Source: Saccharofermentans sp.
GTDB lineage: Bacteria > Bacillota_A > Clostridia > Saccharofermentanales > Saccharofermentanaceae
Assembly (NCBI GenBank): GCA_024692105.1
Contig: JAILMZ010000008.1
Coordinates: 43,421-107,420 of the forward strand
DNA length: 64,000 nucleotides
Direction of reading: 5' to 3'
A program made the translations under genes and the position numbers. Of this stretch, positions 1 through 64,000 are shown piece by piece; position 1 is the stretch's first letter; the number at the start of each line of letters is the position of its first letter. A model generated the notes under the pieces. The model was given only the letters and a program-made list of their open reading frames with translations, was not told the DNA's origin and made no database searches.

Positions 1-741
1 AACACGGCCGATTACTTCGGGATACAACAGAGCCGAAGATCCATAGAATTGGGCTTTGTTGGTTATCACATAAACGCATTCTTCTGCCGACATATGCTCA
101 TACTCAGGAAAAAGCTTTGATATGCTCTCTTTGGACCTTCCCGCTCCCATGATCTTCATCATCATCTCTTCGATCCTCATATGAACAAAAGGAAAAAGCA
201 TGCGTGTATTCGTGAGAGCTTTGTCATACAGGAACTCTTCCGTCCAATTCATTGACTGGGCAACATCGTTTGTTATGAGAAATCCCGACACTCCGCAACT
301 GTCACACTTCGTAATCGCACGGTATACAACGCTCAGATCCTCAAAACTCCTGTGAGGACACTTTGACAACAACACCAGATTCTCAAGAGTGTTTACAAGT
401 TGGAACACCACCTTGTTCTGGTAGTCTTCGAATTTGGTCTCAAACAGTTCCTCCGGCAGATACTTGGCAGACTGCTCCAGGTATACTGCCTGTTTCTGCA
501 TCATGTTCTCGAAGTTTCCTGTCTCAAGATACTGTTCGTATAACCTCTCGAGATAGAAAGTCGGCATTATCATACCTTTCTTGCTCTTGTCCTTTTTCTT
601 AGGTACGATAACGACCCCCGTAAGCATCTTATTTACCTTGGGGATCTCATGGATCTTCACTTCGCAATCCTTGTACTTGGCTGGAAGATAATCCAGAAAC
701 TCATTTAAGACTCTGTCCTTAAACTCAGTGTAGCTCAGCAT
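1..741 (-). CDS. DUF5688 family protein, C-terminus cut off by the window edge
   Basis: This reading frame is open from an ATG at 741 to base 1, giving 247 codons without a stop, so the C-terminus lies outside the window. A GGAGG sits about ten bases upstream of the start. The N-terminal half has the pattern I associate with DUF5688: a YTEFKDRVL start, then VVFQLVNTLENLVLLSKCPHRSF, here given as VFQLVNTLENLVLL near residue 115, followed by a DLSVVYRAI segment and MLFPFVHMRIEEMM. DUF5688 proteins are cytosolic, of unknown function and often multicopy in Lachnospiraceae-type Clostridia. A promoter and a terminator-like hairpin lie directly upstream, so expression may be attenuated. No function is proposed. 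Confidence 0.7.
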   Translation of the reverse strand, partial: MLSYTEFKDRVLNEFLDYLPAKYKDCEVKIHEIPKVNKMLTGVVIVPKKKDKSKKGMIMPTFYLERLYEQYLETGNFENMMQKQAVYLEQSAKYLPEELFETKFEDYQNKVVFQLVNTLENLVLLSKCPHRSFEDLSVVYRAITKCDSCGVSGFLITNDVAQSMNWTEEFLYDKALTNTRMLFPFVHMRIEEMMMKIMGAGRSKESISKLFPEYEHMSAEECVYVITNKAQFYGSSALLYPEVIGRV

Positions 742-770
742 TTTCTTGTGCCTCCTTATATGAAAATTCG

Positions 771-802
771 CAACAAAAAACGCACCGGTCATTTCCGGTG
801 CG
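771..802 (-). terminator. Intrinsic terminator or attenuator in the leader of the DUF5688 gene
   Basis: CGCACCGG and CCGGTGCG form a perfect 8-bp stem around a six-base loop (781-802). On the minus strand it is followed by TTTTTTGTTG. It lies only about 30 bases before the DUF5688 start and about 15 bases after the predicted transcription start, which suits leader attenuation or a short terminated RNA rather than a simple gene end. Confidence 0.65.
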
Positions 803-823
803 TCTATTCATTACATCAGTTTA

Positions 824-852
824 ATCATATTGGCATGTACGGTCTCATTCAA
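824..852 (-). promoter_or_regulatory. Sigma-A-type promoter upstream of the DUF5688 gene
   Basis: On the minus strand a TTGAAT box (847-852) and a TATGAT box (824-829) are separated by exactly 17 bases. Transcription would start near 817 and run straight into the hairpin at 781-802, then into the DUF5688 gene. Confidence 0.55.
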
Positions 853-880
853 CACGCCAAAGTCTCAAAATAAGGGGGTA

Positions 881-910
881 AAAAACAAAATTCCAAAGGC
901 CGAAAAGCCT
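881..910 (-). terminator. Probable weak terminator after thiN
   Basis: Just past the thiN stop, the minus strand reads AGGC, a six-base loop, GCCT, and then AATTTTGTTTTTT. The stem is short (4 bp, extendable with mismatches) but the position and the U-rich tail fit the end of the def-to-thiN operon. Confidence 0.4.
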
Positions 911-932
911 CAGGATGCAGCAGGCACAAGCC

Positions 933-1586
933 TTAGACCTTTTTCGTTACGATAACGGCAAGGCGTCCCGATTCCATCGATATGGAGAATTCGTCGCTGC
1001 TTTGTTCTGGCTCGTTGCAGAAAGAAAAAGTCTTGCCGGCAGTAAGGTCGATTCGTTCAAGCCCGTAATACAGCCCCGTAGTGCTTACGCCGGCTGCTGC
1101 TACATCAAAACTCAGCGGGACCAGTGATACCGCAAGTCCGGACCTGCCCGTTATATCCACGGTTATGCTGTCATTGCCGTCCATCAGGTAAACACTTGTG
1201 AATCCGTCCGTAAGGACTATCCTCTCATGCAATGATGCAAAGCTTGAAGCAATCTGGATATTTCCGATAACATGGTCGAGCCTTCCGCCGCCGTCCAACG
1301 GACACACAATGGTGATGCAAGAACCCTCCGGAATACTCCTTAAAGCAATCTCGGTATCGGTCCAGTCTTTCTCGACAGGATACTTCTCGACGGGAATGTG
1401 ATTTGCATCTATATAGGCCAGACCGTCTTCTGATATGGAATCGAGATCACCGACGACTTTTTGAGGGATGATCCCGAGTCTTGCGGCAATATCCGTACCG
1501 CCGTCAGCACAGATCACCGTGCCGTCTTCAAACATTTCGGGAGATATACCGCCTATGGGACCGCCTGTGATTATGTAGTAATGCAT
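933..1586 (-). CDS. thiN: Thiamine pyrophosphokinase
   Basis: The product converts thiamine plus ATP into thiamine diphosphate in the cytosol. The 217-residue length is normal for the family. Visible signatures are the N-terminal ADGGTDIAARLGI and VGDLDSIS nucleotide-binding motifs, KDWTDTEIAL and GGGRLDHVIGNI. I chose the ATG at 1586 (MHYYIITGG), which has GGAG eight bases upstream; a TTG six codons earlier is also open. The start lies inside the end of rpe (16-base overlap), so the two are probably translationally coupled. It is the last gene of the operon, an arrangement common in Bacillota (prpC-prkC-rsgA-rpe-thiN). Confidence 0.9.
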   Translation of the reverse strand: MHYYIITGGPIGGISPEMFEDGTVICADGGTDIAARLGIIPQKVVGDLDSISEDGLAYIDANHIPVEKYPVEKDWTDTEIALRSIPEGSCITIVCPLDGGGRLDHVIGNIQIASSFASLHERIVLTDGFTSVYLMDGNDSITVDITGRSGLAVSLVPLSFDVAAAGVSTTGLYYGLERIDLTAGKTFSFCNEPEQSSDEFSISMESGRLAVIVTKKV

Positions 1587-2230
1587 TCTCCAAGCTCCGT
1601 GCAAGCCCTGGCAGGATCCTCGTGTCCGAAAACTGCGCTTCCGGTAACGAACATCCTTGCACCTGCGTCATATACTGTCTTGATGGTATCAGCATTGATA
1701 CCGCCGTCGACAGAGAGCCATGCGGAAGATCCGCTCTCATCTATAGCCTTGCGAACTGCAGCGATCCTGTCCAAAGACTCAGGCATGAAGTCCTGTCCGC
1801 CGAAGCCGGGCCTTACTGTCATGACGAGCAGAAGTTCGCACTTATCGGCAAAGGGAATTATCTTCTCGATCGGGGTATCGGGATGGATGGCAACACCTGC
1901 TTCGCAGCCCAGAGCGTGGATCTTATCGATCAGGCCCAACGGGTCATCAGAGCATTCAATGTGGAAAGTAATAATGTCGGAACCCGCCTCGGCAAATGCC
2001 TCAATGTATTTCTCCGGATTCGTGATCATAAGATGCGTATAGAACTTGAGATCAGTATACTTACGGATCGACTTTATGACGGGAAGTCCGAACGAGATAT
2101 TATCAACATAGTGGCCGTCCATAACGTCGAAATGCAGATACTTCACACTGCCTTCCACCGCATTGATATCTCTCATCAAATATCCGAAATCCGCCGCCAA
2201 AAGCGACGGTGCCAACTCATAATCCGCCAT
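1571..2230 (-). CDS. rpe: Ribulose-phosphate 3-epimerase
   Basis: Interconverts ribulose 5-phosphate and xylulose 5-phosphate in the pentose phosphate pathway. The 219-residue TIM-barrel shows the family landmarks: SLLAADF at the N-terminus, HFDVMDGHYV with the metal and acid-base residues, MTVRPGFGGQDFM over the phosphate, and a late VDGGI. The ATG overlaps the rsgA stop by one base (TGATG), indicating coupling. It is full length with no anomaly. Confidence 0.95.
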   Translation of the reverse strand: MADYELAPSLLAADFGYLMRDINAVEGSVKYLHFDVMDGHYVDNISFGLPVIKSIRKYTDLKFYTHLMITNPEKYIEAFAEAGSDIITFHIECSDDPLGLIDKIHALGCEAGVAIHPDTPIEKIIPFADKCELLLVMTVRPGFGGQDFMPESLDRIAAVRKAIDESGSSAWLSVDGGINADTIKTVYDAGARMFVTGSAVFGHEDPARACTELGECITT

Positions 2231-3147
2231 CAGGCTTTCCTCCGCTTGTAATTGTTACGTTCATTATATAACTCTTCGCTGAACTCGCGGTATCGATTAT
2301 ACCGCTCTTCGCTGATCTGTCCCATAGAAAGTGCATCCCTTACGACACAACCTTCTTCCTTGATGTGTCTGCAGTCGTCGTACTTACACTTGCCGGCAAA
2401 CTTGTATATCTCCGGATATCCCGCAGGGACTTCCCTGTAACCGATACCCAATTGCAGCAGAGACAGAGAAGTAAAACCGGGAGTATCCGTAATAAACCCG
2501 TCTCCGAAATCTATCAGCTCGACATGCCTTGTCGTATGCCTTCCACGCTTGAGTTTCTTGGAAATGCTGCCGACTTCCATATGTTCTTTGCCGATTATCC
2601 TGTTGCAGAGAGTGCTCTTGCCGACGCCGGAAGGACCTGCGAAAGCAGCGATCCCGCTGCCTGTAACGGACTCGAGATCTTCTTTGGTTACGGGCGAATC
2701 CTTGGAAGAGACAAATACCTTATAACCGCACTCTGAATACGCATCATAGTATTTTGCCGCCGCTTCCTTACCGAGATCTTCCTTGGTAAAGATAATGAGC
2801 GGTGTTATATCAAGGTTTGCACAGATAATGAGAAGCTTATCAAGGAGCTTGAGATCAGGCTCGGGATCCGTGACCGAGAATGTCAGGATCAGATAATCGA
2901 CATTCGCCACAGGAGGTCTTACAAGGTTGTTCTTCCTCGGAAGGATCTTGGTAATGACATACGGAAGATCCGGATCGCCGGAAGGTTCGATAGTTACCCT
3001 GTCTCCTGCCTGGGGAACGATATTGCCGAGACGGAGACCGCCTCTTATCTGGCAGGCTGCCCTATCCTTGCCGCCGTCGATGCGGACGCTGTATGCGCCG
3101 CCGACTCCCTTGGTAATTACTCCTTGAACAGTTTCAGACACAGGCAC
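2230..3147 (-). CDS. rsgA: Small-subunit ribosome biogenesis GTPase
   Basis: A circularly permuted GTPase that assists late 30S maturation. In order: an OB-fold to about residue 70, the G4 motif FTKEDL, then the P-loop GPSGVGKST, then DTPGF, and a C-terminal zinc-binding segment CKYDDCRHIKEEGC. The 305-residue length is typical. The start is a GTG directly after the prkC TAA, with only weak Shine-Dalgarno pairing, so translation probably depends on coupling to prkC. RsgA homologues are known PrkC substrates in Bacillus, which fits the neighbourhood; that is family knowledge, not visible here. Confidence 0.93.
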   Translation of the reverse strand: MPVSETVQGVITKGVGGAYSVRIDGGKDRAACQIRGGLRLGNIVPQAGDRVTIEPSGDPDLPYVITKILPRKNNLVRPPVANVDYLILTFSVTDPEPDLKLLDKLLIICANLDITPLIIFTKEDLGKEAAAKYYDAYSECGYKVFVSSKDSPVTKEDLESVTGSGIAAFAGPSGVGKSTLCNRIIGKEHMEVGSISKKLKRGRHTTRHVELIDFGDGFITDTPGFTSLSLLQLGIGYREVPAGYPEIYKFAGKCKYDDCRHIKEEGCVVRDALSMGQISEERYNRYREFSEELYNERNNYKRRKA

Positions 3148-5256
3148 TTAAGGAGTCATTCCACCCTCGCCGCCTTCTCCGCCATCACCAGGACCAGGTC
3201 CAGGTCCAGGCTGATTCGGATCCGCAGGTATAGGTGTCGGTGACGGTGTCGGCGTAGGCGTCGGCGTAGGCGTAGGTGTAGGCGTAGGAGCCGCCTTGAA
3301 TACAGCCGTGTACGTCACATCGCCTGCCTGAGCAATGAATGTATAAGTATTCGAGTATGCAACAGTGTTGCCGAATCCGTCAAGCCAGTAATCGAACTCG
3401 TTGCCTTCCGCAGGAGAAGCCGTGAGCGTAACCTGCGTGCCCTGATCGTACTGACCGCCGCCGGTAACGGAACCGTTACCGTTAACATTGACCGTTACGT
3501 TAGCCTGAGGAGGCGTCGGAGTCGGTGTACCGCCATTGTTATAGTCTTCCTGTGTTCCGATATAGAGCAGGATAGTCGAATTCCTTGCAACTGAAGTACC
3601 GGGAACAGGATCTGAATACATGATTATCTTCTGTGAATCAGGCAATACCATGACTTCCGGGCTTCCGGAGAAGCTGTAGTTGATGCTTGCCTCGCCTAAG
3701 ATCTCTGAAGCATCCTCAACGCTCATGCCGGAAACATCAGGAACTATGCTGCTCGTAGGCTCGGTAGCGTATACGATAACGATGGATTCACCGGGAGATA
3801 CCTGTGAACCTGCTTCAGGCTCAGTCCTGATGACAAGACCGGGCTCGATCTCTTCTGAAGTCTCAGATCTGAGCGATACATTGAGACCCAGGTTGGTAAG
3901 TGCAGTATAAGCATCCTGATAGTTCATAGTCGAATAATCAGACAGGATGATCGAATCGGAAGCGGAAGATACCGTCAGCAGGATAACGCTGAGCGAACTG
4001 TCCTTGGCGATCGTAACGCCTTCAGCGATACTCTGTGCGGTTACGATACCGGGTTCCATGGTATCGGATTCTTCGTACTTGATCTCGTATTTGACACCGT
4101 TGGCATCCAATTCCTTGGTGACCTCATCAATTGTCATGCCGACATAATTGCCGACCACATAATCCATGTTCTCAGTAATCGTGGTGTTGTTTTGTACTGC
4201 ATTGATTACGAGAGAACCTAGAGCAACAAGAACACCGATGATGGCAACAATGATTAGTATAAGGATGATGTTGTCGCGAAGTCTTGAAAGTCTTCTTGAT
4301 TCAGCGCTCTTCTCGATCTCGCTTATCTTGTCGTAACTGGGTTCCTGTCTGAACGAGATGTTGGTCTCTGTAGGCTCTGATACGGGAGTATTGGTGATAA
4401 CACCATAGACACCGTTAGGATCTACCAGGAGCATATCAAGTTCCGTTACCATCTGACGCATAGTCGAATAACGCATCTCGGGAGACTTCTGCATACACTT
4501 GTTGATGATGGCATCAAGACCTGCAGGTATACCCGGCATGATGGAAGAAGCCGTTGGCGGTGTCTCCTGCAGATGCTTAACTGCGATAGCGACATTAGAC
4601 TCGCCGTCAAAAGGAACTCTTCCCGTAACCATCTCAAAAAGGGTTACACCGAGAGAATAGATGTCAGACTGGGGACCGACGTTGCTTCCTCTTGCCTGCT
4701 CGGGAGAGAAATAGTGAACGGAACCCATAGCGCCGCCTGTCATGGTAATGGTCGTGCTTGAAGCGGCACGGGCGATGCCGAAGTCGGTTATTTTCGCGAT
4801 CTTGTCCCTTGTGATAAGGATGTTCTGAGGCTTGATGTCTCTGTGAACGATGCCGTTGGAATGAGCATAATCCAAAGCCATGCCGATCTGAATAACGATA
4901 GGAACAGCATTCTTCCAGTCAAGATGTCCGTTCTGGTTGATAAGGTCCTTAACGGTAATACCGTCAACGAATTCCTGAACTATATAGCGGTATGTGCCTT
5001 CATGACCTACGCCGAAGACTTTTACGATGTTGTTCTGCTTGAGTGAAGATACGGCCTTGGCCTCTGTATCGAATCTTCTGATAAAGTCTTCGTCCGAAGA
5101 GAACTCAGGCTTAAGTATCTTTACGGCAACATTGCTGCCTGTCTCCATATCTACTCCGAGGTAGACATTTGCCATACCGCCGCTTCCGATGAGGCGGACG
5201 ATCCTGTATTTATTCGCAAATACCATGCCCTCGGGGCCGTGCATCTGGTTTGCCAT
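3148..5256 (-). CDS. prkC: PASTA-type Ser/Thr protein kinase with an extra C-terminal repeat domain
   Basis: A membrane kinase that senses muropeptides or lipid II and phosphorylates cell-wall and translation targets. The cytoplasmic kinase domain has the glycine loop GSGGMANVYLG (from residue 25), Lys46, HRDIKPQN with Asp140, and DFG at 158-160. One membrane helix spans about 329-352. Three PASTA-like repeats follow (about 365-430, 434-498, 501-568). Unusually, the extracellular part continues with a domain resembling a divergent InlB B-repeat (about 584-655: VNGNGSVTGGG, FDYWLDGFGN, YTFIAQAGDVTYTAVF) and a Thr-Pro, then Gly/Pro-rich tail to residue 702. It starts at an ATG 18 bases after prpC. 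The kinase assignment is firm; the repeat domain name is from pattern only. Confidence 0.93.
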   Translation of the reverse strand: MANQMHGPEGMVFANKYRIVRLIGSGGMANVYLGVDMETGSNVAVKILKPEFSSDEDFIRRFDTEAKAVSSLKQNNIVKVFGVGHEGTYRYIVQEFVDGITVKDLINQNGHLDWKNAVPIVIQIGMALDYAHSNGIVHRDIKPQNILITRDKIAKITDFGIARAASSTTITMTGGAMGSVHYFSPEQARGSNVGPQSDIYSLGVTLFEMVTGRVPFDGESNVAIAVKHLQETPPTASSIMPGIPAGLDAIINKCMQKSPEMRYSTMRQMVTELDMLLVDPNGVYGVITNTPVSEPTETNISFRQEPSYDKISEIEKSAESRRLSRLRDNIILILIIVAIIGVLVALGSLVINAVQNNTTITENMDYVVGNYVGMTIDEVTKELDANGVKYEIKYEESDTMEPGIVTAQSIAEGVTIAKDSSLSVILLTVSSASDSIILSDYSTMNYQDAYTALTNLGLNVSLRSETSEEIEPGLVIRTEPEAGSQVSPGESIVIVYATEPTSSIVPDVSGMSVEDASEILGEASINYSFSGSPEVMVLPDSQKIIMYSDPVPGTSVARNSTILLYIGTQEDYNNGGTPTPTPPQANVTVNVNGNGSVTGGGQYDQGTQVTLTASPAEGNEFDYWLDGFGNTVAYSNTYTFIAQAGDVTYTAVFKAAPTPTPTPTPTPTPTPSPTPIPADPNQPGPGPGPGDGGEGGEGGMTP

Positions 5257-5274
5257 CTTATCCTAACTCCCGCT

Positions 5275-6012
5275 TTATACTTTAAGACTTGTGTTTCCTA
5301 TCAAAACAGTCATATTGTCGGAGCTCCTGTTGGAACACGCTGAGTCGATCAGTTTTTGACAGACCGATTCGAGACTCGTTCTGTCGCGCAATCCGGCAGC
5401 CCAATCCTCTTTGTTAAGGAAGGCATAAAGCCCGTCCGAACACAGGACCAACAAATCGCCATAAATTATATTATAACTATAAATGTCAGGATTTAAAAAT
5501 TGATTTTCTCCAACAACTTTGACCAGACGGTTACGGCCGGGATGTACTTTTGCTTCCTCGCCGGTAATGCTTCCCTCCCTTACAAGCTCTGCAGCCTTAT
5601 TGTGGTCTTCCGTAAGCCTTCTGACCTCTTTGCCGTGGCAGAGATAGCACCTGGTATCGCCGATATGGCCGATAGTAAGCTTCTGGCCCTTAACGAGCGC
5701 TATGGTAAGCGTCGTGCACATGCCTATCCGCTCTCTATGCTCGGCACAATCGAGCAGGATGCGCACATTCACCTTATTGAACACTGTATTCAGGATCTTT
5801 CCGAGGTCTTCATCTGATGCACCGGGAAGCTTCTCAGCTAATTCTTCCAGAGCAGTCCTCACTGCCAGATAACTTGCAACCTCACCGCAGACCTCGCCTC
5901 CCAGACCGTCAGCAACAGCCATGCACATATATTCACCTATCTGCTCGTATGCGAAATTGTCTTCGTTCTTCTCCCTTACCGGGCCTTTGTCAGACATTCC
6001 GAAGCAGATCAT
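5275..6012 (-). CDS. prpC: PP2C-type Ser/Thr phosphatase partner of PrkC
   Basis: Reverses PrkC phosphorylation in the cytosol. The 245-residue PPM-fold protein has its metal-binding motifs: GPVREKNEDNF near the N-terminus, VADGLGG, GHIGDTRCYL, LTEDHN, LCSDGLY and SSDNMTVLI at the end. Its ATG overlaps the rlmN stop by four bases (ATGA) and prkC follows, the usual pairing for the kinase and phosphatase. No signal peptide or membrane segment is seen. Confidence 0.95.
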   Translation of the reverse strand: MICFGMSDKGPVREKNEDNFAYEQIGEYMCMAVADGLGGEVCGEVASYLAVRTALEELAEKLPGASDEDLGKILNTVFNKVNVRILLDCAEHRERIGMCTTLTIALVKGQKLTIGHIGDTRCYLCHGKEVRRLTEDHNKAAELVREGSITGEEAKVHPGRNRLVKVVGENQFLNPDIYSYNIIYGDLLVLCSDGLYAFLNKEDWAAGLRDRTSLESVCQKLIDSACSNRSSDNMTVLIGNTSLKV

Positions 6013-7046
6013 GACTTGCTCTCCTCCACGCTTCTTCTGAGCTGACCGCAGGCAGCCATTATGTCCGTGCCCATCTCACGTCTGAGAGTCGCATTAACAC
6101 CAAGCGATTCAAGAGTCTGCTGGAACTTTCTGACATGATCCTTGGAGCTTCTCCTGTAATCGCTTCCGGGGAACTCGTTAGCGGCAATGAGATTGACATT
6201 GCAAAGCATGCCGGAGATAAGCTTGGCCAAAGCCTTCGCATGTGCCTCCGAATCGTTCTTACCGGCAAAAAGGCTGTACTCAAACGTGATCCTTCTGTGT
6301 GTGGTTTCCGTATATCTCCTGCATGCTGCGATGAGATCGGGAAGAGCGTACTTACGCGCAATCGGCATGAGTTCTTTCCTGAGCGCATCATCCGGAGCAT
6401 GAAGGGAGATCGCCAGGTTGACCTGAAGATTCATAAAAGTAAACTCGTCTATCTTATCTATAAGACCGCAAGTCGATATCGTGATGTGCCTGGCACCGAG
6501 GTTCAATCCTTCGCTGTCTGTCGCAAGATTTACGAACCCCATCGTATTCTCGAAATTATCAAAAGGCTCGCCTATGCCCATAACAACAACGCTGTGTATA
6601 CGCTCTCCGATATGTCTCTGAGACAAGATGACCTGCGCCAGCATCTCACCTGATGTAAGGGATCTGCCAAACCCAAGCTTTGCAGATGCGCAGAATGTGC
6701 ATCCCATCTTGCAGCCTGCCTGAGACGAGATGCAGATCGAAGGCCCTATCTTATAGCGCATGATGACTGTCTCAATAACATTGCCGTCATAGAGCCTGTA
6801 TACAAGCTTGACCGTACCGTCTATCTGCGAGACGAACTCATTGATGACGGTCATGCCCTTGAAGATAAAGTCCTCTTCAAGCTTTGCTCTTAAGTCCTTG
6901 GGTATATTGGTCATCTCTTCTGTGTCGATGACGCCTGATGACAGCCACTTGTATATCTGCTTAGCCCTGAAAGAAGGAACGTGCTGCTCATCGCACCACG
7001 CCTTTAATTCTTCCTGTGTAAGATCCAGACAAAACTTCTCTGCCAC
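6009..7046 (-). CDS. rlmN: Dual-specificity 23S rRNA A2503 / tRNA A37 C2-methyltransferase
   Basis: A radical-SAM enzyme that methylates adenine C2 in 23S rRNA and some tRNAs. The cluster motif CKMGCTFCASA is present, as are the methyl-carrying cysteine region at the C-terminus (MGTDIMAACGQLR) and the GIGEPFDNFEN segment. The 345-residue length is standard. The start is GTG, immediately after the rsmB stop, with AAGGA about nine bases upstream. It belongs to RlmN rather than Cfr by context (rsmB upstream, housekeeping operon), but motif reading alone cannot fully separate the two. Confidence 0.93.
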   Translation of the reverse strand: MAEKFCLDLTQEELKAWCDEQHVPSFRAKQIYKWLSSGVIDTEEMTNIPKDLRAKLEEDFIFKGMTVINEFVSQIDGTVKLVYRLYDGNVIETVIMRYKIGPSICISSQAGCKMGCTFCASAKLGFGRSLTSGEMLAQVILSQRHIGERIHSVVVMGIGEPFDNFENTMGFVNLATDSEGLNLGARHITISTCGLIDKIDEFTFMNLQVNLAISLHAPDDALRKELMPIARKYALPDLIAACRRYTETTHRRITFEYSLFAGKNDSEAHAKALAKLISGMLCNVNLIAANEFPGSDYRRSSKDHVRKFQQTLESLGVNATLRREMGTDIMAACGQLRRSVEESKS

Positions 7047-8462
7047 TTAATCCTTATCCTTCTTATCTCTTTCCATCCTGCAGATGAAGAAACCTTCACA
7101 TCCGTCAGTATCAGGGAACAGGGTTATCCTTCCTTCAGACAGTTCTTCATCCCTTCTCTCATCTATCGCGAGGCCTGACGGCAGATATGACTTTATCGGA
7201 ACAGTATGGAAGTTCTTGTGCTTTTCAAGGAAACTGTCCACCTGCTCCCCATTCTCGTCGCTGTTGAGCGTGCATGTGCAGTATACGAGCGTTCCGCCCG
7301 GGCGCACCATTTTCGAGGCATGCTCAAGGATATCCGCCTGAACGGATAACAGTGATTCTATGTCGTCGTAAGTGATCTTCTGTCTGATGTCAGGCTTCTT
7401 GCCTATAAGGCCGAGACCGCTGCATGGAACGTCACAGAGAACCAGGTCGTATGTCTTGCGGGATTCCTTGTCTTTTGAGATCTTGGACGCGTCCATGCAC
7501 CTGACGGTAACACAATCAAGTCCGAGCCTTTCGCAGTTCTCCTTGATGAGTTCCGTACGGGATTCGTTGATATCGAGAGCAGTGATCTCGCAGTTGCCTC
7601 CGCAGAGTTCCGCCATATGCGTCGTCTTTCCTCCGGGAGCAGCGCAGCAGTCAAGTATCTTATCGCCTTCCTGAGGATCAGCGATAACGGAAGCGAGCAT
7701 GGCAGCCTCACCCTGGATAAAAGCACCGTACTTGGTGAAAGCATCAGTCTGCTCGATACCCCTGACGCCGCCGTCTATCGCGACACAGTTCGGCATGAAG
7801 TTTCCGTGGACCGCACCGAAACCGTCCTTTGCAAGGCTCTCGATAAGATCATCCTGAGAGATCTTACCGGGATTGAACCTGACCTTGGTCTTAATGGGAT
7901 CGAGGAACGCCATGCCTATCTCAAACGCTCTCTGCTTTCCGAAATCCTTCTTCAGCACGCCGTATATCTCAGGCTTGAGCGATACTCTGATGCCCGGTTT
8001 GTACTGATCCAGGTATTTCTTGGCTTCGGGCGCCTTGCAGTATTTGCGCAGGACAGCATTAACATAGCCTGATGCCTTGCCGTTATATTTCTTGGCAATC
8101 TCAACCGCGGAATCACATACAGCGTAGTCGGGAATATCATTGCCGAACTGCAGCTGCCATACGGACATCCTGATGATAGTCCTTGATACCGGATCCATCT
8201 CTTCAGGTGCTTCCTTGGTGATGTGCCTTACGAGAAAATCAATTGCAAAAGAGTATGTAAGCGTTCCGTAGAGCATGGCTCTTACAAAACTGAGATTCTT
8301 ACCCAGATTGGAAGCGATCTTGTCCGCTTTTTTGATGACCAGATTGGAAAAGGCGCCTTCCTCATACACCTGATACAGCATCAGGAAACAGAGTTCTCTC
8401 TCGTTTCCGTTTTCGATGAGATTGGTTATCTCCTTCTTCTTATATCTGACTTCACTGCTCAT
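7047..8462 (-). CDS. rsmB: 16S rRNA C967 C5-methyltransferase
   Basis: Methylates cytosine 967 of 16S rRNA. The first ~150 residues form the NusB-like RNA-binding domain. The methyltransferase domain has the SAM motif DCCAAPGGKTTHMAEL, the CDVPCSGLGLIGKKPDIR segment and the nucleophile motif CTCTLNSDENG. It is 471 residues long. The ATG at 8462 has AGGA seven bases upstream. It follows fmt by nine bases; def-fmt-rsmB is a classic bacterial order. Confidence 0.94.
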   Translation of the reverse strand: MSSEVRYKKKEITNLIENGNERELCFLMLYQVYEEGAFSNLVIKKADKIASNLGKNLSFVRAMLYGTLTYSFAIDFLVRHITKEAPEEMDPVSRTIIRMSVWQLQFGNDIPDYAVCDSAVEIAKKYNGKASGYVNAVLRKYCKAPEAKKYLDQYKPGIRVSLKPEIYGVLKKDFGKQRAFEIGMAFLDPIKTKVRFNPGKISQDDLIESLAKDGFGAVHGNFMPNCVAIDGGVRGIEQTDAFTKYGAFIQGEAAMLASVIADPQEGDKILDCCAAPGGKTTHMAELCGGNCEITALDINESRTELIKENCERLGLDCVTVRCMDASKISKDKESRKTYDLVLCDVPCSGLGLIGKKPDIRQKITYDDIESLLSVQADILEHASKMVRPGGTLVYCTCTLNSDENGEQVDSFLEKHKNFHTVPIKSYLPSGLAIDERRDEELSEGRITLFPDTDGCEGFFICRMERDKKDKD

Positions 8463-8471
8463 ATGGGTTCC

Positions 8472-9419
8472 TTAAGTTAATAACTGACCGACTTTGTAAT
8501 TGTGTGCGCAATCGCAGGCATTAAGCCTCTTGCCGCCCTCAGCCTGAAGCGTATTGATCTTAAGACAGCCTTCACCACATCTTACGATAAGATCGGACTT
8601 GTGCGCCGCGACCACAGTGCCCGCAGGGCCATCAGAAAAGCCTTCGTCTTCCACTACGGAAGAATCATAGATCTTAAGCTTCTTTCCCTGGCAGATCGTG
8701 CTCGCACCGGGCCATGTGCTTAATGCCCTGACACGGTTGTGGATACTCAATGCAGAGTCCGTCCATTCGAAATGTCCTTCCTCGGGCGCTATCGGCGGAC
8801 AAAGGGTAGCCTTGGAAGGATCCTGAGGCTCCGGAACTATCTTTCCTTCGATATAGTCATCTATCATGGAGACGAGAAGTTCTGAACCCTTGATTGCAAG
8901 TTCAGCCATAAGTTCATCCGTATGGATATCGGGATCTATGGCAACTTCGACTTTCTTAAGCATGTCACCCGTGTCCATGCCGGCATCCATCTTCATGATG
9001 GTAACGCCCGTGACACTGTCGCCTTCAAGGATCGCCCTTTGTACCGGAGCTGATCCCCTTCTTGCAGGAAGAAGGCTTCCGTGGCAATTAAGACAGCCGT
9101 ACTCAGGTATATCCAGCACATTCTGCGGAAGTATCTTTCCGTAAGCAGCAGTAACAATAAGATCGGGATCCAAAGACTTGATCTTATCGTATGCTTCCTC
9201 TGTCTTTAAAGTCGAAGGCTGATAGCACTCGATTCCGAGCTCTGAAGCCAAGACCTTGACAGGCGGAGGTGTCAGGATGTGCTTTCTTCCGACCGGCTTG
9301 TCAGGCTGGCAAACCGCGAGGATAACACTGTATCCGCTCTTAACAAGAGCATCCATGCACACGGACGCAAAATCCGGTGTGCCCATAAATACGATTTTGA
9401 GATCAGATCTGTCTGCCAA
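8472..9419 (-). CDS. fmt: Methionyl-tRNA formyltransferase
   Basis: Formylates initiator Met-tRNA using 10-formyl-tetrahydrofolate. Motifs: FMGTPDFA at the start, CLNCHGSLLPARRGSAPVQ with the catalytic Asn and His, and MDTGDM with the catalytic Asp. The C-terminal OB-like domain is intact (315 residues in all). The start is a TTG with GAGGAG, the end of def, about seven bases upstream; the next Met is 11 codons in, inside the first strand, so TTG is preferred. Confidence 0.94.
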   Translation of the reverse strand: MADRSDLKIVFMGTPDFASVCMDALVKSGYSVILAVCQPDKPVGRKHILTPPPVKVLASELGIECYQPSTLKTEEAYDKIKSLDPDLIVTAAYGKILPQNVLDIPEYGCLNCHGSLLPARRGSAPVQRAILEGDSVTGVTIMKMDAGMDTGDMLKKVEVAIDPDIHTDELMAELAIKGSELLVSMIDDYIEGKIVPEPQDPSKATLCPPIAPEEGHFEWTDSALSIHNRVRALSTWPGASTICQGKKLKIYDSSVVEDEGFSDGPAGTVVAAHKSDLIVRCGEGCLKINTLQAEGGKRLNACDCAHNYKVGQLLT

Positions 9420-9423
9420 AAGA

Positions 9424-9900
9424 TTACTCCTCTTCAGTGCTGTATACTTTTCCGTCTACGGATTTGTCTATAAAGAGAATTCCGTCAAGATGGTCATATT
9501 CATGGCAGATGCAGCGAGCAAGAAGTCCCGTCGCTTCGATCGTGAATTCTTCACCATTACGGTTAAGAGCCTTAGCCACAACATGATCGGGACGGTCAAC
9601 TTCGCATGTCTTGCCGGGAACGGACAGACAGCCTTCACTTCCGACCTGTGAACCTGACTTCTCGATGATCTCGGGGTTGATGAACTCGATGAGACCGTTC
9701 TCATCGCCTACATCAACGATAAATACCCTGCGCAGTACTCCGACCTGAGGCGCAGCTATACCGATGCCGCGGTTATCGTAATACATGGTATCTGCCATAT
9801 CGTCCAAAAGCTTGATTATCCTGGGCGTGATCTCATCTACTGCCCTGGAAGTCTTGCGAAGAAGGGGATCTCCCTCCAAAACCAGATTTCTAAGTGCCAT
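9424..9900 (-). CDS. def: Peptide deformylase
   Basis: Removes the formyl group from nascent proteins; pairs functionally with Fmt. All three metal and active-site motifs are present: GIGIAAPQVG, EGCLSVPG and HEYDHLDG. I start at the ATG at 9900 (MALRNLV), with AAGGAG ten bases upstream, rather than at a TTG eight codons earlier that has no ribosome-binding site; this gives 158 residues. It is the first gene of the operon and has a clear promoter upstream. Confidence 0.94.
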   Translation of the reverse strand: MALRNLVLEGDPLLRKTSRAVDEITPRIIKLLDDMADTMYYDNRGIGIAAPQVGVLRRVFIVDVGDENGLIEFINPEIIEKSGSQVGSEGCLSVPGKTCEVDRPDHVVAKALNRNGEEFTIEATGLLARCICHEYDHLDGILFIDKSVDGKVYSTEEE

Positions 9901-9947
9901 TATTCGTATACTCCTTAGGCTCAAAGCCTCAAATTTATTACTTGTAT

Positions 9948-9976
9948 ATTATAGATTCGAACCATTCAGCGGGCAA
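9948..9976 (-). promoter_or_regulatory. Promoter of the def-fmt-...-thiN operon
   Basis: Minus-strand TTGCCC (9971-9976) and a consensus TATAAT (9948-9953) are 17 bases apart, about 47 bases upstream of the def ATG. Confidence 0.65.
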
Positions 9977-9988
9977 GGTATGCAAATA

Positions 9989-11611
9989 CTAACCCCTCTT
10001 TGTCAGTTCCTCGTAATCTATCTTTCCCATAGCCGTTCTCGGAAGGCTTTCAAGGACTTCGTAACTCTTCGGCAGAGCGAATTTGGATACATTCTCGGCA
10101 AGTGAAGCCTTGACCTCTGCAATGACATCATCAGATCCTGTATCAGTTACGATATATGCCTTGCATATCTCTCCTCTGAACTTATCGGGAACGCCTACGA
10201 CAGCGCATTCTTTTACTCCGTTGCAGGCCAGTATGATATCTTCCAGGATGCCCGGATAAACATTATACCCGTTCGTAACAATCATGCGCTTTATCCTGGA
10301 ATCAAAGTAAAGATAGCCTTCTTCATCCATATGGCCCATATCACCTGTATAAAGCCATATCCTGCCGTCCTGCCTCTGTCTCAAGGCAGCAGCCGTCTCT
10401 TCAGGCTCTCCGAAATAACCCTTCATTACGGAAGGTCCGCTGATTATGATCTCACCGTTTACTCCGGGCGTAAGTTCTTCGTCTGTTGCCGGGTCGATTA
10501 TCTTAATGGTGTTATCCTTGTATGCTTTTCCGAGACAATTCTCCTTCAGGCATCCGGGCGGCATAAGACAAACACCGGACAAGCACTCCGTAAGTCCGTA
10601 ACCCTGCCTGATAACGGCTTTTGAACCGTGCCTTTTGAGAAGTTCGTTAAACTCTCTCTGCATCTCGGGAGGCAGTCTGTCACCACCGGATATTACGAGT
10701 TTTACAAAACTCATATCCGTTTCAGTGTCATTGGATATCATTGCTCCGAAGATCGCAGGTACGCCCGCTAATATCTCCGGTCTGTATTGATTAATAAGCT
10801 TGAAGAAATTCTTGAGTTTGAAGATCGGAAGAAGTACCGATGTTCCGCCGAAAGCCATTATGGTATGGACACCCACGCCGAGGCCGAAACCATGGAACAC
10901 CGGGAGAACAGCAAGTATCTTATCCCCCGGGACAAGGCATTCACAGCTGTCTATTGCTTCAATGGCCGTATAGTTGAAATTCCTGGAAGTGAGAAGCACG
11001 CCCTTGCTTTTGCCTGTGGAACCGCCTGTGTAGAGCATCGCACAGGGCTCATTCTGATCGGTAAAACCGGTCTCCTTAAGGTCAGTTTCGTAATCTGCGC
11101 CAAGACCGATGAAATCTCTGAAAGTCTCATATCCTGCCGCTTTTCTCGGGTTTCTTCCCCTAAGCCTGAATCCGAGCTTGATCATGGCAGGCAGATAATC
11201 GCCTGCACTAACGACATAGACTCTCCTGTCAGAATCCTTAAGGAAACCTATATTGGGCAGGATGCCGTCAAAAGCAAAAACTACTTTGGCATCAGATGAA
11301 GTGATATAACTCTCGAGTTCATTTACTGCCGAGAGCGGATGAATCATGTCACATATGGCACCTATCCTGCTGCATGCGTAAAAGAGCATGACCGCCTGAG
11401 GTATGTTCGGAAGTATAACTGCCACATGGTCGCCATGAGCAACGCCGAGGCACTTAAGTGCGCCCGCGCATTTGTCCGTCCTGGTTACCAGATCTTTATA
11501 TGATATATTGTTGCCGTAATAGTCGATCGCAGTGTTTGAGGGAAATCTCAAAGCACTCTGCTGCAACATCTCATATACCGAGAAATCCTGATAATCAAGG
11601 CTGTAACTCAT
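9989..11611 (-). CDS. Acyl-CoA synthetase (AMP-forming), long-chain fatty-acid-CoA-ligase type
   Basis: A class I adenylate-forming enzyme that activates a carboxylic acid with ATP and CoA. Motifs in order: MLYTGGSTGKSKGVLL phosphate loop, YGLTECLSG, YTGDMGHMDEEGYLYF, RIKRMIVTNGYNVYP, and the C-terminal catalytic Lys in AMGKIDY. The ATG at 11611 (MSYSLDYQ) gives 540 residues; upstream frame extension would run back into ahcY and is rejected. The acid substrate cannot be told from sequence. It lies five bases after ahcY, so co-transcription is likely, though its link to the purine genes is unclear. Confidence 0.85.
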   Translation of the reverse strand: MSYSLDYQDFSVYEMLQQSALRFPSNTAIDYYGNNISYKDLVTRTDKCAGALKCLGVAHGDHVAVILPNIPQAVMLFYACSRIGAICDMIHPLSAVNELESYITSSDAKVVFAFDGILPNIGFLKDSDRRVYVVSAGDYLPAMIKLGFRLRGRNPRKAAGYETFRDFIGLGADYETDLKETGFTDQNEPCAMLYTGGSTGKSKGVLLTSRNFNYTAIEAIDSCECLVPGDKILAVLPVFHGFGLGVGVHTIMAFGGTSVLLPIFKLKNFFKLINQYRPEILAGVPAIFGAMISNDTETDMSFVKLVISGGDRLPPEMQREFNELLKRHGSKAVIRQGYGLTECLSGVCLMPPGCLKENCLGKAYKDNTIKIIDPATDEELTPGVNGEIIISGPSVMKGYFGEPEETAAALRQRQDGRIWLYTGDMGHMDEEGYLYFDSRIKRMIVTNGYNVYPGILEDIILACNGVKECAVVGVPDKFRGEICKAYIVTDTGSDDVIAEVKASLAENVSKFALPKSYEVLESLPRTAMGKIDYEELTKRG

Positions 11612-11615
11612 TACT

Positions 11616-12872
11616 TTAGAAATCCCAGGAATTGATATATCTGTACTGTTCCTCGGTAAGCTTGTCGTAATTGATGTTCTTAGTCTCGAGCAGTATCTCT
11701 GCGACCCTGTTGTCAATGACTTCAGGAGTCTGATATACATCGATCGGAAGTCTTTCCTTCTGGGATGCGATATATCTTGCCGACTGTGCTTGGAGTGCAA
11801 AGCTCATATCCATGATCTCAACGGGATGACCGTCGCCTGATGCGAGATTAACAAGTCTTCCCTCAGCGATAATGCATACTGTATTACCATTGGAAAGTTC
11901 ATAACCGATGATGTTATTGCGCAGTTCCTTCTGGGATACTGCAAGCTCGGAAAGCTGCTTAACATTGACTTCGCAGTCGAAGTGGCCTGCATTACAGCAT
12001 ACTGCACCATCCTTCATCATGTTGAAGTGACGGCCTACGATGACATCCTTACAACCTGTAACGGTTACGAAGAAATCACCCAAAGGAGCAGCCTCATCCA
12101 TTGTCATGACGCTGTATCCTTCCATGAGTGCTTCACAAGCCTTAACGGGATCAACCTCAGTAACGATAACCTTTGCACCGAGGCCCTTTGCTCTCATCGC
12201 AACGCCTCTTCCGCACATTCCGTAGCCTGCAACAACGACAGTCTTGCCTGCAACGACAAGGTTTGTAGTAGCCATGATAGCTGTCCATACAGACTGGCCT
12301 GTACCGAAACGGTTATCAAACAGATGCTTACATCTTGCATCATTAACAGCGATGACAGGATATGCGAGCTGATTCTGCTTCTTAAGTATCTCAAGTCTGT
12401 GAACGCCTGTCGTAGTCTCTTCGCAGCCGCCCATGATATTGGGCGCAAGATCTTTAAGATCAGAATGGAGCAGCATCGCGAAATCGCCGCCGTCATCAAT
12501 TACGATGTCCGGGCCGAAATCAAGAGCCATCTTAAGGTGGTTGATATACTGCTCTTCGTTATCCCCGTGGATCGTATAGACATGCATACCTGTGCTTGCG
12601 AGAGCGGCAGCAACGTCATCCTGTGTGGACAGCGGATTGCAACCTGTCAGGGCGACATCTGCACCGCCTCTGCTGAGTGCTCTGGCAAGACATGCCGTCT
12701 TGGCTTCAACATGAACGGAAACGGCTATCTTGAGGCCCTTGAAAGGCTGCTCATCGATAAGTTCCTTCTCGATGGCACGAAGCACGGGCATATTGCGGTA
12801 AGCCCACTCAATCTTCTCCATGCCGTAAGGCGCCAGGCTCAGATCTTTAACGTCATAATCGGGTACAGACAT
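11616..12872 (-). CDS. ahcY: S-adenosylhomocysteine hydrolase
   Basis: Splits S-adenosylhomocysteine into adenosine and homocysteine using tightly bound NAD. The Rossmann segment VVVAGYGMCGRGVAMRAKG and the CCNAGHFDCEV motif are clear. At 418 residues it is of the shorter form found in archaea and Thermotoga-like bacteria. AAGGAG precedes the ATG by seven bases. The purine nucleoside phosphorylase gene sits just upstream, which suggests that the adenosine produced is salvaged by phosphorolysis. Confidence 0.93.
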   Translation of the reverse strand: MSVPDYDVKDLSLAPYGMEKIEWAYRNMPVLRAIEKELIDEQPFKGLKIAVSVHVEAKTACLARALSRGGADVALTGCNPLSTQDDVAAALASTGMHVYTIHGDNEEQYINHLKMALDFGPDIVIDDGGDFAMLLHSDLKDLAPNIMGGCEETTTGVHRLEILKKQNQLAYPVIAVNDARCKHLFDNRFGTGQSVWTAIMATTNLVVAGKTVVVAGYGMCGRGVAMRAKGLGAKVIVTEVDPVKACEALMEGYSVMTMDEAAPLGDFFVTVTGCKDVIVGRHFNMMKDGAVCCNAGHFDCEVNVKQLSELAVSQKELRNNIIGYELSNGNTVCIIAEGRLVNLASGDGHPVEIMDMSFALQAQSARYIASQKERLPIDVYQTPEVIDNRVAEILLETKNINYDKLTEEQYRYINSWDF

Positions 12873-12882
12873 ACGGTTCTCC

Positions 12883-13722
12883 TTACAATTCCTTTATGAA
12901 GCTCGATACCAGTGCACACATCTTATCAGATGCCTGATTTGCGACTTCAAGCACTTCCTCACCCGACAACTTGCCGGGTCTTATTCCTGCTGCCATATTC
13001 GTTACACATGAAAGGGCTGCGATCCTCATTCCCATATGGCTCGCAATGATAGCCTCGGGAACGGTGGACATTCCTACACAGTTGGCACCCATGCCCCTTA
13101 ATGCCCTTATCTCTGCCGGAGTCTCATACTGAGGACCTCTTGTATAAGCATAGATGCCTCTTTTGAGCTTGATACCAAGATTATCGGCACACTTTGTCAT
13201 GAGTTCCATATACTCTCTGTCGTATACAAAACTCTGATCAGGGAACCTGGGACCGAATTCATCAATATTTGTTCCTCTTAAGACAGGAACAACAAGGAAC
13301 GAGATATGATCTTCGATAAGGACCAGTTCCGGAGGAACAAAATCCTCTCCTATTCCGCCTGCGGCATTGGTGAGGACCAGTGTCTCGACTCCGAGCCTTC
13401 CCATAACTCTTACATAGAACGTAATGTCATCGGGATCATAGCCCTCATAATAGTGAAATCGTCCGCTCATCATGAAGACCAGTTTGCCTGAAAGCTCGCC
13501 GATTATCAGTTTTCCCGCATGACCGGGAGCAGTGGATGACGGGAATCCGGGGATATCAGAATACTTGATCTCCGAAGATTCATCACAAAGATCAGCCAAA
13601 GGACCGATACCGGAACCTAAGACTATGCAGATCTTCGGGATCTCACAGCCTCCGAGATGCTGCTTGATATACTCGCAGGCAGTGTCAACTTTGTTCAGAA
13701 ATCCGTTAGCATCTGTGATCAT
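12883..13722 (-). CDS. Purine nucleoside phosphorylase (trimeric PNP/MTAP family)
   Basis: Cleaves purine nucleosides with phosphate to give free base and ribose 1-phosphate. Motifs: VLGSGIGPLAD near residue 35, the phosphate-binding SGRFHYYEGY, TNAAGGI, and YTRGPQYETPAEIRAL; the base-pocket region GMSTVPEAIIA follows. Its 279 residues fit the trimeric class-II PNPs. The ATG follows the secA TAA by one base and uses a purine-rich stretch within the secA end. Specificity (guanosine/inosine versus adenosine) is not fixed by these motifs, but ahcY next door makes nucleoside salvage plausible. Confidence 0.9.
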   Translation of the reverse strand: MITDANGFLNKVDTACEYIKQHLGGCEIPKICIVLGSGIGPLADLCDESSEIKYSDIPGFPSSTAPGHAGKLIIGELSGKLVFMMSGRFHYYEGYDPDDITFYVRVMGRLGVETLVLTNAAGGIGEDFVPPELVLIEDHISFLVVPVLRGTNIDEFGPRFPDQSFVYDREYMELMTKCADNLGIKLKRGIYAYTRGPQYETPAEIRALRGMGANCVGMSTVPEAIIASHMGMRIAALSCVTNMAAGIRPGKLSGEEVLEVANQASDKMCALVSSFIKEL

Positions 13723-13723
13723 A

Positions 13724-16498
13724 TTATTTCTTTCCGCAACAATCCTTATACTTCTTACCGGAACCGCAGGGACAAGGATCGTTTCTTCCTACTTTGGAAG
13801 AATCTCTCTTGACGGGCTGAGCCGGCTTATCGTTACCTGTAGAACCCTGAATAGGCTTTGCAGCTGCCAGCGGAGTAACACTTGCATGAGACTCGCTTGT
13901 AGCCTTCACTGTCTCTTTGGCCTGGACCTGCTTATCCTGTGAGAAATTTGCTCTCATGATGAACTTGACAGCGTCATTCTGGATAGCCTCGTTCATCTCT
14001 TCGAACATTGCAGAACCTTCGAGCTTATACTCGACAACAGGATCGTGCTGACCGACGCTTCTCATCCTGATGGACTGAGAAAGCTGATCGAGAGCATCGA
14101 TATGATCCATCCACTTGAGATCGACAGTCCTGAGAAGGATCTGTCTTTCTGCCTGACGGAATACCTCTGTAGTGATCTCTTCTTCCTTAGCTGCAAGAGC
14201 GTTCTTCGCATCTTCTGCAAGAGTTTCTGCAACTTCATCGGAAGAACCGATCTCCTGGGAATCATCCTTGATCTTCAATACTGTCGGAAGTTCGCCGAAT
14301 ACATCATCGAGCTTCATACCGAGCGCATATCTCTCGGAATTGGAGATCACTCCGTCGAGAGCAAAGTCTTCAACGAGTCTTTCTGCGACCTTATCGATCA
14401 TGCCGAGGAAGATGTTATGGACGTCTTCACCGTCGATGATTCTTCTTCTCTGCTCATATGTGATGGTTCTCTGGATATTGTTAACGTCATCGTATTCGAG
14501 GACATTCTTTCTTGCGCCGAAATGCATAGCCTCGAGCTTCTTCTGTGAGCTGTCGATGAGCTTTCCGATAGTCCGTGTGGAGATCTCCATGGTATCATCG
14601 AGACCGAAGCTGTCTGCAATTGCGGTAACCTTGTCGCCGCCGAAGATCCTGAGAAGGTCATCTTCAAGAGACAGGAAGAACTTGGATCTTCCGGGGTCAC
14701 CCTGACGTCCGGAACGTCCCTTGAGCTGGTTGTCGATACGTCTTGATTCATGACGCTCTGTACCAACGATGAAAAGACCTCCGAGGTTTCTTACCTCTTC
14801 TGCTTCAGGAGCAAGTTCTTCCTTGAACTTACTCTCGAGATCGGAGAATCTCTTTCTTGCTTCAAGAACGAGTTCATCATCAGTATCGTTATGTGCAGTG
14901 GAAGCATCGATGAGCTCATCGGTATAACCGAGTTTTCTCATCTCCTGGAGTGCGAGGAACTCTGCGTTACCGCCTAAGATGATATCGGTACCACGTCCTG
15001 CCATGTTCGTAGCGATTGTAACTGCACCCTTACGGCCTGCCTGCGCAACGATCTCAGCCTCGCGCATATGGTTCTTAGCGTTGAGGACGTTGTGCTTGAT
15101 TCCGTATTTCGAGAAGATCCTTGATAAGAGCTCTGACTTATCGACATTAACTGTACCTACAAGTACAGGCTGACCTTTATCGTGAGCCTCCTTAACGGCT
15201 TTGAGCACTGCCGTGTACTTACCGTTCTCTGTCTTAAATACGGCATCAATATCATCCACACGGACAACATCCTTATTCGTGGGAATCTGGATAACGTCGA
15301 GGTTATAGATCTGTCTGAACTCGGCTTCCTCTGTATAAGCTGTACCGGTCATTCCGGAGAGTTTTTTATACATTCTGAAGAAGTTCTGGAAAGTGATCGT
15401 AGCCAGTGTCTTGTTCTCGCTTGCTACCTTAACGCCTTCCTTTGCTTCGATAGCCTGGTGAAGACCGTCGCTGTAACGGCGTCCAGGCATAAGACGGCCG
15501 GTAAAGTCATCAACGATGATTACTTCGCCGTCCTGAACGATATACTGCTGATCCTTCTTGAAGTTGCCGTTAGCCTTAAGGGCGTTGTTGATGTAATGCT
15601 GCAGATCGAAGTTGTCCGGATCAGACAGGTTCTGGATACCGAAATACTTCTCTGCCTTTGCGATACCGTTAGCAGTAAGCACGGAAGTCTTAGCCTTCTC
15701 ATCTACAACGTAGTCGGAATCGCCTACGATATCGTCCATATCGACCTTATCGTCTGTCTCGACTACAACATAAGGCTTCAGTGTCTTAACGAGCGCATCC
15801 GCCTTAACATACAGATCGGAAGACTCGACGCCTCTGCCTGAGATGATGAGCGGTGTTCTAGCTTCGTCGATAAGGATCGAGTCGACCTCGTCGACGATGG
15901 CATAGTTAAGATCACGCTGAGCAATACGCTCTTTGCTTATAACCATGTTGTCACGCAGATAATCGAAGCCGAACTCGTTGTTTGTTCCGTATACGATGTC
16001 GCGTGAATACATATCCTTTCTCTGATTGTTAGGGATATCGTGGATGATAAGTCCTACGGTCATGCCGAGGTAGCGGTATACCTTACCCATCCATTCGGAG
16101 TCACGCTTTGCGAGGTAATCGTTTACCGTTACGACATGAACACCGTTGCCTGTAAGAGCATTGAGGTAAACCGGCATCGTAGCAACGAGCGTCTTACCTT
16201 CACCTGTCTTCATCTCGGCTATTCTTCCCTGGTGCAGGATGATACCGCCGATAACCTGAACCTTATAAGGCTTCATGCCGAGAACTCTCCAGGCTGCCTC
16301 TCTTACCGTAGCGAATGCTTCGGGAAGGATAGAATCAAGTGTCTCGCCTGCCGCGAGCCTGTCCTTGAATTCCTGTGTCTTACCTATCAGTTCCTGATCT
16401 GTGAGCTTGGAGTATGACTCTTCAAGAGACATAACCTTGTCGACAGTAGATCTGATCCTCTTAAGTTCCTTCTCACTGTGTGTTGGAAATAAACCCAT
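13724..16498 (-). CDS. secA: Preprotein translocase ATPase SecA
   Basis: The motor that drives proteins through SecYEG. Walker A MKTGEGKTLVATMP, the DEVDSILIDEARTPLIISG segment, TNMAGRGTDIILGG in the second nucleotide-binding fold, and a C-terminal zinc motif [17 protein letters not shown] are all present in 924 residues. AAGGAG precedes the ATG by about nine bases. The gene sits between a TrpR-like regulator and pnp rather than beside prfB, its usual neighbour in Bacillus. No defects seen. Confidence 0.97.
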   Translation of the reverse strand: MGLFPTHSEKELKRIRSTVDKVMSLEESYSKLTDQELIGKTQEFKDRLAAGETLDSILPEAFATVREAAWRVLGMKPYKVQVIGGIILHQGRIAEMKTGEGKTLVATMPVYLNALTGNGVHVVTVNDYLAKRDSEWMGKVYRYLGMTVGLIIHDIPNNQRKDMYSRDIVYGTNNEFGFDYLRDNMVISKERIAQRDLNYAIVDEVDSILIDEARTPLIISGRGVESSDLYVKADALVKTLKPYVVVETDDKVDMDDIVGDSDYVVDEKAKTSVLTANGIAKAEKYFGIQNLSDPDNFDLQHYINNALKANGNFKKDQQYIVQDGEVIIVDDFTGRLMPGRRYSDGLHQAIEAKEGVKVASENKTLATITFQNFFRMYKKLSGMTGTAYTEEAEFRQIYNLDVIQIPTNKDVVRVDDIDAVFKTENGKYTAVLKAVKEAHDKGQPVLVGTVNVDKSELLSRIFSKYGIKHNVLNAKNHMREAEIVAQAGRKGAVTIATNMAGRGTDIILGGNAEFLALQEMRKLGYTDELIDASTAHNDTDDELVLEARKRFSDLESKFKEELAPEAEEVRNLGGLFIVGTERHESRRIDNQLKGRSGRQGDPGRSKFFLSLEDDLLRIFGGDKVTAIADSFGLDDTMEISTRTIGKLIDSSQKKLEAMHFGARKNVLEYDDVNNIQRTITYEQRRRIIDGEDVHNIFLGMIDKVAERLVEDFALDGVISNSERYALGMKLDDVFGELPTVLKIKDDSQEIGSSDEVAETLAEDAKNALAAKEEEITTEVFRQAERQILLRTVDLKWMDHIDALDQLSQSIRMRSVGQHDPVVEYKLEGSAMFEEMNEAIQNDAVKFIMRANFSQDKQVQAKETVKATSESHASVTPLAAAKPIQGSTGNDKPAQPVKRDSSKVGRNDPCPCGSGKKYKDCCGKK

Positions 16499-16503
16499 CG
16501 ATA

Positions 16504-16950
16504 TTACTCCTTAATCTTTTTCTTATTCTTCTCATCATTGGCCTTGAGCCTGTCAAGTGCCGTTCTGTAACCGCCTTCCGGATTGACATAGCAGTTCTTG
16601 ACTCTCGATATGGTCGTCGAACTGACTTTGGTAGAGGCTCGTGATTTGCCTTTTGTCCTTCCGCACCTGCGTTTACCGCTGTCTTCAGAAGACTCCGTAT
16701 CGTTGCCGATGTCCTCGGTCTCCTTCGGCGACAGCTCTTTGATTATCTCTTCGTAACTCTTGTTCTGTTCGAACCTTCGAACGATCTGCCATCTGTGAAG
16801 GAAAGAGTGAAGTTCGTTGACCGAGCAAAGATCCCTGAAGAACTTATTCATCTCTTCAGGAGTATTCATGGTAAGAATAGCTTCGTACAGGTCTGTAAGT
16901 TCTACGATCTCTTCGTCACTGAAAGACGGCGCATCATTCTTATCTATCAT
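16504..16950 (-). CDS. YerC/YecD-type TrpR-like DNA-binding protein with an inserted basic loop
   Basis: A small protein of the Trp-repressor-like (YerC) family, probably a transcriptional regulator. The FFRDLCSVNELHSFLHRWQI helices and the TTISRVKNCY recognition helix match the family. Between the two helices of the helix-turn-helix (after YEEIIKEL and before VSSTTISRV) lie about 35 extra, low-complexity charged residues including KRRCGRTKGKSR. Family members normally have only three to five residues there. The ATG at 16950 is preceded by a GTG codon; 148 residues. It lies five bases before secA. The target is unknown. Confidence 0.75.
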   Translation of the reverse strand: MIDKNDAPSFSDEEIVELTDLYEAILTMNTPEEMNKFFRDLCSVNELHSFLHRWQIVRRFEQNKSYEEIIKELSPKETEDIGNDTESSEDSGKRRCGRTKGKSRASTKVSSTTISRVKNCYVNPEGGYRTALDRLKANDEKNKKKIKE

Positions 16951-16971
16951 CACATCACCACACTGCTACGA

Positions 16972-17205
16972 TCAATTCACCGCATTGCTGACGAAATTGA
17001 ACAGCACGTTGGCGTATCCGAGATAAATCAATACAGCGGCAGTAGTAATGAGCAGCACAATAAGTATCGCAATGAGGCATCTGAAAAAGAAGAGATCCTT
17101 TTTGGCTTTCCTCAAAGTATCTCCGATCGACAGAGCTGAATTCTTGTCGGTAAGTATTGCCGAATTAGCAAGTTCGGGGCGTCTTACCTGATTATTGTGT
17201 TTCAC
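16972..17205 (-). CDS. Small single-span membrane protein, unknown function
   Basis: 77 residues: a polar N-terminal half ending in LRKAKKDL, then one hydrophobic helix (about 39-62) and a short C-terminal tail, so type-II-like topology with the N-terminus inside. The GTG start has a strong GGAGG eight bases upstream, and a promoter lies 30 bases before it, which argues that the gene is real. It heads the run to the TrpR-like gene and secA. I do not recognise the family. SecE was considered because of size and position, but the conserved SecE helix pattern is not evident. Confidence 0.65.
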   Translation of the reverse strand: MKHNNQVRRPELANSAILTDKNSALSIGDTLRKAKKDLFFFRCLIAILIVLLITTAAVLIYLGYANVLFNFVSNAVN

Positions 17206-17232
17206 TCAATATTCCTCCGTTATAACCGTAAT

Positions 17233-17261
17233 ATATTAACGCATTTAGTATTTTAATACAA
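17233..17261 (-). promoter_or_regulatory. Promoter for the small membrane protein-TrpR-like-secA run
   Basis: Minus-strand TTGTAT (17256-17261) and TAATAT (17233-17238) are 17 bases apart, within an AT-rich stretch between the TadE-like gene and the GTG start at 17205. Confidence 0.55.
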
Positions 17262-17289
17262 TAAAAAGGAATTTCCAAAAAAGAGCGCC

Positions 17290-18282
17290 CTATTCCGTAT
17301 ATTTCATGCTCGTGCCGTATTCTTCAACTGTCATGCAGATACCCTTGCTGGCGGCGTAATAACCCATTGAGTATACAGTATTCTTGGCATTTTCGTCTGA
17401 ATTTGACGGTATAACCACGACCAGGCTCTTCTGATATATCGAATCTATGGTGTATTGAGTGCCGTTTATCTTGGTGTCTGCGCCCCCAAAACCATACAGA
17501 TCGTCGATATTATCCTGTACTTTCTTGATGATCTCGTCTTCAGACTGATAAGTCGGAGCCGTCAGATCTATGCTCATTATCGATGTGGCTTTGCCGTCTT
17601 CATAAGCATCGATTACGGGAAATGTCTTCGGAAGGTTCCCTCCGTACATATCCCTGAAGTAATCTCCCCTGGTAAAATTGTCCTCGCTCCAGATGTCCGC
17701 TTCCTTTTTCTGTTCATCTGAAGCAAGCAGGAAAAGATCTCCTTTCCCGTAGACCGGGATAACATTGTAGATGCTCCTGTCGATGCGGCCTGCCAGCGTA
17801 AGGACAGAATAAGTTGTGCAGACCTCGATGATGCTCTTCTCGGTATTAACTTCAAACGTGACATTAATATCGTCAGGCATCATGAAATCCGAGCCGCCGT
17901 TACGTCTTATATAGCCTTCCGCGATATCATTTGCCATATAGCCTCCGAGCGCACCCTCCAAGACTATGTCTTCGAGCATGTAGCCTGATGCAAAGTCGGC
18001 TCCGGTAATGAACTTGGCTATGGTACTTATGACATCAGTTCCGGTAAGCCCTTCTATCTCAATATCCGGGAAGGCATTTACGGTCGTTGACACAACATCT
18101 GAAGCCGTGATGGCAAGCGGGCATATCATCGCTACTTTCTCACATGTCTGTTCCTGTGCCCTTCTCATAAGGATATCTGTCCTGTAGACATTGATCACAC
18201 TGATGATCGCTGCCAGAAATGCTAAAACGACCGTAAAACCTATCGCAGATTCGATCGTCACTGAACCGCGTTTATTATTCAT
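17290..18282 (-). CDS. TadE-like pseudopilin/surface protein
   Basis: A 330-residue protein with a type-IV-prepilin-like N-terminus: basic NNKRG, then SVTIE with the Glu at +5 after the Gly, then a membrane helix to about residue 33. This is the arrangement of prepilin-peptidase substrates in Tad systems. The extracytoplasmic rest has no domain I recognise. Its ATG overlaps the stop of the preceding gene by four bases and has GGGAGG upstream. No TadA/TadB/TadC or prepilin peptidase gene is in this window, so they must be elsewhere or absent. Confidence 0.65.
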   Translation of the reverse strand: MNNKRGSVTIESAIGFTVVLAFLAAIISVINVYRTDILMRRAQEQTCEKVAMICPLAITASDVVSTTVNAFPDIEIEGLTGTDVISTIAKFITGADFASGYMLEDIVLEGALGGYMANDIAEGYIRRNGGSDFMMPDDINVTFEVNTEKSIIEVCTTYSVLTLAGRIDRSIYNVIPVYGKGDLFLLASDEQKKEADIWSEDNFTRGDYFRDMYGGNLPKTFPVIDAYEDGKATSIMSIDLTAPTYQSEDEIIKKVQDNIDDLYGFGGADTKINGTQYTIDSIYQKSLVVVIPSNSDENAKNTVYSMGYYAASKGICMTVEEYGTSMKYTE

Positions 18283-19658
18283 GTGAAACCTCCCTGTTCA
18301 TACATCTGGTATATCTTCTCCTGCGAGTATTCCTGTCCTCTGTACACGCCAGAAGCGCCCACTCCCGTATAGAGTTCTCCGTAATCTCTTTTGAGGACTT
18401 CTATCATCCTGCCGAGCATATTGTCATCGCTTACAAGACACATAAGAAGGAACAGGAAATCCCTGTAACCCACATACACAAGCTCCATTCCTTCATAACT
18501 GACGAGGGCGAAAGTCTCCCCGTTAAGCACATCTATGAGACCTTTGACGCTCTCTGCCGCGCTCTTGATGAGTATCATTACTGTAGTCAGGATCTCCGGA
18601 TCTATGATCACCACGCCGCCGGAAATGGCAAGAACTATGGTCGATATAACCGCAGATATGCCCGTCAGAGCCGCTTCCAGTTCGGGATCCGCGAAGTTTT
18701 CCACTGCACGCATTACAAACAATACAGCGAAAACAAGACACGACACCTCTGCAACACCTACCCTGCCGTCAAGACCGGTCAGAATGTATTCAGCATCAAG
18801 ATAATTCTCTCCGTGTATATCAGAGTATTTTGTTCCGTTGATGGAACAATCGAAGTCATTGGACAGGACGCAGTCGAAGTTATTGGCTGCGTAGAAGGCA
18901 CATGCAGGGTGAAATGCCGCAGTCATTACAGCATCGGTTACTCCGTATTGGACATCGATAAGCATGTCGAGACCGTCCACAAGACAGCTGATATCCGTCA
19001 GTTCAATCCCGATATCAAGATCTTCAAGGTCATTATCGGCCTCATCTATGGATTTCTTGAATTCAGCAAAATCGATCATCTCCTGCCGGTAATCTTCGGA
19101 AGCAATGCTCTCATCGCTTTGCACTGCTTCATCAAACCATTCCGCTATTGTGGAAGCGCCGGACAGGAGTTCTTCAAGATACTTGGCGGCATCACTTGAA
19201 GTAAACTGCCGCAGCATCTCTAAGATATCCCCGACTCCGGCTTCGTCAAGGAGACCTTCCACCTGCACAAAAGCCTTCTCGAACCAGATACCGCCTGCAC
19301 GGTTGGCATAGTAGACGGATATGGCTGCTTTTAGATCTTCCATGCTGAGTGCCTTTACTCCGTACACCTCAATATCGGAATCTACGGTATATCCATGTGT
19401 GGATATAGCCTTTTGGAAAACCTCATCATCAACGTCATTGAGCGTTACCGCATAGATCCCGTATGTATCGAACAATTGCCTGTCATACTCAGCCAGGATA
19501 GTCTCAACTTCTGCTCTCAGAGCGCTGCTGTACGCCAGCCTGTAGTCCAGGTCCCAAATGAACATAACGAAAGTGCATTCTATAAGGATCAGGGCTGACA
19601 GGATTATGGCCAGAAACAGCGTCATCGTACCTTTCTTATTACTCTTCACTGTCTTCAT
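18279..19658 (-). CDS. TadG/DUF5702-like membrane protein
   Basis: 459 residues from the ATG at 19658, which has GGGAGG eight bases upstream; a longer frame exists but lacks a ribosome-binding site. The N-terminus KKGTMTLFLAIIL is the tad-like anchor: Gly followed by a hydrophobic helix (about 12-34), with Phe instead of Glu at +5 as in TadG-like proteins. A large outside domain follows (AEYDRQLFDTYGIYAV), with two further hydrophobic stretches near residues 310-390. Probably assembled with the flanking TadE-like proteins. Family name is from pattern memory. Confidence 0.55.
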   Translation of the reverse strand: MKTVKSNKKGTMTLFLAIILSALILIECTFVMFIWDLDYRLAYSSALRAEVETILAEYDRQLFDTYGIYAVTLNDVDDEVFQKAISTHGYTVDSDIEVYGVKALSMEDLKAAISVYYANRAGGIWFEKAFVQVEGLLDEAGVGDILEMLRQFTSSDAAKYLEELLSGASTIAEWFDEAVQSDESIASEDYRQEMIDFAEFKKSIDEADNDLEDLDIGIELTDISCLVDGLDMLIDVQYGVTDAVMTAAFHPACAFYAANNFDCVLSNDFDCSINGTKYSDIHGENYLDAEYILTGLDGRVGVAEVSCLVFAVLFVMRAVENFADPELEAALTGISAVISTIVLAISGGVVIIDPEILTTVMILIKSAAESVKGLIDVLNGETFALVSYEGMELVYVGYRDFLFLLMCLVSDDNMLGRMIEVLKRDYGELYTGVGASGVYRGQEYSQEKIYQMYEQGGFT

Positions 19659-19941
19659 CGCTGCCACCTCCCGATGCAATGGTTCCGTAGATGATCCGGT
19701 AGTTATCGGATAAACCTGACAGATAGGTACACAGTTTCTCCGGCGAAGTGTTATACGATTCATTTCCTCCGATATCGCTGCTTTCCATCAGCCCGCCATC
19801 ATCAATGAAGAAACCTATTTCCTGCTGTCCTGCCTTAACATCTTCAAGACATCGCAGCGAAAGTTCTTCCGGACCGACTATCAGGAACGTAATGAATGTG
19901 ATGATCACCGTAAAGGCGATCGCTGTCTCAATAGTTGACAT
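19639..19941 (-). CDS. Short TadE-like pseudopilin
   Basis: 100 residues beginning MSTIETAIAF and continuing into one hydrophobic helix (to about residue 23), then a short polar, Gly/Ser/Asp-rich C-terminus. The Glu lies at position 5 counted from the chosen Met, as in a mature pilin, so this start leaves no leader peptide. An upstream ATG at 19980 would add a basic leader (NLKRRWLT), but those codons are also the strong AAGGAGG ribosome-binding site of the ATG at 19941. The 3' end overlaps the next gene by 20 bases. Confidence 0.5.
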   Translation of the reverse strand: MSTIETAIAFTVIITFITFLIVGPEELSLRCLEDVKAGQQEIGFFIDDGGLMESSDIGGNESYNTSPEKLCTYLSGLSDNYRIIYGTIASGGGSDEDSEE

Positions 19942-20020
19942 GGTAAGCCACCTCCTTTTGAGGTTAATCTTACAATGCATATACCCCTTAAAAACCTTAC
20001 AAAAACCGACAAAAACCGAC

Positions 20021-20046
20021 AAAATAAAGACGCCCCGAAGGGCGCC
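20021..20046 (-). terminator. Intrinsic terminator after pheT
   Basis: Minus strand GGCGCCC-TTCG-GGGCGTC (one mismatch) followed by TTTATTTTGTC, 40 bases after the pheT stop. The UUCG tetraloop and U-rich tail are typical of an intrinsic terminator. It separates pheST from the pseudopilin genes. Confidence 0.75.
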
Positions 20047-20086
20047 TTAAAACGCTTGAAATGCTTGATTTATAAGGCTTTGCGTC

Positions 20087-22507
20087 TTACTGTCTGAGCT
20101 TGGCTCCGAGCTTCGACTCGAGCTTGGCAATGATGTTATCGATATCATTCTTGATGTCATCATCAGACAGTGTCTTGTCATCTGCCCTGAATGCCAGAGA
20201 GATGGCAACAGACTTAAGACCTTCTCCGAGCTTATCACCCGTATATACGTCGAACAGTTTAACATCACGCAGATACTTGCCGCCGGCAGACTTTGCCGTC
20301 TTGATGATGTCCGCTACCGTTACCTTGCTCTCGGTAGTAACAGCGAGGTCTCTGGAGATACCCGGGAACTTAGGCAGCTGCTTGTAGACTCTGTCCTTCT
20401 TGGAAGCTGCAACAATCTGAGGAACATAAATCTCAAATGCACATGTCTCGGAAGGTGTCTCAAATCCTGCAGCAACATCCGGATGGATAATGCCGAGCTT
20501 ACCGCATGCCTTACCGTTAACGATGATGGAAGCGGTACGACCGGGATGGAATACAGGATCGTCAGTAAGAGGCTCGAAGCCATAAGATCTGATTCCGAGA
20601 ACCTTGAAGAGTTCCTCGATGGAAGCCTTGGTGTCATAGAACAGTGCGGCACCGTCCTTTGAGCCGTATGTGAAGCCTGCGAGAGTCCTTCTCTCCTCAG
20701 GAAGCTCTCCTTCCACACCGGAAGGCAGATATACATATGCCACCTCGAAAACCTTAGCCTCACCGACACCGCGGCTGTAGTTCCTTGCGGCAATCTTCAG
20801 CATGGAAGGCAGCATCGTAGTTCTCATGACGGATGTATCGTCACCGAGAGGATTCGAGATCTTAAGCTGGTTACGCAGAACACTGTCTGCAGGAACCATA
20901 AGCTTATCGAGATCAGAAGGAGACTCGAACGAGTATGTGATAGCTTCATAGAAACCGCAATAAACAAGTGTATCGCGGATCTTCTCTACTATCTTCTGTT
21001 CATTTGTGCGTCCACCCAGTGTCGTCTCCTTACCGGAAAGAAGCGTGGGCTCGATCTTGTTGTAGCCGTAGAATCTTGCGACTTCCTCGGAGATGTCAGC
21101 CTCGGACTCAAGGTCAGGTCTGTATGTGGGAGGAACGATGACTTCCTGTCCGTTCTCCTGGGCAAACGAGCATCCGAGCTTGGAAAGGATGTCTCTCATG
21201 AATTCTTCACTTGCCTCGATACCGAGGAAGCTGTTGATCTTTGCGGGTCTGAAGGGAATGTGCTTGACCTCGCGCTTAGTGGGATAGCAGTCTACAACGC
21301 CCTTGGAGACCTTGCCGCAGCCGAGCATTTCGACGAGCTCGCATGCCCTGTCCAATGCCCTGAGAGCGTTCTCGGGATCAAGTCCCTTCTCGTATCTTGA
21401 GGAAGCCTCAGTACGCAGTCCGTTGCTTACAGCAGTCCTTCTTACGGAAACTGCATTGAATACGGCAGATTCGAAAAGGATCGTCGTCGTCTCGGGAAGG
21501 ACTTCAGAGTTCTCGCCGCCCATGACGCCTGCAATGGCGCAAGCCTTCTCCTCATCTGCGATTACGAGCATTGAGCTGTCCAAAGTATGGTCGTTGCCGT
21601 CAAGAGTCTTGATGACTTCTCCGTCAGCAGCTCTTCTTACGATGATGTGCTTGCCTGCAAGATAGTTAAGGTCAAATGCATGCATCGGCTGTCCGAGCTC
21701 AAGGCAGACGTAGTTAGTGATATCAACGATATTGTTGATGGGTCTCATGCCTGCCTCAGTAAGCTTCTCAGCCATCCATGCGGGTGAAGGTCCGATCTTA
21801 ACGTCTTCAACGAGTCTGCCCGTATAACGGTAGCAAAGATCAGGAGCATCTATCTGAAGCTTTACGACGTCAGCTGTATCCAGCGCGCCTTCCTGCTTGA
21901 TGGAAGGAACGCAGGGTCTGAACTCCTTGCCGATGGAAAGAGCTGCCTCTCTGCCGAGACCTTCGATGGAGAAACAGTCAGGTCTGTTGGATGTGATCTC
22001 GAAATCGATCGTGGTATTGCCGAGACCGAGAAGTTCCTTGATATCAACACCCAGAGGTGTATCGGAAGGCATGTTCCAGAGTCCGTATTCCTCTGCGCCC
22101 GGATGGCCTTCAGCGGGAACGTTCAGTTCTTCCGCAGAGCAGCACATACCGAAGCTCTCCACACCTCTTAACTTGCCCTTCTTGATGTGGATGCCGCCGG
22201 GAAGGCTTGCGCCTTCTACTGCAACGGGGCAGATCATGCCGACATATACATTCGGAGCTCCGCATACAATCTGGAGATCTCTTCCGAGGTCATCCCTGCC
22301 CGTATCAACCTTGAGGACATGAAGATGGTCGGAATCCGGATGGTCTGCCATCTCCAGGACCTTGCCTGTGTATACTCCGTTGATATCATCGCCGGAAGTG
22401 ATGAGTTCCTCTACTTTGGAACCTGTCATTGTCATAGCATCGCCCAATACCTTGGGTTCAACGTCTATATCCGTAAAATCTTTAAGCCAGATTATAGGTG
22501 CTTTCAT
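20087..22507 (-). CDS. pheT: Phenylalanyl-tRNA synthetase beta subunit
   Basis: Forms the (alpha-beta)2 enzyme with PheS. Domains in order: tRNA-binding OB-fold near residues 40-150 (ADHPDSDHLHVLKVD), B3/B4 editing domain, B5, the class-II-like core, and the C-terminal FDX-ACB domain (KFPGISRDLAV). 806 residues is normal. It lies 21 bases after pheS. No anomaly. Confidence 0.96.
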   Translation of the reverse strand: MKAPIIWLKDFTDIDVEPKVLGDAMTMTGSKVEELITSGDDINGVYTGKVLEMADHPDSDHLHVLKVDTGRDDLGRDLQIVCGAPNVYVGMICPVAVEGASLPGGIHIKKGKLRGVESFGMCCSAEELNVPAEGHPGAEEYGLWNMPSDTPLGVDIKELLGLGNTTIDFEITSNRPDCFSIEGLGREAALSIGKEFRPCVPSIKQEGALDTADVVKLQIDAPDLCYRYTGRLVEDVKIGPSPAWMAEKLTEAGMRPINNIVDITNYVCLELGQPMHAFDLNYLAGKHIIVRRAADGEVIKTLDGNDHTLDSSMLVIADEEKACAIAGVMGGENSEVLPETTTILFESAVFNAVSVRRTAVSNGLRTEASSRYEKGLDPENALRALDRACELVEMLGCGKVSKGVVDCYPTKREVKHIPFRPAKINSFLGIEASEEFMRDILSKLGCSFAQENGQEVIVPPTYRPDLESEADISEEVARFYGYNKIEPTLLSGKETTLGGRTNEQKIVEKIRDTLVYCGFYEAITYSFESPSDLDKLMVPADSVLRNQLKISNPLGDDTSVMRTTMLPSMLKIAARNYSRGVGEAKVFEVAYVYLPSGVEGELPEERRTLAGFTYGSKDGAALFYDTKASIEELFKVLGIRSYGFEPLTDDPVFHPGRTASIIVNGKACGKLGIIHPDVAAGFETPSETCAFEIYVPQIVAASKKDRVYKQLPKFPGISRDLAVTTESKVTVADIIKTAKSAGGKYLRDVKLFDVYTGDKLGEGLKSVAISLAFRADDKTLSDDDIKNDIDNIIAKLESKLGAKLRQ

Positions 22508-22527
22508 TGATTATTGCCTGCCTTTCC

Positions 22528-23559
22528 TTACTTGAACTGCTCTAAGAATCTGACATCGTTCTCATACAAGAGCCTGATGTCATCGATGCCGTATCTGCCC
22601 ATCGCGGTTCTCTCTACGCCGATTCCGAAAGCGAATCCGCTGTAGATCTCAGGATCGATACCGCAGTTCTGGAGAACCTCGGGGTGTACCATGCCTGCAC
22701 CGAGAACTTCGATCCATCCCTCGCCCTTGCAGACGTTGCAGCCCTTGCCGCCGCACTTCCAGCATGTGAGGTCTACCTCTACGGAAGGCTCGGTAAACGG
22801 GAAATGGTGAGGTCTGAGTCTGATCTCCGTGTTATCACCAAAGAGTTTCTTTGCGAAAAGTCTCAGGGAACCGACCAGGTCACCCATGGTAACGCCCTTA
22901 TCTACAACGAGTCCCTCGATCTGGTGGAATACAGGTGAATGTGTTGCATCAAGAGCATCGGAACGGTAAACCTTACCGGGGCAGATTACCTTGAGCGGCG
23001 GTTTCTGCTGCTCCATTACACGGATCTGCATACCGGATGTCTGAGTCCTCAGAAGGACCTTGTCGTTGAAATAGAACGTATCCTGCGTATCTCTTGCGGG
23101 ATGCCCCTCAGGTATCCTTAAGAGCTCGAAATTATACTTGTCGTACTCTACCTCGGGACCTTCGGCGATGGAATAACCGAGACCTAAGAAGATATCACAG
23201 ATCTCGTTGATCGCCATGTTAAGAGGATGACGGCTTCCCGCACCCTTCTTGTCAGAAGGAATGGTTACGTCGATTACTTCTCTTCTGAGCTTATGTCCCT
23301 TCTCCTCTTCCTTGATCTTGGTAACGATCTCCTCTAGTCTTGATTCCATGTGGGAACGGACATCGTTGGCGATCTTACCGATCACGGGGCGCTCTTCCGC
23401 CGTAAGGCCGCCCATGCCCTTGAGCACCTGGGTAAGCTGTCCCTTCTTGCCGAGGAAAGAGACTCTTAACTGCTCAGCAGCCTGTGAGTCTTTTACCTGC
23501 TCCAATGCCTTATCAAATTCCTCGCGAATTGAATTCAAGGATTCTTTGATATCACTCAT
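22528..23559 (-). CDS. pheS: Phenylalanyl-tRNA synthetase alpha subunit
   Basis: Catalytic subunit of the class II synthetase. The N-terminal coiled coil is followed by GAGSRHPLN, the motif-2 [13 protein letters not shown] region and the motif-3 [19 protein letters not shown]. The ATG at 23559 has GGGAGG seven bases upstream; a TTG two codons earlier is less favourable. It gives 343 residues. The leader (under 80 bases) is too short for a T-box, which often controls this operon in Bacillota. Confidence 0.96.
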
Positions 23560-23600
23560 ATTCAAACCTCCCGTAAGGGTTATTTTTCACAAACGGCATT

Positions 23601-23609
23601 ATTTTAGCA
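23601..23609 (-). promoter_or_regulatory. Extended -10 promoter element for pheST
   Basis: The minus strand reads TATGCTAAAAT, that is TGn followed by a near-consensus -10 (TAAAAT), about 45 bases upstream of the pheS ATG; no good -35 box is seen. The parE promoter in this window has the same TATGCTATAAT form. Confidence 0.4.
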
Positions 23610-23634
23610 TAATATAAAGAAAATGCGCGGGGAA

Positions 23635-24258
23635 TTACGCAAAATAAGGATTAGTTCTGATCTCTTCCCCTATCGTTGAATCCGGGCCATGTCCCGGATA
23701 TATTGCCAACCGGGGATCAAGCCCCTTGATTTTATTTACGGATTCGGATAATTCTACAGGTGAACCGCCCTTGAAATCAGTACGACCGACAGAACCCGCA
23801 AAGACCGTATCTCCGGTAAACAGCACGCTCCCGCCTTCTGAGCTGACCAGGTAACAGACAGATCCTTTTGTATGGCCCGGCGTCCTTATGACATCGATCG
23901 TCGTATTCTCGAAAACCATCTTATCCTGAACATCTTCGAAAACACTGTCAAAGAGGCATTCTCTTCCGATAAGTGCGGAACAGTTGCCGTAAGCATCACT
24001 AAGGAGCGGCTTATCTTCAGCCGAGAGATAGAAAGGCACTCCCGGAAGCGCTTTACGCCATTCACCGACGCAGCATATGTGGTCATAATGCGCATGTGTC
24101 GCAAAAACGCCTTTGATCACACCAAGATCAAAGCCTTCTATCAGGTTCAATACCTTATCGGGAGACACGCTCGGATCGACGATGAAACCACCGTCTTCAG
24201 TTATGACAACATACAGGTTGGAACTTAAAGGTCCGTAGGGTAACGCTAAGACCTTCAT
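23635..24258 (-). CDS. MBL-fold hydrolase, glyoxalase-II-like
   Basis: A metallo-beta-lactamase-fold hydrolase of the YqgX/GloB2-like type. The metal site motifs are complete: THAHYDH, GHTKGSV, GDTVFAGSVGRTD and the late YPGHGP. I start at the ATG at 24258 (MKVLALPYG), which gives the usual 207-residue form; longer in-frame starts overlap the gene upstream. That gene is a methylglyoxal-synthase homologue four bases away, which would fit a methylglyoxal detoxification pair if that neighbour were active, but its active site is broken. Substrate is therefore open. Confidence 0.82.
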   Translation of the reverse strand: MKVLALPYGPLSSNLYVVITEDGGFIVDPSVSPDKVLNLIEGFDLGVIKGVFATHAHYDHICCVGEWRKALPGVPFYLSAEDKPLLSDAYGNCSALIGRECLFDSVFEDVQDKMVFENTTIDVIRTPGHTKGSVCYLVSSEGGSVLFTGDTVFAGSVGRTDFKGGSPVELSESVNKIKGLDPRLAIYPGHGPDSTIGEEIRTNPYFA

Positions 24259-24262
24259 CTGA

Positions 24263-24676
24263 TCAGACAGCTCCTCCGGATACCTCGGCATTATTCCATT
24301 CGCGGTAATCGAGAGCGCCGGCATCTATCGCCGTGATCAATACTTCGGCAGAAGCGATATTGGTGGCATAAGGTATCGTATTCTGATCACAGACATCGAG
24401 CAATTCTGCTGGATTTGAGCCTTCCTTGGCTATTCCGTCACGCAGATAGATAACACAGTCGATCCCGTTGAACTTTGCCCTGGATGCGAGCTGCTCAAAA
24501 CCGCTCGAATAATCTACGGACAGACCTGATACATCAAGGTCCGCAGAGGCCTTCAAGAGCTTTGCTGTGTTGTATACGGATATCAGCTGATGCTTCTCCA
24601 GCAGTGCCTTATACGCAATGCAAAAGTTGACAAGAAGCTCAGACTTCCTGTTATCAGCCATCAGAACGATCTTCAT
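24263..24676 (-). CDS. Methylglyoxal-synthase-like protein with a lost active site
   Basis: 137 residues with the fold signature of MgsA: a KIVLMAD start, AYKALLEKHQL, a CVIYLRDGI strand, IPYATNIASAEVLI and an LDYREW end. The catalytic positions of MgsA are missing: the AHD near the start is MAD (no His), the GTTG loop is VYNT, and SGPLGGDQ with the catalytic Asp is SVDYSSGFEQ. Asp80 (equivalent to the second active-site Asp) remains. It therefore probably does not make methylglyoxal and may be a ligand-binding or regulatory protein. The ATG at 24676 is preceded by GGGG eight bases upstream. Confidence 0.75.
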   Translation of the reverse strand: MKIVLMADNRKSELLVNFCIAYKALLEKHQLISVYNTAKLLKASADLDVSGLSVDYSSGFEQLASRAKFNGIDCVIYLRDGIAKEGSNPAELLDVCDQNTIPYATNIASAEVLITAIDAGALDYREWNNAEVSGGAV

Positions 24677-24701
24677 CAAAGATACCCCAAACTAATAATC
24701 A

Positions 24702-24737
24702 TGTAAAAATTTTACAGTAAATCGGATATCTCAACAA
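24702..24737 (-). promoter_or_regulatory. Promoter with an overlapping palindrome, upstream of the MgsA-like gene
   Basis: Minus-strand TTGTTG (24732-24737) and TAAAAT (24709-24714) are 17 bases apart. A perfect inverted repeat TGTAAAA-A-TTTTACA (24702-24716) covers the -10 box, the usual place for a repressor operator. The regulator is unknown. Confidence 0.5.
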
Positions 24738-24788
24738 TTTATCATTGATACAAAAGTGGTAATCAAAAATTGTCTTTTTGACGAGTAG

Positions 24789-27116
24789 TTAATCGTCTTC
24801 GGAAGTTATAGTCGGAATAAAGTCTCCGATATCGGGGGTAACATTGAACATCTCGACCGAATTATCGTACTGCTCGCCAAAATAAGCGGCCAGGAGCTTC
24901 TTTGCGATAACCGTCGTCGAAGAACCCCACTCACCTTTCTCGACAACGAGAGCGATGGCGACCTGAGGATCATCCTTAGGTGCATAGCAGATAAACAGAC
25001 CGTTGGAATACTCTTTACGGATCTCCTCATAACCCGTCTCAGCAGTACCTGTCTTACATACGATCTCTATCGGAAAATTCTCGAACTGTGTCTGGGCCGT
25101 ACTGCTCCACTTGTATGTACCGGTAACAACGCAGCGCATCGCATTTCGGACAGCCTGGATATTCTCGTCTGCAATGCCAAGGTCGACTGCTTCCGTCTGT
25201 CCCTGATAGAGAATCGAACCGTCACTTGCAACAACACTGTCGATGACATAAGGCGTAACGAGCTTATTTGTAGCGATGCCAGCAGTATATCTGCACAACT
25301 GCATGATCGTAAAACAGTCATCAAACTGTCCGATAGCGGCCTGCGCGGTGTTTGACGGGAACCAGATCTTGTCGTATTCGGATTCGTGCAGGAGCCTTTT
25401 GGTCTCACGGCTGGACATAACGCCCGATATCTCGCCCGGAAGGTCTATTCCCGTCTTTACTCCGAGGCCAAACTTATATGCCATCTCAGATATGCTGTCG
25501 ATACCAGTATCAACGCCTAAGAGCATGAAATAGATATTGCAGGATGTAGCCATCGCGCTGTTGAGATCGAGCGGACCGTGACCGCTGTCCTTGAACTCGA
25601 GGCATTTGAATATCCATCCTCCGATATCGATAGGGCTCGTACAGGTATACGTATTGTAACCAGGCGTAATGACGCCGTCTTCAAGTGCGGCAAGCGCGGT
25701 AATGGGCTTGAATGTTGATCCCGGAGCATACATGGACATTATGGCTCTGTTCCAAAGCGGAAGATCGGCAGCCGTTATTTCCTCGTATTCGTCGATACCG
25801 AGATAGTACTTAACCTGCTCGGCAGCCTGCTCATCACCATAGTTTGCAAGGATAAAATCGTTAGGATCGTAGTTCGGATAAGAACCCATCGCAAGGATCG
25901 CGCCTGTATTCACGTCCATCATGACGAAAGCGCCGGCACTCGCCGTGGCATAACCCTTCTGTTCAAGAGCCTCAGCGGCCTGAGCTTCGTTGATATAATC
26001 CTTAAGAGCTTCGGTTCCGACTTCCTGCAACTTGGAATCTATTGTCAGATATACGGTTGCACCCGCTTCAGGCTCGACGCCGTATTCAGATGATACAAAC
26101 ATTCCCTCTTCACCGTATGCGGTCCAGACATTATAAGGTGATATGCCGCTCGATCCGTGCAGATAGCGTTCCATCTGCGATTCCACGCCGGATTTGCCGA
26201 CCATATCGCTGCTCGTGTAGCCGAACTGCGCAAGGCTCGAATAGGATTCCTGTGAGATCTTACCGACATATCCCAGGACGTGACAGCAGTACAGCGCCTC
26301 AGGAGAATATGTCCTTGCATATTCAACACCTGTAACGATGCCCATAAAATGGTAATTCTGCTCGTTAAGCATTGTTATGAGACTGTCCGGGACATCCGTA
26401 GCGATTATGACCGGAGTTCCCTTAAGGAATGACCAGTTATCCTGGAATATCTGATATCTTATCCTGATGATCCTGTAAGCCTCATCGTCCGTATAACTCG
26501 TATCAAGGCCGAACTTCTGGCGCAGATACAGGAAGAATACTTCAGGATCGGTCTTAACGTAATTATCCGTAAAAGTGACTATAACGCCCTGAGAATAGTC
26601 TTCAAGTGCAAACAGATTGGAATCCGTCTGCCACAATTTGATCTTCTCTTCGTCCAGCAGGAATCTGGGCTCGGGATCCATAACGAAATACTGGTCAAGA
26701 CCGCTGATGCTTATGCAGTAATACTCGTCGAACAAATAACTGAGCTCAAGACAGAGTTCATTGAGTTCGTCGTCGTCAAGATAGGCATTTGCAAGCATTA
26801 CCGTGTTGTATTTGACCGTGGATGCAAGGACAACGCCGTTACAATCGACGATATCTCCCCTCGGTGCCTGGCTTACGTACTCTCTTGCGATACCTGAAGT
26901 ACTTTCAGAGATCGTGTTCTGATAATCCGAGAACTGCAGTTTGACTGTCATGCAAAGGATGACAACGCCGAAAACGCTGAAAATGGCGGCCAGAACAAGA
27001 TACCTGTTAGTGACTATACCCTTAAGAAGAGGGAAAAAACCTTCCTTCTTCTCATCACCGGAAACGTGATTCCGGTCAAATGCTCCATAATCACCATTCT
27101 TCAGATCCGAAGCCAT
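24789..27116 (-). CDS. mrdA: Class B penicillin-binding protein 2 (elongation transpeptidase)
   Basis: A septum-independent wall-synthesis transpeptidase of the Rod complex. One membrane helix lies near residues 37-58, then the dimerisation domain, then the penicillin-binding domain with SxxK in APGSTFKP, SxN in ATSCNIYF and KTG in CKTGTAETG. 775 residues. Its ATG overlaps mreD by 16 bases. Together with mreC and mreD it forms the lateral-wall operon; mreB is not next to it. Intact, with no low-affinity signatures that I can judge. Confidence 0.92.
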   Translation of the reverse strand: MASDLKNGDYGAFDRNHVSGDEKKEGFFPLLKGIVTNRYLVLAAIFSVFGVVILCMTVKLQFSDYQNTISESTSGIAREYVSQAPRGDIVDCNGVVLASTVKYNTVMLANAYLDDDELNELCLELSYLFDEYYCISISGLDQYFVMDPEPRFLLDEEKIKLWQTDSNLFALEDYSQGVIVTFTDNYVKTDPEVFFLYLRQKFGLDTSYTDDEAYRIIRIRYQIFQDNWSFLKGTPVIIATDVPDSLITMLNEQNYHFMGIVTGVEYARTYSPEALYCCHVLGYVGKISQESYSSLAQFGYTSSDMVGKSGVESQMERYLHGSSGISPYNVWTAYGEEGMFVSSEYGVEPEAGATVYLTIDSKLQEVGTEALKDYINEAQAAEALEQKGYATASAGAFVMMDVNTGAILAMGSYPNYDPNDFILANYGDEQAAEQVKYYLGIDEYEEITAADLPLWNRAIMSMYAPGSTFKPITALAALEDGVITPGYNTYTCTSPIDIGGWIFKCLEFKDSGHGPLDLNSAMATSCNIYFMLLGVDTGIDSISEMAYKFGLGVKTGIDLPGEISGVMSSRETKRLLHESEYDKIWFPSNTAQAAIGQFDDCFTIMQLCRYTAGIATNKLVTPYVIDSVVASDGSILYQGQTEAVDLGIADENIQAVRNAMRCVVTGTYKWSSTAQTQFENFPIEIVCKTGTAETGYEEIRKEYSNGLFICYAPKDDPQVAIALVVEKGEWGSSTTVIAKKLLAAYFGEQYDNSVEMFNVTPDIGDFIPTITSEDD

Positions 27117-27724
27117 GAACTTTCTCCGTATGATTCGATAACATCATCATCTTTATTGTTGCCGTATTTGGGGTTGTACGGGCCCAGGAATCTGAGCAAT
27201 AACAGTATCGGCACAGCCGCGATCAGATTTACCAGGAGTTGCGGGAGCAGTGAATCAAGGATTACATCCATAACACCTACACTGTACATACCATTAGCAA
27301 GCACCTTTATCCAAACAAAAGCAACTATATGACCGAAAATCTTATATATGAGCGTGGCCGCAACCACTGCAAGGAAAGCAAAAGGAATGCTCCTGTGCAT
27401 CTTTTTCGTGAAAAAAGACGACCCGAAAGAACCTGCCAGGAACAACACAAGCGCACCTATACCGACAGTAACCTGAACGTTACCGTCAAGTCCCACGACA
27501 GCAGGCGAAGCAAAACAATCCCTTACGATGCCGGTAATGATGCCTATCACCGCACCATCGGCAAACCCGAAGAAATAACCTGTAAGAACAACAAAAACGA
27601 ACATCAGATCCGCTATCTGTCCCCTGAAGCTCATGGTATCGGGAAACGATACCTGCAGACAGGCAAACAGCAGTATATAAACTGTGTAAACGATTACTTT
27701 TCTGACGGTAACATGCATATCCAT
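27101..27724 (-). CDS. mreD: Rod-shape-determining membrane protein MreD
   Basis: A 207-residue polytopic protein with five to six hydrophobic helices, including LLFACLQVSFPDTM and a GYFFGFADGAVIGIITGIVRD segment typical of MreD. The ATG overlaps the mreC stop by one base (TGATG). Identification rests on hydropathy, the short motif and its place between mreC and mrdA. Confidence 0.88.
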   Translation of the reverse strand: MDMHVTVRKVIVYTVYILLFACLQVSFPDTMSFRGQIADLMFVFVVLTGYFFGFADGAVIGIITGIVRDCFASPAVVGLDGNVQVTVGIGALVLFLAGSFGSSFFTKKMHRSIPFAFLAVVAATLIYKIFGHIVAFVWIKVLANGMYSVGVMDVILDSLLPQLLVNLIAAVPILLLLRFLGPYNPKYGNNKDDDVIESYGESSWLRI

Positions 27725-28599
27725 CAGGTGCCTGCTTCCGTCTCAACCGTGGTCTCTTCTTCGTACGGGATCATGACGAATACGTCTTTCAGATCCTTAA
27801 TGCTCGAATAAGGCTGCAATGTCGCAGTGACATTCAGCGGATTCGAGTTATCGACTTCAACTATCGTTCCAACAGGAATACCTGCCGGGAACAGACCGCC
27901 GTCACCTGAAGTCACTATCTCGGTACCGGGCTCGAGAACGGCCTTGTCCGATATGTTGGTAACAATACAAAGGCCGGAATTCTTAAGAGCAGCATCTCCG
28001 CTGACGAGCATTGTGGCACCATTGACCTCGTTGACTTTGCAGGCAACGGAGAAACCTTCATGAAGCAGCGGAAGGACTTTCGAATTGGAATCCGAAGTCT
28101 CGATAACGCGACCGACGAGATTCATGTTTACATCGACGACCGGATAGGAATCGCCTTCAGCCAATACGATTCCGTCAGTTGCTCCAGCGGCTATCGTAAT
28201 AACAGAGAACCATTCGTCAGCTTCTCTGGATGTGATCGAAGCTCCGTAGATATCGTAATTGCTGAAAGTATCGCGGATCTTGAAGGCATCTTTGAGTTCT
28301 TCGTATCTTATGGCTGCCTCTTCGTTCTGGGTAAGCTGATACTGAAGATCGGCAATCTGATCCTTGAGGTCTTCGTTTTCCTGCCTGATCGCCATACCGT
28401 CCGTGAGAGCTGCCCAGAAATCAAACAGTGTATCGCCGGCCATCTTAACGAATGACTGTACAGGGTTAGCTATCGCGGAGATCGGTATCTTAAGGAAGGC
28501 GAGCGGGCTTCCGGGAATAAGACTCAGTACGATGCCTGAGATGATCAGGATCGATGTCGCAGACACTATGAACCATTTTGCCGTTAAGATCTTCTTCAA
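27724..28599 (-). CDS. mreC: Rod-shape-determining protein MreC
   Basis: An extracytoplasmic scaffold of the elongation complex. An N-terminal membrane helix (about 11-30) is followed by a coiled coil (RQENEDLKDQIADLQYQL) and the beta-rich domain with GASITSREADEWF, VIETSDSNSKVLPL and VTSGDGGLFPAGIPVG. The start is TTG with GGCGGTG roughly ten bases upstream. 291 residues. An SEC-C protein precedes it, not mreB. Confidence 0.9.
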   Translation of the reverse strand: MKKILTAKWFIVSATSILIISGIVLSLIPGSPLAFLKIPISAIANPVQSFVKMAGDTLFDFWAALTDGMAIRQENEDLKDQIADLQYQLTQNEEAAIRYEELKDAFKIRDTFSNYDIYGASITSREADEWFSVITIAAGATDGIVLAEGDSYPVVDVNMNLVGRVIETSDSNSKVLPLLHEGFSVACKVNEVNGATMLVSGDAALKNSGLCIVTNISDKAVLEPGTEIVTSGDGGLFPAGIPVGTIVEVDNSNPLNVTATLQPYSSIKDLKDVFVMIPYEEETTVETEAGT

Positions 28600-28623
28600 A
28601 ACAGCTCACACCGCCTTTACAGA

Positions 28624-29148
28624 TCAGCTCTTCTTACCGCAGCAATTCTTATACTTCTTACCTGAACCGCAAGGGCAGGGATCGTTTCTTCCGATCTTGT
28701 CGGAATGTGCGATGTTTGCATCGCGATATGCTCTTGTGATCTCAGCCATCTTCTCATCTGTAAGAATGGTCTTCCAGAAAGGGATATTGTAGAGCCAGTC
28801 AGCCTTTGCATCCCTCATATTGTAGTAAAGTTTCTCGTAATCGATAACGAGCTTGATGTCAGAATCATCAACAACTGATTCAAGATCAAGGTCATCGGCA
28901 TTTGTAAGGCTGGACTTGATACCATCGAGGAAACCTACGAAGATATCCATCGTATCGTCGGTAAAACCGAGCTTGAGAGCCATATCCTTAGCCTTTCCCT
29001 CGAGGAACTGGCTGTTATCGGGATATGCAGAGAGGATTATCTCGTATGCATTCTTCTCCATGGCATAGTAACGCTTTACATACTCAACATATGCCTGCTG
29101 GTTGGAATTGTCCTCAGATAACTGTATCCATGTCTTATAGTAACTCAT
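28624..29148 (-). CDS. SEC-C zinc-motif protein of unknown function
   Basis: 174 residues, mostly helical, ending in [20 protein letters not shown], the same zinc-binding motif that ends SecA in this window. The N-terminal part ([34 protein letters not shown]) is that of a recurrent Clostridia family known by its SEC-C tail. The ATG at 29148 has GGAGG ten bases upstream. It is 24 bases upstream of mreC and 21 bases downstream of icd. Probably a protein- or nucleic-acid-binding adaptor; the function is not known. Confidence 0.75.
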
Positions 29149-29169
29149 ATTCAAATATCCTCCGTTATA

Positions 29170-30372
29170 TCAAAGTCTGTCTCTGACAGCTGTTAAGAAT
29201 TCTTCTGTGTTAACGATCTGCTTATCCGGTTTATCAAGGAGCGAAGCGAGATCACCTGTAATTATACCTGATTCGATAGTCGCAATTGCGGCATTCTCGA
29301 GACGGTCAGCAAAATCGACCAGATCTCCGAGGCCGTCAAGTTCGCCTCTCTTGCGGAGAGCGCCTGACCATGCAAAGAGCGTTGCCATCGGGTTTGTGGA
29401 TGTCTTCTCGCCCTTAAGGTATCTGTAGTAGTGTCTTGTAACGGTGCCGTGAGCAGCCTCATACTCGTAGATTCCGTCAGGTGATACGAGCACGGATGTC
29501 ATCATGGCAAGAGAACCGGATGCGGATGCGAGCATGTCACTCATGACATCGCCGTCATAGTTCTTGCAGGCCCAGACAAAACCGCCCTCCGAACGCATGA
29601 CTCTTGCAACGGCGTCATCGATCAGAGTATAGAAATATGTGATGCCTGCAGCTTCGAACTTCGCCTTGTACTCATTCTCATAGATCTCGGCGAAAATATC
29701 CTTGAAGCGGTGGTCGTATGTTTTGGAGATAGTATCCTTTGTAGCGAACCAGAGGTCCTGCTTTACGCCGAGAGCATAGTTGAAACATGCTCTTGCAAAA
29801 GCCGAGATCGACTTATCCGTGTTATACATACCCTGCAGAACACCCGGATCAGTGTACTCAAACACTGTCTTGCTCTCTTTTCTTCCGTCAGGATATGTGA
29901 CGACAAGTTCAGCCCTTGCGGCACCGTCGATCCTGAGTTCGGAATTCTTATATACATCGCCGTAAGCGTGACGCGCAATGGTAATGGGCTTTTTCCAGCA
30001 AGATACGAACGGCTGGATGCCGTTGATAAGGATGGGAGCTCTGAACACGGTTCCGTCGAGCATTGCTCTGATAGTTCCGTTGGGGCTCTTCCACATATTT
30101 GAGAGATTATACTCAGTCATACGCTGAGCGTTGGGTGTGATCGTAGCGCATTTAACTGCTACACCCAGTTCCTTGGTCTTCTCAGCCGCATCAACAGTAA
30201 CCTGATCTTTGGTTGCTTCGCGGTTCTCAAGACCTAAGTCGAAATACTCTGTCTTAAGATCAACATACGGATCGATAACGATCTCTTTGATCTGCTTCCA
30301 GATAATCCTTGTCATCTCATCGCCGTCCATCTCGACGAGCGGTGTCTTCATTGCAATCTTTGCCATGCTCAT
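29170..30372 (-). CDS. icd: NADP-dependent isocitrate dehydrogenase
   Basis: Oxidatively decarboxylates isocitrate to 2-oxoglutarate. The 400-residue enzyme is of the eukaryote-like subfamily: EMDGDEMTRIIW at the N-terminus, the substrate loop SNMWKSPNGTIRAMLDGTVF, IDDAVARVMRSEGGFVWACKN and EAAHGTVTRHY, here shown in part. ATG with GGAG five bases upstream. It has its own promoter. In Clostridia without a full TCA cycle it would supply 2-oxoglutarate for glutamate synthesis. Confidence 0.94.
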   Translation of the reverse strand: MSMAKIAMKTPLVEMDGDEMTRIIWKQIKEIVIDPYVDLKTEYFDLGLENREATKDQVTVDAAEKTKELGVAVKCATITPNAQRMTEYNLSNMWKSPNGTIRAMLDGTVFRAPILINGIQPFVSCWKKPITIARHAYGDVYKNSELRIDGAARAELVVTYPDGRKESKTVFEYTDPGVLQGMYNTDKSISAFARACFNYALGVKQDLWFATKDTISKTYDHRFKDIFAEIYENEYKAKFEAAGITYFYTLIDDAVARVMRSEGGFVWACKNYDGDVMSDMLASASGSLAMMTSVLVSPDGIYEYEAAHGTVTRHYYRYLKGEKTSTNPMATLFAWSGALRKRGELDGLGDLVDFADRLENAAIATIESGIITGDLASLLDKPDKQIVNTEEFLTAVRDRL

Positions 30373-30401
30373 AATTTCTCCATTATTAGAATAACCATAC
30401 G

Positions 30402-30430
30402 ATTTTAAGGCATCGGCCCGATATCGTCAA
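30402..30430 (-). promoter_or_regulatory. Promoter of icd
   Basis: Minus-strand TTGACG (30425-30430) and TAAAAT (30402-30407) are exactly 17 bases apart, starting six bases after the holA stop and about 30 bases upstream of the icd ATG. Confidence 0.65.
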
Positions 30431-30435
30431 ATGCC

Positions 30436-31470
30436 TCAGGATCTGCTCGATGCTTTTACGATGATCGTCTCCAGGCTCGTGCGTTCGTCGATCAGTCCGT
30501 GCTTAATGTCGCTGTCTTGCCTGACAGCTTCAAGATATAGCCCCAGAAGCCTTTCCATATCGAATCCTCTTGCCTGTCTTACGAGTTTTTCAGCGACAAA
30601 ATCCATTATCCCCAGCCTTGAAGCAAGTTCTCTGCTGTCTCCTATATCCTTGGCACATATCAGTCTCTTAAGATGGTTCATGAATGTGACACGGATAACA
30701 ATGACCGGCTGTTTGGTGATGATCAGCGTATTAAGGGTATCCAGAGCGGCCTCCGCCCTTCCGGTACCGCATGCATCCATTATGCTGAATACTTTTCCGC
30801 TCAGATCAGGCGGACAGCAGCTCTCGACGATATCGAGATCGACCGAGGTAATGCCTGCACCTTTGCAATACAAAGACATCTTGTTTATCTCGTTTGCCAG
30901 CATATTGAGCGACATGGAACATCTGACCGCCATCGAGGCCGCAACCTCCGATGTAATGCTTATCCCTGCTTTACCCAGCCTCTTTGCTACCCATCCGGCA
31001 AGCTGTTCTTCAGTCATGGGAGAGCACAAACATACCGTTCCCTTGGAAAGGAATTCCTTGAAAGGTTTCTTCCTGCAGTCCATCTTCTCTTCCAGGAAGA
31101 TCAAGATGGCAGAATCCGGGACATTACTGATGAGATCCGTAAACTTCTCGGTAACCTCTCCTGAGAATAGCCCTGAATCGCGTACGATCACCAGTTTCTT
31201 CTCAGATATCCACGGCGGAGAAGCCAGCATCTCCTCAATGCTATCGATGCTTATCTTCGGTCCAGATCTTCCGTCAAGGTAACAGACATCCATCTGTTCG
31301 GATCCCGGTGAGATGAACTTCGATCTGAGCACATTTACCGCGCTCTCAAAGAAATAAGTCTCTTCACCATATAAAAGGGCAAGATTGACACTGCCCGCAT
31401 CAGTCTTGAGCTTTGCAAAGAAGTCTTTACTTGTCAGAACTCCCTTGGGAGGTGCCTTTTGCTTTGCCAT
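30436..31470 (-). CDS. holA: DNA polymerase III delta subunit
   Basis: A clamp-loader subunit that opens the sliding clamp. The 344-residue protein shows the family pattern: LALLYGEETYFFESAV near the start, KKLVIVRDSGLF, ILIFLEEKMDCRKK and the long helical C-terminus with RVTFMNHLKRLI. I use the ATG at 31470 (MAKQKAPPK) with GGCGG upstream; a longer start would overlap the lysozyme gene. It follows the lysozyme stop by one base. Confidence 0.86.
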   Translation of the reverse strand: MAKQKAPPKGVLTSKDFFAKLKTDAGSVNLALLYGEETYFFESAVNVLRSKFISPGSEQMDVCYLDGRSGPKISIDSIEEMLASPPWISEKKLVIVRDSGLFSGEVTEKFTDLISNVPDSAILIFLEEKMDCRKKPFKEFLSKGTVCLCSPMTEEQLAGWVAKRLGKAGISITSEVAASMAVRCSMSLNMLANEINKMSLYCKGAGITSVDLDIVESCCPPDLSGKVFSIMDACGTGRAEAALDTLNTLIITKQPVIVIRVTFMNHLKRLICAKDIGDSRELASRLGIMDFVAEKLVRQARGFDMERLLGLYLEAVRQDSDIKHGLIDERTSLETIIVKASSRS

Positions 31471-31471
31471 A

Positions 31472-32593
31472 TCAACCGCCGTAATAAATATCGAGATCAA
31501 CGGGACCGTCTATTCCGTCAATGTTGCCGAAGCAGCTTACCTGCCACATTACGTAATCTCCCTCATAGCTGCTCTTATAATCATCCTTGCTGATATAGTG
31601 AGCAAGCCATACGGTCTCATCTTCAGGCTGCCAGATGGCCTCCAGATAGTACTTGCTCGAATAGAGCATTGCATCATAACCGTACTTGGACAGCTCATCC
31701 TTAAAGGCCTGATAGAGTTCCCTCAGATCCGCCATACTGAGATTATACTGCTGAAAATTGGAAAATCTCTCCCAATCGAATACAACAGGGAAATCAAGTT
31801 CCTCACCGTTAAGCAGTTCGCAGAGCGCATCAGTCTGTTCCCTGACTTGTTCCTCGGTGTTCGCAAAGGTGTAGATGTACACGCCGACCTTAAGTCCGGC
31901 TTCCTTCGCCTCGACAATATTCTTCTTGAACTTATCGTCTATGAGAAGCTCGCCCTTGTAATAGACCATCGCCCTCATGATGACAAAATCACAGCCTGCG
32001 GTCTTCATCTTCTCGAAATCAACATCTCCCTGATACTTGGAGATATCAACTCCGAACATGACTTTTCCGTCATCATACTTTGTGATAAGGTCGGAAAAAT
32101 AGTAGTAATCGATAACATTATCCGAGCCGTCATCAACATCATCTGACGGTGGCAGTGGCTCGATAACCTTTACATTTATGCTCTTTGAAGTTGTGTTGCC
32201 GGCATCGTCAGTTAGGACAACGGTCAGCGGGTACTCTCCGACCGTCGATGCATTGACTTCGCCGTCTACGGCAATATCAACGCTGCTGTCATAATCGTCG
32301 ATATAACTAATATAATTGCCGACATCAAAATCAGTGCCGGTCTCTACCGTAATATTATCAGGAGCCTCAAGCCACAACGGAGCCGATGTATCGGCTTCTT
32401 CCTCCGTGGTATCAGTTGTCTCTTCTTCCGAAACTGATGTCGCAGCCTCAGAAGACTCTTCCCCGGTCGTTTCTTCTTCCGTAACTTCCGATTCGGTTGT
32501 TGCTTCCGTTTCTTCAGGCTTTGCCGTACAAGACACAGAACAGAATATGCAAACGGCGGTCAGTGCAACTGCTAATTCTTTACTTATTTTCAT
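31472..32593 (-). CDS. Secreted or lipid-anchored GH25 lysozyme with an Ig-like domain
   Basis: A muramidase that cleaves peptidoglycan between MurNAc and GlcNAc. A signal peptide ends near Cys22 (SVSC, an imperfect lipobox). A Thr/Glu-rich linker (about 25-70) leads to a bacterial Ig-like domain of DUF5011 type (PDNITVETGTDFDV), then the GH25 domain with GVDISKYQGDVDF and the catalytic FDWERF. 373 residues from the ATG at 32593, with AGGA seven bases upstream. Its presence in front of holA appears accidental. Confidence 0.88.
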   Translation of the reverse strand: MKISKELAVALTAVCIFCSVSCTAKPEETEATTESEVTEEETTGEESSEAATSVSEEETTDTTEEEADTSAPLWLEAPDNITVETGTDFDVGNYISYIDDYDSSVDIAVDGEVNASTVGEYPLTVVLTDDAGNTTSKSINVKVIEPLPPSDDVDDGSDNVIDYYYFSDLITKYDDGKVMFGVDISKYQGDVDFEKMKTAGCDFVIMRAMVYYKGELLIDDKFKKNIVEAKEAGLKVGVYIYTFANTEEQVREQTDALCELLNGEELDFPVVFDWERFSNFQQYNLSMADLRELYQAFKDELSKYGYDAMLYSSKYYLEAIWQPEDETVWLAHYISKDDYKSSYEGDYVMWQVSCFGNIDGIDGPVDLDIYYGG

Positions 32594-32612
32594 ATAAAGT
32601 TCCTCGTGCACT

Positions 32613-32640
32613 AGTATATCAAATATCTCTTTCTTTTCAG
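32613..32640 (-). promoter_or_regulatory. Candidate promoter of the GH25-holA pair
   Basis: Minus-strand CTGAAA (32635-32640) and TATACT (32613-32618) are 16 bases apart, about 20 bases upstream of the lysozyme ATG. The -35 is only four of six to consensus. Confidence 0.4.
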
Positions 32641-32656
32641 TGCTAATTTGAGGTAA

Positions 32657-34921
32657 TTACCCGATACCCAAGATCACGGCGCCGTCAGTATCTGTCCTAT
32701 ATATCTCACATCCGCAGTTTTCAAGCCTGACAAGGCATTCTTCCGTCGGATGCCCGTAGAAATTGTTCTTCCCGACAGATATGACTGCGATCTCAGGTGT
32801 TGTTGCTTCAAGAAAGTCTTCTGAAGTGGAGTATTTCGAGCCGTGATGTGCAACTTTGAGGATGTCGCAGTCGGAAAGAACCCCTTCCTGTAGGAGTTCC
32901 TGTTCTGTTTCGGTGCCAATATCACCCGTAAAAAGAACCGTCTTTCCTCCTGATTCGAGCACCATCACAAGACTGTCGGCATTTCCTCCGCCGGCAGCCT
33001 GTTTGGGCGCGATCACTTTAAGCTCCACGCCTTCGCCCAAAACAAACACCTGTCCGCAAGGAACCTTGGTACATGCCGAAAGGAACATATCTTCCTCTCC
33101 TTCCCGAAACGGGACCGCATCCAAAAAATCTTTAACATCATCGTCTTCTCCGGTAAAGGCAGTATAAACCGTATTTATCCTGCCGCCTGCATAGAGCGCT
33201 GCTATGCCTCCTGCGTGATCCGCATCCCAATGGCTCATAAAAGCGTAGTCGACCGAAGCAATCCCGTAATAATCGAGCATGTTACGCACGGTCTTGGCGC
33301 CTTCGTCATAAACACCGGCATCTATCAGACAGGTCTTATCATCCGTAATTATCAGGCAGCAATCCCCCTGTCCCACATCTGCGAAGATGACCTGAACCTT
33401 CGGCCTCGTTAGTATCTCGGCAGTTCTAAACCCGATACATACCGAAAGCATGATACACAAAGGCATTACAAGATGCTTTTTTACAAAGCAGGACGGCAGC
33501 ATGCACAGTCCCGCCAAAGCAAGGAAAGCAATTACCGGGCCGTCTGCTTTTGTAACGGGGATGCCCGCTGATGACACGATTTCAGAGCCTGTCCGTGCAA
33601 GCGAGATCAGCACCCTGAGGCAGAATACCGCAGGTGCATTGATACCCAGGGCAAACCCTGGTATCAGGAACATGCATGCTGTCTGAAGGATGACTGATGA
33701 TGCTATCTGTATCACGATTACCGCAGGATGAACTCTGATGCCCGTAACACTGCAGAAAGGCAGCATCGCCGCAGTTACGGTTAACGCAGGAGCCAGAAGG
33801 TCTGAGACTGTTTTGCTCAAACCGGCTCTCATCAGCTTGTCTTTAACAGGCGGAAGGAATATGAGCAAAGCACCTGCGGCGGCAAAACTGAGTTGAAAAC
33901 CCGAACCTAATGGCGAGAAAGGATCCGCCGTAATCATTATCAGTGCGGCAAGCCCCATGGCAGATGGACCGTCACGTGAGGCAAACGAACACGTGCTCAT
34001 TACGCAGGCTCTGGTAACCGAATCGCTCCAGCCGGTAAACATGCCTATCGCAAGAGCTGCCGAAGCATACACAAATACCGCCTTCTTTCGTCCTGTATGC
34101 ATTGTCTTTAAGATTAAAAGCAATACCAGAAGGAACCCGGCAAAATGAGTACCTGACACGGCCAAAAGATGTGCGCAGTTGGTCAGTCTGAAAGAACGTG
34201 TGAAATCATCATCCAGCAAAGAAGTGTCTCCGGTAAACACAGCGGATGCAACGGCTTTGATGTCAGCATCTCCGGCAGAAAAAGTGTTAAGGAAATACAG
34301 TCTGAGAAGGTATATCTGATAAGAAACAATTCCCGGAAGAGTTTCAAGCGCAGTTCCTTTGCTGATCACGCGGATTTCTTCGGGCCACATTACATAACTG
34401 ATCCCTTTCCTGCGAAGATATTCCGAGTAATCGAATTCTCCCGGATTACCGGGTCTTTCCGGTTCCGACAGTTTCCCTGTAAGCCTGATAACATCCCCCG
34501 TCCCGATCCCTTCAGATGATGGTACATAGACTGCAGCATGAGCGCCGCATTCAAGGCTGCATTCCAGGACAGCAGTGCCGTCAGCTCTGTATTCGATATC
34601 AGATACTTCTGCTCTATATATGCTGTAACCCGTAAAACCGCTGAAAGATGCCAGTCTCGCAGATATGCTGAGACCCGCAAAGACAGCAAGTAAAGCTGTG
34701 ATAAAATAACACAGTAGGATATGCATGTTATCACGGCAGAATGCTACCCCGAAGATAAGCATGAAGCAGGCCGTTATCACCGCCGGAAAGACTGATTCCG
34801 TGTGATAAGTGACAAGGCATGTTATCAGGCAAAGCACCGCAGGGATAATGAGCGGTCTTTGATACAGGATACGCTTTAGTTCCCGTCTTGTTACGGACTT
34901 ATCTTCGATATGAGCATTCAT
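32657..34921 (-). CDS. comEC: DNA uptake channel ComEC
   Basis: The inner-membrane channel for single-stranded DNA in natural transformation. 754 residues: about ten membrane helices around the competence core (LTNCAHLLAVSGTHFAGFLL), with a C-terminal MBL-fold domain with VGQGDCCLIITDDK, SHWDADHAGG and VAHHGSKYSTSEDF. The N-terminal OB-like outside domain precedes the core. The ATG at 34921 has no convincing Shine-Dalgarno; upstream in-frame Met codons are less likely. ComEA does not lie next to it, so whether this strain takes up DNA is open. Confidence 0.9.
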   Translation of the reverse strand: MNAHIEDKSVTRRELKRILYQRPLIIPAVLCLITCLVTYHTESVFPAVITACFMLIFGVAFCRDNMHILLCYFITALLAVFAGLSISARLASFSGFTGYSIYRAEVSDIEYRADGTAVLECSLECGAHAAVYVPSSEGIGTGDVIRLTGKLSEPERPGNPGEFDYSEYLRRKGISYVMWPEEIRVISKGTALETLPGIVSYQIYLLRLYFLNTFSAGDADIKAVASAVFTGDTSLLDDDFTRSFRLTNCAHLLAVSGTHFAGFLLVLLLILKTMHTGRKKAVFVYASAALAIGMFTGWSDSVTRACVMSTCSFASRDGPSAMGLAALIMITADPFSPLGSGFQLSFAAAGALLIFLPPVKDKLMRAGLSKTVSDLLAPALTVTAAMLPFCSVTGIRVHPAVIVIQIASSVILQTACMFLIPGFALGINAPAVFCLRVLISLARTGSEIVSSAGIPVTKADGPVIAFLALAGLCMLPSCFVKKHLVMPLCIMLSVCIGFRTAEILTRPKVQVIFADVGQGDCCLIITDDKTCLIDAGVYDEGAKTVRNMLDYYGIASVDYAFMSHWDADHAGGIAALYAGGRINTVYTAFTGEDDDVKDFLDAVPFREGEEDMFLSACTKVPCGQVFVLGEGVELKVIAPKQAAGGGNADSLVMVLESGGKTVLFTGDIGTETEQELLQEGVLSDCDILKVAHHGSKYSTSEDFLEATTPEIAVISVGKNNFYGHPTEECLVRLENCGCEIYRTDTDGAVILGIG

Positions 34922-34994
34922 AATATATGCTAGACTCGAAGGGCAATAAAAATCACCTTCAAAAACAAGACAAAAACGACAAAGGAAAGATACG

Positions 34995-35594
34995 ATGGAT
35001 AATATCAATTTTCAGAACACAAGATATTTCAGAACAGCTGCCAAGATAGCTGATCTTCCGGACGACGGACTGCCTGAGATAGCTCTTTCCGGCAGGTCAA
35101 ATGTCGGCAAGTCTTCCCTTGTCAATTCGATTGCAAACTCCAAAAAACTTGCAAAAACATCACAGAAACCGGGTAAGACCAAGCAGATAATCTACTTCCT
35201 GACTGACAATAAACTGCTCTTTGCAGACCTTCCGGGATACGGATACTCAGGGGCTTCAAAATCCGTTACCAAGGATTTCTCTTCCCTTTGCGACGACTAT
35301 TTCAGATCAGGCCGCAACATTACGCTTTCTCTGCTGCTCATGGACATAAGAAGGGATCCTTCCCCCGAAGATGTTGCCATGATCGAATTCTGCAATCAGA
35401 CAGCCATGCCCTATTTCTGCGTTTTCACCAAGTGCGACAAATTGTCTGCCCAACAGGTAAGGAACAGGCTTAATGAGATAAGCAAGTATCTGGACTTCAA
35501 AGACGATGCCCAGATCTTCACCGTTTCTTCCCTGAACGGCATAGGAATAGGCGATTTGAGGGATGCCATAGCAAGCATGATTAGCCTCGGGTAA
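34995..35594 (+). CDS. engB: Ribosome biogenesis GTPase YsxC/EngB
   Basis: A small GTPase for 50S subunit assembly. The 199-residue protein has G1 GRSNVGKSS, G3 DLPGYGYSG and G4 TKCDK, and the N-terminal FRTAAKIADLPDDGLPEIAL of the family. AAAGGAAAG is upstream of the ATG. It is divergent from comEC across a 73-base gap in which a TGCTAGACT extended -10-like element can be seen, but the promoter is uncertain. Confidence 0.94.
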   Translation: MDNINFQNTRYFRTAAKIADLPDDGLPEIALSGRSNVGKSSLVNSIANSKKLAKTSQKPGKTKQIIYFLTDNKLLFADLPGYGYSGASKSVTKDFSSLCDDYFRSGRNITLSLLLMDIRRDPSPEDVAMIEFCNQTAMPYFCVFTKCDKLSAQQVRNRLNEISKYLDFKDDAQIFTVSSLNGIGIGDLRDAIASMISLG

Positions 35595-35693
35595 CCATAA
35601 AAGGATTTTGACAATAAGCCTTTCAACTCTAAATTTATAAAATATTGAACAAGAATTGGCTAACTTTTCGTGCATTTTTCGAACAGTCAACTT

Positions 35694-35721
35694 ATTTGAA
35701 TTCAAATCAGGCTTTTATAAT
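35694..35721 (+). promoter_or_regulatory. -10 box with an adjacent palindrome upstream of the tandem prs-like genes
   Basis: TATAAT (35716-35721) lies about 37 bases before the first prs-like ATG. A perfect 14-base palindrome ATTTGAATTCAAAT (35694-35707) occupies the place of a -35 region, and no good -35 at normal spacing is seen. An activator or repressor site is therefore plausible. Confidence 0.45.
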
Positions 35722-35757
35722 ATTTATATAGCGAGTTAAAGGAGGGCGTCACTTGTA

Positions 35758-36990
35758 ATGAGCGATTTGTATGATAATTCCGATTACAAGCAGGTCAGCC
35801 TCGCACCTTTCGGCCCTATCGGCATTATCTCTCACACTGCAAATGAAGACTTTGTAAAAGAAGTATCACGCGTACTCTCTTTTAAGCGTGCCAAGCGTGT
35901 AGCTGAAGGCCGTACGAATTTCGATCAGACTCCCGGTTACAGCCGCACCGACTATATACTCGATTCCGAACTCATGAGATTCCAGACCGGCGAAGGCAAG
36001 TTCTCACTCGGTGAGAGCGGCAGAGGTCACGATATCTACATTATTACCGACGTCTTATCCCACAACATGATCTTTGAGCTGACCGAAGGACTTCACACAA
36101 TAAGCCCTGACGATCACTATATGGATCTTCTCAGGATAATCTCCACTCTTAAGGGTAAGGCTAAGCGCATTAATGTCATCATGCCATTCGTCTATGAAGG
36201 CAGACGTGACAAGCTCGATTCACACAGGGAATCCTACGATTGCGCAGATATGCTCAAGAAGCTTCAGGAACTCGGCGTGGCAAACCTCATCATCTTCGAC
36301 CCGCACGACAAGAGGATCGAGAATGCGGTACCCACCATGAGCATCGAGTTCCCCCGCTGTCAGTTCAAGCTTACACAGGCTCTTCTTTCAAGATTCGGTT
36401 CCATCAAGCTTGATAAAGACAGTACTATCGTTGTAAGCCCCGACGAGACAGGTGTCCCGAGGGCTATTTTTTATTCTTCCCACCTTAACCTCCCTCTCGG
36501 TATCTTCTACCGTGAGCGCGATTACACAGTCAAGGCCGGCGGAGAACACCCCATTAAAGAATTCAGATACCTGGGCGATGATGTTACCGGTAAGGATATC
36601 CTCCTTATTGATGACATGATCAACTCCGGCTCAACCATGATAAGGACCGCCAAGAAGCTTAAGGATGCAGGAGCAAGGAACATATTCTGCATTGCCCCTT
36701 TCGGTCTTTTCACGGGCGGGCTTGAGGTCTTCGACAAGGCCTACGAGGAAGGCATTATCAAGTGTGTGTGCTGCACCAACCTGATATACCGTTCCAAGCA
36801 GCTCCTGTCGCGCGAATGGTATGTGGATACTGACATGATCGCCTATGTTGCCCGCATCATCGATGTGCTCAACACGGATGAATCTGTCTATGACCTGATA
36901 AACTCCACTTCGAGACTTACCGACCTTGTCAGCCAGATAAGGATCGGAGAAATTTTCGATGAGTTTGATACGTTAGATAAAAGAAATTGA
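35758..36990 (+). CDS. PRPP-synthetase-like phosphoribosyl protein, divergent copy 1
   Basis: 410 residues of the long (~400) ribose-phosphate-pyrophosphokinase-like type found in Clostridia, against ~315 for ordinary Prs. Motifs: SPDDHYMDLLRIISTLKGKA, INVIMPFVYEGR, IFDPHDKRIENAVP, VVSPDETGVPRA and the PRPP loop LIDDMINSGSTM. Compared with copy 2, the region after INVIMPF reads YEGRRDKLDSHRESYD and the Asp-Ala-His becomes DPHD. GGAGG lies 12 bases before the ATG. Probably makes or binds PRPP; a regulatory role is possible, since PRPP synthetases can have inactive partner subunits. Confidence 0.82.
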   Translation: MSDLYDNSDYKQVSLAPFGPIGIISHTANEDFVKEVSRVLSFKRAKRVAEGRTNFDQTPGYSRTDYILDSELMRFQTGEGKFSLGESGRGHDIYIITDVLSHNMIFELTEGLHTISPDDHYMDLLRIISTLKGKAKRINVIMPFVYEGRRDKLDSHRESYDCADMLKKLQELGVANLIIFDPHDKRIENAVPTMSIEFPRCQFKLTQALLSRFGSIKLDKDSTIVVSPDETGVPRAIFYSSHLNLPLGIFYRERDYTVKAGGEHPIKEFRYLGDDVTGKDILLIDDMINSGSTMIRTAKKLKDAGARNIFCIAPFGLFTGGLEVFDKAYEEGIIKCVCCTNLIYRSKQLLSREWYVDTDMIAYVARIIDVLNTDESVYDLINSTSRLTDLVSQIRIGEIFDEFDTLDKRN

Positions 36991-37020
36991 GATAACAGAA
37001 AATGAAAGGCAGGCTGCATT

Positions 37021-38229
37021 ATGACTTCAGCATCTGACGAGAAAGCTTACTCACGTTACGACCAGTACGGCGATAACCCCATGGCACCGGTAGGTCCCAT
37101 TGGTTTGATCGCTCTCAGAGGAAGTGAGGAATTCACGGAGAACGTCAACTTCTACCTTAACAAGAGACGTTCCGAATACCAGAAGGAACAGTTCGTGAAC
37201 TCCTACCCCGGATTCTTCCGCGAGGACTACAGGATCCCGGTCGATAATGCCAGATTCTCTTCGGGAGAAGGTAAGGCTGTCGTAAAGAACACGGTAAGAG
37301 GTCATGACCTCTATCTCATCTCCGACATCATGAACTGCTCCTGCACATACAAGATGTTCGGCCAGGACAACAGAATGAGCCCTGATGACCACTATCAGGA
37401 CCTCAAGAGAGTCATCCTCGCCTGCTCAGGCAAGTCCAGAAGGATCAATGTCATAATGCCTTTCCTGTATGAGAGCCGTCAGCACAAGAGAAACGCAAGA
37501 GAGTCCCTTGACTGTGCTTTCGCATTGGAAGAGCTCTATAACCTCGGCGTCGCCAACATCATCACTTTCGATGCTCACGACGAGCGTGTTGCAAATGCCA
37601 TCCCTCTTGCAGGCTTCGAGAGCCTCAAGACAACATACCAGATCATCAAGGAGATGTACCGCCAGGTACCCGACCTCTCGTTCTCAAGCGGAAAGTTCAT
37701 GGTCGTATCTCCCGATGAAGGCGGTATCGGAAGAGCTATGTACTATGCTTCGATCTTAGGTGTTCCTCTCGGAACTTTCTATAAGAGAAGAGATTATACG
37801 ACTGTCGTAAACGGCAGAAACCCCATCGTTGCACACGAGTTCCTCGGCGATTCCGTCGAAGGTCTCGATATTCTCATCGTTGACGACATGATCTCATCCG
37901 GTGATTCCATGCTCGACATCGCACGCGAGATGAAGGAGCGCGGAGCAAGAAAGGTATTCTGTGCCGTTACTTTCGGTCTGTTTACCGAAGGCATCGACCA
38001 CTTCGACAAGGCATATGAGGATGGTGTTATCGATAAGGTATTTGCTACCAACCTCGTCTACAGAAGACCTGAACTGCTTCAGGCACCCTGGTTCGCAGAC
38101 GTCAACATGTGCAAGTTCGTCGCGCTCCTCATCGATGCCATCAACCACGATGCTTCGCTGTCTAACCTCATCAATCCTACAGAGAAGATCAAGCGTCTCC
38201 TCAAGGTCAAGGAAGATATCGACTTATAA
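37021..38229 (+). CDS. prs: Ribose-phosphate pyrophosphokinase, Clostridia-type, copy 2
   Basis: 402 residues. Makes PRPP from ribose 5-phosphate and ATP for nucleotide, His and Trp synthesis. Motifs match the Lachnospiraceae-type enzyme: SPDDHYQDLKRVILACSGK, INVIMPFLYESRQHKRNARE, FDAHDERVANAIPL, VVSPDEGGIGRAMYY, GTFYKRRDYTTVVNGRNPIVA, here shown in part, and the PRPP loop IVDDMISSGDSM. It lies 30 bases after copy 1. I take this one as the likely functional enzyme because it matches the family most closely. Confidence 0.88.
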   Translation: MTSASDEKAYSRYDQYGDNPMAPVGPIGLIALRGSEEFTENVNFYLNKRRSEYQKEQFVNSYPGFFREDYRIPVDNARFSSGEGKAVVKNTVRGHDLYLISDIMNCSCTYKMFGQDNRMSPDDHYQDLKRVILACSGKSRRINVIMPFLYESRQHKRNARESLDCAFALEELYNLGVANIITFDAHDERVANAIPLAGFESLKTTYQIIKEMYRQVPDLSFSSGKFMVVSPDEGGIGRAMYYASILGVPLGTFYKRRDYTTVVNGRNPIVAHEFLGDSVEGLDILIVDDMISSGDSMLDIAREMKERGARKVFCAVTFGLFTEGIDHFDKAYEDGVIDKVFATNLVYRRPELLQAPWFADVNMCKFVALLIDAINHDASLSNLINPTEKIKRLLKVKEDIDL

Positions 38230-38579
38230 TGGCTCAGCAGCGCAGGAAAACAAGCAGCAAGAAGACCGGAGGAAAGTCTGCGCCACGCAAGGCTTCCTCT
38301 TCCCGCAGACAGCCTGCTCCTCAGCAGAGCGGTCCTTCTGCTGCTGATATCTGGGATATGTTCAAAGGATCCAGGTTCTTTTTCCCTGTAATCACGATCG
38401 TTGCAATCTTCCTTATTATCGGTCTTGACCTGTTGTTCTCATTGAACAATTTCGAGTTGTTCTTCAAGATACTCGGAGTCGAGCTGATCATTGCCTTTGC
38501 CGTATGGATAATCAATCTGATGGTATCTCTCGGCAAGGATAACAAGAGCAGCTCTGATGCGGGTTCTGACGAGGTATAA
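38229..38579 (+). CDS. Small two-span membrane protein with a basic N-terminus
   Basis: 116 residues. A Lys/Arg/Ser-rich N-terminal 40 (RRKTSSKKTGGKSAPRK) is followed by two hydrophobic helices (about 50-71 and 77-101) and an acidic tail. The ATG overlaps the prs stop by one base (TAATG), showing coupling. rqcH starts three bases downstream. I do not recognise the family; the basic tail could bind nucleic acid or the ribosome surface, which is inference. Confidence 0.6.
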   Translation: MAQQRRKTSSKKTGGKSAPRKASSSRRQPAPQQSGPSAADIWDMFKGSRFFFPVITIVAIFLIIGLDLLFSLNNFELFFKILGVELIIAFAVWIINLMVSLGKDNKSSSDAGSDEV

Positions 38580-38582
38580 CCC

Positions 38583-40508
38583 TTGGCGCTTGACGGTATT
38601 ACATGCTCCTGTCTGGCAACAGAGCTTGATAAGGAACTCTCAGGTCAGCGCATAGACAAGATCTTCATGCCTGACAAGCATACCGTCATCATGCACATCA
38701 GGACAAGGTCAGGTGTGCGTAAGCTCCTGATATCATTTGATCCGAGTTTCCCGAGAGCAGGCTTCACCGAAAATGAACGCGAGAATCCGGCTATGCCTCC
38801 TCCGTTCTGCATGCTCCTGCGCAAATATCTGTCTGGCTCATTCATAGAATCAGTCTCGGATCCAGATTACGAGCGTATCATCGAGTTCCACATAACCGGA
38901 ACTGACGAACTCCATGACAGTAAGCACTACAGGCTTATCGCCGAACTCATGGGCAGGTTTTCCAACCTTATCCTCGTAAACCAGTCAGGCAAGATAATCG
39001 ATTCGGCTGTCCATGTTGATTATTCAGTCTCAAGGATCCGTGAAGTCATGCCCGCCCGCATATATGAGTATCCCCAGGCACAGAACAAGCTTCTGCCTGC
39101 TGATTCTTTGAACATGATAAGCGAAGGCAGACTTCCGTTTACAGAGGAAGCCATGGGCCGTCCCGTCGAGAAAGCCCTTGTCGAATCCGTCAAAGGCCTC
39201 TCTCCTCTTCTTGCCAGACAGTTATGTCATAAAGCAGGAATAGACGGAAGGCTTACGGCTGCCATGCTGCCTGAAGAAGATGCTGCAGCCTTAAGGGATT
39301 CCTGCAGTGCATTCCTTTCAGATCTGGTTAACGGCACCGTGCGCCCCGGTGTGTATTTCGGAGCCGACGAAGAGCCTGCAGACTATTCCGTAATGGAGCT
39401 CGAAGGCTTCGAGTCTTCCAGGCACTGCGATTCGATATCCGAATGCATAGACATCTTCTATTCTTCCAAAGATAAGAATATTGCCCTTGATGCAAAGAAG
39501 CACAGACTCGACCAGATAACGTCAGCGGCTCTGAGCAGGCTCATGAAGAAGAAAGAGATCCACGAGAGGGATTATGCCGAAGGTGCAAAGGCAGACAGTT
39601 ACAAACGTTGCGGAGACCTTATCCTTACTTATAAGTACATGATCGAGCCTGCATCTGATTCCGTAAGGCTTATGAATTACGAAGAAGACCCGCCCTGTGA
39701 GATGGAAGTAAAGCTTGACCCTTCCCTTGATGCATCCGGTAATGCGCAGGACTACTATAAGAGATTCCGCAAGGCAAAGAGAAAACTCGAGATGGCCGAA
39801 GAATACCTTAAAGAAGATGAACTCGCCATCACATATATCAGATCACTACGCACGGCTATTGATGCCGCCTCCTGCGACGAGGACCTCGATGCCCTTGATG
39901 AAGAGATCAAAGCAGAGATCACAGGCGACCCGGTCAGAAAAGCTGACAAGAAAACAGCTGTTCAGAATGCCGGCAATCCTAACAGGACCGTAGGCATCGC
40001 CAAGTCCGGCAAAGCCTCTTCACGCGCCCTCAGGGAAGCTGCCAAGCGCGCAAAGCAGAAACAGGTCAAGCAGTCCAGGCAGACCAAGGCGCTGTCTTAC
40101 AGGAAATACACGACCTCCGACGGCTACGAGATACTCTGCGGCAGGAATAACATCCAAAATGAGAAACTCACTTTCTCTGTTGCTGACAGAGAAGACTGGT
40201 GGTTCCACATCAAAGGCCTTCCGGGAACGCACGTAATACTTAAGACAAGACCCGGCGAAGAAATGCCTTCTGATACCGCCGTTATAGAAGCTGCACAACT
40301 GGCAGCATTCTTCTCGAGAAGCACGATCGTGGAAGAACACCTCGAGAGCAAGGGCACCAAAGCAGGCTCCATCAAGGCCGAGGTTGACTACTGCCCCGTC
40401 TCACATGTAAAGAAGATTCCCGGTGCCAAGCCCGGCATGGTCATCTATAAGGAATACTATTCCATTATCGTTGATGCGAAAGAACCCGGTCAGGATACTG
40501 CAGGTTAA
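38583..40508 (+). CDS. rqcH: Ribosome quality-control protein RqcH (NFACT family)
   Basis: Binds stalled 50S subunits and adds C-terminal Ala tails to incomplete chains. 641 residues with the NFACT-N domain (LDGITCSCLATELDKELSGQ), a middle coiled coil (YYKRFRKAKRKLEMAEEYL) and the NFACT-R domain (DWWFHIKGLPGTHVILK). The start is TTG with GAGG eight bases upstream; there is no Met that would fit the domain better. Its stop overlaps the MATE gene stop by three bases on the other strand. Confidence 0.92.
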   Translation: MALDGITCSCLATELDKELSGQRIDKIFMPDKHTVIMHIRTRSGVRKLLISFDPSFPRAGFTENERENPAMPPPFCMLLRKYLSGSFIESVSDPDYERIIEFHITGTDELHDSKHYRLIAELMGRFSNLILVNQSGKIIDSAVHVDYSVSRIREVMPARIYEYPQAQNKLLPADSLNMISEGRLPFTEEAMGRPVEKALVESVKGLSPLLARQLCHKAGIDGRLTAAMLPEEDAAALRDSCSAFLSDLVNGTVRPGVYFGADEEPADYSVMELEGFESSRHCDSISECIDIFYSSKDKNIALDAKKHRLDQITSAALSRLMKKKEIHERDYAEGAKADSYKRCGDLILTYKYMIEPASDSVRLMNYEEDPPCEMEVKLDPSLDASGNAQDYYKRFRKAKRKLEMAEEYLKEDELAITYIRSLRTAIDAASCDEDLDALDEEIKAEITGDPVRKADKKTAVQNAGNPNRTVGIAKSGKASSRALREAAKRAKQKQVKQSRQTKALSYRKYTTSDGYEILCGRNNIQNEKLTFSVADREDWWFHIKGLPGTHVILKTRPGEEMPSDTAVIEAAQLAAFFSRSTIVEEHLESKGTKAGSIKAEVDYCPVSHVKKIPGAKPGMVIYKEYYSIIVDAKEPGQDTAG

Positions 40509-41899
40509 AGCTTCGATACGATATTCTTCATCCACAGTCCCTTCTTGAGGATAACCGCACCGACCGCACATTTGATGAGATCGGCTGCATGCACTATGGC
40601 AAATATCGCGATAACGTTCAGCGAAGTAAAATAGCTGAGGCAGTAAGCCAGCGGCACAGTTACTACTACCATATAAAACGAATCAAACAGGAACGTGATC
40701 ACGGTCTTCCCTCCCGCCCTGATAGTAAAGTAGGACGTATGAAGGAATGCATCCTTGGGATAGAAGAGCGCCTGGACGACAATGAACATGGTTCCTAAGG
40801 CCTTGGCCTCATCAGTTACGTTATAAAGCATCGGATACAAGCCTGAAGTAAGCAGGAGCAACAGACCGACCGTCGTACCGAGCATGACCGAAGTCGCAAG
40901 GATCTTATTATCCGTTTCTCTCGCTTTCTCCATCTCGCCTGCACCCAGAAGCCTGCCGACAATTATGGCAACAGCATCACCTGTAGCGATGAAAGCAATG
41001 TTAAAGCAGTTATTGATCGTGTTGGCGATGCCTTGTCCTGCAACGACATCGAGACCGCGGAGCGAATAAGCCTGGCTTAGAAGGAATATACCAAGAGACC
41101 AGAGAGTCTCATTGATAAGAAGCGGGAATCCGGTTGTAAAGAACTTTCCGAGTTGGACCGCAGGCACCTTGAGAGTCTTGTATACACCTTTAAGATACGG
41201 AGTCTTCTCAGGATGACGTATTACCCAGATCCTGATTATCAGGAACTCGGCCATTCTGGCTATGACAGTGGCAACAGCCGCACCATAGATGCCCATGGCA
41301 GGCAGGCCCAGTTTGCCGTAGATCAAGATATAGTTGAACACGAGATTGACTACAACTGAAGCAAGACCGGCCTTCATTGGAAGCACAGTCTCACCGCATT
41401 CCCTTAAGGTTCCCGCATAGACATTCGTCATTAATACCAACGGCAGTGTGAGCATGATTATATGCAGATATCCGAGACCGTACTCCAGTGTCAGCTGTAG
41501 ATCGCCTTCGCTCTCACTCTCGTTAAGGAACAGACCTATTATCTTATCTCCGGCAAACCACATGATCAGAGCAGATATAAGACACAGGAGCGTGCCAAGC
41601 ATAATCTTGTATCTGAAAGTATTCCTGATGCCCTCGTTGTCACCCTTGCCGTAGAACTGAGCAGTAAAGATGCCCGCACCCGACAGACCGCCGAAGATGC
41701 AGAGGAAATAAACGAACATTATCTGGTTGACGATACCGACAGCCGAGAAAGGCTCGGTACCAAGCGCGCCCACCATAAGATTATCCAGGAGCGACACGAA
41801 ATTCGTGATGCCGTTCTGGATCATGATGGGAAGAGCCACCGCAATAAGCATGCGGTAGAACTTCTTGTCACCGATAAATTTGCGGCGTAAACTGCCCAA
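40505..41899 (-). CDS. MATE-family efflux transporter
   Basis: A cation-coupled multidrug or metabolite exporter. The 464 residues form about 12 membrane helices, and the first half contains the family pattern PIMIQNGITNFVSLLDNLMVG. The start is TTG (LGSLRRKF), with AGAGGAA roughly 12 bases upstream. The substrate is not known. It is the last gene of the ruv-queH run and ends tail-to-tail with rqcH with no space for a conventional terminator. Confidence 0.9.
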   Translation of the reverse strand: MGSLRRKFIGDKKFYRMLIAVALPIMIQNGITNFVSLLDNLMVGALGTEPFSAVGIVNQIMFVYFLCIFGGLSGAGIFTAQFYGKGDNEGIRNTFRYKIMLGTLLCLISALIMWFAGDKIIGLFLNESESEGDLQLTLEYGLGYLHIIMLTLPLVLMTNVYAGTLRECGETVLPMKAGLASVVVNLVFNYILIYGKLGLPAMGIYGAAVATVIARMAEFLIIRIWVIRHPEKTPYLKGVYKTLKVPAVQLGKFFTTGFPLLINETLWSLGIFLLSQAYSLRGLDVVAGQGIANTINNCFNIAFIATGDAVAIIVGRLLGAGEMEKARETDNKILATSVMLGTTVGLLLLLTSGLYPMLYNVTDEAKALGTMFIVVQALFYPKDAFLHTSYFTIRAGGKTVITFLFDSFYMVVVTVPLAYCLSYFTSLNVIAIFAIVHAADLIKCAVGAVILKKGLWMKNIVSKL

Positions 41900-41919
41900 G
41901 ATAAGATTACTTCCTCTCT

Positions 41920-42480
41920 TTACTTCTCGAAAGATTTGTAAATCTTATCACGGAACTCGGAGCTTTCAAGAGAGAAAATGCATCCGCAGTACTTCTGTCT
42001 GTATAGACCTATCTCCCTTGCCATGTTCTGACCTTCACGGAATCCGGGCCTGAAATCAATATAATCGAATGCCACGTTATACTTCTCGGCTTTCTCACCT
42101 GCTATGGATGCGATCTTGTCATGCTGCTGGTAAGGGCTTACTAGAAGCGTAGTGCTGAAAGCATCATAACCGTTCTCCGCTGCATATCTTGCAATAAACT
42201 CAAGACGCTTGTCATAGCACATGTCACAGCGGGTCGGATAATCCTTAAGATACTCTTCTGACTTCCAGTATTCTTCCTCGCAGGCATCACCTTCAGCGAT
42301 CAGCTTAAGGTCATAGTGATCTGCGACCTTGCCGAGATTCTCAAGGCGTCTGTCCCATTCAAACTGCGGATGGATATTGGGGTTATACCAGAACAGGTCC
42401 ATTTCGCGGCCTGCTTCCTTCAAAAGATTAACCGGATACATGGCACACGGACCGCAGCAACAGTGCAGCAGCAGTGACAT
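41920..42480 (-). CDS. queH: Epoxyqueuosine reductase QueH
   Basis: The last step of queuosine synthesis in tRNA, cobalamin-independent type. The 186-residue protein has the N-terminal LLHCCCGPC, RCDMCYDKR in the middle and YCGC near the end, which supply the metal and cluster cysteines of this family (formerly DUF208). The ATG overlaps the ruvB stop by one base. Other que genes are not in the window. Confidence 0.9.
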   Translation of the reverse strand: MSLLLHCCCGPCAMYPVNLLKEAGREMDLFWYNPNIHPQFEWDRRLENLGKVADHYDLKLIAEGDACEEEYWKSEEYLKDYPTRCDMCYDKRLEFIARYAAENGYDAFSTTLLVSPYQQHDKIASIAGEKAEKYNVAFDYIDFRPGFREGQNMAREIGLYRQKYCGCIFSLESSEFRDKIYKSFEK

Positions 42481-43595
42481 CAGATATCTCCCCCGTTATT
42501 GGCAGTCCATTCTTCGATTGTAATGTTATCGGAAGAAGAAGGCTTTGCTCCGCCCCTTACCTTGGCAAGATAATCCTCAGGCACGGGCAGGTTCAGGTGC
42601 TCGAAAGCTCTCTTCGTAAGCATCCTTCCTCTCGGAGTCTTCTGTATGAATCCGTTCTGAAGAAGGAACGGTTCGTAAACGTCTTCTATCGTGACCTGAT
42701 CTTCACCTGTGGTGGCGGCAAGAGTCTCAAGGCCTACCGGGCCGCCGGAGAAGACATCAGCCATAGTCATCAGCATCCTTCTGTCTACGGCATCAAGTCC
42801 GATATCGTCGATATCGAGCTGCTTAAGACCGAAGTCAGATACTTCCTTATCGATCACGTCCTTCTCCATGTAAGAAGCATAGTCACGCATTCTCTTAAGG
42901 AGTCTTATCGCGATTCTCGGAGTACCTCTGGAACGTGCCGAGATATTCCTCAGGCCTTCTTCATTGATCTCGATACCGAGCAGTCCGGCATCACGTGAAA
43001 GGATGCTCATCAGTTCTTCCGTCTCATAGAGTTCAAGCCTGTGGATCATGCCGAAACGGTCACGCAAAGGCGATGATATCATTCCTGCCCTCGTCGTCGC
43101 ACCAATAAGGGTAAAATGCGGAAGGTCGAGCCTCATCGAACGTGCGGCAGGGCCCTTGCCGATCATGAGATCGAGTTTATAATCTTCCATCGCGGGATAG
43201 AGGATCTCTTCCACGCTCTTATTAAGTCTGTGAATCTCATCGATGAACAGTACTTCATTCTCTTCAAGGTTGGTAAGAATGGCAGCAAGATCGCCTGCCT
43301 TCTCGATGGAAGGGCCGGTCGTAATATGAAGGCCTACGCCCATCTCATTGGCGATGATGCCTGCAAGAGTCGTCTTACCTAGTCCCGGAGGACCATACAG
43401 AAGAACATGATCAAGAGCTTCACCGCGCTTCTTTGCAGCTTCGATGAATATCTTGAGATTGGTCTTGACCTTGGTCTGTCCGGCATAGTCTTCAAGCCTG
43501 ACAGGTCTTAATGTCTTTTCATCGCCGTCGCCGGGCTGGACCATCCTGCCGAGTACGCGGCTCTCTTCTTCCTGGTAACCTTCGTAATCCATCAT
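42480..43595 (-). CDS. ruvB: Holliday junction branch-migration helicase RuvB
   Basis: The hexameric motor of Holliday junction migration. 371 residues: Walker [11 protein letters not shown], Walker [10 protein letters not shown], the sensor [18 protein letters not shown], and the winged-helix C-terminus. The ATG overlaps the ruvA stop by four bases; a second ATG follows immediately. The final 20 residues ([10 protein letters not shown] and on) are an extra tail. No defect. Confidence 0.96.
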
Positions 43596-44218
43596 GCTAA
43601 CTTACTTCCGGATGCTAATTTGAGTGCTTTCTTTATGAGTTCTTCAAGACCGATGCCTTCTGTATATGCGCTTGCGACAGATTCGGCCGCTTCCTGCTCC
43701 TTGAATCCAAGCATCAGGAGCGCTCCGACCGCATCACTCATAACAGAGCCGTCTGCCGCGCTAACTGCTCCTGCCGATACGGCAAGCTTTGTCGTGCCTG
43801 CAGACTTGCCGGTCTGAGCCTTGAGCTTATCCTTGAGCTCCAATATGATCCTCTCTGCAGTCTTCTTGCCAAGACCTTTGACTCCTGTTAGAACGGCTAC
43901 GTTGTTGCTCATGACCGCAGCAGCAAACTGTTCGGGCTCAAGACAAGCACAAATGCTGTGCGCTACCTTCGGGCCTATGCCGCTGACGGTAATAAGCTTA
44001 AGGAACATATCCTTCTGCTCCTGCGCTGCGAAACCATACAGCGAGATATCGTCTTCCTTGACGCTCTGATATACGAAGACCTTTACTTCGTCTCCTATGC
44101 CTCCGAGAGGCGCCGATATCGAGAGCGGGCAGTTGATAAGATATCCTACCCCGTTGTTATCCACGATCAGTTCGGCTTCGTTCCTGCCTGCTATCGTACC
44201 CTTGATATATGCGTACAT
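43592..44218 (-). CDS. ruvA: Holliday junction-binding protein RuvA
   Basis: Binds the four-way junction and loads RuvB. 208 residues: N-terminal OB-fold ([20 protein letters not shown]), helix-hairpin-helix pair ([15 protein letters not shown] and [20 protein letters not shown]) and the C-terminal RuvB-binding domain ([16 protein letters not shown]). AAGGAG is six bases upstream of the ATG. Twelve bases separate it from ruvC. Confidence 0.95.
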
Positions 44219-44230
44219 GTGATCTCCTTA

Positions 44231-44788
44231 TCAACCGAATTCGTTACGCTTCGAGTATCCGTACCTTCCGTGCTGGTATCCGGATACAACCTTGTTAGAA
44301 TTGTTAATTCCCGTATTAGCAAGGCAGATGGCTATCGCCAAGGCATCCGCCGCATCGTCAGGCTTCGGTATCGATTCCAGACCGAGCAGCCTCTGCGTCA
44401 TGAGCTGTACCTGCTTCTTCTCGGCTTTGCCGTAACCCGTTACGGCAAGTTTTACCTGCATCGGTGTGAACTCATATGCATCGATGCCGGCTCTTGCAGC
44501 TTCCACTAGCACTACGCCCCTTGCCTGAGCAGTTCCTATTGCAGTCGTGTGGTTCTGTCCCATGAACAGCTGCTCTATTACCATGCAGTCAGGCTGGAAC
44601 TGCTCTATCAGATATCTTACCTTATCGTTGATGGCAAGAAGCCTCAAAGTGAAATCAGCCTTGGAAGATGTCTCTATCGCACCATAATCCACAGCCCTGA
44701 GCTTGCTTCCGGTCTTCTCGATTATCCCGTAACCTGTAATGGCATAACCGGGGTCGATGCCCAATATCCTGTGCGTGACCTTATTCAA
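44231..44788 (-). CDS. ruvC: Holliday junction resolvase RuvC
   Basis: The endonuclease that cuts Holliday junctions. 185 residues with the acidic residues in ILGIDPGYAITGYG, MVIEQLFMGQNH and DAADALAIAICLAN. The start is a TTG with GAGGA about six bases upstream; a promoter lies just upstream, so ruvC is the first gene of ruvC-ruvA-ruvB-queH-MATE. The C-terminal tail after the last acidic motif is unusually polar but short. Confidence 0.94.
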   Translation of the reverse strand: MNKVTHRILGIDPGYAITGYGIIEKTGSKLRAVDYGAIETSSKADFTLRLLAINDKVRYLIEQFQPDCMVIEQLFMGQNHTTAIGTAQARGVVLVEAARAGIDAYEFTPMQVKLAVTGYGKAEKKQVQLMTQRLLGLESIPKPDDAADALAIAICLANTGINNSNKVVSGYQHGRYGYSKRNEFG

Positions 44789-44820
44789 AACACATCCTCA
44801 CAAACTAAACATTTGTTCGT

Positions 44821-44848
44821 ATTATACACTAACAGTTTTTTATGACAA
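44821..44848 (-). promoter_or_regulatory. Promoter of the ruvC-ruvA-ruvB-queH-MATE operon
   Basis: Minus-strand TTGTCA (44843-44848, inside the end of pdp) and a consensus TATAAT (44821-44826) are 16 bases apart, 33 bases upstream of the ruvC TTG. No LexA-like box (GAACNNNNGTTC) is seen in this region. Confidence 0.65.
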
Positions 44849-46165
44849 GACATCGATGACCGAATCGCGATGCTCGGGAGGCTCCGGTCCTATCTCATAT
44901 GCTTCAAGGGCCATATCCATCGCTTCGTAGAGGCGGTCTTCATCAAGGTTTGCGTGCTCGCCGTGACAGAGCGAACAGAGGACATCTCCTCTTCTCACCT
45001 TATCACCGCGCTTCGCATAGAAGCATATGCCTGCACCGTAATCGATCTCATCAGTCTTGGCAAGTCTTCCGGCGCCCAGGAGCATTGAAGCCTGACCTAT
45101 GAGATCTGCCCTTATTGCCCTTACATAGCCTTCATCGGGACTTGTAACATGCATGGCATCGAAAGGATACTCTCTGTATATGGGCGAGCCTATAGCATCC
45201 AGCCTGCCTCCCTGGGACACGATAAGTTCGGAATACTTAAGGTGAGCCCTGCCGTCTATCAGTCTCTCGACACACTGTTTGCGGAGCTCGTCCTCACTCA
45301 TGCCGTCTGCCTTATCTGCCATCTGAATAAGCCTTACGGCCAGTTCTGTCACGATATCGATAACATCCTGGCTTCCCTTGCCGGTGAGAGTCTCGTAGAC
45401 CTCCTGCATTTCGAGAGTGTTGCCGCAGCATCTTCCGAGAGGCTGGTCCATGTCCGTGATGACTGCACACATGTCCCTGCCCGCACTCTTGCCTATCTTG
45501 ATCATGGCCTCGGCAAGTGCTCTGGCCCTTTCTTCCGTCTTCATGAAAGCTCCGCTGCCGCAGGTAACATCGAGAACGATGGCATGCGCACCGCCGGCGA
45601 GCTTCTTGCTCATGATGCTCGAAGCAATGAGCGGTATGGAATCGACAGTTCCCGTGACATCCCTGAGCGAGTATAAGATCTTGTCCGCAGGGGCCAGATC
45701 GGGAGTCTGTGCGGAGATGGCCATGCCTGTCTCCTTGACGTATTTCTCGAGTTCCGTGTGAGGCAATTCGATATTGAAGCCGTCGATCGAAGCAAACTTA
45801 TCTACGGTACCGCCGGTAAAGCCGAGACCTCTGCCTGAGAGTTTGACCGTCTGAACTCCGAAAGAGCTGATAAGCGGCATCAGGATAGGCGTGATCTTAT
45901 CGCCGACGCCGCCTGTACTGTGCTTGTCCACCGGGATACCGTCAAGATATGACAGGTCATTGGGTTTGCCGGAAGATGCCATCTCGAGAGTAAGTGTTGT
46001 CATCTCTCGCTCATCCATGCCGTTCAGTACAATGGCCATGAGAAGCGCGGAAGTCTGATAATCCGGTATCGAACCGTCGGTAACTCCCTTGACGAAGAAA
46101 GCTATCTGCTCGTCAGAAAGAGACCTGCCGTAACGTTTATCAAGAATGATCTCAAGCATGTTCAT
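44840..46165 (-). CDS. pdp: Pyrimidine-nucleoside phosphorylase
   Basis: Cleaves thymidine and uridine to base and pentose 1-phosphate. The 441-residue protein has KHSTGGVGDK near residue 80, the phosphate/base region RGLGFTGGTVDKF, SLRDVTGTVDSIPLIASSIMSKKLA (shown in part: DVTGTVDSIPLIASSIMSKK) and a C-terminal biotinyl-like domain. The ATG has GAGG ten bases upstream. It stands alone, divergent from the oxidoreductase gene. Distinguishing Pdp from DeoA by motif is not certain, but Gram-positive context favours Pdp. Confidence 0.9.
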   Translation of the reverse strand: MNMLEIILDKRYGRSLSDEQIAFFVKGVTDGSIPDYQTSALLMAIVLNGMDEREMTTLTLEMASSGKPNDLSYLDGIPVDKHSTGGVGDKITPILMPLISSFGVQTVKLSGRGLGFTGGTVDKFASIDGFNIELPHTELEKYVKETGMAISAQTPDLAPADKILYSLRDVTGTVDSIPLIASSIMSKKLAGGAHAIVLDVTCGSGAFMKTEERARALAEAMIKIGKSAGRDMCAVITDMDQPLGRCCGNTLEMQEVYETLTGKGSQDVIDIVTELAVRLIQMADKADGMSEDELRKQCVERLIDGRAHLKYSELIVSQGGRLDAIGSPIYREYPFDAMHVTSPDEGYVRAIRADLIGQASMLLGAGRLAKTDEIDYGAGICFYAKRGDKVRRGDVLCSLCHGEHANLDEDRLYEAMDMALEAYEIGPEPPEHRDSVIDVLS

Positions 46166-46271
46166 GATATCGGTACCTCTTTTTATTAATACTAAAAGAA
46201 TAACATTAAATCTCTGATAGACATCTGTTTTTATGCTAAACTATCTAAATCAATAATGAGCGGAGGATCTG

Positions 46272-47378
46272 ATGTCTCTTTCTGTAATCATCATCGGCTG
46301 CGGAAGGGTCGCGGTAAAGCACCTTAAGTCGATATCCAAACTGCAGGGCCTCGAACTTGCGGGCGTCGTCGATACAAACCCCGATTCGGCAAAGAGGCTC
46401 CTTAATTCCGTAAAGGGATTTGCAGACACTCCCGTATTTTCCGATTACAAGGAAGCCATCGACACCATAAAGCCTGACATCACTGCCGTAACGGTACCGT
46501 CGGGACTTCACTTTCAGATAGCAAAATACGCCATGGAACACGGAAGCAACCTGCTTCTCGAGAAGCCCATGACAATGTCCAATACAGAAGCAAGAGAGAT
46601 CTACGACCTGTCAAGATCCACAGGAAAGAAGATCGCGATGGGACACATCTACAGATACCTCCCTATCGTTAACATCCTGCGACAGGACATCGCGACAGGC
46701 AAGTTCGGCAAGGTCACGCACGGCACAATTAACGTCCGCTGGGGCCACGGCGACGATTACTATGACAGCGCGGCATGGAGAGGCACCTGGCAGAGCGACG
46801 GCGGCGCGCTCATGAACCAGACCATACACGCCATAGATCTTCTCATCTGGCTTATGGGTTCCGAACCCGTTGAGGCACAGGCAATGCTCGCTAAGCGTCT
46901 GAGGAATATCGAAGCAGAAGATCTCGGAATGGCTACGCTGAGGCTCGAGAACGGCGCTCTTGCCGCTATCGAAGGCACTACCGCCACCATCCCTTCCAAG
47001 CACATGGCCGAGTTCACCGTTTTCTGCGAGAAGGGCATGATCACCATGGGATTGGACTCCGATGTTCCCCACATTGCCGTATATTCCGTAAAGCCTAACG
47101 GAAAGACCAAAAAGCTTAACGGTTATTACATCAGGAAACAGTTCAAGGAAGGCGGCATGATCTCCTACAAGTGTGCATTGAATCCCCATATGGGCATCTA
47201 CAAAGATCTCAGGGATTCCATAACGGAAGACAGGCAGCCCATAGCCGATGCTTATGCCGGATTCTCCTCTGTGGATACCATGCTCGGCATATATATGTCG
47301 GCCAAGGAGAACCGTCCGGTGTCCCTCCCTCTTACGGATAGTTTCGCGACTTCTGAGATGAAGGGATTTTTTGATTAA
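46272..47378 (+). CDS. Gfo/Idh/MocA-family NAD(P)-dependent oxidoreductase
   Basis: A 368-residue dehydrogenase: Rossmann fold with IIGCGRVAVKHLKSI, the LLEKPMTMSN motif with the conserved Lys-Pro, and the alpha-beta C-terminal domain with GGALMNQTIHAIDLLIWLMG. The pattern is close to sugar-nucleotide dehydrogenases such as WbpB-type UDP-GlcNAcA dehydrogenases, but the substrate is not fixed by sequence. GGAGG lies six bases before the ATG. No sugar-biosynthesis genes flank it. Confidence 0.85.
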   Translation: MSLSVIIIGCGRVAVKHLKSISKLQGLELAGVVDTNPDSAKRLLNSVKGFADTPVFSDYKEAIDTIKPDITAVTVPSGLHFQIAKYAMEHGSNLLLEKPMTMSNTEAREIYDLSRSTGKKIAMGHIYRYLPIVNILRQDIATGKFGKVTHGTINVRWGHGDDYYDSAAWRGTWQSDGGALMNQTIHAIDLLIWLMGSEPVEAQAMLAKRLRNIEAEDLGMATLRLENGALAAIEGTTATIPSKHMAEFTVFCEKGMITMGLDSDVPHIAVYSVKPNGKTKKLNGYYIRKQFKEGGMISYKCALNPHMGIYKDLRDSITEDRQPIADAYAGFSSVDTMLGIYMSAKENRPVSLPLTDSFATSEMKGFFD

Positions 47379-47386
47379 AAAACCTG

Positions 47387-47415
47387 TTGACACATAAAAG
47401 TACAATGGTTATAAT
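47387..47415 (+). promoter_or_regulatory. Perfect consensus promoter of the tRNA-Lys gene
   Basis: TTGACA (47387-47392), a 17-base spacer and TATAAT (47410-47415) match the sigma-A consensus exactly. It begins eight bases after the stop of the upstream gene and places the start site about ten bases before the tRNA. Confidence 0.9.
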
Positions 47416-47432
47416 CATTTCCGTTGCTTAAC

Positions 47433-47508
47433 GCACCTCTAGCTCAGATGGTAGAGCAACTGACTCTTAATCAGTGGGCCCAGGGTTCGAGTCCCTGGAG
47501 GTGCACCA
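47433..47508 (+). tRNA. tRNA-Lys (anticodon CTT)
   Basis: GCACCTC and GAGGTGC form a perfect acceptor stem; AGCTCAGATGGTAGAGC is the D arm; the anticodon stem ACTGA/TCAGT holds the loop CTCTTAA with anticodon CTT; GGGTTCGAGTCCC is the T arm. The CCA end is encoded. A single-gene unit with its own promoter and terminator. Confidence 0.97.
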
Positions 47509-47513
47509 AGAAT

Positions 47514-47545
47514 AAACCCTTGAGGAATGATCCTCAAGGGTTTTT
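47514..47545 (+). terminator. Intrinsic terminator after tRNA-Lys
   Basis: A perfect stem CCCTTGAGGA / TCCTCAAGGG around ATGA (47517-47540), extendable by A-T pairs, is followed by TTTTTCTTTT. It begins six bases after the tRNA CCA. Confidence 0.93.
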
Positions 47546-47575
47546 CTTTTATCTTAATCTATCACCTGTCGTGTT

Positions 47576-48445
47576 TTACCATTTGCTGTAATTAGAATAA
47601 TCAGACTGAGTATCAACGGGCTGAGCTGCCACAGGCTCTGCTGCCACGGGCTGCTTGGGAAGCGGATAGATCGGTGCGATGAACTTATCACTCTTCGATG
47701 CCTTGATGATGACAACAAACAGCGCGATGTATGTTCCGATAACTACCAGGATCAAAAGTCCGAGGCATGCAAGGAGACCGAAGATAAGTCCTGCTTCATA
47801 CATACCGTCTGCATACTCAAGTTCCTCTGCAAGAGGGACAAAGGAGAATGCAAGTGTATCGTAAAGTCCGTGGATGAGCGAAGGGATCAAGATAGCAAGG
47901 AAGATATTCTTTCTCTTTCCCTTCTTATCACCGTTGTTCATAGCAACTCTTGCACGTGAATAGAAGACACCCATCAGCACGCCGTACATGAAATGACCCG
48001 GAATGCAGCATATTGCTCTCATGATAGCCGTTACAAGCGACTGTGAACCGAGAACATAACCAAGGTTCTCCAAGACAGCGAAAACAAGAGCCGATGTCGT
48101 ACAATAGACGATACCGTCGAACTTACAGTTGAATTCGGGGCTCTTCCATGTGGGAACCCTGGCACCGAGGAACTTAAAGAGCTCCTCAGCAGGTGCGATG
48201 ATCAGGAAGCAAAAGGCTGCAATAAAGAGCAGATTAGAGTCATCTTCACCCGTAATCCCCTGCAGCACGGCTTCACCCACAAGTTCCGCAATAACGGCAG
48301 CAATGATAAACGGAATCTCCATCAGAGCGATCTTGATAAGGATCTTCTTTGATTCCTTTTCCTTCTTGTCCAGCTTCCTGGTCATGACAAAAAGGATGAT
48401 TCCCGGAACGACTGCAATCACAAATAAAATGATCGATAGTGTCAT
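47576..48445 (-). CDS. PrsW-family intramembrane metalloprotease
   Basis: 289 residues, about eight membrane helices. The family motifs are visible: APAEELFKFL, FDGIVYCTTSALVFAVLEN, GHFMYGVLMG and SLIHGLYD, which carry the Glu and His residues of the proposed active site. PrsW in Bacillus cuts anti-sigma factors at site 1; the target here is unknown, as no anti-sigma gene is adjacent. The C-terminal tail is rich in Pro/Ala/Gln. The ATG at 48445 has AAGGAGAGG upstream. Confidence 0.85.
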   Translation of the reverse strand: MTLSIILFVIAVVPGIILFVMTRKLDKKEKESKKILIKIALMEIPFIIAAVIAELVGEAVLQGITGEDDSNLLFIAAFCFLIIAPAEELFKFLGARVPTWKSPEFNCKFDGIVYCTTSALVFAVLENLGYVLGSQSLVTAIMRAICCIPGHFMYGVLMGVFYSRARVAMNNGDKKGKRKNIFLAILIPSLIHGLYDTLAFSFVPLAEELEYADGMYEAGLIFGLLACLGLLILVVIGTYIALFVVIIKASKSDKFIAPIYPLPKQPVAAEPVAAQPVDTQSDYSNYSKW

Positions 48446-48479
48446 AGTTTTTCCTCTCCTTAAACAACTCAATGATGTA

Positions 48480-48508
48480 ATGATAGTATTCTTTTACTAC
48501 TATGTCAA
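48480..48508 (-). promoter_or_regulatory. Promoter of the PrsW-family gene
   Basis: Minus-strand TTGACA (48503-48508) and TATCAT (48480-48485) with 17-base spacing, 35 bases upstream of the start codon. Confidence 0.7.
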
Positions 48509-48595
48509 TACTATATACATCGAAATACACAAAATTTTTGAGAATTCTGTGCATTTATCGGGTTTGGCCGACTTTTCGCATTACTTAAAGAGCGG

Positions 48596-48601
48596 TATAA
48601 T
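48596..48601 (+). promoter_or_regulatory. -10 box of the MraY-like gene
   Basis: TATAAT lies 23 bases before the ATG at 48625. At 16-18 bases upstream only TTTTCG-like sequence is present, so the -35 is weak. Confidence 0.4.
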
Positions 48602-48624
48602 CCTACTGTTTTGAGAGAGGTTGT

Positions 48625-49608
48625 ATGAATAACTGGTTTATATTTGGTGTCTGCGCACTCATAGCATATGTTTTGACTTACCTGTTCATCCTTAAGAGAC
48701 CTGGTGAAGGTTTCCTGCTTGGACATGACCGCGGACGCAAATTTGCCGAAGGCGCAGAAGTAAATATCGGAAAACCTACCGGAACGGGGCTGTATTTCAC
48801 GACTGTCTTTACCCTTGTTTCGATGGCTTGCATCTTCATCGTCTACTTTAATCCCGGAGCCATATTCGGTGTTGGCGTTACATTCCTTGCCATGATCACA
48901 GGCCTTCTCGATGACCGTTCAAAGAAAGCCTGGAACGAATATATCAAAGGTGCTCTTGATTTCGGTCTTTCCCTTCTCGGTGCTGCCGTATGTCTGATAT
49001 TCTGTTTCGGCGGTTATGTCGTGATCAGCCTTAACGGTTTCCCCGTGTTCATGAACCCTGTCCTGTTCTTTGTTCTTGCTGTGGTGCTTTTCGTCGTGTC
49101 CATCAACGCGACAAATGCAACGGACGGCATAGACGGCCTTTCCGGAACCCTTACGATACTTACGATCATCACACTCGCAGTTGCTGCATTCAGGAACGGC
49201 ACGCTCACATTCCACGGAATAATAATAGGCGGCATCATGTTCTGCTGCCTTGTCGCATACTTATTGTTCAATTTCTTCCCGAGCAAGGTACTCATGGGAG
49301 ATGCAGGTTCCAGGGCTATCGGTTTCTTCATCGCCTTCTACGCGATCTATCTGAAGATCCCTTTTGCTTATCTTATCGTCGGCCTCCCCTTCCTTGCTGA
49401 CGGCGGTATCTCCATTCTTAAGATAACCGTAGGAAGACTTACTAAGAAAAAGATAATTCTCTTCAAAAATATAAGAACTCCTCTTCACGAGGAGCTCAAA
49501 AAGAACCGCGGGTTCAGTGTTCCCAAGATCTGGAGGACTCTCACAATAGCGACATTGATAATCGATGTTGTCTATATCGCAGTGGTTGTCATCCTTCACC
49601 TGGTCTGA
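48625..49608 (+). CDS. MraY/WecA-superfamily phosphoglycosyltransferase, orphan
   Basis: A polytopic enzyme (about nine helices, 327 residues) that transfers a phospho-sugar to undecaprenyl phosphate. Signatures: GKPTGTG near residue 49, LLDDRSK (residues 95-100), NATDGIDGLSG and LMGDAGSRAIG. In typical MraY a TPLHHHFE motif follows; here the place (285-291) reads TPLHEEL, so two of the His residues are lost. It is not near other mur genes. It may be this organism's MraY or a WecA/TagO-like enzyme. AGAGAGG precedes the ATG. Confidence 0.78.
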   Translation: MNNWFIFGVCALIAYVLTYLFILKRPGEGFLLGHDRGRKFAEGAEVNIGKPTGTGLYFTTVFTLVSMACIFIVYFNPGAIFGVGVTFLAMITGLLDDRSKKAWNEYIKGALDFGLSLLGAAVCLIFCFGGYVVISLNGFPVFMNPVLFFVLAVVLFVVSINATNATDGIDGLSGTLTILTIITLAVAAFRNGTLTFHGIIIGGIMFCCLVAYLLFNFFPSKVLMGDAGSRAIGFFIAFYAIYLKIPFAYLIVGLPFLADGGISILKITVGRLTKKKIILFKNIRTPLHEELKKNRGFSVPKIWRTLTIATLIIDVVYIAVVVILHLV

Positions 49609-49621
49609 TCAATAACAGATA

Positions 49622-50320
49622 TTAATCTTCAGGATTGCTTCCCTCACCGAGGAATTCGGAGAAATCGTCGAATGTCTCATCATCTGTTGCGATTGATTTC
49701 TCATCAGCCTTAACCTCAGGTTTGACTTCAGGCTTTGCCTCTTCTTTCTTATCAGAAGCATCAGGATTCTCAGAATCTGCTTCAACTGCTGCGGCACGCT
49801 CTTCTTCCTTCTTCTTCTCAGCAAGATACTTCTCCTGCTCTCTGTCGATCCTTGCACGCTCACGTGCTTCTTCGAGGAGCTGCTGCTGGAGTTTTCTTCT
49901 GTCTTCTCTTGCCTTATTCTTGGCATCGATCTCAGCCTGGGCTTTCTCTTCTTCAGCGATCTGCTCTTCCATCTTCTTGCGATCTTCTTCATTCATCTTG
50001 TTCGCATTCTCACGGCGGAGCTTATTGAGATCGGAAGGAGCCTGAACGGCATTCTTCATTATCGAATCCATGCGCTTACGGCTCTCGGCTGCCTGCCTCT
50101 CTTCATCGGCAGCAACCTTCTCGCCCATATTCTGAAGATCAGACAGTTCATCTGCTGATACGGAAGCAACAGCACCCGCAACAGGCTTGCTGATCGCGAA
50201 AGCCTTTATCTCAAAATCTTCGACACCGGAAGCAGAATAATCTGAAGCTGCATCCTTTATGGTCTTCATATCCGGTATATCAACACCCGGAAGTATCTCA
50301 TATTTCTTCTCGTCAGGCAT
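49622..50320 (-). CDS. Charged coiled-coil protein of the kinase-VWA-phosphatase operon
   Basis: 232 residues, very rich in Glu, Lys, Ala and Arg. The N-terminal ~70 residues (KYEILPGVDIPDMKTI) look folded; residues 75-175 form a long predicted coiled coil (RKKMEEQIAEEEKAQAEIDA), and the acidic C-terminus ends in FDDFSEFLGEGSNPED. No membrane segment. The ATG has GGAGG five bases upstream. It begins 12 bases after the PP2C gene, so it is part of the operon; as the last member it may be a scaffold or a phosphorylation target. I know no family name for it. Confidence 0.6.
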   Translation of the reverse strand: MPDEKKYEILPGVDIPDMKTIKDAASDYSASGVEDFEIKAFAISKPVAGAVASVSADELSDLQNMGEKVAADEERQAAESRKRMDSIMKNAVQAPSDLNKLRRENANKMNEEDRKKMEEQIAEEEKAQAEIDAKNKAREDRRKLQQQLLEEARERARIDREQEKYLAEKKKEEERAAAVEADSENPDASDKKEEAKPEVKPEVKADEKSIATDDETFDDFSEFLGEGSNPED

Positions 50321-50331
50321 ATTCCCTCCTC

Positions 50332-51417
50332 TTAACCTGCCTTTGACAGGATAAACAAAACGATTCCCACGACCGCAAGCAGCAATCCGATGCAGAATAC
50401 CGCGACAGACAGCTTGCTGACTTTTGTCTTCCCTTGCTTACTTTCTTCAGGTTCCTTAACTTCAATTGTCTCAGGCTTCTCTTCCTTCACCGGCTCAGAC
50501 GGAGTCGCCACTGCTTCGGCAGGTTCTTCAGCCTTCTTGTTTGTTATTATCTCTTGAGCTTTTACCAGTTCAGGCTTGATCTGCACCGACAGTTCCTTGA
50601 AGCTCTCGTCAGATGTTCCGAACTTTTCTGCGCTGCTCTCCAATGCACCCGCATCAGGAGCACTTGTCCCCTCGAAATACATAATGCCGATACTTGCATC
50701 GTCAGACACATTGCTTCCGCCGACGATGTATTTCTCGACTGTATCCTTAAGCGCAGCCTCTCCGGCTTCCCTGCCTTCGCTGAAAGTCTCAGCGAGCTTC
50801 ACTACAACGGGTTTAACAAGACCCGCTTCTTCATTGTATACACTGTCCTGAACGCCGTCTGTCATGAGAGCTATCGCATGGCAGTCATCGACAGTCGTCT
50901 TCAGGAGTCGCATATAATTATCTGCATGAGCCGCAGTAACAAAGAAAGTCTTGCCTTCCTTGTCATTCTGAGGCATTGTAAAAGGCGAGACACCAGATGA
51001 AGATATCCTTGCGATAAGGCCGTCACCGATATGTCCGATCATGAGCCTTCTGTCCTTGACCGCTGCAAAAAGGAGCGTGCAGGACAGCCTGTCTATTACA
51101 TCAAGATCGCGCTCGTCCATTATCTTCGAGAACTCGACGCGGAGCTTCGCCATGAGGTAGCCGCGCACCGCAGCCTCTCTGTTCTCGGCATACAAAGCAT
51201 CGAAATGATCACACAGGACAGAAGCAATTGTATCTACGGCACACTTGGAACCGAACCTTGCATCGGTATACTGCTTTCCGCCTGCACCGTCAGCAATACA
51301 AACTACAGACACGCCGTTGCGCGTAACCGCACAAGATGCATCCTCACACGGTGTACCACGGCTAACGTGCTTGTTTCCAATAGTTGTAAAGCAGCCAACG
51401 GTTATTCCACTGTACAT
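50332..51417 (-). CDS. PP2C-type phosphatase with a C-terminal membrane anchor
   Basis: 361 residues. The PPM fold has TPCEDASCAV, IADGAGGKQYTDARFGS, GHIGDGLIARI, LMTDGVQDSVY and SDDASIGIMY, that is the metal-binding Asp residues. A charged linker rich in Pro, Glu and Lys (about 290-335) leads to one C-terminal helix (about 338-358, VAVFCIGLLLAVVGIVLFIL), so the enzyme is anchored facing the cytoplasm. The ATG overlaps the VWA gene stop by one base (TAATG). Together with the VWA protein and kinase it makes a TerY-P-like triad. Confidence 0.82.
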   Translation of the reverse strand: MYSGITVGCFTTIGNKHVSRGTPCEDASCAVTRNGVSVVCIADGAGGKQYTDARFGSKCAVDTIASVLCDHFDALYAENREAAVRGYLMAKLRVEFSKIMDERDLDVIDRLSCTLLFAAVKDRRLMIGHIGDGLIARISSSGVSPFTMPQNDKEGKTFFVTAAHADNYMRLLKTTVDDCHAIALMTDGVQDSVYNEEAGLVKPVVVKLAETFSEGREAGEAALKDTVEKYIVGGSNVSDDASIGIMYFEGTSAPDAGALESSAEKFGTSDESFKELSVQIKPELVKAQEIITNKKAEEPAEAVATPSEPVKEEKPETIEVKEPEESKQGKTKVSKLSVAVFCIGLLLAVVGIVLFILSKAG

Positions 51418-52154
51418 TATTCGTCTTCCTCATCAAGGAACTTCATGAAATCATCGACTCCGACAGAATCGCCCTGGGGCTCGGTGTTGATGTTGTAAAG
51501 GATATCGTCGCTCTTTCCGGAAGATACGATGGAAGAAGACGAAGATCCGAGGAATTCAAAGAGTTTTCCGAAATCTGCGGAAGATACCGAGATAGGCTCT
51601 TCTCTCTTAAGCGAGAGTCTCTTGAGGATATCGAGGTCAGCACCTGAACCTACACCGATATTGAAGATAACGAGCTTATCTTCAGCCTCAAGTTCGTTGC
51701 ATGCCTTGATTGCAAGTTCCATATTCTGCATGGCATTAGGACCTTGCGGAGCACCGTCGGTGATTACTACAAGCCAGGGCTGATAGTACTTGATGCCCAT
51801 CTCTTTGTAGCCTTCTTTACGTGTGTTAAGAAGTTCCAATGCCGTAAGTATGCCTTCACCTATAGGTGTGAGAGTCGTTGAAGCCTTGATCTCAGGAACA
51901 CCCTTTTCCTTTGAGATCTTACCGAAAGGCATAGCAATCTCAACCTTAGCTCCGAACGTAACGATAGCTATGTCCGTAGAAGATCTTGTATCGTCATTAG
52001 CCTTGATCGAAGCCATGAAGTTCTGAAGACCCATGTTAAGGAGCTTAATGGGGTTACCCATCATGGAACCCGATGTATCAAGCGCAAAACAGATCGGTAA
52101 TCTCCTCTTCGTGCTGCTTCCGAAATCAGAAGCGTTAAAAATCGAATCTGCCAT
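51417..52154 (-). CDS. VWA-domain protein, TerY-like
   Basis: 245 residues, nearly all a von Willebrand A domain with a complete metal-ion-dependent adhesion site: DTSGSMMG (Asp26, Ser28, Ser30), a Thr in STTLTPIGEG and VITDGAPQGP. No signal peptide, so it acts in the cytosol. The short C-terminal tail is acidic. TerY-type VWA proteins are linked to kinases and PP2C phosphatases in tellurite and stress systems. The ATG has GGGAGG eight bases upstream and the kinase gene ends 39 bases before it. Confidence 0.85.
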   Translation of the reverse strand: MADSIFNASDFGSSTKRRLPICFALDTSGSMMGNPIKLLNMGLQNFMASIKANDDTRSSTDIAIVTFGAKVEIAMPFGKISKEKGVPEIKASTTLTPIGEGILTALELLNTRKEGYKEMGIKYYQPWLVVITDGAPQGPNAMQNMELAIKACNELEAEDKLVIFNIGVGSGADLDILKRLSLKREEPISVSSADFGKLFEFLGSSSSSIVSSGKSDDILYNINTEPQGDSVGVDDFMKFLDEEDE

Positions 52155-52193
52155 TAATAATCCTCCCGGACATAGTATTTATATTGCAGTCTG

Positions 52194-53990
52194 TCAGAAC
52201 AAACCGAGGAATTTTCCGTTCTTCTTTTCCGGCTTAGGGGTTTCGTTTCCCTTCTCTGAGCCGTAATTTTTTGCCGCTTCGGGATCGCCTATATTGCGCG
52301 GCTCATACTTTCCGCTGGGAGCAGCAAAAGTCTTCTTCTCGAAAATAGGCTTCTGCTCGGGATTCTGGAAAGGAGAATACTGCTTCGGCATGTCGGCAGG
52401 CAGCTCTTCAGGCGCTGCAGCCGCGTTCTCGGCATTCTCAGATAGCTTCGATAGCTTCTTCTCAAAAGCAGCAGTAACGGAGTTGCCGGTCTTGTGCTCT
52501 TCAGGACTGAAATCGTTTGCCAGCCCCGTGTACTCCTTCTGATTATACGGCGAATCAGGGAACAGTTTGTAAGCCTCGACGTCTTCTCCCAGCTTGAAGT
52601 TGATTATGTCTTCACGGTACGCGGACACTGCGTCATACCACTGGATAGCCTCGTAACGGGTACCTTCGTGGAAGGTATTATAAAGCATGGTGCGGATCCT
52701 CTCAGGGAGCCTTCTCCATATAAAGTTATAGCCGCCCAAAGGGATATGTTCTTCATCGGAATCATCAAGAGTGTACGGAAACTGCTTTTCCAGTATTTCC
52801 TCTCTTAATGTCTCGGCTCCTTTCCTTGTGGCATACGGATGCAGACCGCAGAACAAGATGGAGAATACAAGCATTGCTATGGAATAATCCTCATCACAAA
52901 GTCCGCGCAGGAACCCGGAAAAATCCTGACCCCACAATCTCGGATCGGTAAACTCTTCCGTACCGACAGGACAAGGTAAATTTCCAACCTGGACACTGTC
53001 CATATCGATAAGGTAGACCTTCTTGGGGGATGCGATCAATGCATTCTTGAGCTGGATATCACCTGCAATGACATTGTGCAGATGCAGATAGAGATACTTC
53101 TCGATAAGAGAGATAAGGGTATCGACCACATCAAGTCTTGTCCAGTCAGGGAACTGTTCAAGGATCGCATCGGGGCCGTCGAAAACGCTTCCCAACGTTG
53201 TTCCCTTGCCGAGAGGCATCGTATAGCCTACGGGGATATTGTTGAAATGCAGAAGTGTCCTCGGAAGGCAGAATCCTGATGTCTGGATCCTGAGTTCTGA
53301 GAGCTTCTGGAGCTTAGCCCATCTTAATGGAGTGATAATGCCTCTGTGATAGATCTTGGCAACAAGCGACTTGTTGTTCGTGGTAAAGACCATACCCTCA
53401 GCACCGCTGCTCATACGCTTCACGAGTTCATAAGACTCATTGCCGTTATTGCTCTTGACGATATCGCCGACGCTGGCAAAAGCGTATTCATCAAGGAAAG
53501 AATTATTAAGTGCAAGTTTGCTTACATCAGGATAAGGATATTCTTCCGTCATCTGCGCGATGGAATCGAATATCTTGAGTTCCTTCTTGGTAAGGATGGC
53601 AACATTGCCTGAGAAATCAGGCTTCTTCTCGTAGAGACGCTTTGTGAAGATCGCATTTCTGGTGGAAATGATACAAGCATCCTCAACAGAAGATAAAGCT
53701 TCAAGGAAAGCATCTGTCTCTATCTCGTTTACAAGGTGGAGCTTGTGGTCAGGAAGCAGATATGCGCAGAAAGTCTTCATCGCATCGATGGCTTTACCGT
53801 TCTTGATATCAGCCTGACGGACTACGCAATAATGGAGCATCTTGAACGACTTGTTGACATAGACTTCAATGCCGTTCTTCATGATGACATCCAGCAATTC
53901 AGTAAAGACCTGCGTTCCGCCGGCCTCAAACATTACCGAATAGTCAAAAACTAAAGCCTTATATTTTGCAAGACTCTCAAACATACCCAT
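52194..53990 (-). CDS. TerY-P-triad-type protein kinase with a PIN-like N-terminal domain
   Basis: 598 residues. About 1-145 resemble a small alpha/beta fold, possibly PIN-like or HAD-like (ALVFDYSVMF, CIISTRNAIF). The kinase domain follows: glycine-rich SSGAEGMVF (194-202), LVAKIY with Lys212, AGDIQLKNAL with Asp311 and Asn316, LIDMDSVQVG with Asp329, and GTEEFTDPRLWG. These match the atypical kinases of the TerY-P triad (typical GD...N and LID.DSFQ). From about 500 the tail is disordered, Pro/Glu/Lys-rich. I use the ATG at 53990; a GTG precedes it. It is the first gene of the operon and has a promoter. Confidence 0.75.
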   Translation of the reverse strand: MGMFESLAKYKALVFDYSVMFEAGGTQVFTELLDVIMKNGIEVYVNKSFKMLHYCVVRQADIKNGKAIDAMKTFCAYLLPDHKLHLVNEIETDAFLEALSSVEDACIISTRNAIFTKRLYEKKPDFSGNVAILTKKELKIFDSIAQMTEEYPYPDVSKLALNNSFLDEYAFASVGDIVKSNNGNESYELVKRMSSGAEGMVFTTNNKSLVAKIYHRGIITPLRWAKLQKLSELRIQTSGFCLPRTLLHFNNIPVGYTMPLGKGTTLGSVFDGPDAILEQFPDWTRLDVVDTLISLIEKYLYLHLHNVIAGDIQLKNALIASPKKVYLIDMDSVQVGNLPCPVGTEEFTDPRLWGQDFSGFLRGLCDEDYSIAMLVFSILFCGLHPYATRKGAETLREEILEKQFPYTLDDSDEEHIPLGGYNFIWRRLPERIRTMLYNTFHEGTRYEAIQWYDAVSAYREDIINFKLGEDVEAYKLFPDSPYNQKEYTGLANDFSPEEHKTGNSVTAAFEKKLSKLSENAENAAAAPEELPADMPKQYSPFQNPEQKPIFEKKTFAAPSGKYEPRNIGDPEAAKNYGSEKGNETPKPEKKNGKFLGLF

Positions 53991-54016
53991 CACTCACTTC
54001 ATAGATTCCCAAATAA

Positions 54017-54045
54017 ATAATATATTAATGTAAGGGTTCTATCAA
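54017..54045 (-). promoter_or_regulatory. Promoter of the kinase-VWA-PP2C-coiled-coil operon
   Basis: Minus-strand TTGATA (54040-54045) and TATTAT (54017-54022) with 17-base spacing, about 30 bases upstream of the kinase ATG. Confidence 0.6.
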
Positions 54046-54096
54046 TGAATTTGTTGAGATTGTGGCAAATTTGTTATTTCTATTTAAAATTTGACC

Positions 54097-54113
54097 ATTT
54101 GATATTATCAAAT
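54097..54113. repeat. AT-rich inverted repeat between the MutS-like and kinase genes
   Basis: ATTTGAT-ATT-ATCAAAT, a perfect 7-bp stem with a 3-base loop. It could be a weak terminator for the MutS-like gene or an operator of the kinase operon; no long U-run follows on either strand. Confidence 0.4.
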
Positions 54114-54139
54114 CGGTATTTTGACAATAAAAACAGTCC

Positions 54140-56002
54140 TTATTCGATGCCTACGAGCTTCATGAGGTACTTGGCATTAGACTCCCTGCTGATTCCGGGA
54201 GCCAGGATGTAGTCGAAAGTTATGCCAGTGTCCGTGTATTTTTCGGAGAAGTGGTAATATCTGACGTTCTTGAAGTTCTTTACGGTATTGTCGACCATGG
54301 CATAATCATGTGTCGTCATCATGCCGCAGATATAGTCTCTGGAAAGGTTATGCAGGACCGTAAGTGCACCTTCCGTCCTGTCATCGGAGTTGGTTCCCCT
54401 GAATATCTCGTCTATCAGGAACAGCATGGGTTTACCGTCTTCCGCTCCCTCGATGATCTTGGATATCCTGGTAAGTTCAGCTTTGAACGTACTGATGTTT
54501 TCTTCGAGACTGTCGACTATCCTCATTGAAGACATAATGCGCATCTTTCCGATGGTAAGAGCGGTACAAGGAACCGGTGCACCCATGTAAGCAAGGATTG
54601 AACAGACACCTACAGTCCTTATATGAGTCGTCTTACCTGACATATTAGATCCTGTGATGATGGCTATATCAGATTTGATCTCAACAGAATTGGCAACAGC
54701 CGTCTCGTGAGACAGCAGAGGATGAACAATATTCTCACCGTTGAAATACGCATTATCAGCAGGTTCAACGGAATCAACAAAGACCGGGAATTCGCTTGTT
54801 TCCGATGCTATTCCGACCTGAGCGGCACACATGAGAGATTCTATGCCTGCGATACCGTCTATCTGTACCCTGAGGCTCGGGCCATAGATATCTGCCCATC
54901 TTCCCATGAGATATGACACGAGATAATCGAGAGGACAAACAAGATTAAGGAGCAGAGCAAATATCGGCTGGTTTCTGAGCTGGGCAAAGAAGAGCGCGGT
55001 ATTAAGAGCATTGAGCGACTCTGATGCAGTATATCTTCTGACATTACCTTTGATGTAACTGACGAGCAAAGGAGATTTTAGATCAGCCTTCTCAAGTTCA
55101 ACAAACAGTTTTTGTATCGTGCTGACCTGCTTGGGCATCTCTCCTGCCGCTTTGAGATATTCACCGTTAAGCTTGAGACCGATTATCCAGACAACAAAAT
55201 CGAAAATAAGCGCAGCTGCAATCGATGCGCCGATAAAGTGGTTGAAGAAGATTATGCAGATGACAGGAACTATCCAGAAACACATGGAGAAGATCGCAAG
55301 TATGGCAGGAAGCTTGCCCAGCGGCTTTCCGTTATCGGCAAAATTCAAAAGCGCTTTGGGGCTCTTGGTCATCTTTCCCAAAGCAGCGATTGCCTGATAT
55401 GACTCCATGAAATCTTTCCTGTCGATCAGTTCGGCTACCGCCTCTTCCATGAGCTTGATATCTTCAACGGTCCTGTCAGACACGGGACTGTACAACAGTT
55501 CATCAGCAAATGCTTTCCTTCCGAACTGTGTCTCAGATACATTGTAAAGAGAGAAAAGGGATTTCTTGCCGAACAGATCGAGATCCATGCAATAATCATG
55601 ACCCGGAGTAAAGAATTCGTTTCCGCAGAACCACTCGACCGCATCTTCTATCTCTTCGCGTCTTTTAAGGCCGTATGTGGATACTTCCCTGAGCATCTGG
55701 AAATCACCCTTGATCCTTGCCATGTATTTCTGATTAACAAGGTAGAGGCTCTCAAGATACTCCTGCCTGTCTCTTACACCGTCATGGATGTAGCACAGAA
55801 GGAAAAACGCAAAGATAAAAGCACCGCCTGCAAGGGTCAGAACGCCCTGTGCCCCGATCATTCCAAATACGAATGAGAATGTTCCGATAATAAACGAGAT
55901 GAATCGAAGAATGCTGAGGATCAGGCTCTTACGGCCGGTTGCACGGATGTCTTCTGACAACTCTTCCGCACGTTTCTCGAAATATGCCAGATCAGACTTC
56001 AT
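54140..56002 (-). CDS. Membrane-anchored MutS-family ATPase
   Basis: 620 residues. The C-terminal ~200 residues are a MutS ATPase: Walker A TGSNMSGKTTHIRTVG, Walker B FLIDEIFRGTNSDDR and MTTHDYAM, with the MutS-like core helices before it. It lacks the mismatch-recognition domain and the Smr nuclease. The N-terminus instead has two pairs of hydrophobic helices (about residues 27-70 and 230-272), so it is a membrane protein. Its ATG overlaps the sirtuin stop by four bases (ATGA). The role is unknown; a mismatch-repair function is unlikely given the anchor. Confidence 0.78.
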   Translation of the reverse strand: MKSDLAYFEKRAEELSEDIRATGRKSLILSILRFISFIIGTFSFVFGMIGAQGVLTLAGGAFIFAFFLLCYIHDGVRDRQEYLESLYLVNQKYMARIKGDFQMLREVSTYGLKRREEIEDAVEWFCGNEFFTPGHDYCMDLDLFGKKSLFSLYNVSETQFGRKAFADELLYSPVSDRTVEDIKLMEEAVAELIDRKDFMESYQAIAALGKMTKSPKALLNFADNGKPLGKLPAILAIFSMCFWIVPVICIIFFNHFIGASIAAALIFDFVVWIIGLKLNGEYLKAAGEMPKQVSTIQKLFVELEKADLKSPLLVSYIKGNVRRYTASESLNALNTALFFAQLRNQPIFALLLNLVCPLDYLVSYLMGRWADIYGPSLRVQIDGIAGIESLMCAAQVGIASETSEFPVFVDSVEPADNAYFNGENIVHPLLSHETAVANSVEIKSDIAIITGSNMSGKTTHIRTVGVCSILAYMGAPVPCTALTIGKMRIMSSMRIVDSLEENISTFKAELTRISKIIEGAEDGKPMLFLIDEIFRGTNSDDRTEGALTVLHNLSRDYICGMMTTHDYAMVDNTVKNFKNVRYYHFSEKYTDTGITFDYILAPGISRESNAKYLMKLVGIE

Positions 56003-56979
56003 TTCTTGGTCTTAGGCGAAGCCTTCTTGGAAGTTGTCTTTGCTTCAGGCTTTTTTGCGGCAGTCTTTGTACCGGATGCCTTCTTGGCAGTCGTCTTTGA
56101 AGATGTGGCCGTTGCCTTTGCAGTCGAAGCCTTCTTTGTTGTCGTCTTCTTAGCCGCAGGCTTCTTTACTGCGGTCTTCTTTGCCGTAGTCTTCTTCTTG
56201 GCAGAAGACACACGCTTGGGTACACAGAAATCAAGAACGTCACCCACATTATCGTGAATGGTGAGCATTGCCTTAAGATCCATGTATGTGGAACTCTTGT
56301 TGATGATAACGATCCTGTTGTGCTTTAAAAACTGTGCAAAAGTAGCGGCAGGATATACTGTAAGCGATGTTCCTGCGATGATCAGAAGATCACATTTCTT
56401 AACAGCCTTGATGGCATCATCGACATTCTTATGTTCAAGATTCTCCTCATAGAGAACTATATCGGGACGGACAATGCCTCCGCACTTATCGCAATGAGGT
56501 ATTCCTGATTGGGCAACAACATACTCGGTATCGAACTTCTTACCGCATTCCATGCAGTAATTCCTGAAGACAGAACCGTGAAGTTCGATTACGCATTTAC
56601 TGCCAGCTTCCTGGTGAAGATTGTCTATGTTCTGGGTAATGATAGCCTTGAGCTTGCCCTGTCTCTCAAGTCTTGCAAGAGCCTTGTGAGCCTTGTTCGG
56701 CTTGGCATCGGGATATATGAGCTTACGCTTATAGAAATCGTAGAAGATCTCCGTATGCTCCATAAAGAAATCATGCGCAATGATATCGATGGGACGGTAT
56801 TTTGTACCGCTCTCGGAGTTATAGATACCCGTACCGCTCCTGAAATCAGGGATGCCGCTTTCCGTGGAAACGCCTGCACCGCCTAAGAATACGATGTAGT
56901 TTGATTCAGCAATGAGATTTTTAAGCTGCTTGAGCTTATCTTCTCTTACGCTTCCGAGTCTGTCTATTCGGGTCTCCAA
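55999..56979 (-). CDS. cobB: SIR2-family NAD-dependent protein deacetylase with a histone H1-like tail
   Basis: A sirtuin that removes acyl groups from lysine using NAD. Motifs: GAGVSTESGIPDFRSG, TQNIDNLHQEAG, catalytic His134 in ELHGS, zinc cysteines 142, 145, 163, 166, and GTSLTVYPAA. From residue 256 to 326 the protein is almost only Lys, Ala, Thr, Ser and Pro (AKKTAVKKPAAKKTTTKKAS), like eukaryotic H1 tails and bacterial H1-like proteins. Ordinary CobB ends near residue 250. The start is TTG with AAGGAG six bases upstream. It lies between the PH-domain and MutS-like genes. Confidence 0.88.
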   Translation of the reverse strand: METRIDRLGSVREDKLKQLKNLIAESNYIVFLGGAGVSTESGIPDFRSGTGIYNSESGTKYRPIDIIAHDFFMEHTEIFYDFYKRKLIYPDAKPNKAHKALARLERQGKLKAIITQNIDNLHQEAGSKCVIELHGSVFRNYCMECGKKFDTEYVVAQSGIPHCDKCGGIVRPDIVLYEENLEHKNVDDAIKAVKKCDLLIIAGTSLTVYPAATFAQFLKHNRIVIINKSSTYMDLKAMLTIHDNVGDVLDFCVPKRVSSAKKKTTAKKTAVKKPAAKKTTTKKASTAKATATSSKTTAKKASGTKTAAKKPEAKTTSKKASPKTKK

Positions 56980-56992
56980 AACTTACTCCTTA

Positions 56993-57463
56993 TTAATGAT
57001 GATCGATAAGATCGTCCAGATCAAAATGACCGTCACCATCGTGATCGATTCCGTCAACATCACCGTGACCAAATGCGCCCGAAGCACCGAACATCTCTTT
57101 ACCGGTAACTCTCTTCTCATCACGGCGCTGTTCAACGAGCGTACTGATAGCCTTGGAGATCCTCTCGGGCTGCTTGATGCTCTTGATCTCAAGGGTCGGT
57201 GTCGACTTATCGGCAGTGCTGAGAACAATGGTACCGACGCCGAATATCTTCTGTCCGAAGGACTGCTTAAGCGTAATATCGAGGACTCTGTAAAGCAGGA
57301 TCTCTTCACGCTTGATATTGAAAAGTCCTGTCTTAAGATAGAACTTTGATTTGCTGAAACTGTATATTGTAAAAGAGATTGGAAGGCCGAGATATCTCTT
57401 TCTGTCCTGCCACATAATATCCTCTTCTTCAGTAAGAGCAGTAAGCTTATCGATCTTAGCCAT
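56993..57463 (-). CDS. PH-domain protein with a C-terminal EF-hand-like loop
   Basis: 156 residues. The first ~120 residues look like a bacterial PH (YdbS/DUF304-like) domain: KRYLGLPISFTIYSFS, FYLKTGLFNIKREEILLYRV and LDITLKQSFGQKIFGVGTI. Such domains often bind membranes or partner proteins. The C-terminus is Gly/Asp-rich, and residues 140-151 (DHDGDGHFDLDD) match the EF-hand pattern D-x-D-x-D-G with an acidic last position, so calcium binding is possible. The ATG at 57463 has GGGAGG eight bases upstream. The sirtuin TTG starts 13 bases after its stop. Confidence 0.7.
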   Translation of the reverse strand: MAKIDKLTALTEEEDIMWQDRKRYLGLPISFTIYSFSKSKFYLKTGLFNIKREEILLYRVLDITLKQSFGQKIFGVGTIVLSTADKSTPTLEIKSIKQPERISKAISTLVEQRRDEKRVTGKEMFGASGAFGHGDVDGIDHDGDGHFDLDDLIDHH

Positions 57464-57563
57464 AATTCTTCCTCCCGAAAATGTCATATATATCTTACAT
57501 TAAAGCACAACATGTGGCACAGATTAACGGATAATGAAATGAAATTTTAATATTACCCCTCCG

Positions 57564-59456
57564 TCAGCCGCTCTTTCGTGCGGGGTCAAGTATAGCCTCT
57601 GCGTCCAATATCCTCGAATAATCGTATGTCATAAGAGTATTCGCACTGATGATCGCCCTGTCGAAATACAGGTAGTTGTCGCCGTATGTGTAGTACGGTT
57701 TCGAGCCGATGCCGAAGAAGATCCTGAAGCCCAGGTTCTTAAGATATACCGCCTCGTCGTCCGTGCCGTAGATGTAGTTGCCGCCGGGATAGACAATCAT
57801 GTGGACCTCTCCCAGAAGCGGAGCTATCTGCTCGAGCCACTTCTCGGTATCGGCCTGGATCTCTTCAAATGTGCAGGATCTTGCATCGGGAAGGTAGCCG
57901 TAAGTACAGGATGCAAACTGCCATCCCTCGTCCTTCAGTGCATCAGCGATCTTGATGACTGTCTCCTGGTTTGCTGCTATCTCTTCGGGTGTTGGATCGA
58001 TAGACGGCATATTCTGAGTTGCCAGTGCGGCATTCCTGTCATCGATCTCATCTTCACTTATTACGTAACCGAATACGGACTCGTATCCGCTTATCGAGAT
58101 GATGCCCTTTGCACCGTCAAAAGTGAAATCCGGATGCAGCTCGACGAACTGGTCGAGTATTCCGATGCACTCGCAGGTCCTGCTGATGACGACTTCTTCA
58201 TCACCGTTCTCATCTAAGGTAACATATTGTCCGCACACCTGGCCGCTGTCGTTCAGGACAAGCTGTCTGCATGTGCCGTAATCGTAAGCAGTCGCGCTGT
58301 ATGTAAGGTTCTCGATTACGATAATGAGAGGCTTCTTGCCGACAGGCACCGTGAGGTTGCGCTCGATCAGATAAGACGGATCTTTCATGTCGATGAGATT
58401 CTCGGGATTTACCAGGCAATAACCGCCCTCATAGAGCTGCTCAAGCATTGTCTCGAACTCTTCGCAGGTCATATACAATCCGCTCTCGTCACTGGCATAA
58501 CCTTCAGCAAAAGCCGTATCCGTATCAGCGATAAGAGACCTGACACAGAGAACCTCGATGGTTCCATAGTATTCATAGGTCTCTGTCGTATTGCCGGTAG
58601 CCTGCAGGAGATCTGATTTGATCCTCTCGTCATCCGGAAATATAACGGCAAGGTCAGACAGAAGGACTTCAGCCGAATAGTACTTGAATGTCTCGAGCAT
58701 GTGCTCGCACTCGGCGATCATAGGCTCGTACATTATGTCTTTGATCTCTTCTATTCTGTTTATGGAGTACTCATAGACGAAGCCTTCGTACCCGTCGGCC
58801 ACTTCCTGATAGTACTTAACTGCACTGATGTAATCGCCTTTATCGAAAGCAGTTTCCGCCGTCTGAACTTCACCCGTTGCCGTCTCGATGCTGTCAAGCT
58901 CACGCAGAAGCGGACCTGACGTTGCAGCAAGGTTGCCTATGGGCTCGAGTTGATCGAAAACAAACATTACATCAGGCTTCTCCGTCTTGCCCAGAAGGAA
59001 GCTGACACATAGATCGTTGAGCCACTTGTATACGACCGACGATGTAAGCTCGTCCATCGAATCGAGGAACTCGACATCAGACGGCATCGGAACATATCTC
59101 TCCGTAAGGATCTTGTTGCACAGGGCATCAGTCCTCTCGGAGACTATGGCCTCCATCTGCGAGAGCATCTCGGTCTGGGCAGTAAACTTGAACGCATCTT
59201 CCGGTTCGGCAGAGAGCACATCATCCTGGACACTCCTGTATATCGCCAAAGCCTCCTTATAATCTCCTCTGTCCAGGGCCGCCTGGAAATTAGGGATCGT
59301 CATGTTTGCATATGCATTCGTCCTTCCGACTATGGCGAAAACGATAAACGCCGCAGCAACAGCTACAGCGCATATGATCGCAGCCGTAATATAAAACTTT
59401 CCGGCTTTCTTCTCCCCTTCGTCTTTAATCTTGTATTCCTTGGAGAATGTAATCAA
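57564..59456 (-). CDS. Membrane-anchored, degenerate polysaccharide-deacetylase-like protein
   Basis: 630 residues. One N-terminal membrane helix (about 22-44), then a large extracytoplasmic region with two stretches resembling helical repeats (TPR-like YKEALAIYRSVQDD, YISAVKYYQEVADG), and a C-terminal half resembling NodB-type deacetylases (VHMIVYPGGNYIYGTDDEA, YLKNLGFRIFFG). The metal-binding TFDDG motif is not found; the matching place reads IVIENLTYSAT, so catalysis is doubtful. The start is TTG overlapping the parC stop, with little ribosome-binding signal. Possibly a wall-binding scaffold. Confidence 0.55.
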   Translation of the reverse strand: MITFSKEYKIKDEGEKKAGKFYITAAIICAVAVAAAFIVFAIVGRTNAYANMTIPNFQAALDRGDYKEALAIYRSVQDDVLSAEPEDAFKFTAQTEMLSQMEAIVSERTDALCNKILTERYVPMPSDVEFLDSMDELTSSVVYKWLNDLCVSFLLGKTEKPDVMFVFDQLEPIGNLAATSGPLLRELDSIETATGEVQTAETAFDKGDYISAVKYYQEVADGYEGFVYEYSINRIEEIKDIMYEPMIAECEHMLETFKYYSAEVLLSDLAVIFPDDERIKSDLLQATGNTTETYEYYGTIEVLCVRSLIADTDTAFAEGYASDESGLYMTCEEFETMLEQLYEGGYCLVNPENLIDMKDPSYLIERNLTVPVGKKPLIIVIENLTYSATAYDYGTCRQLVLNDSGQVCGQYVTLDENGDEEVVISRTCECIGILDQFVELHPDFTFDGAKGIISISGYESVFGYVISEDEIDDRNAALATQNMPSIDPTPEEIAANQETVIKIADALKDEGWQFASCTYGYLPDARSCTFEEIQADTEKWLEQIAPLLGEVHMIVYPGGNYIYGTDDEAVYLKNLGFRIFFGIGSKPYYTYGDNYLYFDRAIISANTLMTYDYSRILDAEAILDPARKSG

Positions 59457-61717
59457 TTCAGATCGTCAAAGCTTATCTGCTTCGCCTCCAGAGATTTCTC
59501 CCTGATGTAGTATCCGATAGCAGGAACTTTACGGATCCTGTAATACTCAGGGTCAGTTACTGATACTTCTTCAAGTCTTGCAAGACTCTTAAGAACAGAT
59601 CCCTTCTTAGAGACAAGGAGCTGTACGCCCTGCGTTGTCCTGGTCGTCTTGAGCGGAATAAGGGACGACTTGAAAACCGCCGCCTTATCAAGGCTGTTCG
59701 TAACGATGAGGTCGGGATCCTCTTCTTCGTTCAAAAGAATAAATCCGACCGGTTTGCTTCCGTCGTAATATGCCTTAAGGAGCTTCTTACGGTTCTGCTT
59801 TGTCTCATAAGTATTGATCGGGAATCTTGCCGCCTTGCCGTTCTCAAAGGCAATGAAGAGTATTCCCTTATAGTCACGCGTCGAGATCATGAACACCGGC
59901 GTCTCATCTGCTTCCATGTCGAGAACGCTTCTAAGGAAGTGGCCCAGATCACCAGGCTTTGTGTCGGCGAAATCATATACATGGGCCTTATAGAGATTGC
60001 ATTTGTCGGTGAAGATCAGCAGGTCGGATCTGTTCTCAGTCTCAAAGCCCATAAAGATCTCATCATCTTCCTTGGTCTTGAGCTCGCCTGCATTACGCAG
60101 GGAATTCATCGTATGCTTCTTGAGGTATCCGTGACGGGTAAGCATAAGGTGAAGAGTATAATCCGGGATTACCGCAGCAGCCTCGAATACCGGTGCTTCC
60201 TCAGCAACGATAAGCTCAGTCTTCCTGGGCTTGCCGTGCTTTGTGGCAACCTCTCTCAAAGCCTTAACAATCAGTGTGTTGATCCTTCTCGGGCTGTTGA
60301 GGATATCCTCAGTATCTGCGATATCTTCCTTGAGCTTATCCCTGTCAGAGATACGGTTGACGATATACTGCTTGTTGATGTTGCGGAGCTTGATCTCAGC
60401 AACATATTCAGCCTGCTCCTTATCGATGTCAAAGCCCTTCATTAAGTTAGGGATAACATCTTCTTCAAGTTCCGTGTTGCGGATGATCTTGATGGCCTTA
60501 TCGATATCAAGGAGGATCTGAGCAAGACCGTCGAGCAGATGGAGCTTCTTCTTCATCCTGTCGAGGTTGAACCTGAGTTCTCTTGATATGCAGTTTCTTC
60601 TCCATTCAAGCCATTCGTCAAGGATCTGGGTTACGCCAAGAACTCTCGGATTGCCGTTGATAAGTATGTTGAAGTTGCAGGAGAAAGTATCCTGAAGCTT
60701 CGTGAATCTGAAGAGCTTGGCCATGAGAGCCTCATGGTCAGTACCTCTCTTGCAGTCGATCGTTATCTTGAGACCGTCAAGGTCTGTCTCGTCTCTTATG
60801 TCGGAGATCTCCTTGGCCTTGCCGGACTTAACGAGATCGGCGATATTGTCGATGATAGCCTCAACGCTTGTGGAATAAGGGATCTCCGTGATCTCGATGA
60901 GATTATGCTTGGCATCGACATTGTATCTTGCTCTTACCGAGAATGTACCTTTGCCTGTCTCATATATCTGTCTCATCTGTTCCCTGTCATACAGGATCAG
61001 TCCGCCGCCGGAGAAATCGGGCGCCGGCATGATATCAAGAAGGTCGACAGTATTATCTTTCAGGTATGCTTCAGTCGCATCGCAGACTTCTTTCAGGTTG
61101 AAAGAGCAGATGTTGGAAGCCATACCGACAGCGATACCCTGGTTGGCATTGACGAGCACAGCAGGGAAAGTCGTGGGAAGAAGCGACGGTTCCTTAAGCG
61201 TTCCGTCATAGTTATCCACCAGATCGACAGCATCGTGATCGATACCCTTGAAGATCTCTTCACAAATCTTCTCGAGCCTTACTTCCGTATATCTCGGAGC
61301 AGCACATTGCATGTCACGCGAATACTGCTTACCGAAGTTACCCTTTGAATCGACATAAGGATGCAAAAGCGCTCCGTTGCCGCGGGTCATTCTGACCATC
61401 GTGTCATATATGGCAGCATCTCCGTGAGGATTGAGCTTCATGGTCTGGCCGACTACATTGGCAGACTTCGTACGGTTGCCGTTAAGAAGGCCCATCTTGT
61501 ACATCGTGTACAGGAGCTTTCTGTGCGAAGGCTTGAAGCCGTCGATCTCAGGGATCGCACGCGATACGATAACGCTCATCGCGTACGGCATATAGTTGGT
61601 CTCAAGTGTCTCCGTAATGGGCTGAAGCACAGGCGCCATATCGGCTGCCTTGGCATCCGTAAGCTTTGCCTTCAGTGAATTACTGTTATTCTCAGGTTCT
61701 TTTTTCTTTCTAGCCAT
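59453..61717 (-). CDS. parC: DNA topoisomerase IV subunit A
   Basis: The cleavage subunit that decatenates chromosomes. 754 residues: the DNA-gate domain with the catalytic Tyr in APRYTEVRL, the coiled-coil tower and a short C-terminal domain. The quinolone region reads NPHGDAAIYDTMVRM, with Ala where GyrA/ParC usually have Ser (HGDS). That Ser is one of the quinolone anchors; the Asp of IYD is kept. I assign parC over gyrA from the PSHRKLLYTMYKMGLL start and the ParE neighbour 16 bases upstream. Confidence 0.9.
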   Translation of the reverse strand: MARKKKEPENNSNSLKAKLTDAKAADMAPVLQPITETLETNYMPYAMSVIVSRAIPEIDGFKPSHRKLLYTMYKMGLLNGNRTKSANVVGQTMKLNPHGDAAIYDTMVRMTRGNGALLHPYVDSKGNFGKQYSRDMQCAAPRYTEVRLEKICEEIFKGIDHDAVDLVDNYDGTLKEPSLLPTTFPAVLVNANQGIAVGMASNICSFNLKEVCDATEAYLKDNTVDLLDIMPAPDFSGGGLILYDREQMRQIYETGKGTFSVRARYNVDAKHNLIEITEIPYSTSVEAIIDNIADLVKSGKAKEISDIRDETDLDGLKITIDCKRGTDHEALMAKLFRFTKLQDTFSCNFNILINGNPRVLGVTQILDEWLEWRRNCISRELRFNLDRMKKKLHLLDGLAQILLDIDKAIKIIRNTELEEDVIPNLMKGFDIDKEQAEYVAEIKLRNINKQYIVNRISDRDKLKEDIADTEDILNSPRRINTLIVKALREVATKHGKPRKTELIVAEEAPVFEAAAVIPDYTLHLMLTRHGYLKKHTMNSLRNAGELKTKEDDEIFMGFETENRSDLLIFTDKCNLYKAHVYDFADTKPGDLGHFLRSVLDMEADETPVFMISTRDYKGILFIAFENGKAARFPINTYETKQNRKKLLKAYYDGSKPVGFILLNEEEDPDLIVTNSLDKAAVFKSSLIPLKTTRTTQGVQLLVSKKGSVLKSLARLEEVSVTDPEYYRIRKVPAIGYYIREKSLEAKQISFDDLN

Positions 61718-61733
61718 TTATGTTCATCTCCGT

Positions 61734-63728
61734 TTATCCGATATCGAGCATATCGAGGTACAGGTGTCCGTCCTGCTCGATGTGCAGTTTTCTTCCGGCG
61801 AGGTTATCGCCAAGAAGCAGATCGAACACTTCCGACATCTTCTGCGCATCTTCGGAGCAAACCTTGATAAGTCTTCTGGACTTTGGATTCATGGTAGTCT
61901 GCCACATCATCTCAGGCTCGTTCTCACCGAGACCCTTCGATCTCTGAATCGTGCAGAGCTTGGGATCGACCTTGGAGAGTATCTCCGCCTTCTCCTTCTC
62001 GTTGAACGCGAAATACGTCTTCTCCTCTGCGTTCTTACCCTTCGCCCTGTACGTGATCTCGAACAACGGTGACTCTGCGATATAGACATAACCCTTATCG
62101 ATTAAGGTCGGTGTAAGCCTGTAGAGCATTGCAAGGATGAGTGTCCTGATCTGGAAGCCGTCGACATCCGCATCGGTACAGATTACTATCTTGTTCCATC
62201 TGAGGTTCTCGATATTGAAAGCCGACAAGTCCTTGTTGTGCTTGTTGGATATCTCAACTCCGCATCCCAGGACCTTGAGAAGATCGGTAATGATATCGCT
62301 CTTGAAAATGGTCGCATAATCAGCTTTGAGGCAGTTTAAGATCTTACCTCTGACAGGCATCACAGCCTGGAATTCAGCATCTCTTCCGAGTTTGACGGAA
62401 CCCAAAGCGGAGTCACCCTCAACGATATAGAGTTCTCTCTTGTTAACGTCTCTGGATCTGCAGTCTACGAACTTCTTGATCCTGTTGTTGATGTCGAGCG
62501 AGCCCATGAGCTTCTTCTTGATGTTGACTCTCGTCTTCTCGGCATTCTCTCTGGAGCGCTTATTGACCAGTATCTGCTCGAGGACCTTATCACCGGCATC
62601 CTTGTTCTCCGTGAACCAGACTTCAAGATTGTTCCTTATAAGTTGTGTCATGAAGTCCTGGATGAACTTGTTGTTGATTGCCTTCTTTGTCTGGTTCTCA
62701 TACGAGGTCTGAGTCGAGAAGGTATTGGTGACAAGGATGAGTGAATCGGCGATATCCTGGAAGATGATCTTGGATTCGTTAGACTTATACTTGTCGCGGA
62801 GCTTGATCTGACGGTCAACTTCGGAAACAAAAGCAGACCTTACTGCCTTATCCGGAGAACCGCCGTGCTCGAGGAAACTCGAGTTATGGAAATACTCGAG
62901 ATCATTGATATTGTTGTTGAAGCAGAAAGCTACCTCTGCCTTGACCTTGTACTCGTCACGGTCTTCCTTGTCACGCCCCTTGCCTTCACCTGAAAAGAAG
63001 AAGGAATCCGTAAGTCCTCTCATATCGGAGAGCTCGTCAACATAACCCTTGATACCCTCGGGATAGTTGTAATGGAACTCTTCGCCGGATTCAGCATCCT
63101 TGAGGATGAACTCAATACCGCTGTTGATGACGGACTGACGCTTGATGATGTCCTTGAATGTATCAAGCGGGATGATAGTCTCGGTGAACACTTCTGAATC
63201 GGGCTTCCAGCGCTGGACCGTACCCGTTCTCTTAAACCTGTAAGGCTCTGTCTGGAGCTCGGTTACGGGATTACCCTTCTTGAATGACATCGAATACTTT
63301 GTCTTGTCGCGGAATACCGTAACATCGAAGAATTCGGACGCATACTGGGTAGCACATGCACCGAGACCGTTAAGGCCAAGCGAGAACTCGTAGTCTCCCG
63401 CAGTATTGTTGTTATACTTGCCGCCTGCATAGAGTTCGCAGTAAACAAGTTCCCAGTTGAAACGCTGTTCTTTAGTGTTGTAATCGAGAGGGATACCTCT
63501 TCCGTAGTCCTCGACTTCGATCGTTCCATCAGCAAAACGCGTGATGAAGATCTGGTTGCCGTAACCTTCCCTTGCCTCATCAATGGAATTGGACAGGATC
63601 TCAAAGAATGAATGGATGCAGCCTTCCAGATTATCCGAACCGAAGATTACCGCCGGACGAAGTCTTACTCTGTCAGCACCCTTGAGCATCTGAATGCTCT
63701 CATTGCCGTAATTAGCTTTTGACGCCAT
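61734..63728 (-). CDS. parE: DNA topoisomerase IV subunit B
   Basis: The ATPase subunit. 664 residues: GHKL ATPase (FEILSNSIDEAREGYG, EDYGRGIPLD, LGLNGLGACATQY), transducer, and the TOPRIM domain (VEGDSALGSVKLGRD, CTDADVDGFQIR). The N-terminus RLRPAVIFGSDNLEGC is that of Clostridia ParE rather than GyrB (RKRPGMYIGS). GAGGAG is seven bases upstream of the ATG. First gene of the parE-parC run. Confidence 0.92.
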   Translation of the reverse strand: MASKANYGNESIQMLKGADRVRLRPAVIFGSDNLEGCIHSFFEILSNSIDEAREGYGNQIFITRFADGTIEVEDYGRGIPLDYNTKEQRFNWELVYCELYAGGKYNNNTAGDYEFSLGLNGLGACATQYASEFFDVTVFRDKTKYSMSFKKGNPVTELQTEPYRFKRTGTVQRWKPDSEVFTETIIPLDTFKDIIKRQSVINSGIEFILKDAESGEEFHYNYPEGIKGYVDELSDMRGLTDSFFFSGEGKGRDKEDRDEYKVKAEVAFCFNNNINDLEYFHNSSFLEHGGSPDKAVRSAFVSEVDRQIKLRDKYKSNESKIIFQDIADSLILVTNTFSTQTSYENQTKKAINNKFIQDFMTQLIRNNLEVWFTENKDAGDKVLEQILVNKRSRENAEKTRVNIKKKLMGSLDINNRIKKFVDCRSRDVNKRELYIVEGDSALGSVKLGRDAEFQAVMPVRGKILNCLKADYATIFKSDIITDLLKVLGCGVEISNKHNKDLSAFNIENLRWNKIVICTDADVDGFQIRTLILAMLYRLTPTLIDKGYVYIAESPLFEITYRAKGKNAEEKTYFAFNEKEKAEILSKVDPKLCTIQRSKGLGENEPEMMWQTTMNPKSRRLIKVCSEDAQKMSEVFDLLLGDNLAGRKLHIEQDGHLYLDMLDIG

Positions 63729-63758
63729 ATCTTACTCCTCTTATTATTTACAGATAAA

Positions 63759-63788
63759 ATTATAGCATAAGGTTTGAAAATCAAAGTC
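63759..63788 (-). promoter_or_regulatory. Extended -10 promoter of parE-parC
   Basis: Minus strand TATGCTATAAT: consensus -10 (63759-63764) preceded by TGn. The -35 area (ACTTTG or CTTTGA at 16-17 bases) is weak, as is usual with extended -10 promoters. It lies about 30 bases before the ATG. Confidence 0.6.
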
Positions 63789-63803
63789 CCAATTCAAGGA
63801 CAT

Positions 63804-63845
63804 AAAAAAACGCGTCATAAAGGACGAAACCTTATCTGACGCGTC
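63804..63845 (-). terminator. Intrinsic terminator after the tRNA pair
   Basis: Minus-strand ACGCGTCA ... TGACGCGT (8-bp stem, 63810-63844), with an inner AAGG/CCTT pairing, followed by TTTTTT. It starts one base after the tRNA-Arg CCA end. Confidence 0.85.
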
Positions 63846-63922
63846 TGGTGAGCCATGGGGGACTCGAACCTCCGGCCCACAGCTTAGAAGGCTGTTGCTC
63901 TATCCAGCTGAGCTAATGACCC
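63846..63922 (-). tRNA. tRNA-Arg (anticodon TCT)
   Basis: On the minus strand: acceptor GGGTCAT / ATGGCTC (with two G-U pairs), D arm AGCTCAGCTGGATAGAGC, anticodon stem ACAGC/GCTGT with loop CTTCTAA (anticodon TCT), and T arm GGAGGTTCGAGTCCCCC. The CCA end is encoded. Confidence 0.95.
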
Positions 63923-63996
63923 TGGAGCGAGTGATGGGAATCGAACCCACGTGGTCAGCTTGGAAGGCTGAAGTTCTACCATTGAACTACACTCGC
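63923..63996 (-). tRNA. tRNA-Gly (anticodon TCC)
   Basis: On the minus strand: acceptor GCGAGTG / CACTCGC, D arm AGTTCAATGGTAGAACT, anticodon stem TCAGC/GCTGA with loop CTTCCAA (anticodon TCC), T arm GTGGGTTCGATTCCCAT. CCA is encoded and is followed at once by the first base of tRNA-Arg. Confidence 0.95.
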
Positions 63997-64000
63997 GTAT

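Follow-up and report, generated by a model that had tools for sequence, protein, structure and literature searches.

A conserved kinase-VWA-PP2C operon related to TerY-P triads, with a fourth, coiled-coil gene, in one family of Clostridia from gut and rumen

The TerY-P triad is said to go back to Anantharaman et al. 2012, and an anti-phage TerY-P system was reportedly tested by Gao et al. 2020. In the accessible parts of three papers, TerY-P comprises a VWA protein, a PP2C phosphatase and a kinase that carries a zinc ribbon at its C-terminus or, in antiphage TerY-P, an OB-fold (PMC11090510, PMC7699616, PMC4978471); one of them reports TerY-P with an OB-fold kinase as a stand-alone antiphage defence (PMC11090510). 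Escherichia coli YegI is described, in the available portion of the source, as membrane-bound and autophosphorylating, and PphC is said there to dephosphorylate it, both with reference to the original papers (PMC13232886). In the actinobacterial GAP1-N2 GTPase systems, as far as the excerpted text goes, kinases that carry a zinc ribbon or transmembrane (TM) helices as fusions are found beside PP2C and vWA proteins (PMC7159879). Here, we describe an operon from Saccharofermentans sp. that is a conserved variant related to TerY-P triads and was not found described in the literature searched. This search, which covered few subscription papers, returned no paper that deals with the operon, with the coiled-coil family or with a TerY-P kinase bearing a PIN domain.

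The window analyzed is a stretch of 64,000 nucleotides (contig JAILMZ010000008.1, positions 43,421 to 107,420). Positions below are those of the window, and all operon features given with positions, except one palindrome, lie on its minus strand. According to the ORF list, the minus strand from 49622 to 53990 carries four ORFs that form one operon in the order kinase, VWA, PP2C, coiled coil, with an alternative GTG start of the kinase ORF listed at 53993. The kinase and VWA genes are separated by 39 bp, the VWA and PP2C genes overlap by one base (TAATG), and 11 bp lie between the PP2C gene and the fourth gene. Measured from the last base of one gene to the first of the next, these distances are 40, 0 and 12, compared with medians in relatives (gene starts chosen mechanically) of 37 (79 loci), 0 (76) and 8 (70). 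An earlier note on this DNA had proposed four close minus-strand genes behind one promoter and had singled out the motifs AGDIQLKN, LIDMDS and DTSGSMMG; the ORFs were confirmed, all three motifs are present in the window proteins, and a promoter-like site, TTGATA-17-TATTAT (54017..54045), was identified by scanning, with a 10/12 consensus match. The scan of the region yielded 10 promoter-like sites versus 5.9 +/- 2.7 in shuffled sequence. The stretch is conserved in close relatives, strongly in L001-L003 and more weakly in L004 among the four relatives aligned. Upstream of the promoter, the perfect palindrome ATTTGATA-N-TATCAAAT (54097..54113), present in the closest relatives only, is a candidate operator.

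The kinase gene (52194..53990) encodes 598 aa arranged as a degenerate PIN-like N-terminus, a YegI-like kinase domain, a disordered linker and a basic-aromatic C-terminus. In the protein kinase domain (residues ~175-480; 52551..53468), K212, D311, N316 and D329 are invariant in the 28 aligned rows and likewise in 35/35 rows of a larger kinase alignment. A profile built from 35 kinases matched E. coli YegI over residues ~177-479 with an hhalign probability of 99.2 (E 3.7e-19). The window kinase has a Pfam kinase match at E 0.12 only, two of four family kinases score above the Pfam kinase cut-off and two below it, and the NCBIfam matches of the window kinase and the fourth protein are likewise weak. 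The AlphaFold model combines a high-confidence kinase fold (best Foldseek row, E 2.7e-10) with a low-confidence tail. In a tree of 27 kinase sequences, the family forms a single group with a support of 0.999, separate from YegI and from the PIN-kinases; its profile finds the kinase of one such related triad, L116, at 8.4e-79. Relatives of the window kinase at E <= 0.001 number 373, and the named ones among the 120 listed belong to Saccharofermentans and Clostridiales metagenome genomes. No zinc domain C-terminal to the kinase domain was detected by Pfam in the window kinase or four family kinases, and the tail of the former ends in FLGLF.

The second gene (51417..52154) encodes a YegL-like VWA protein of 245 aa with a complete MIDAS (D26, S28, S30, T96, D133). 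It is matched by the Pfam VWA model at E 6e-14 and shares 36% identity with YegL (E 1e-34), and the MIDAS residues are present in all of the 80 aligned VWA rows having a letter there. The PP2C phosphatase (361 aa; 50332..51417) matches PP2C_2 in Pfam at E 1.1e-32 and PphC at E 4e-8; its motif Asp residues are complete, and all six are found in 77/77 rows. The membrane anchoring claimed for it is supported by a C-terminal transmembrane-type helix identified by hydropathy (50350..50406), which recurs in 80/80 phosphatases, versus such a tail in 51/605 control ORFs counted by a slightly different rule. The matches to YegI, YegL and PphC make the TerY-P-like reading of the earlier note right in kind: the kinase, VWA protein and phosphatase are homologous to this E. 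coli set. A TerY-P assignment sensu stricto is not supported, as the zinc ribbon and OB-fold are absent from the kinase.

The domain preceding the kinase domain (residues ~9-150; 53541..53966) is probably a PIN domain (RNase fold) that has degenerated. That an extra alpha/beta domain lies here, as suspected from the window alone, is supported by the predicted structure, and the structural match to PIN is middling. By sequence, the PIN alignment is not significant (hhalign E 0.23, probability 0.3%), and a Pfam PIN domain is absent from the window kinase and the four family kinases scanned; one related kinase carries PIN_4 at E 2e-4, which is at the cut-off. In one profile alignment, itself not significant, the first catalytic Asp (the invariant D16) is kept in 38/38 rows and is the only member of the PIN nuclease acid cluster so kept. 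The other seven aligned acid positions are occupied by acids in 1, 7, 10, 15, 2, 0 and 0 of the 38 family rows of the same alignment, compared with 14-24 of 24 rows in related PIN-kinases. The window kinase retains acids, D93 and E97, at two further aligned PIN positions. Near-invariant residues include K50, His53 (36/38 family rows) and Arg118 (37/38).

The fourth gene (49622..50320) encodes a charged, coiled-coil-like protein of 232 aa, for which Pfam gave no match better than E 0.37. It bears a conserved N-terminal motif, KKYEILPGVDIPDMKTIKDAASDY (50237..50308), and 25 aligned rows all agree at Tyr7, Pro16 and Glu73. In a profile search, 184 proteins were retrieved, and the named ones among the 120 listed are Clostridiales/Eubacteriales hypothetical proteins and one labeled 'colicin uptake'. 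To what extent does this gene accompany the other three? The best 80 of 106 relatives found were surveyed, and all 80 loci were examined. The kinase is present in 80, the VWA gene in 79 and the PP2C gene in 77, with exceptions for the latter including L013, where it is displaced 6 kb by an insertion, and L051, which shows a cut-off copy. The fourth gene was identified in 75/80 loci (70 by phmmer and five, L076-L080, by reading), and in the other five (L013, L017, L051, L069, L074) the sequence ends before or within it. Thus, the coiled-coil gene, on whose presence in relatives the earlier note had staked its reading, is conserved beside the other three, and the four genes keep their order in the examined relatives. 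Three deep-branch genomes (L121-L123) encode a short fourth protein with the N-terminal motif and without the coiled coil or the C-terminal motif.

This C-terminal motif of the fourth protein, DDFSEFL (49649..49669), is of the same kind as DDFMKF in the tail of the VWA protein (51438..51455). The pattern [DE][DE]F..[FLY] occurs within the last 25 residues of 78/83 VWA proteins and 51/78 fourth proteins, counts that are not independent because the rows are related to each other, compared with 2/605 other ORFs, 1/103 acidic-tailed ORFs and ~ 3% of shuffled tails. It was found in 0/84 kinases and 0/80 phosphatases. The kinase ends instead in KNGKFLGLF (52197..52223), often FGLF in relatives: 100 of the 120 listed close relatives terminate exactly in FGLF, while among 84 more diverse kinases, 39 have F.GLF near the end and 70 have G[LKM]F. 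A C-terminal transmembrane helix is present in 5/84 kinases (L076, L078 and L121-L123), mostly from deep branches, and the others have a short basic-aromatic tail. A loose rule for such a tail is satisfied by 79/84 kinases and also by 165/605 control ORFs, and it therefore supports membrane binding by the kinase tail weakly. The suggestion that the tail stands in for a membrane helix comes from the deep-branch kinase helices and the reported membrane location of YegI, and not from the tail rule. The kinase is probably membrane-associated too.

In the GTDB family to which G001 belongs (gut and rumen Clostridia), the kinase was detected in 108/115 genomes; 109 match, G041 trivially. There is one copy per genome, split into two contig pieces in G023 and fragmentary in G085. 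The seven family genomes without the kinase are also without the VWA gene, and gaps in the sequence may account for this. An order-wide search of 188 genomes returned the same 109 matches only, with 0/73 outside the family. A MutS-like gene lies upstream of the operon in 72/72 loci with enough sequence, at a distance of >500 bp in 22 of them; in four inspected loci among these 22, a diaminopimelate decarboxylase-like gene (by eye) lies in between. The rest of the window consists of chromosomal housekeeping genes as judged by Pfam or by eye, including RuvA, RuvC, SecA, a PASTA kinase/phosphatase pair and others. The reported lack of a nearby ter gene holds: no Ter family was found by Pfam (E <= 0.001) among 20 window neighbors, the other window genes being judged by eye, and TerD occurs in 1/115 family genomes. 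The operon therefore looks like a vertically inherited core locus and not an accessory island. Kinase-VWA-PP2C triads have been described mostly from variable stress or defence islands, whereas here the set is a single-copy core locus; this, together with an additional protein bearing two conserved motifs, suggests a small set of candidate substrates and docking sites.

On balance, we lean towards the view that the operon, a relative of YegI-YegL-PphC and TerY-P passed on by vertical descent, encodes a switch that works by reversible phosphorylation and is tethered to the membrane. According to the mechanism that we propose, the kinase would autophosphorylate and also phosphorylate the fourth protein, with the PP2C phosphatase undoing the phosphorylation at the inner membrane face. 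The metal-bound VWA protein may act as an adaptor, with its DDFxxF tail and that of the fourth protein competing for, or sharing, one docking site. The degenerate PIN domain could be a ligand- or nucleic-acid-binding sensor and not a nuclease, and the phosphorylated coiled-coil protein might serve as an output scaffold. A bolder version, which we regard as unlikely, holds that a former conflict module is now a family-wide core membrane-bound signaling device in which a dead PIN nuclease domain on the kinase would be a sensor of RNA or a nucleotide. In this version, the DDFxxF tails of the VWA adaptor and of a lineage-specific coiled-coil effector would compete and so determine the partner of the kinase/phosphatase pair. 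More generally, the operon may illustrate how a nuclease-linked module becomes housekeeping signaling, the nuclease site being decayed in the rows examined.

Is the operon, alternatively, a TerY-P system against phages, like those of Gao et al. 2020 but without the zinc ribbon or OB-fold? It contains the same three enzyme types, the neighbors of related clostridial triads look by eye like a type I restriction operon in L116 and like WXG100-type secretion genes in L120, and stand-alone antiphage defence is reported for the OB-fold-kinase TerY-P in the part of the paper available (PMC11090510). However, the presence of the kinase in nearly the whole family, with the same upstream gene in the examined loci, is unlike a sporadic defence island, and ten scanned neighbors include no mobile or restriction gene. 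For the four operon proteins, the best PADLOC match was PD-T4-6 on the kinase at E 0.0047, and the TerY model of PADLOC gave no match up to E 1, a weak test, since that model scores E. coli YegL itself only at E 0.032. We therefore consider an anti-phage role quite unlikely.

It is highly improbable that the PIN-like domain still cuts RNA under the control of phosphorylation, in the manner of an IRE1-like kinase-nuclease. The middling structural match to the PIN fold, the fully kept first Asp, D93 and E97 of the window protein and the borderline PIN_4 match of a related kinase would fit such an activity, but the other acid positions are acidic in only 0-15 of 38 rows, while His53 and Arg118 are kept in 36 and 37 (in an alignment that is itself not significant). 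Also unlikely is a PrkC-parallel role in envelope or growth signaling, in which the switch would report the wall or membrane state and the coiled-coil protein would be a division or envelope scaffold. Membrane anchoring and core status are consistent with it, and a MraY/WecA-type glycosyltransferase gene is a downstream neighbor in the window and many loci. Also in its favor, the window contains a canonical PASTA pair as well, and the PASTA kinase scores above the model cut-off in 107/115 family genomes, so this second system probably has another task. However, the glycosyltransferase gene is convergent, and a Gfo/Idh-type gene comes first in other loci, so the linkage says little.

How, then, does the putative phosphorylation switch compare with the known systems? 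The GAP1-N2-associated set resembles it in that PP2C and a stand-alone vWA protein accompany an active kinase, which in some cases is fused to TM helices, but, in the portion of the source available, it belongs to another phylum (PMC7159879), and no GTPase partner is present among the window neighbors scanned. TerY-P shares the kinase, the TerY-like VWA protein and PP2C, whereas the window kinase has a degenerate PIN-like domain and neither a zinc ribbon nor an OB-fold, and its operon is a core locus with a fourth gene and without adjoining Ter, restriction or secretion genes. Other Firmicutes have a PIN-kinase-zinc-ribbon TerY-P (L116; kinases P0121-P0240), in which a PIN domain is N-terminal to a kinase domain of the same family, where the window kinase has its PIN-like domain. 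VWA and PP2C genes adjoin the PIN-kinase in L116 as they do here, yet that locus has a second VWA gene and lacks a coiled-coil gene, and, unlike in the window kinase, the PIN acids are kept (24 kinases aligned) and the C-terminus is zinc-binding. In E. coli, YegI, PphC (YegK) and YegL are encoded in one locus by genes homologous to the three here. PphC has 253 aa compared with 361 aa in the window phosphatase, and the match to YegI begins at YegI residue 6, which indicates that YegI, unlike the window kinase, lacks an N-terminal PIN-like domain; finally, no coiled-coil gene is annotated in the E. coli locus, whereas the window operon has one.

Upstream of the four-gene operon, a gene for a MutS domain V protein of 620 aa is located on the minus strand (window 54140-56002), and a MutS domain V gene occupies this upstream position in all 72 testable loci. 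The protein carries hydrophobic segments at its N-terminus. A perfect palindrome, ATTTGATANTATCAAAT, is present upstream of the operon promoter (window 54097-54113) and recurs without change in two loci of relatives harboring the operon, L001 and L002. Scanning of 1.27 Mb of loci with up to two mismatches allowed revealed only three sites, each upstream of the kinase gene. The palindrome is a candidate operator for a regulator.

The VWA and PP2C genes are separated by an insertion in only one of the 80 loci (the best 80 of 106 relatives), namely, L013, where the inserted segment spans 6 kb (10511-16523). Visual inspection of its genes indicated response regulator-, sensor kinase- and ABC transporter-like products.

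The window also contains a canonical PASTA kinase (702 aa) paired with a PP2C phosphatase (3148-6012, minus strand), approximately 46 kb from the operon; thus, the organism possesses two kinase/phosphatase systems. The PASTA kinase scored above the model's cut-off in 107 of the 115 family genomes. Elsewhere in the window, a minus-strand gene (17293-18282) encodes a 330-aa protein whose C-terminus matches CDI_toxin_EC869_like (PF21111, E 8e-9), possibly a secreted effector of the nuclease type. Its N-terminus is hydrophobic and, by eye, pilin-like.

In the locus L117 (4687-9017, plus strand), a kinase with a zinc-binding tail and a VWA gene are preceded by a gene whose product, on visual inspection, looks like a repeat-containing TIR domain protein; PP2C was not found in the 15 kb of sequence examined. 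L116 represents the PIN-kinase-zinc-ribbon TerY-P arrangement of other Firmicutes. A second gene, located upstream of its PIN-kinase (5529-6518, plus strand), appears by eye to begin with a helix-turn-helix-like region and to be PIN-like in one half, and the surroundings of the PIN-kinase resemble a type I restriction locus.
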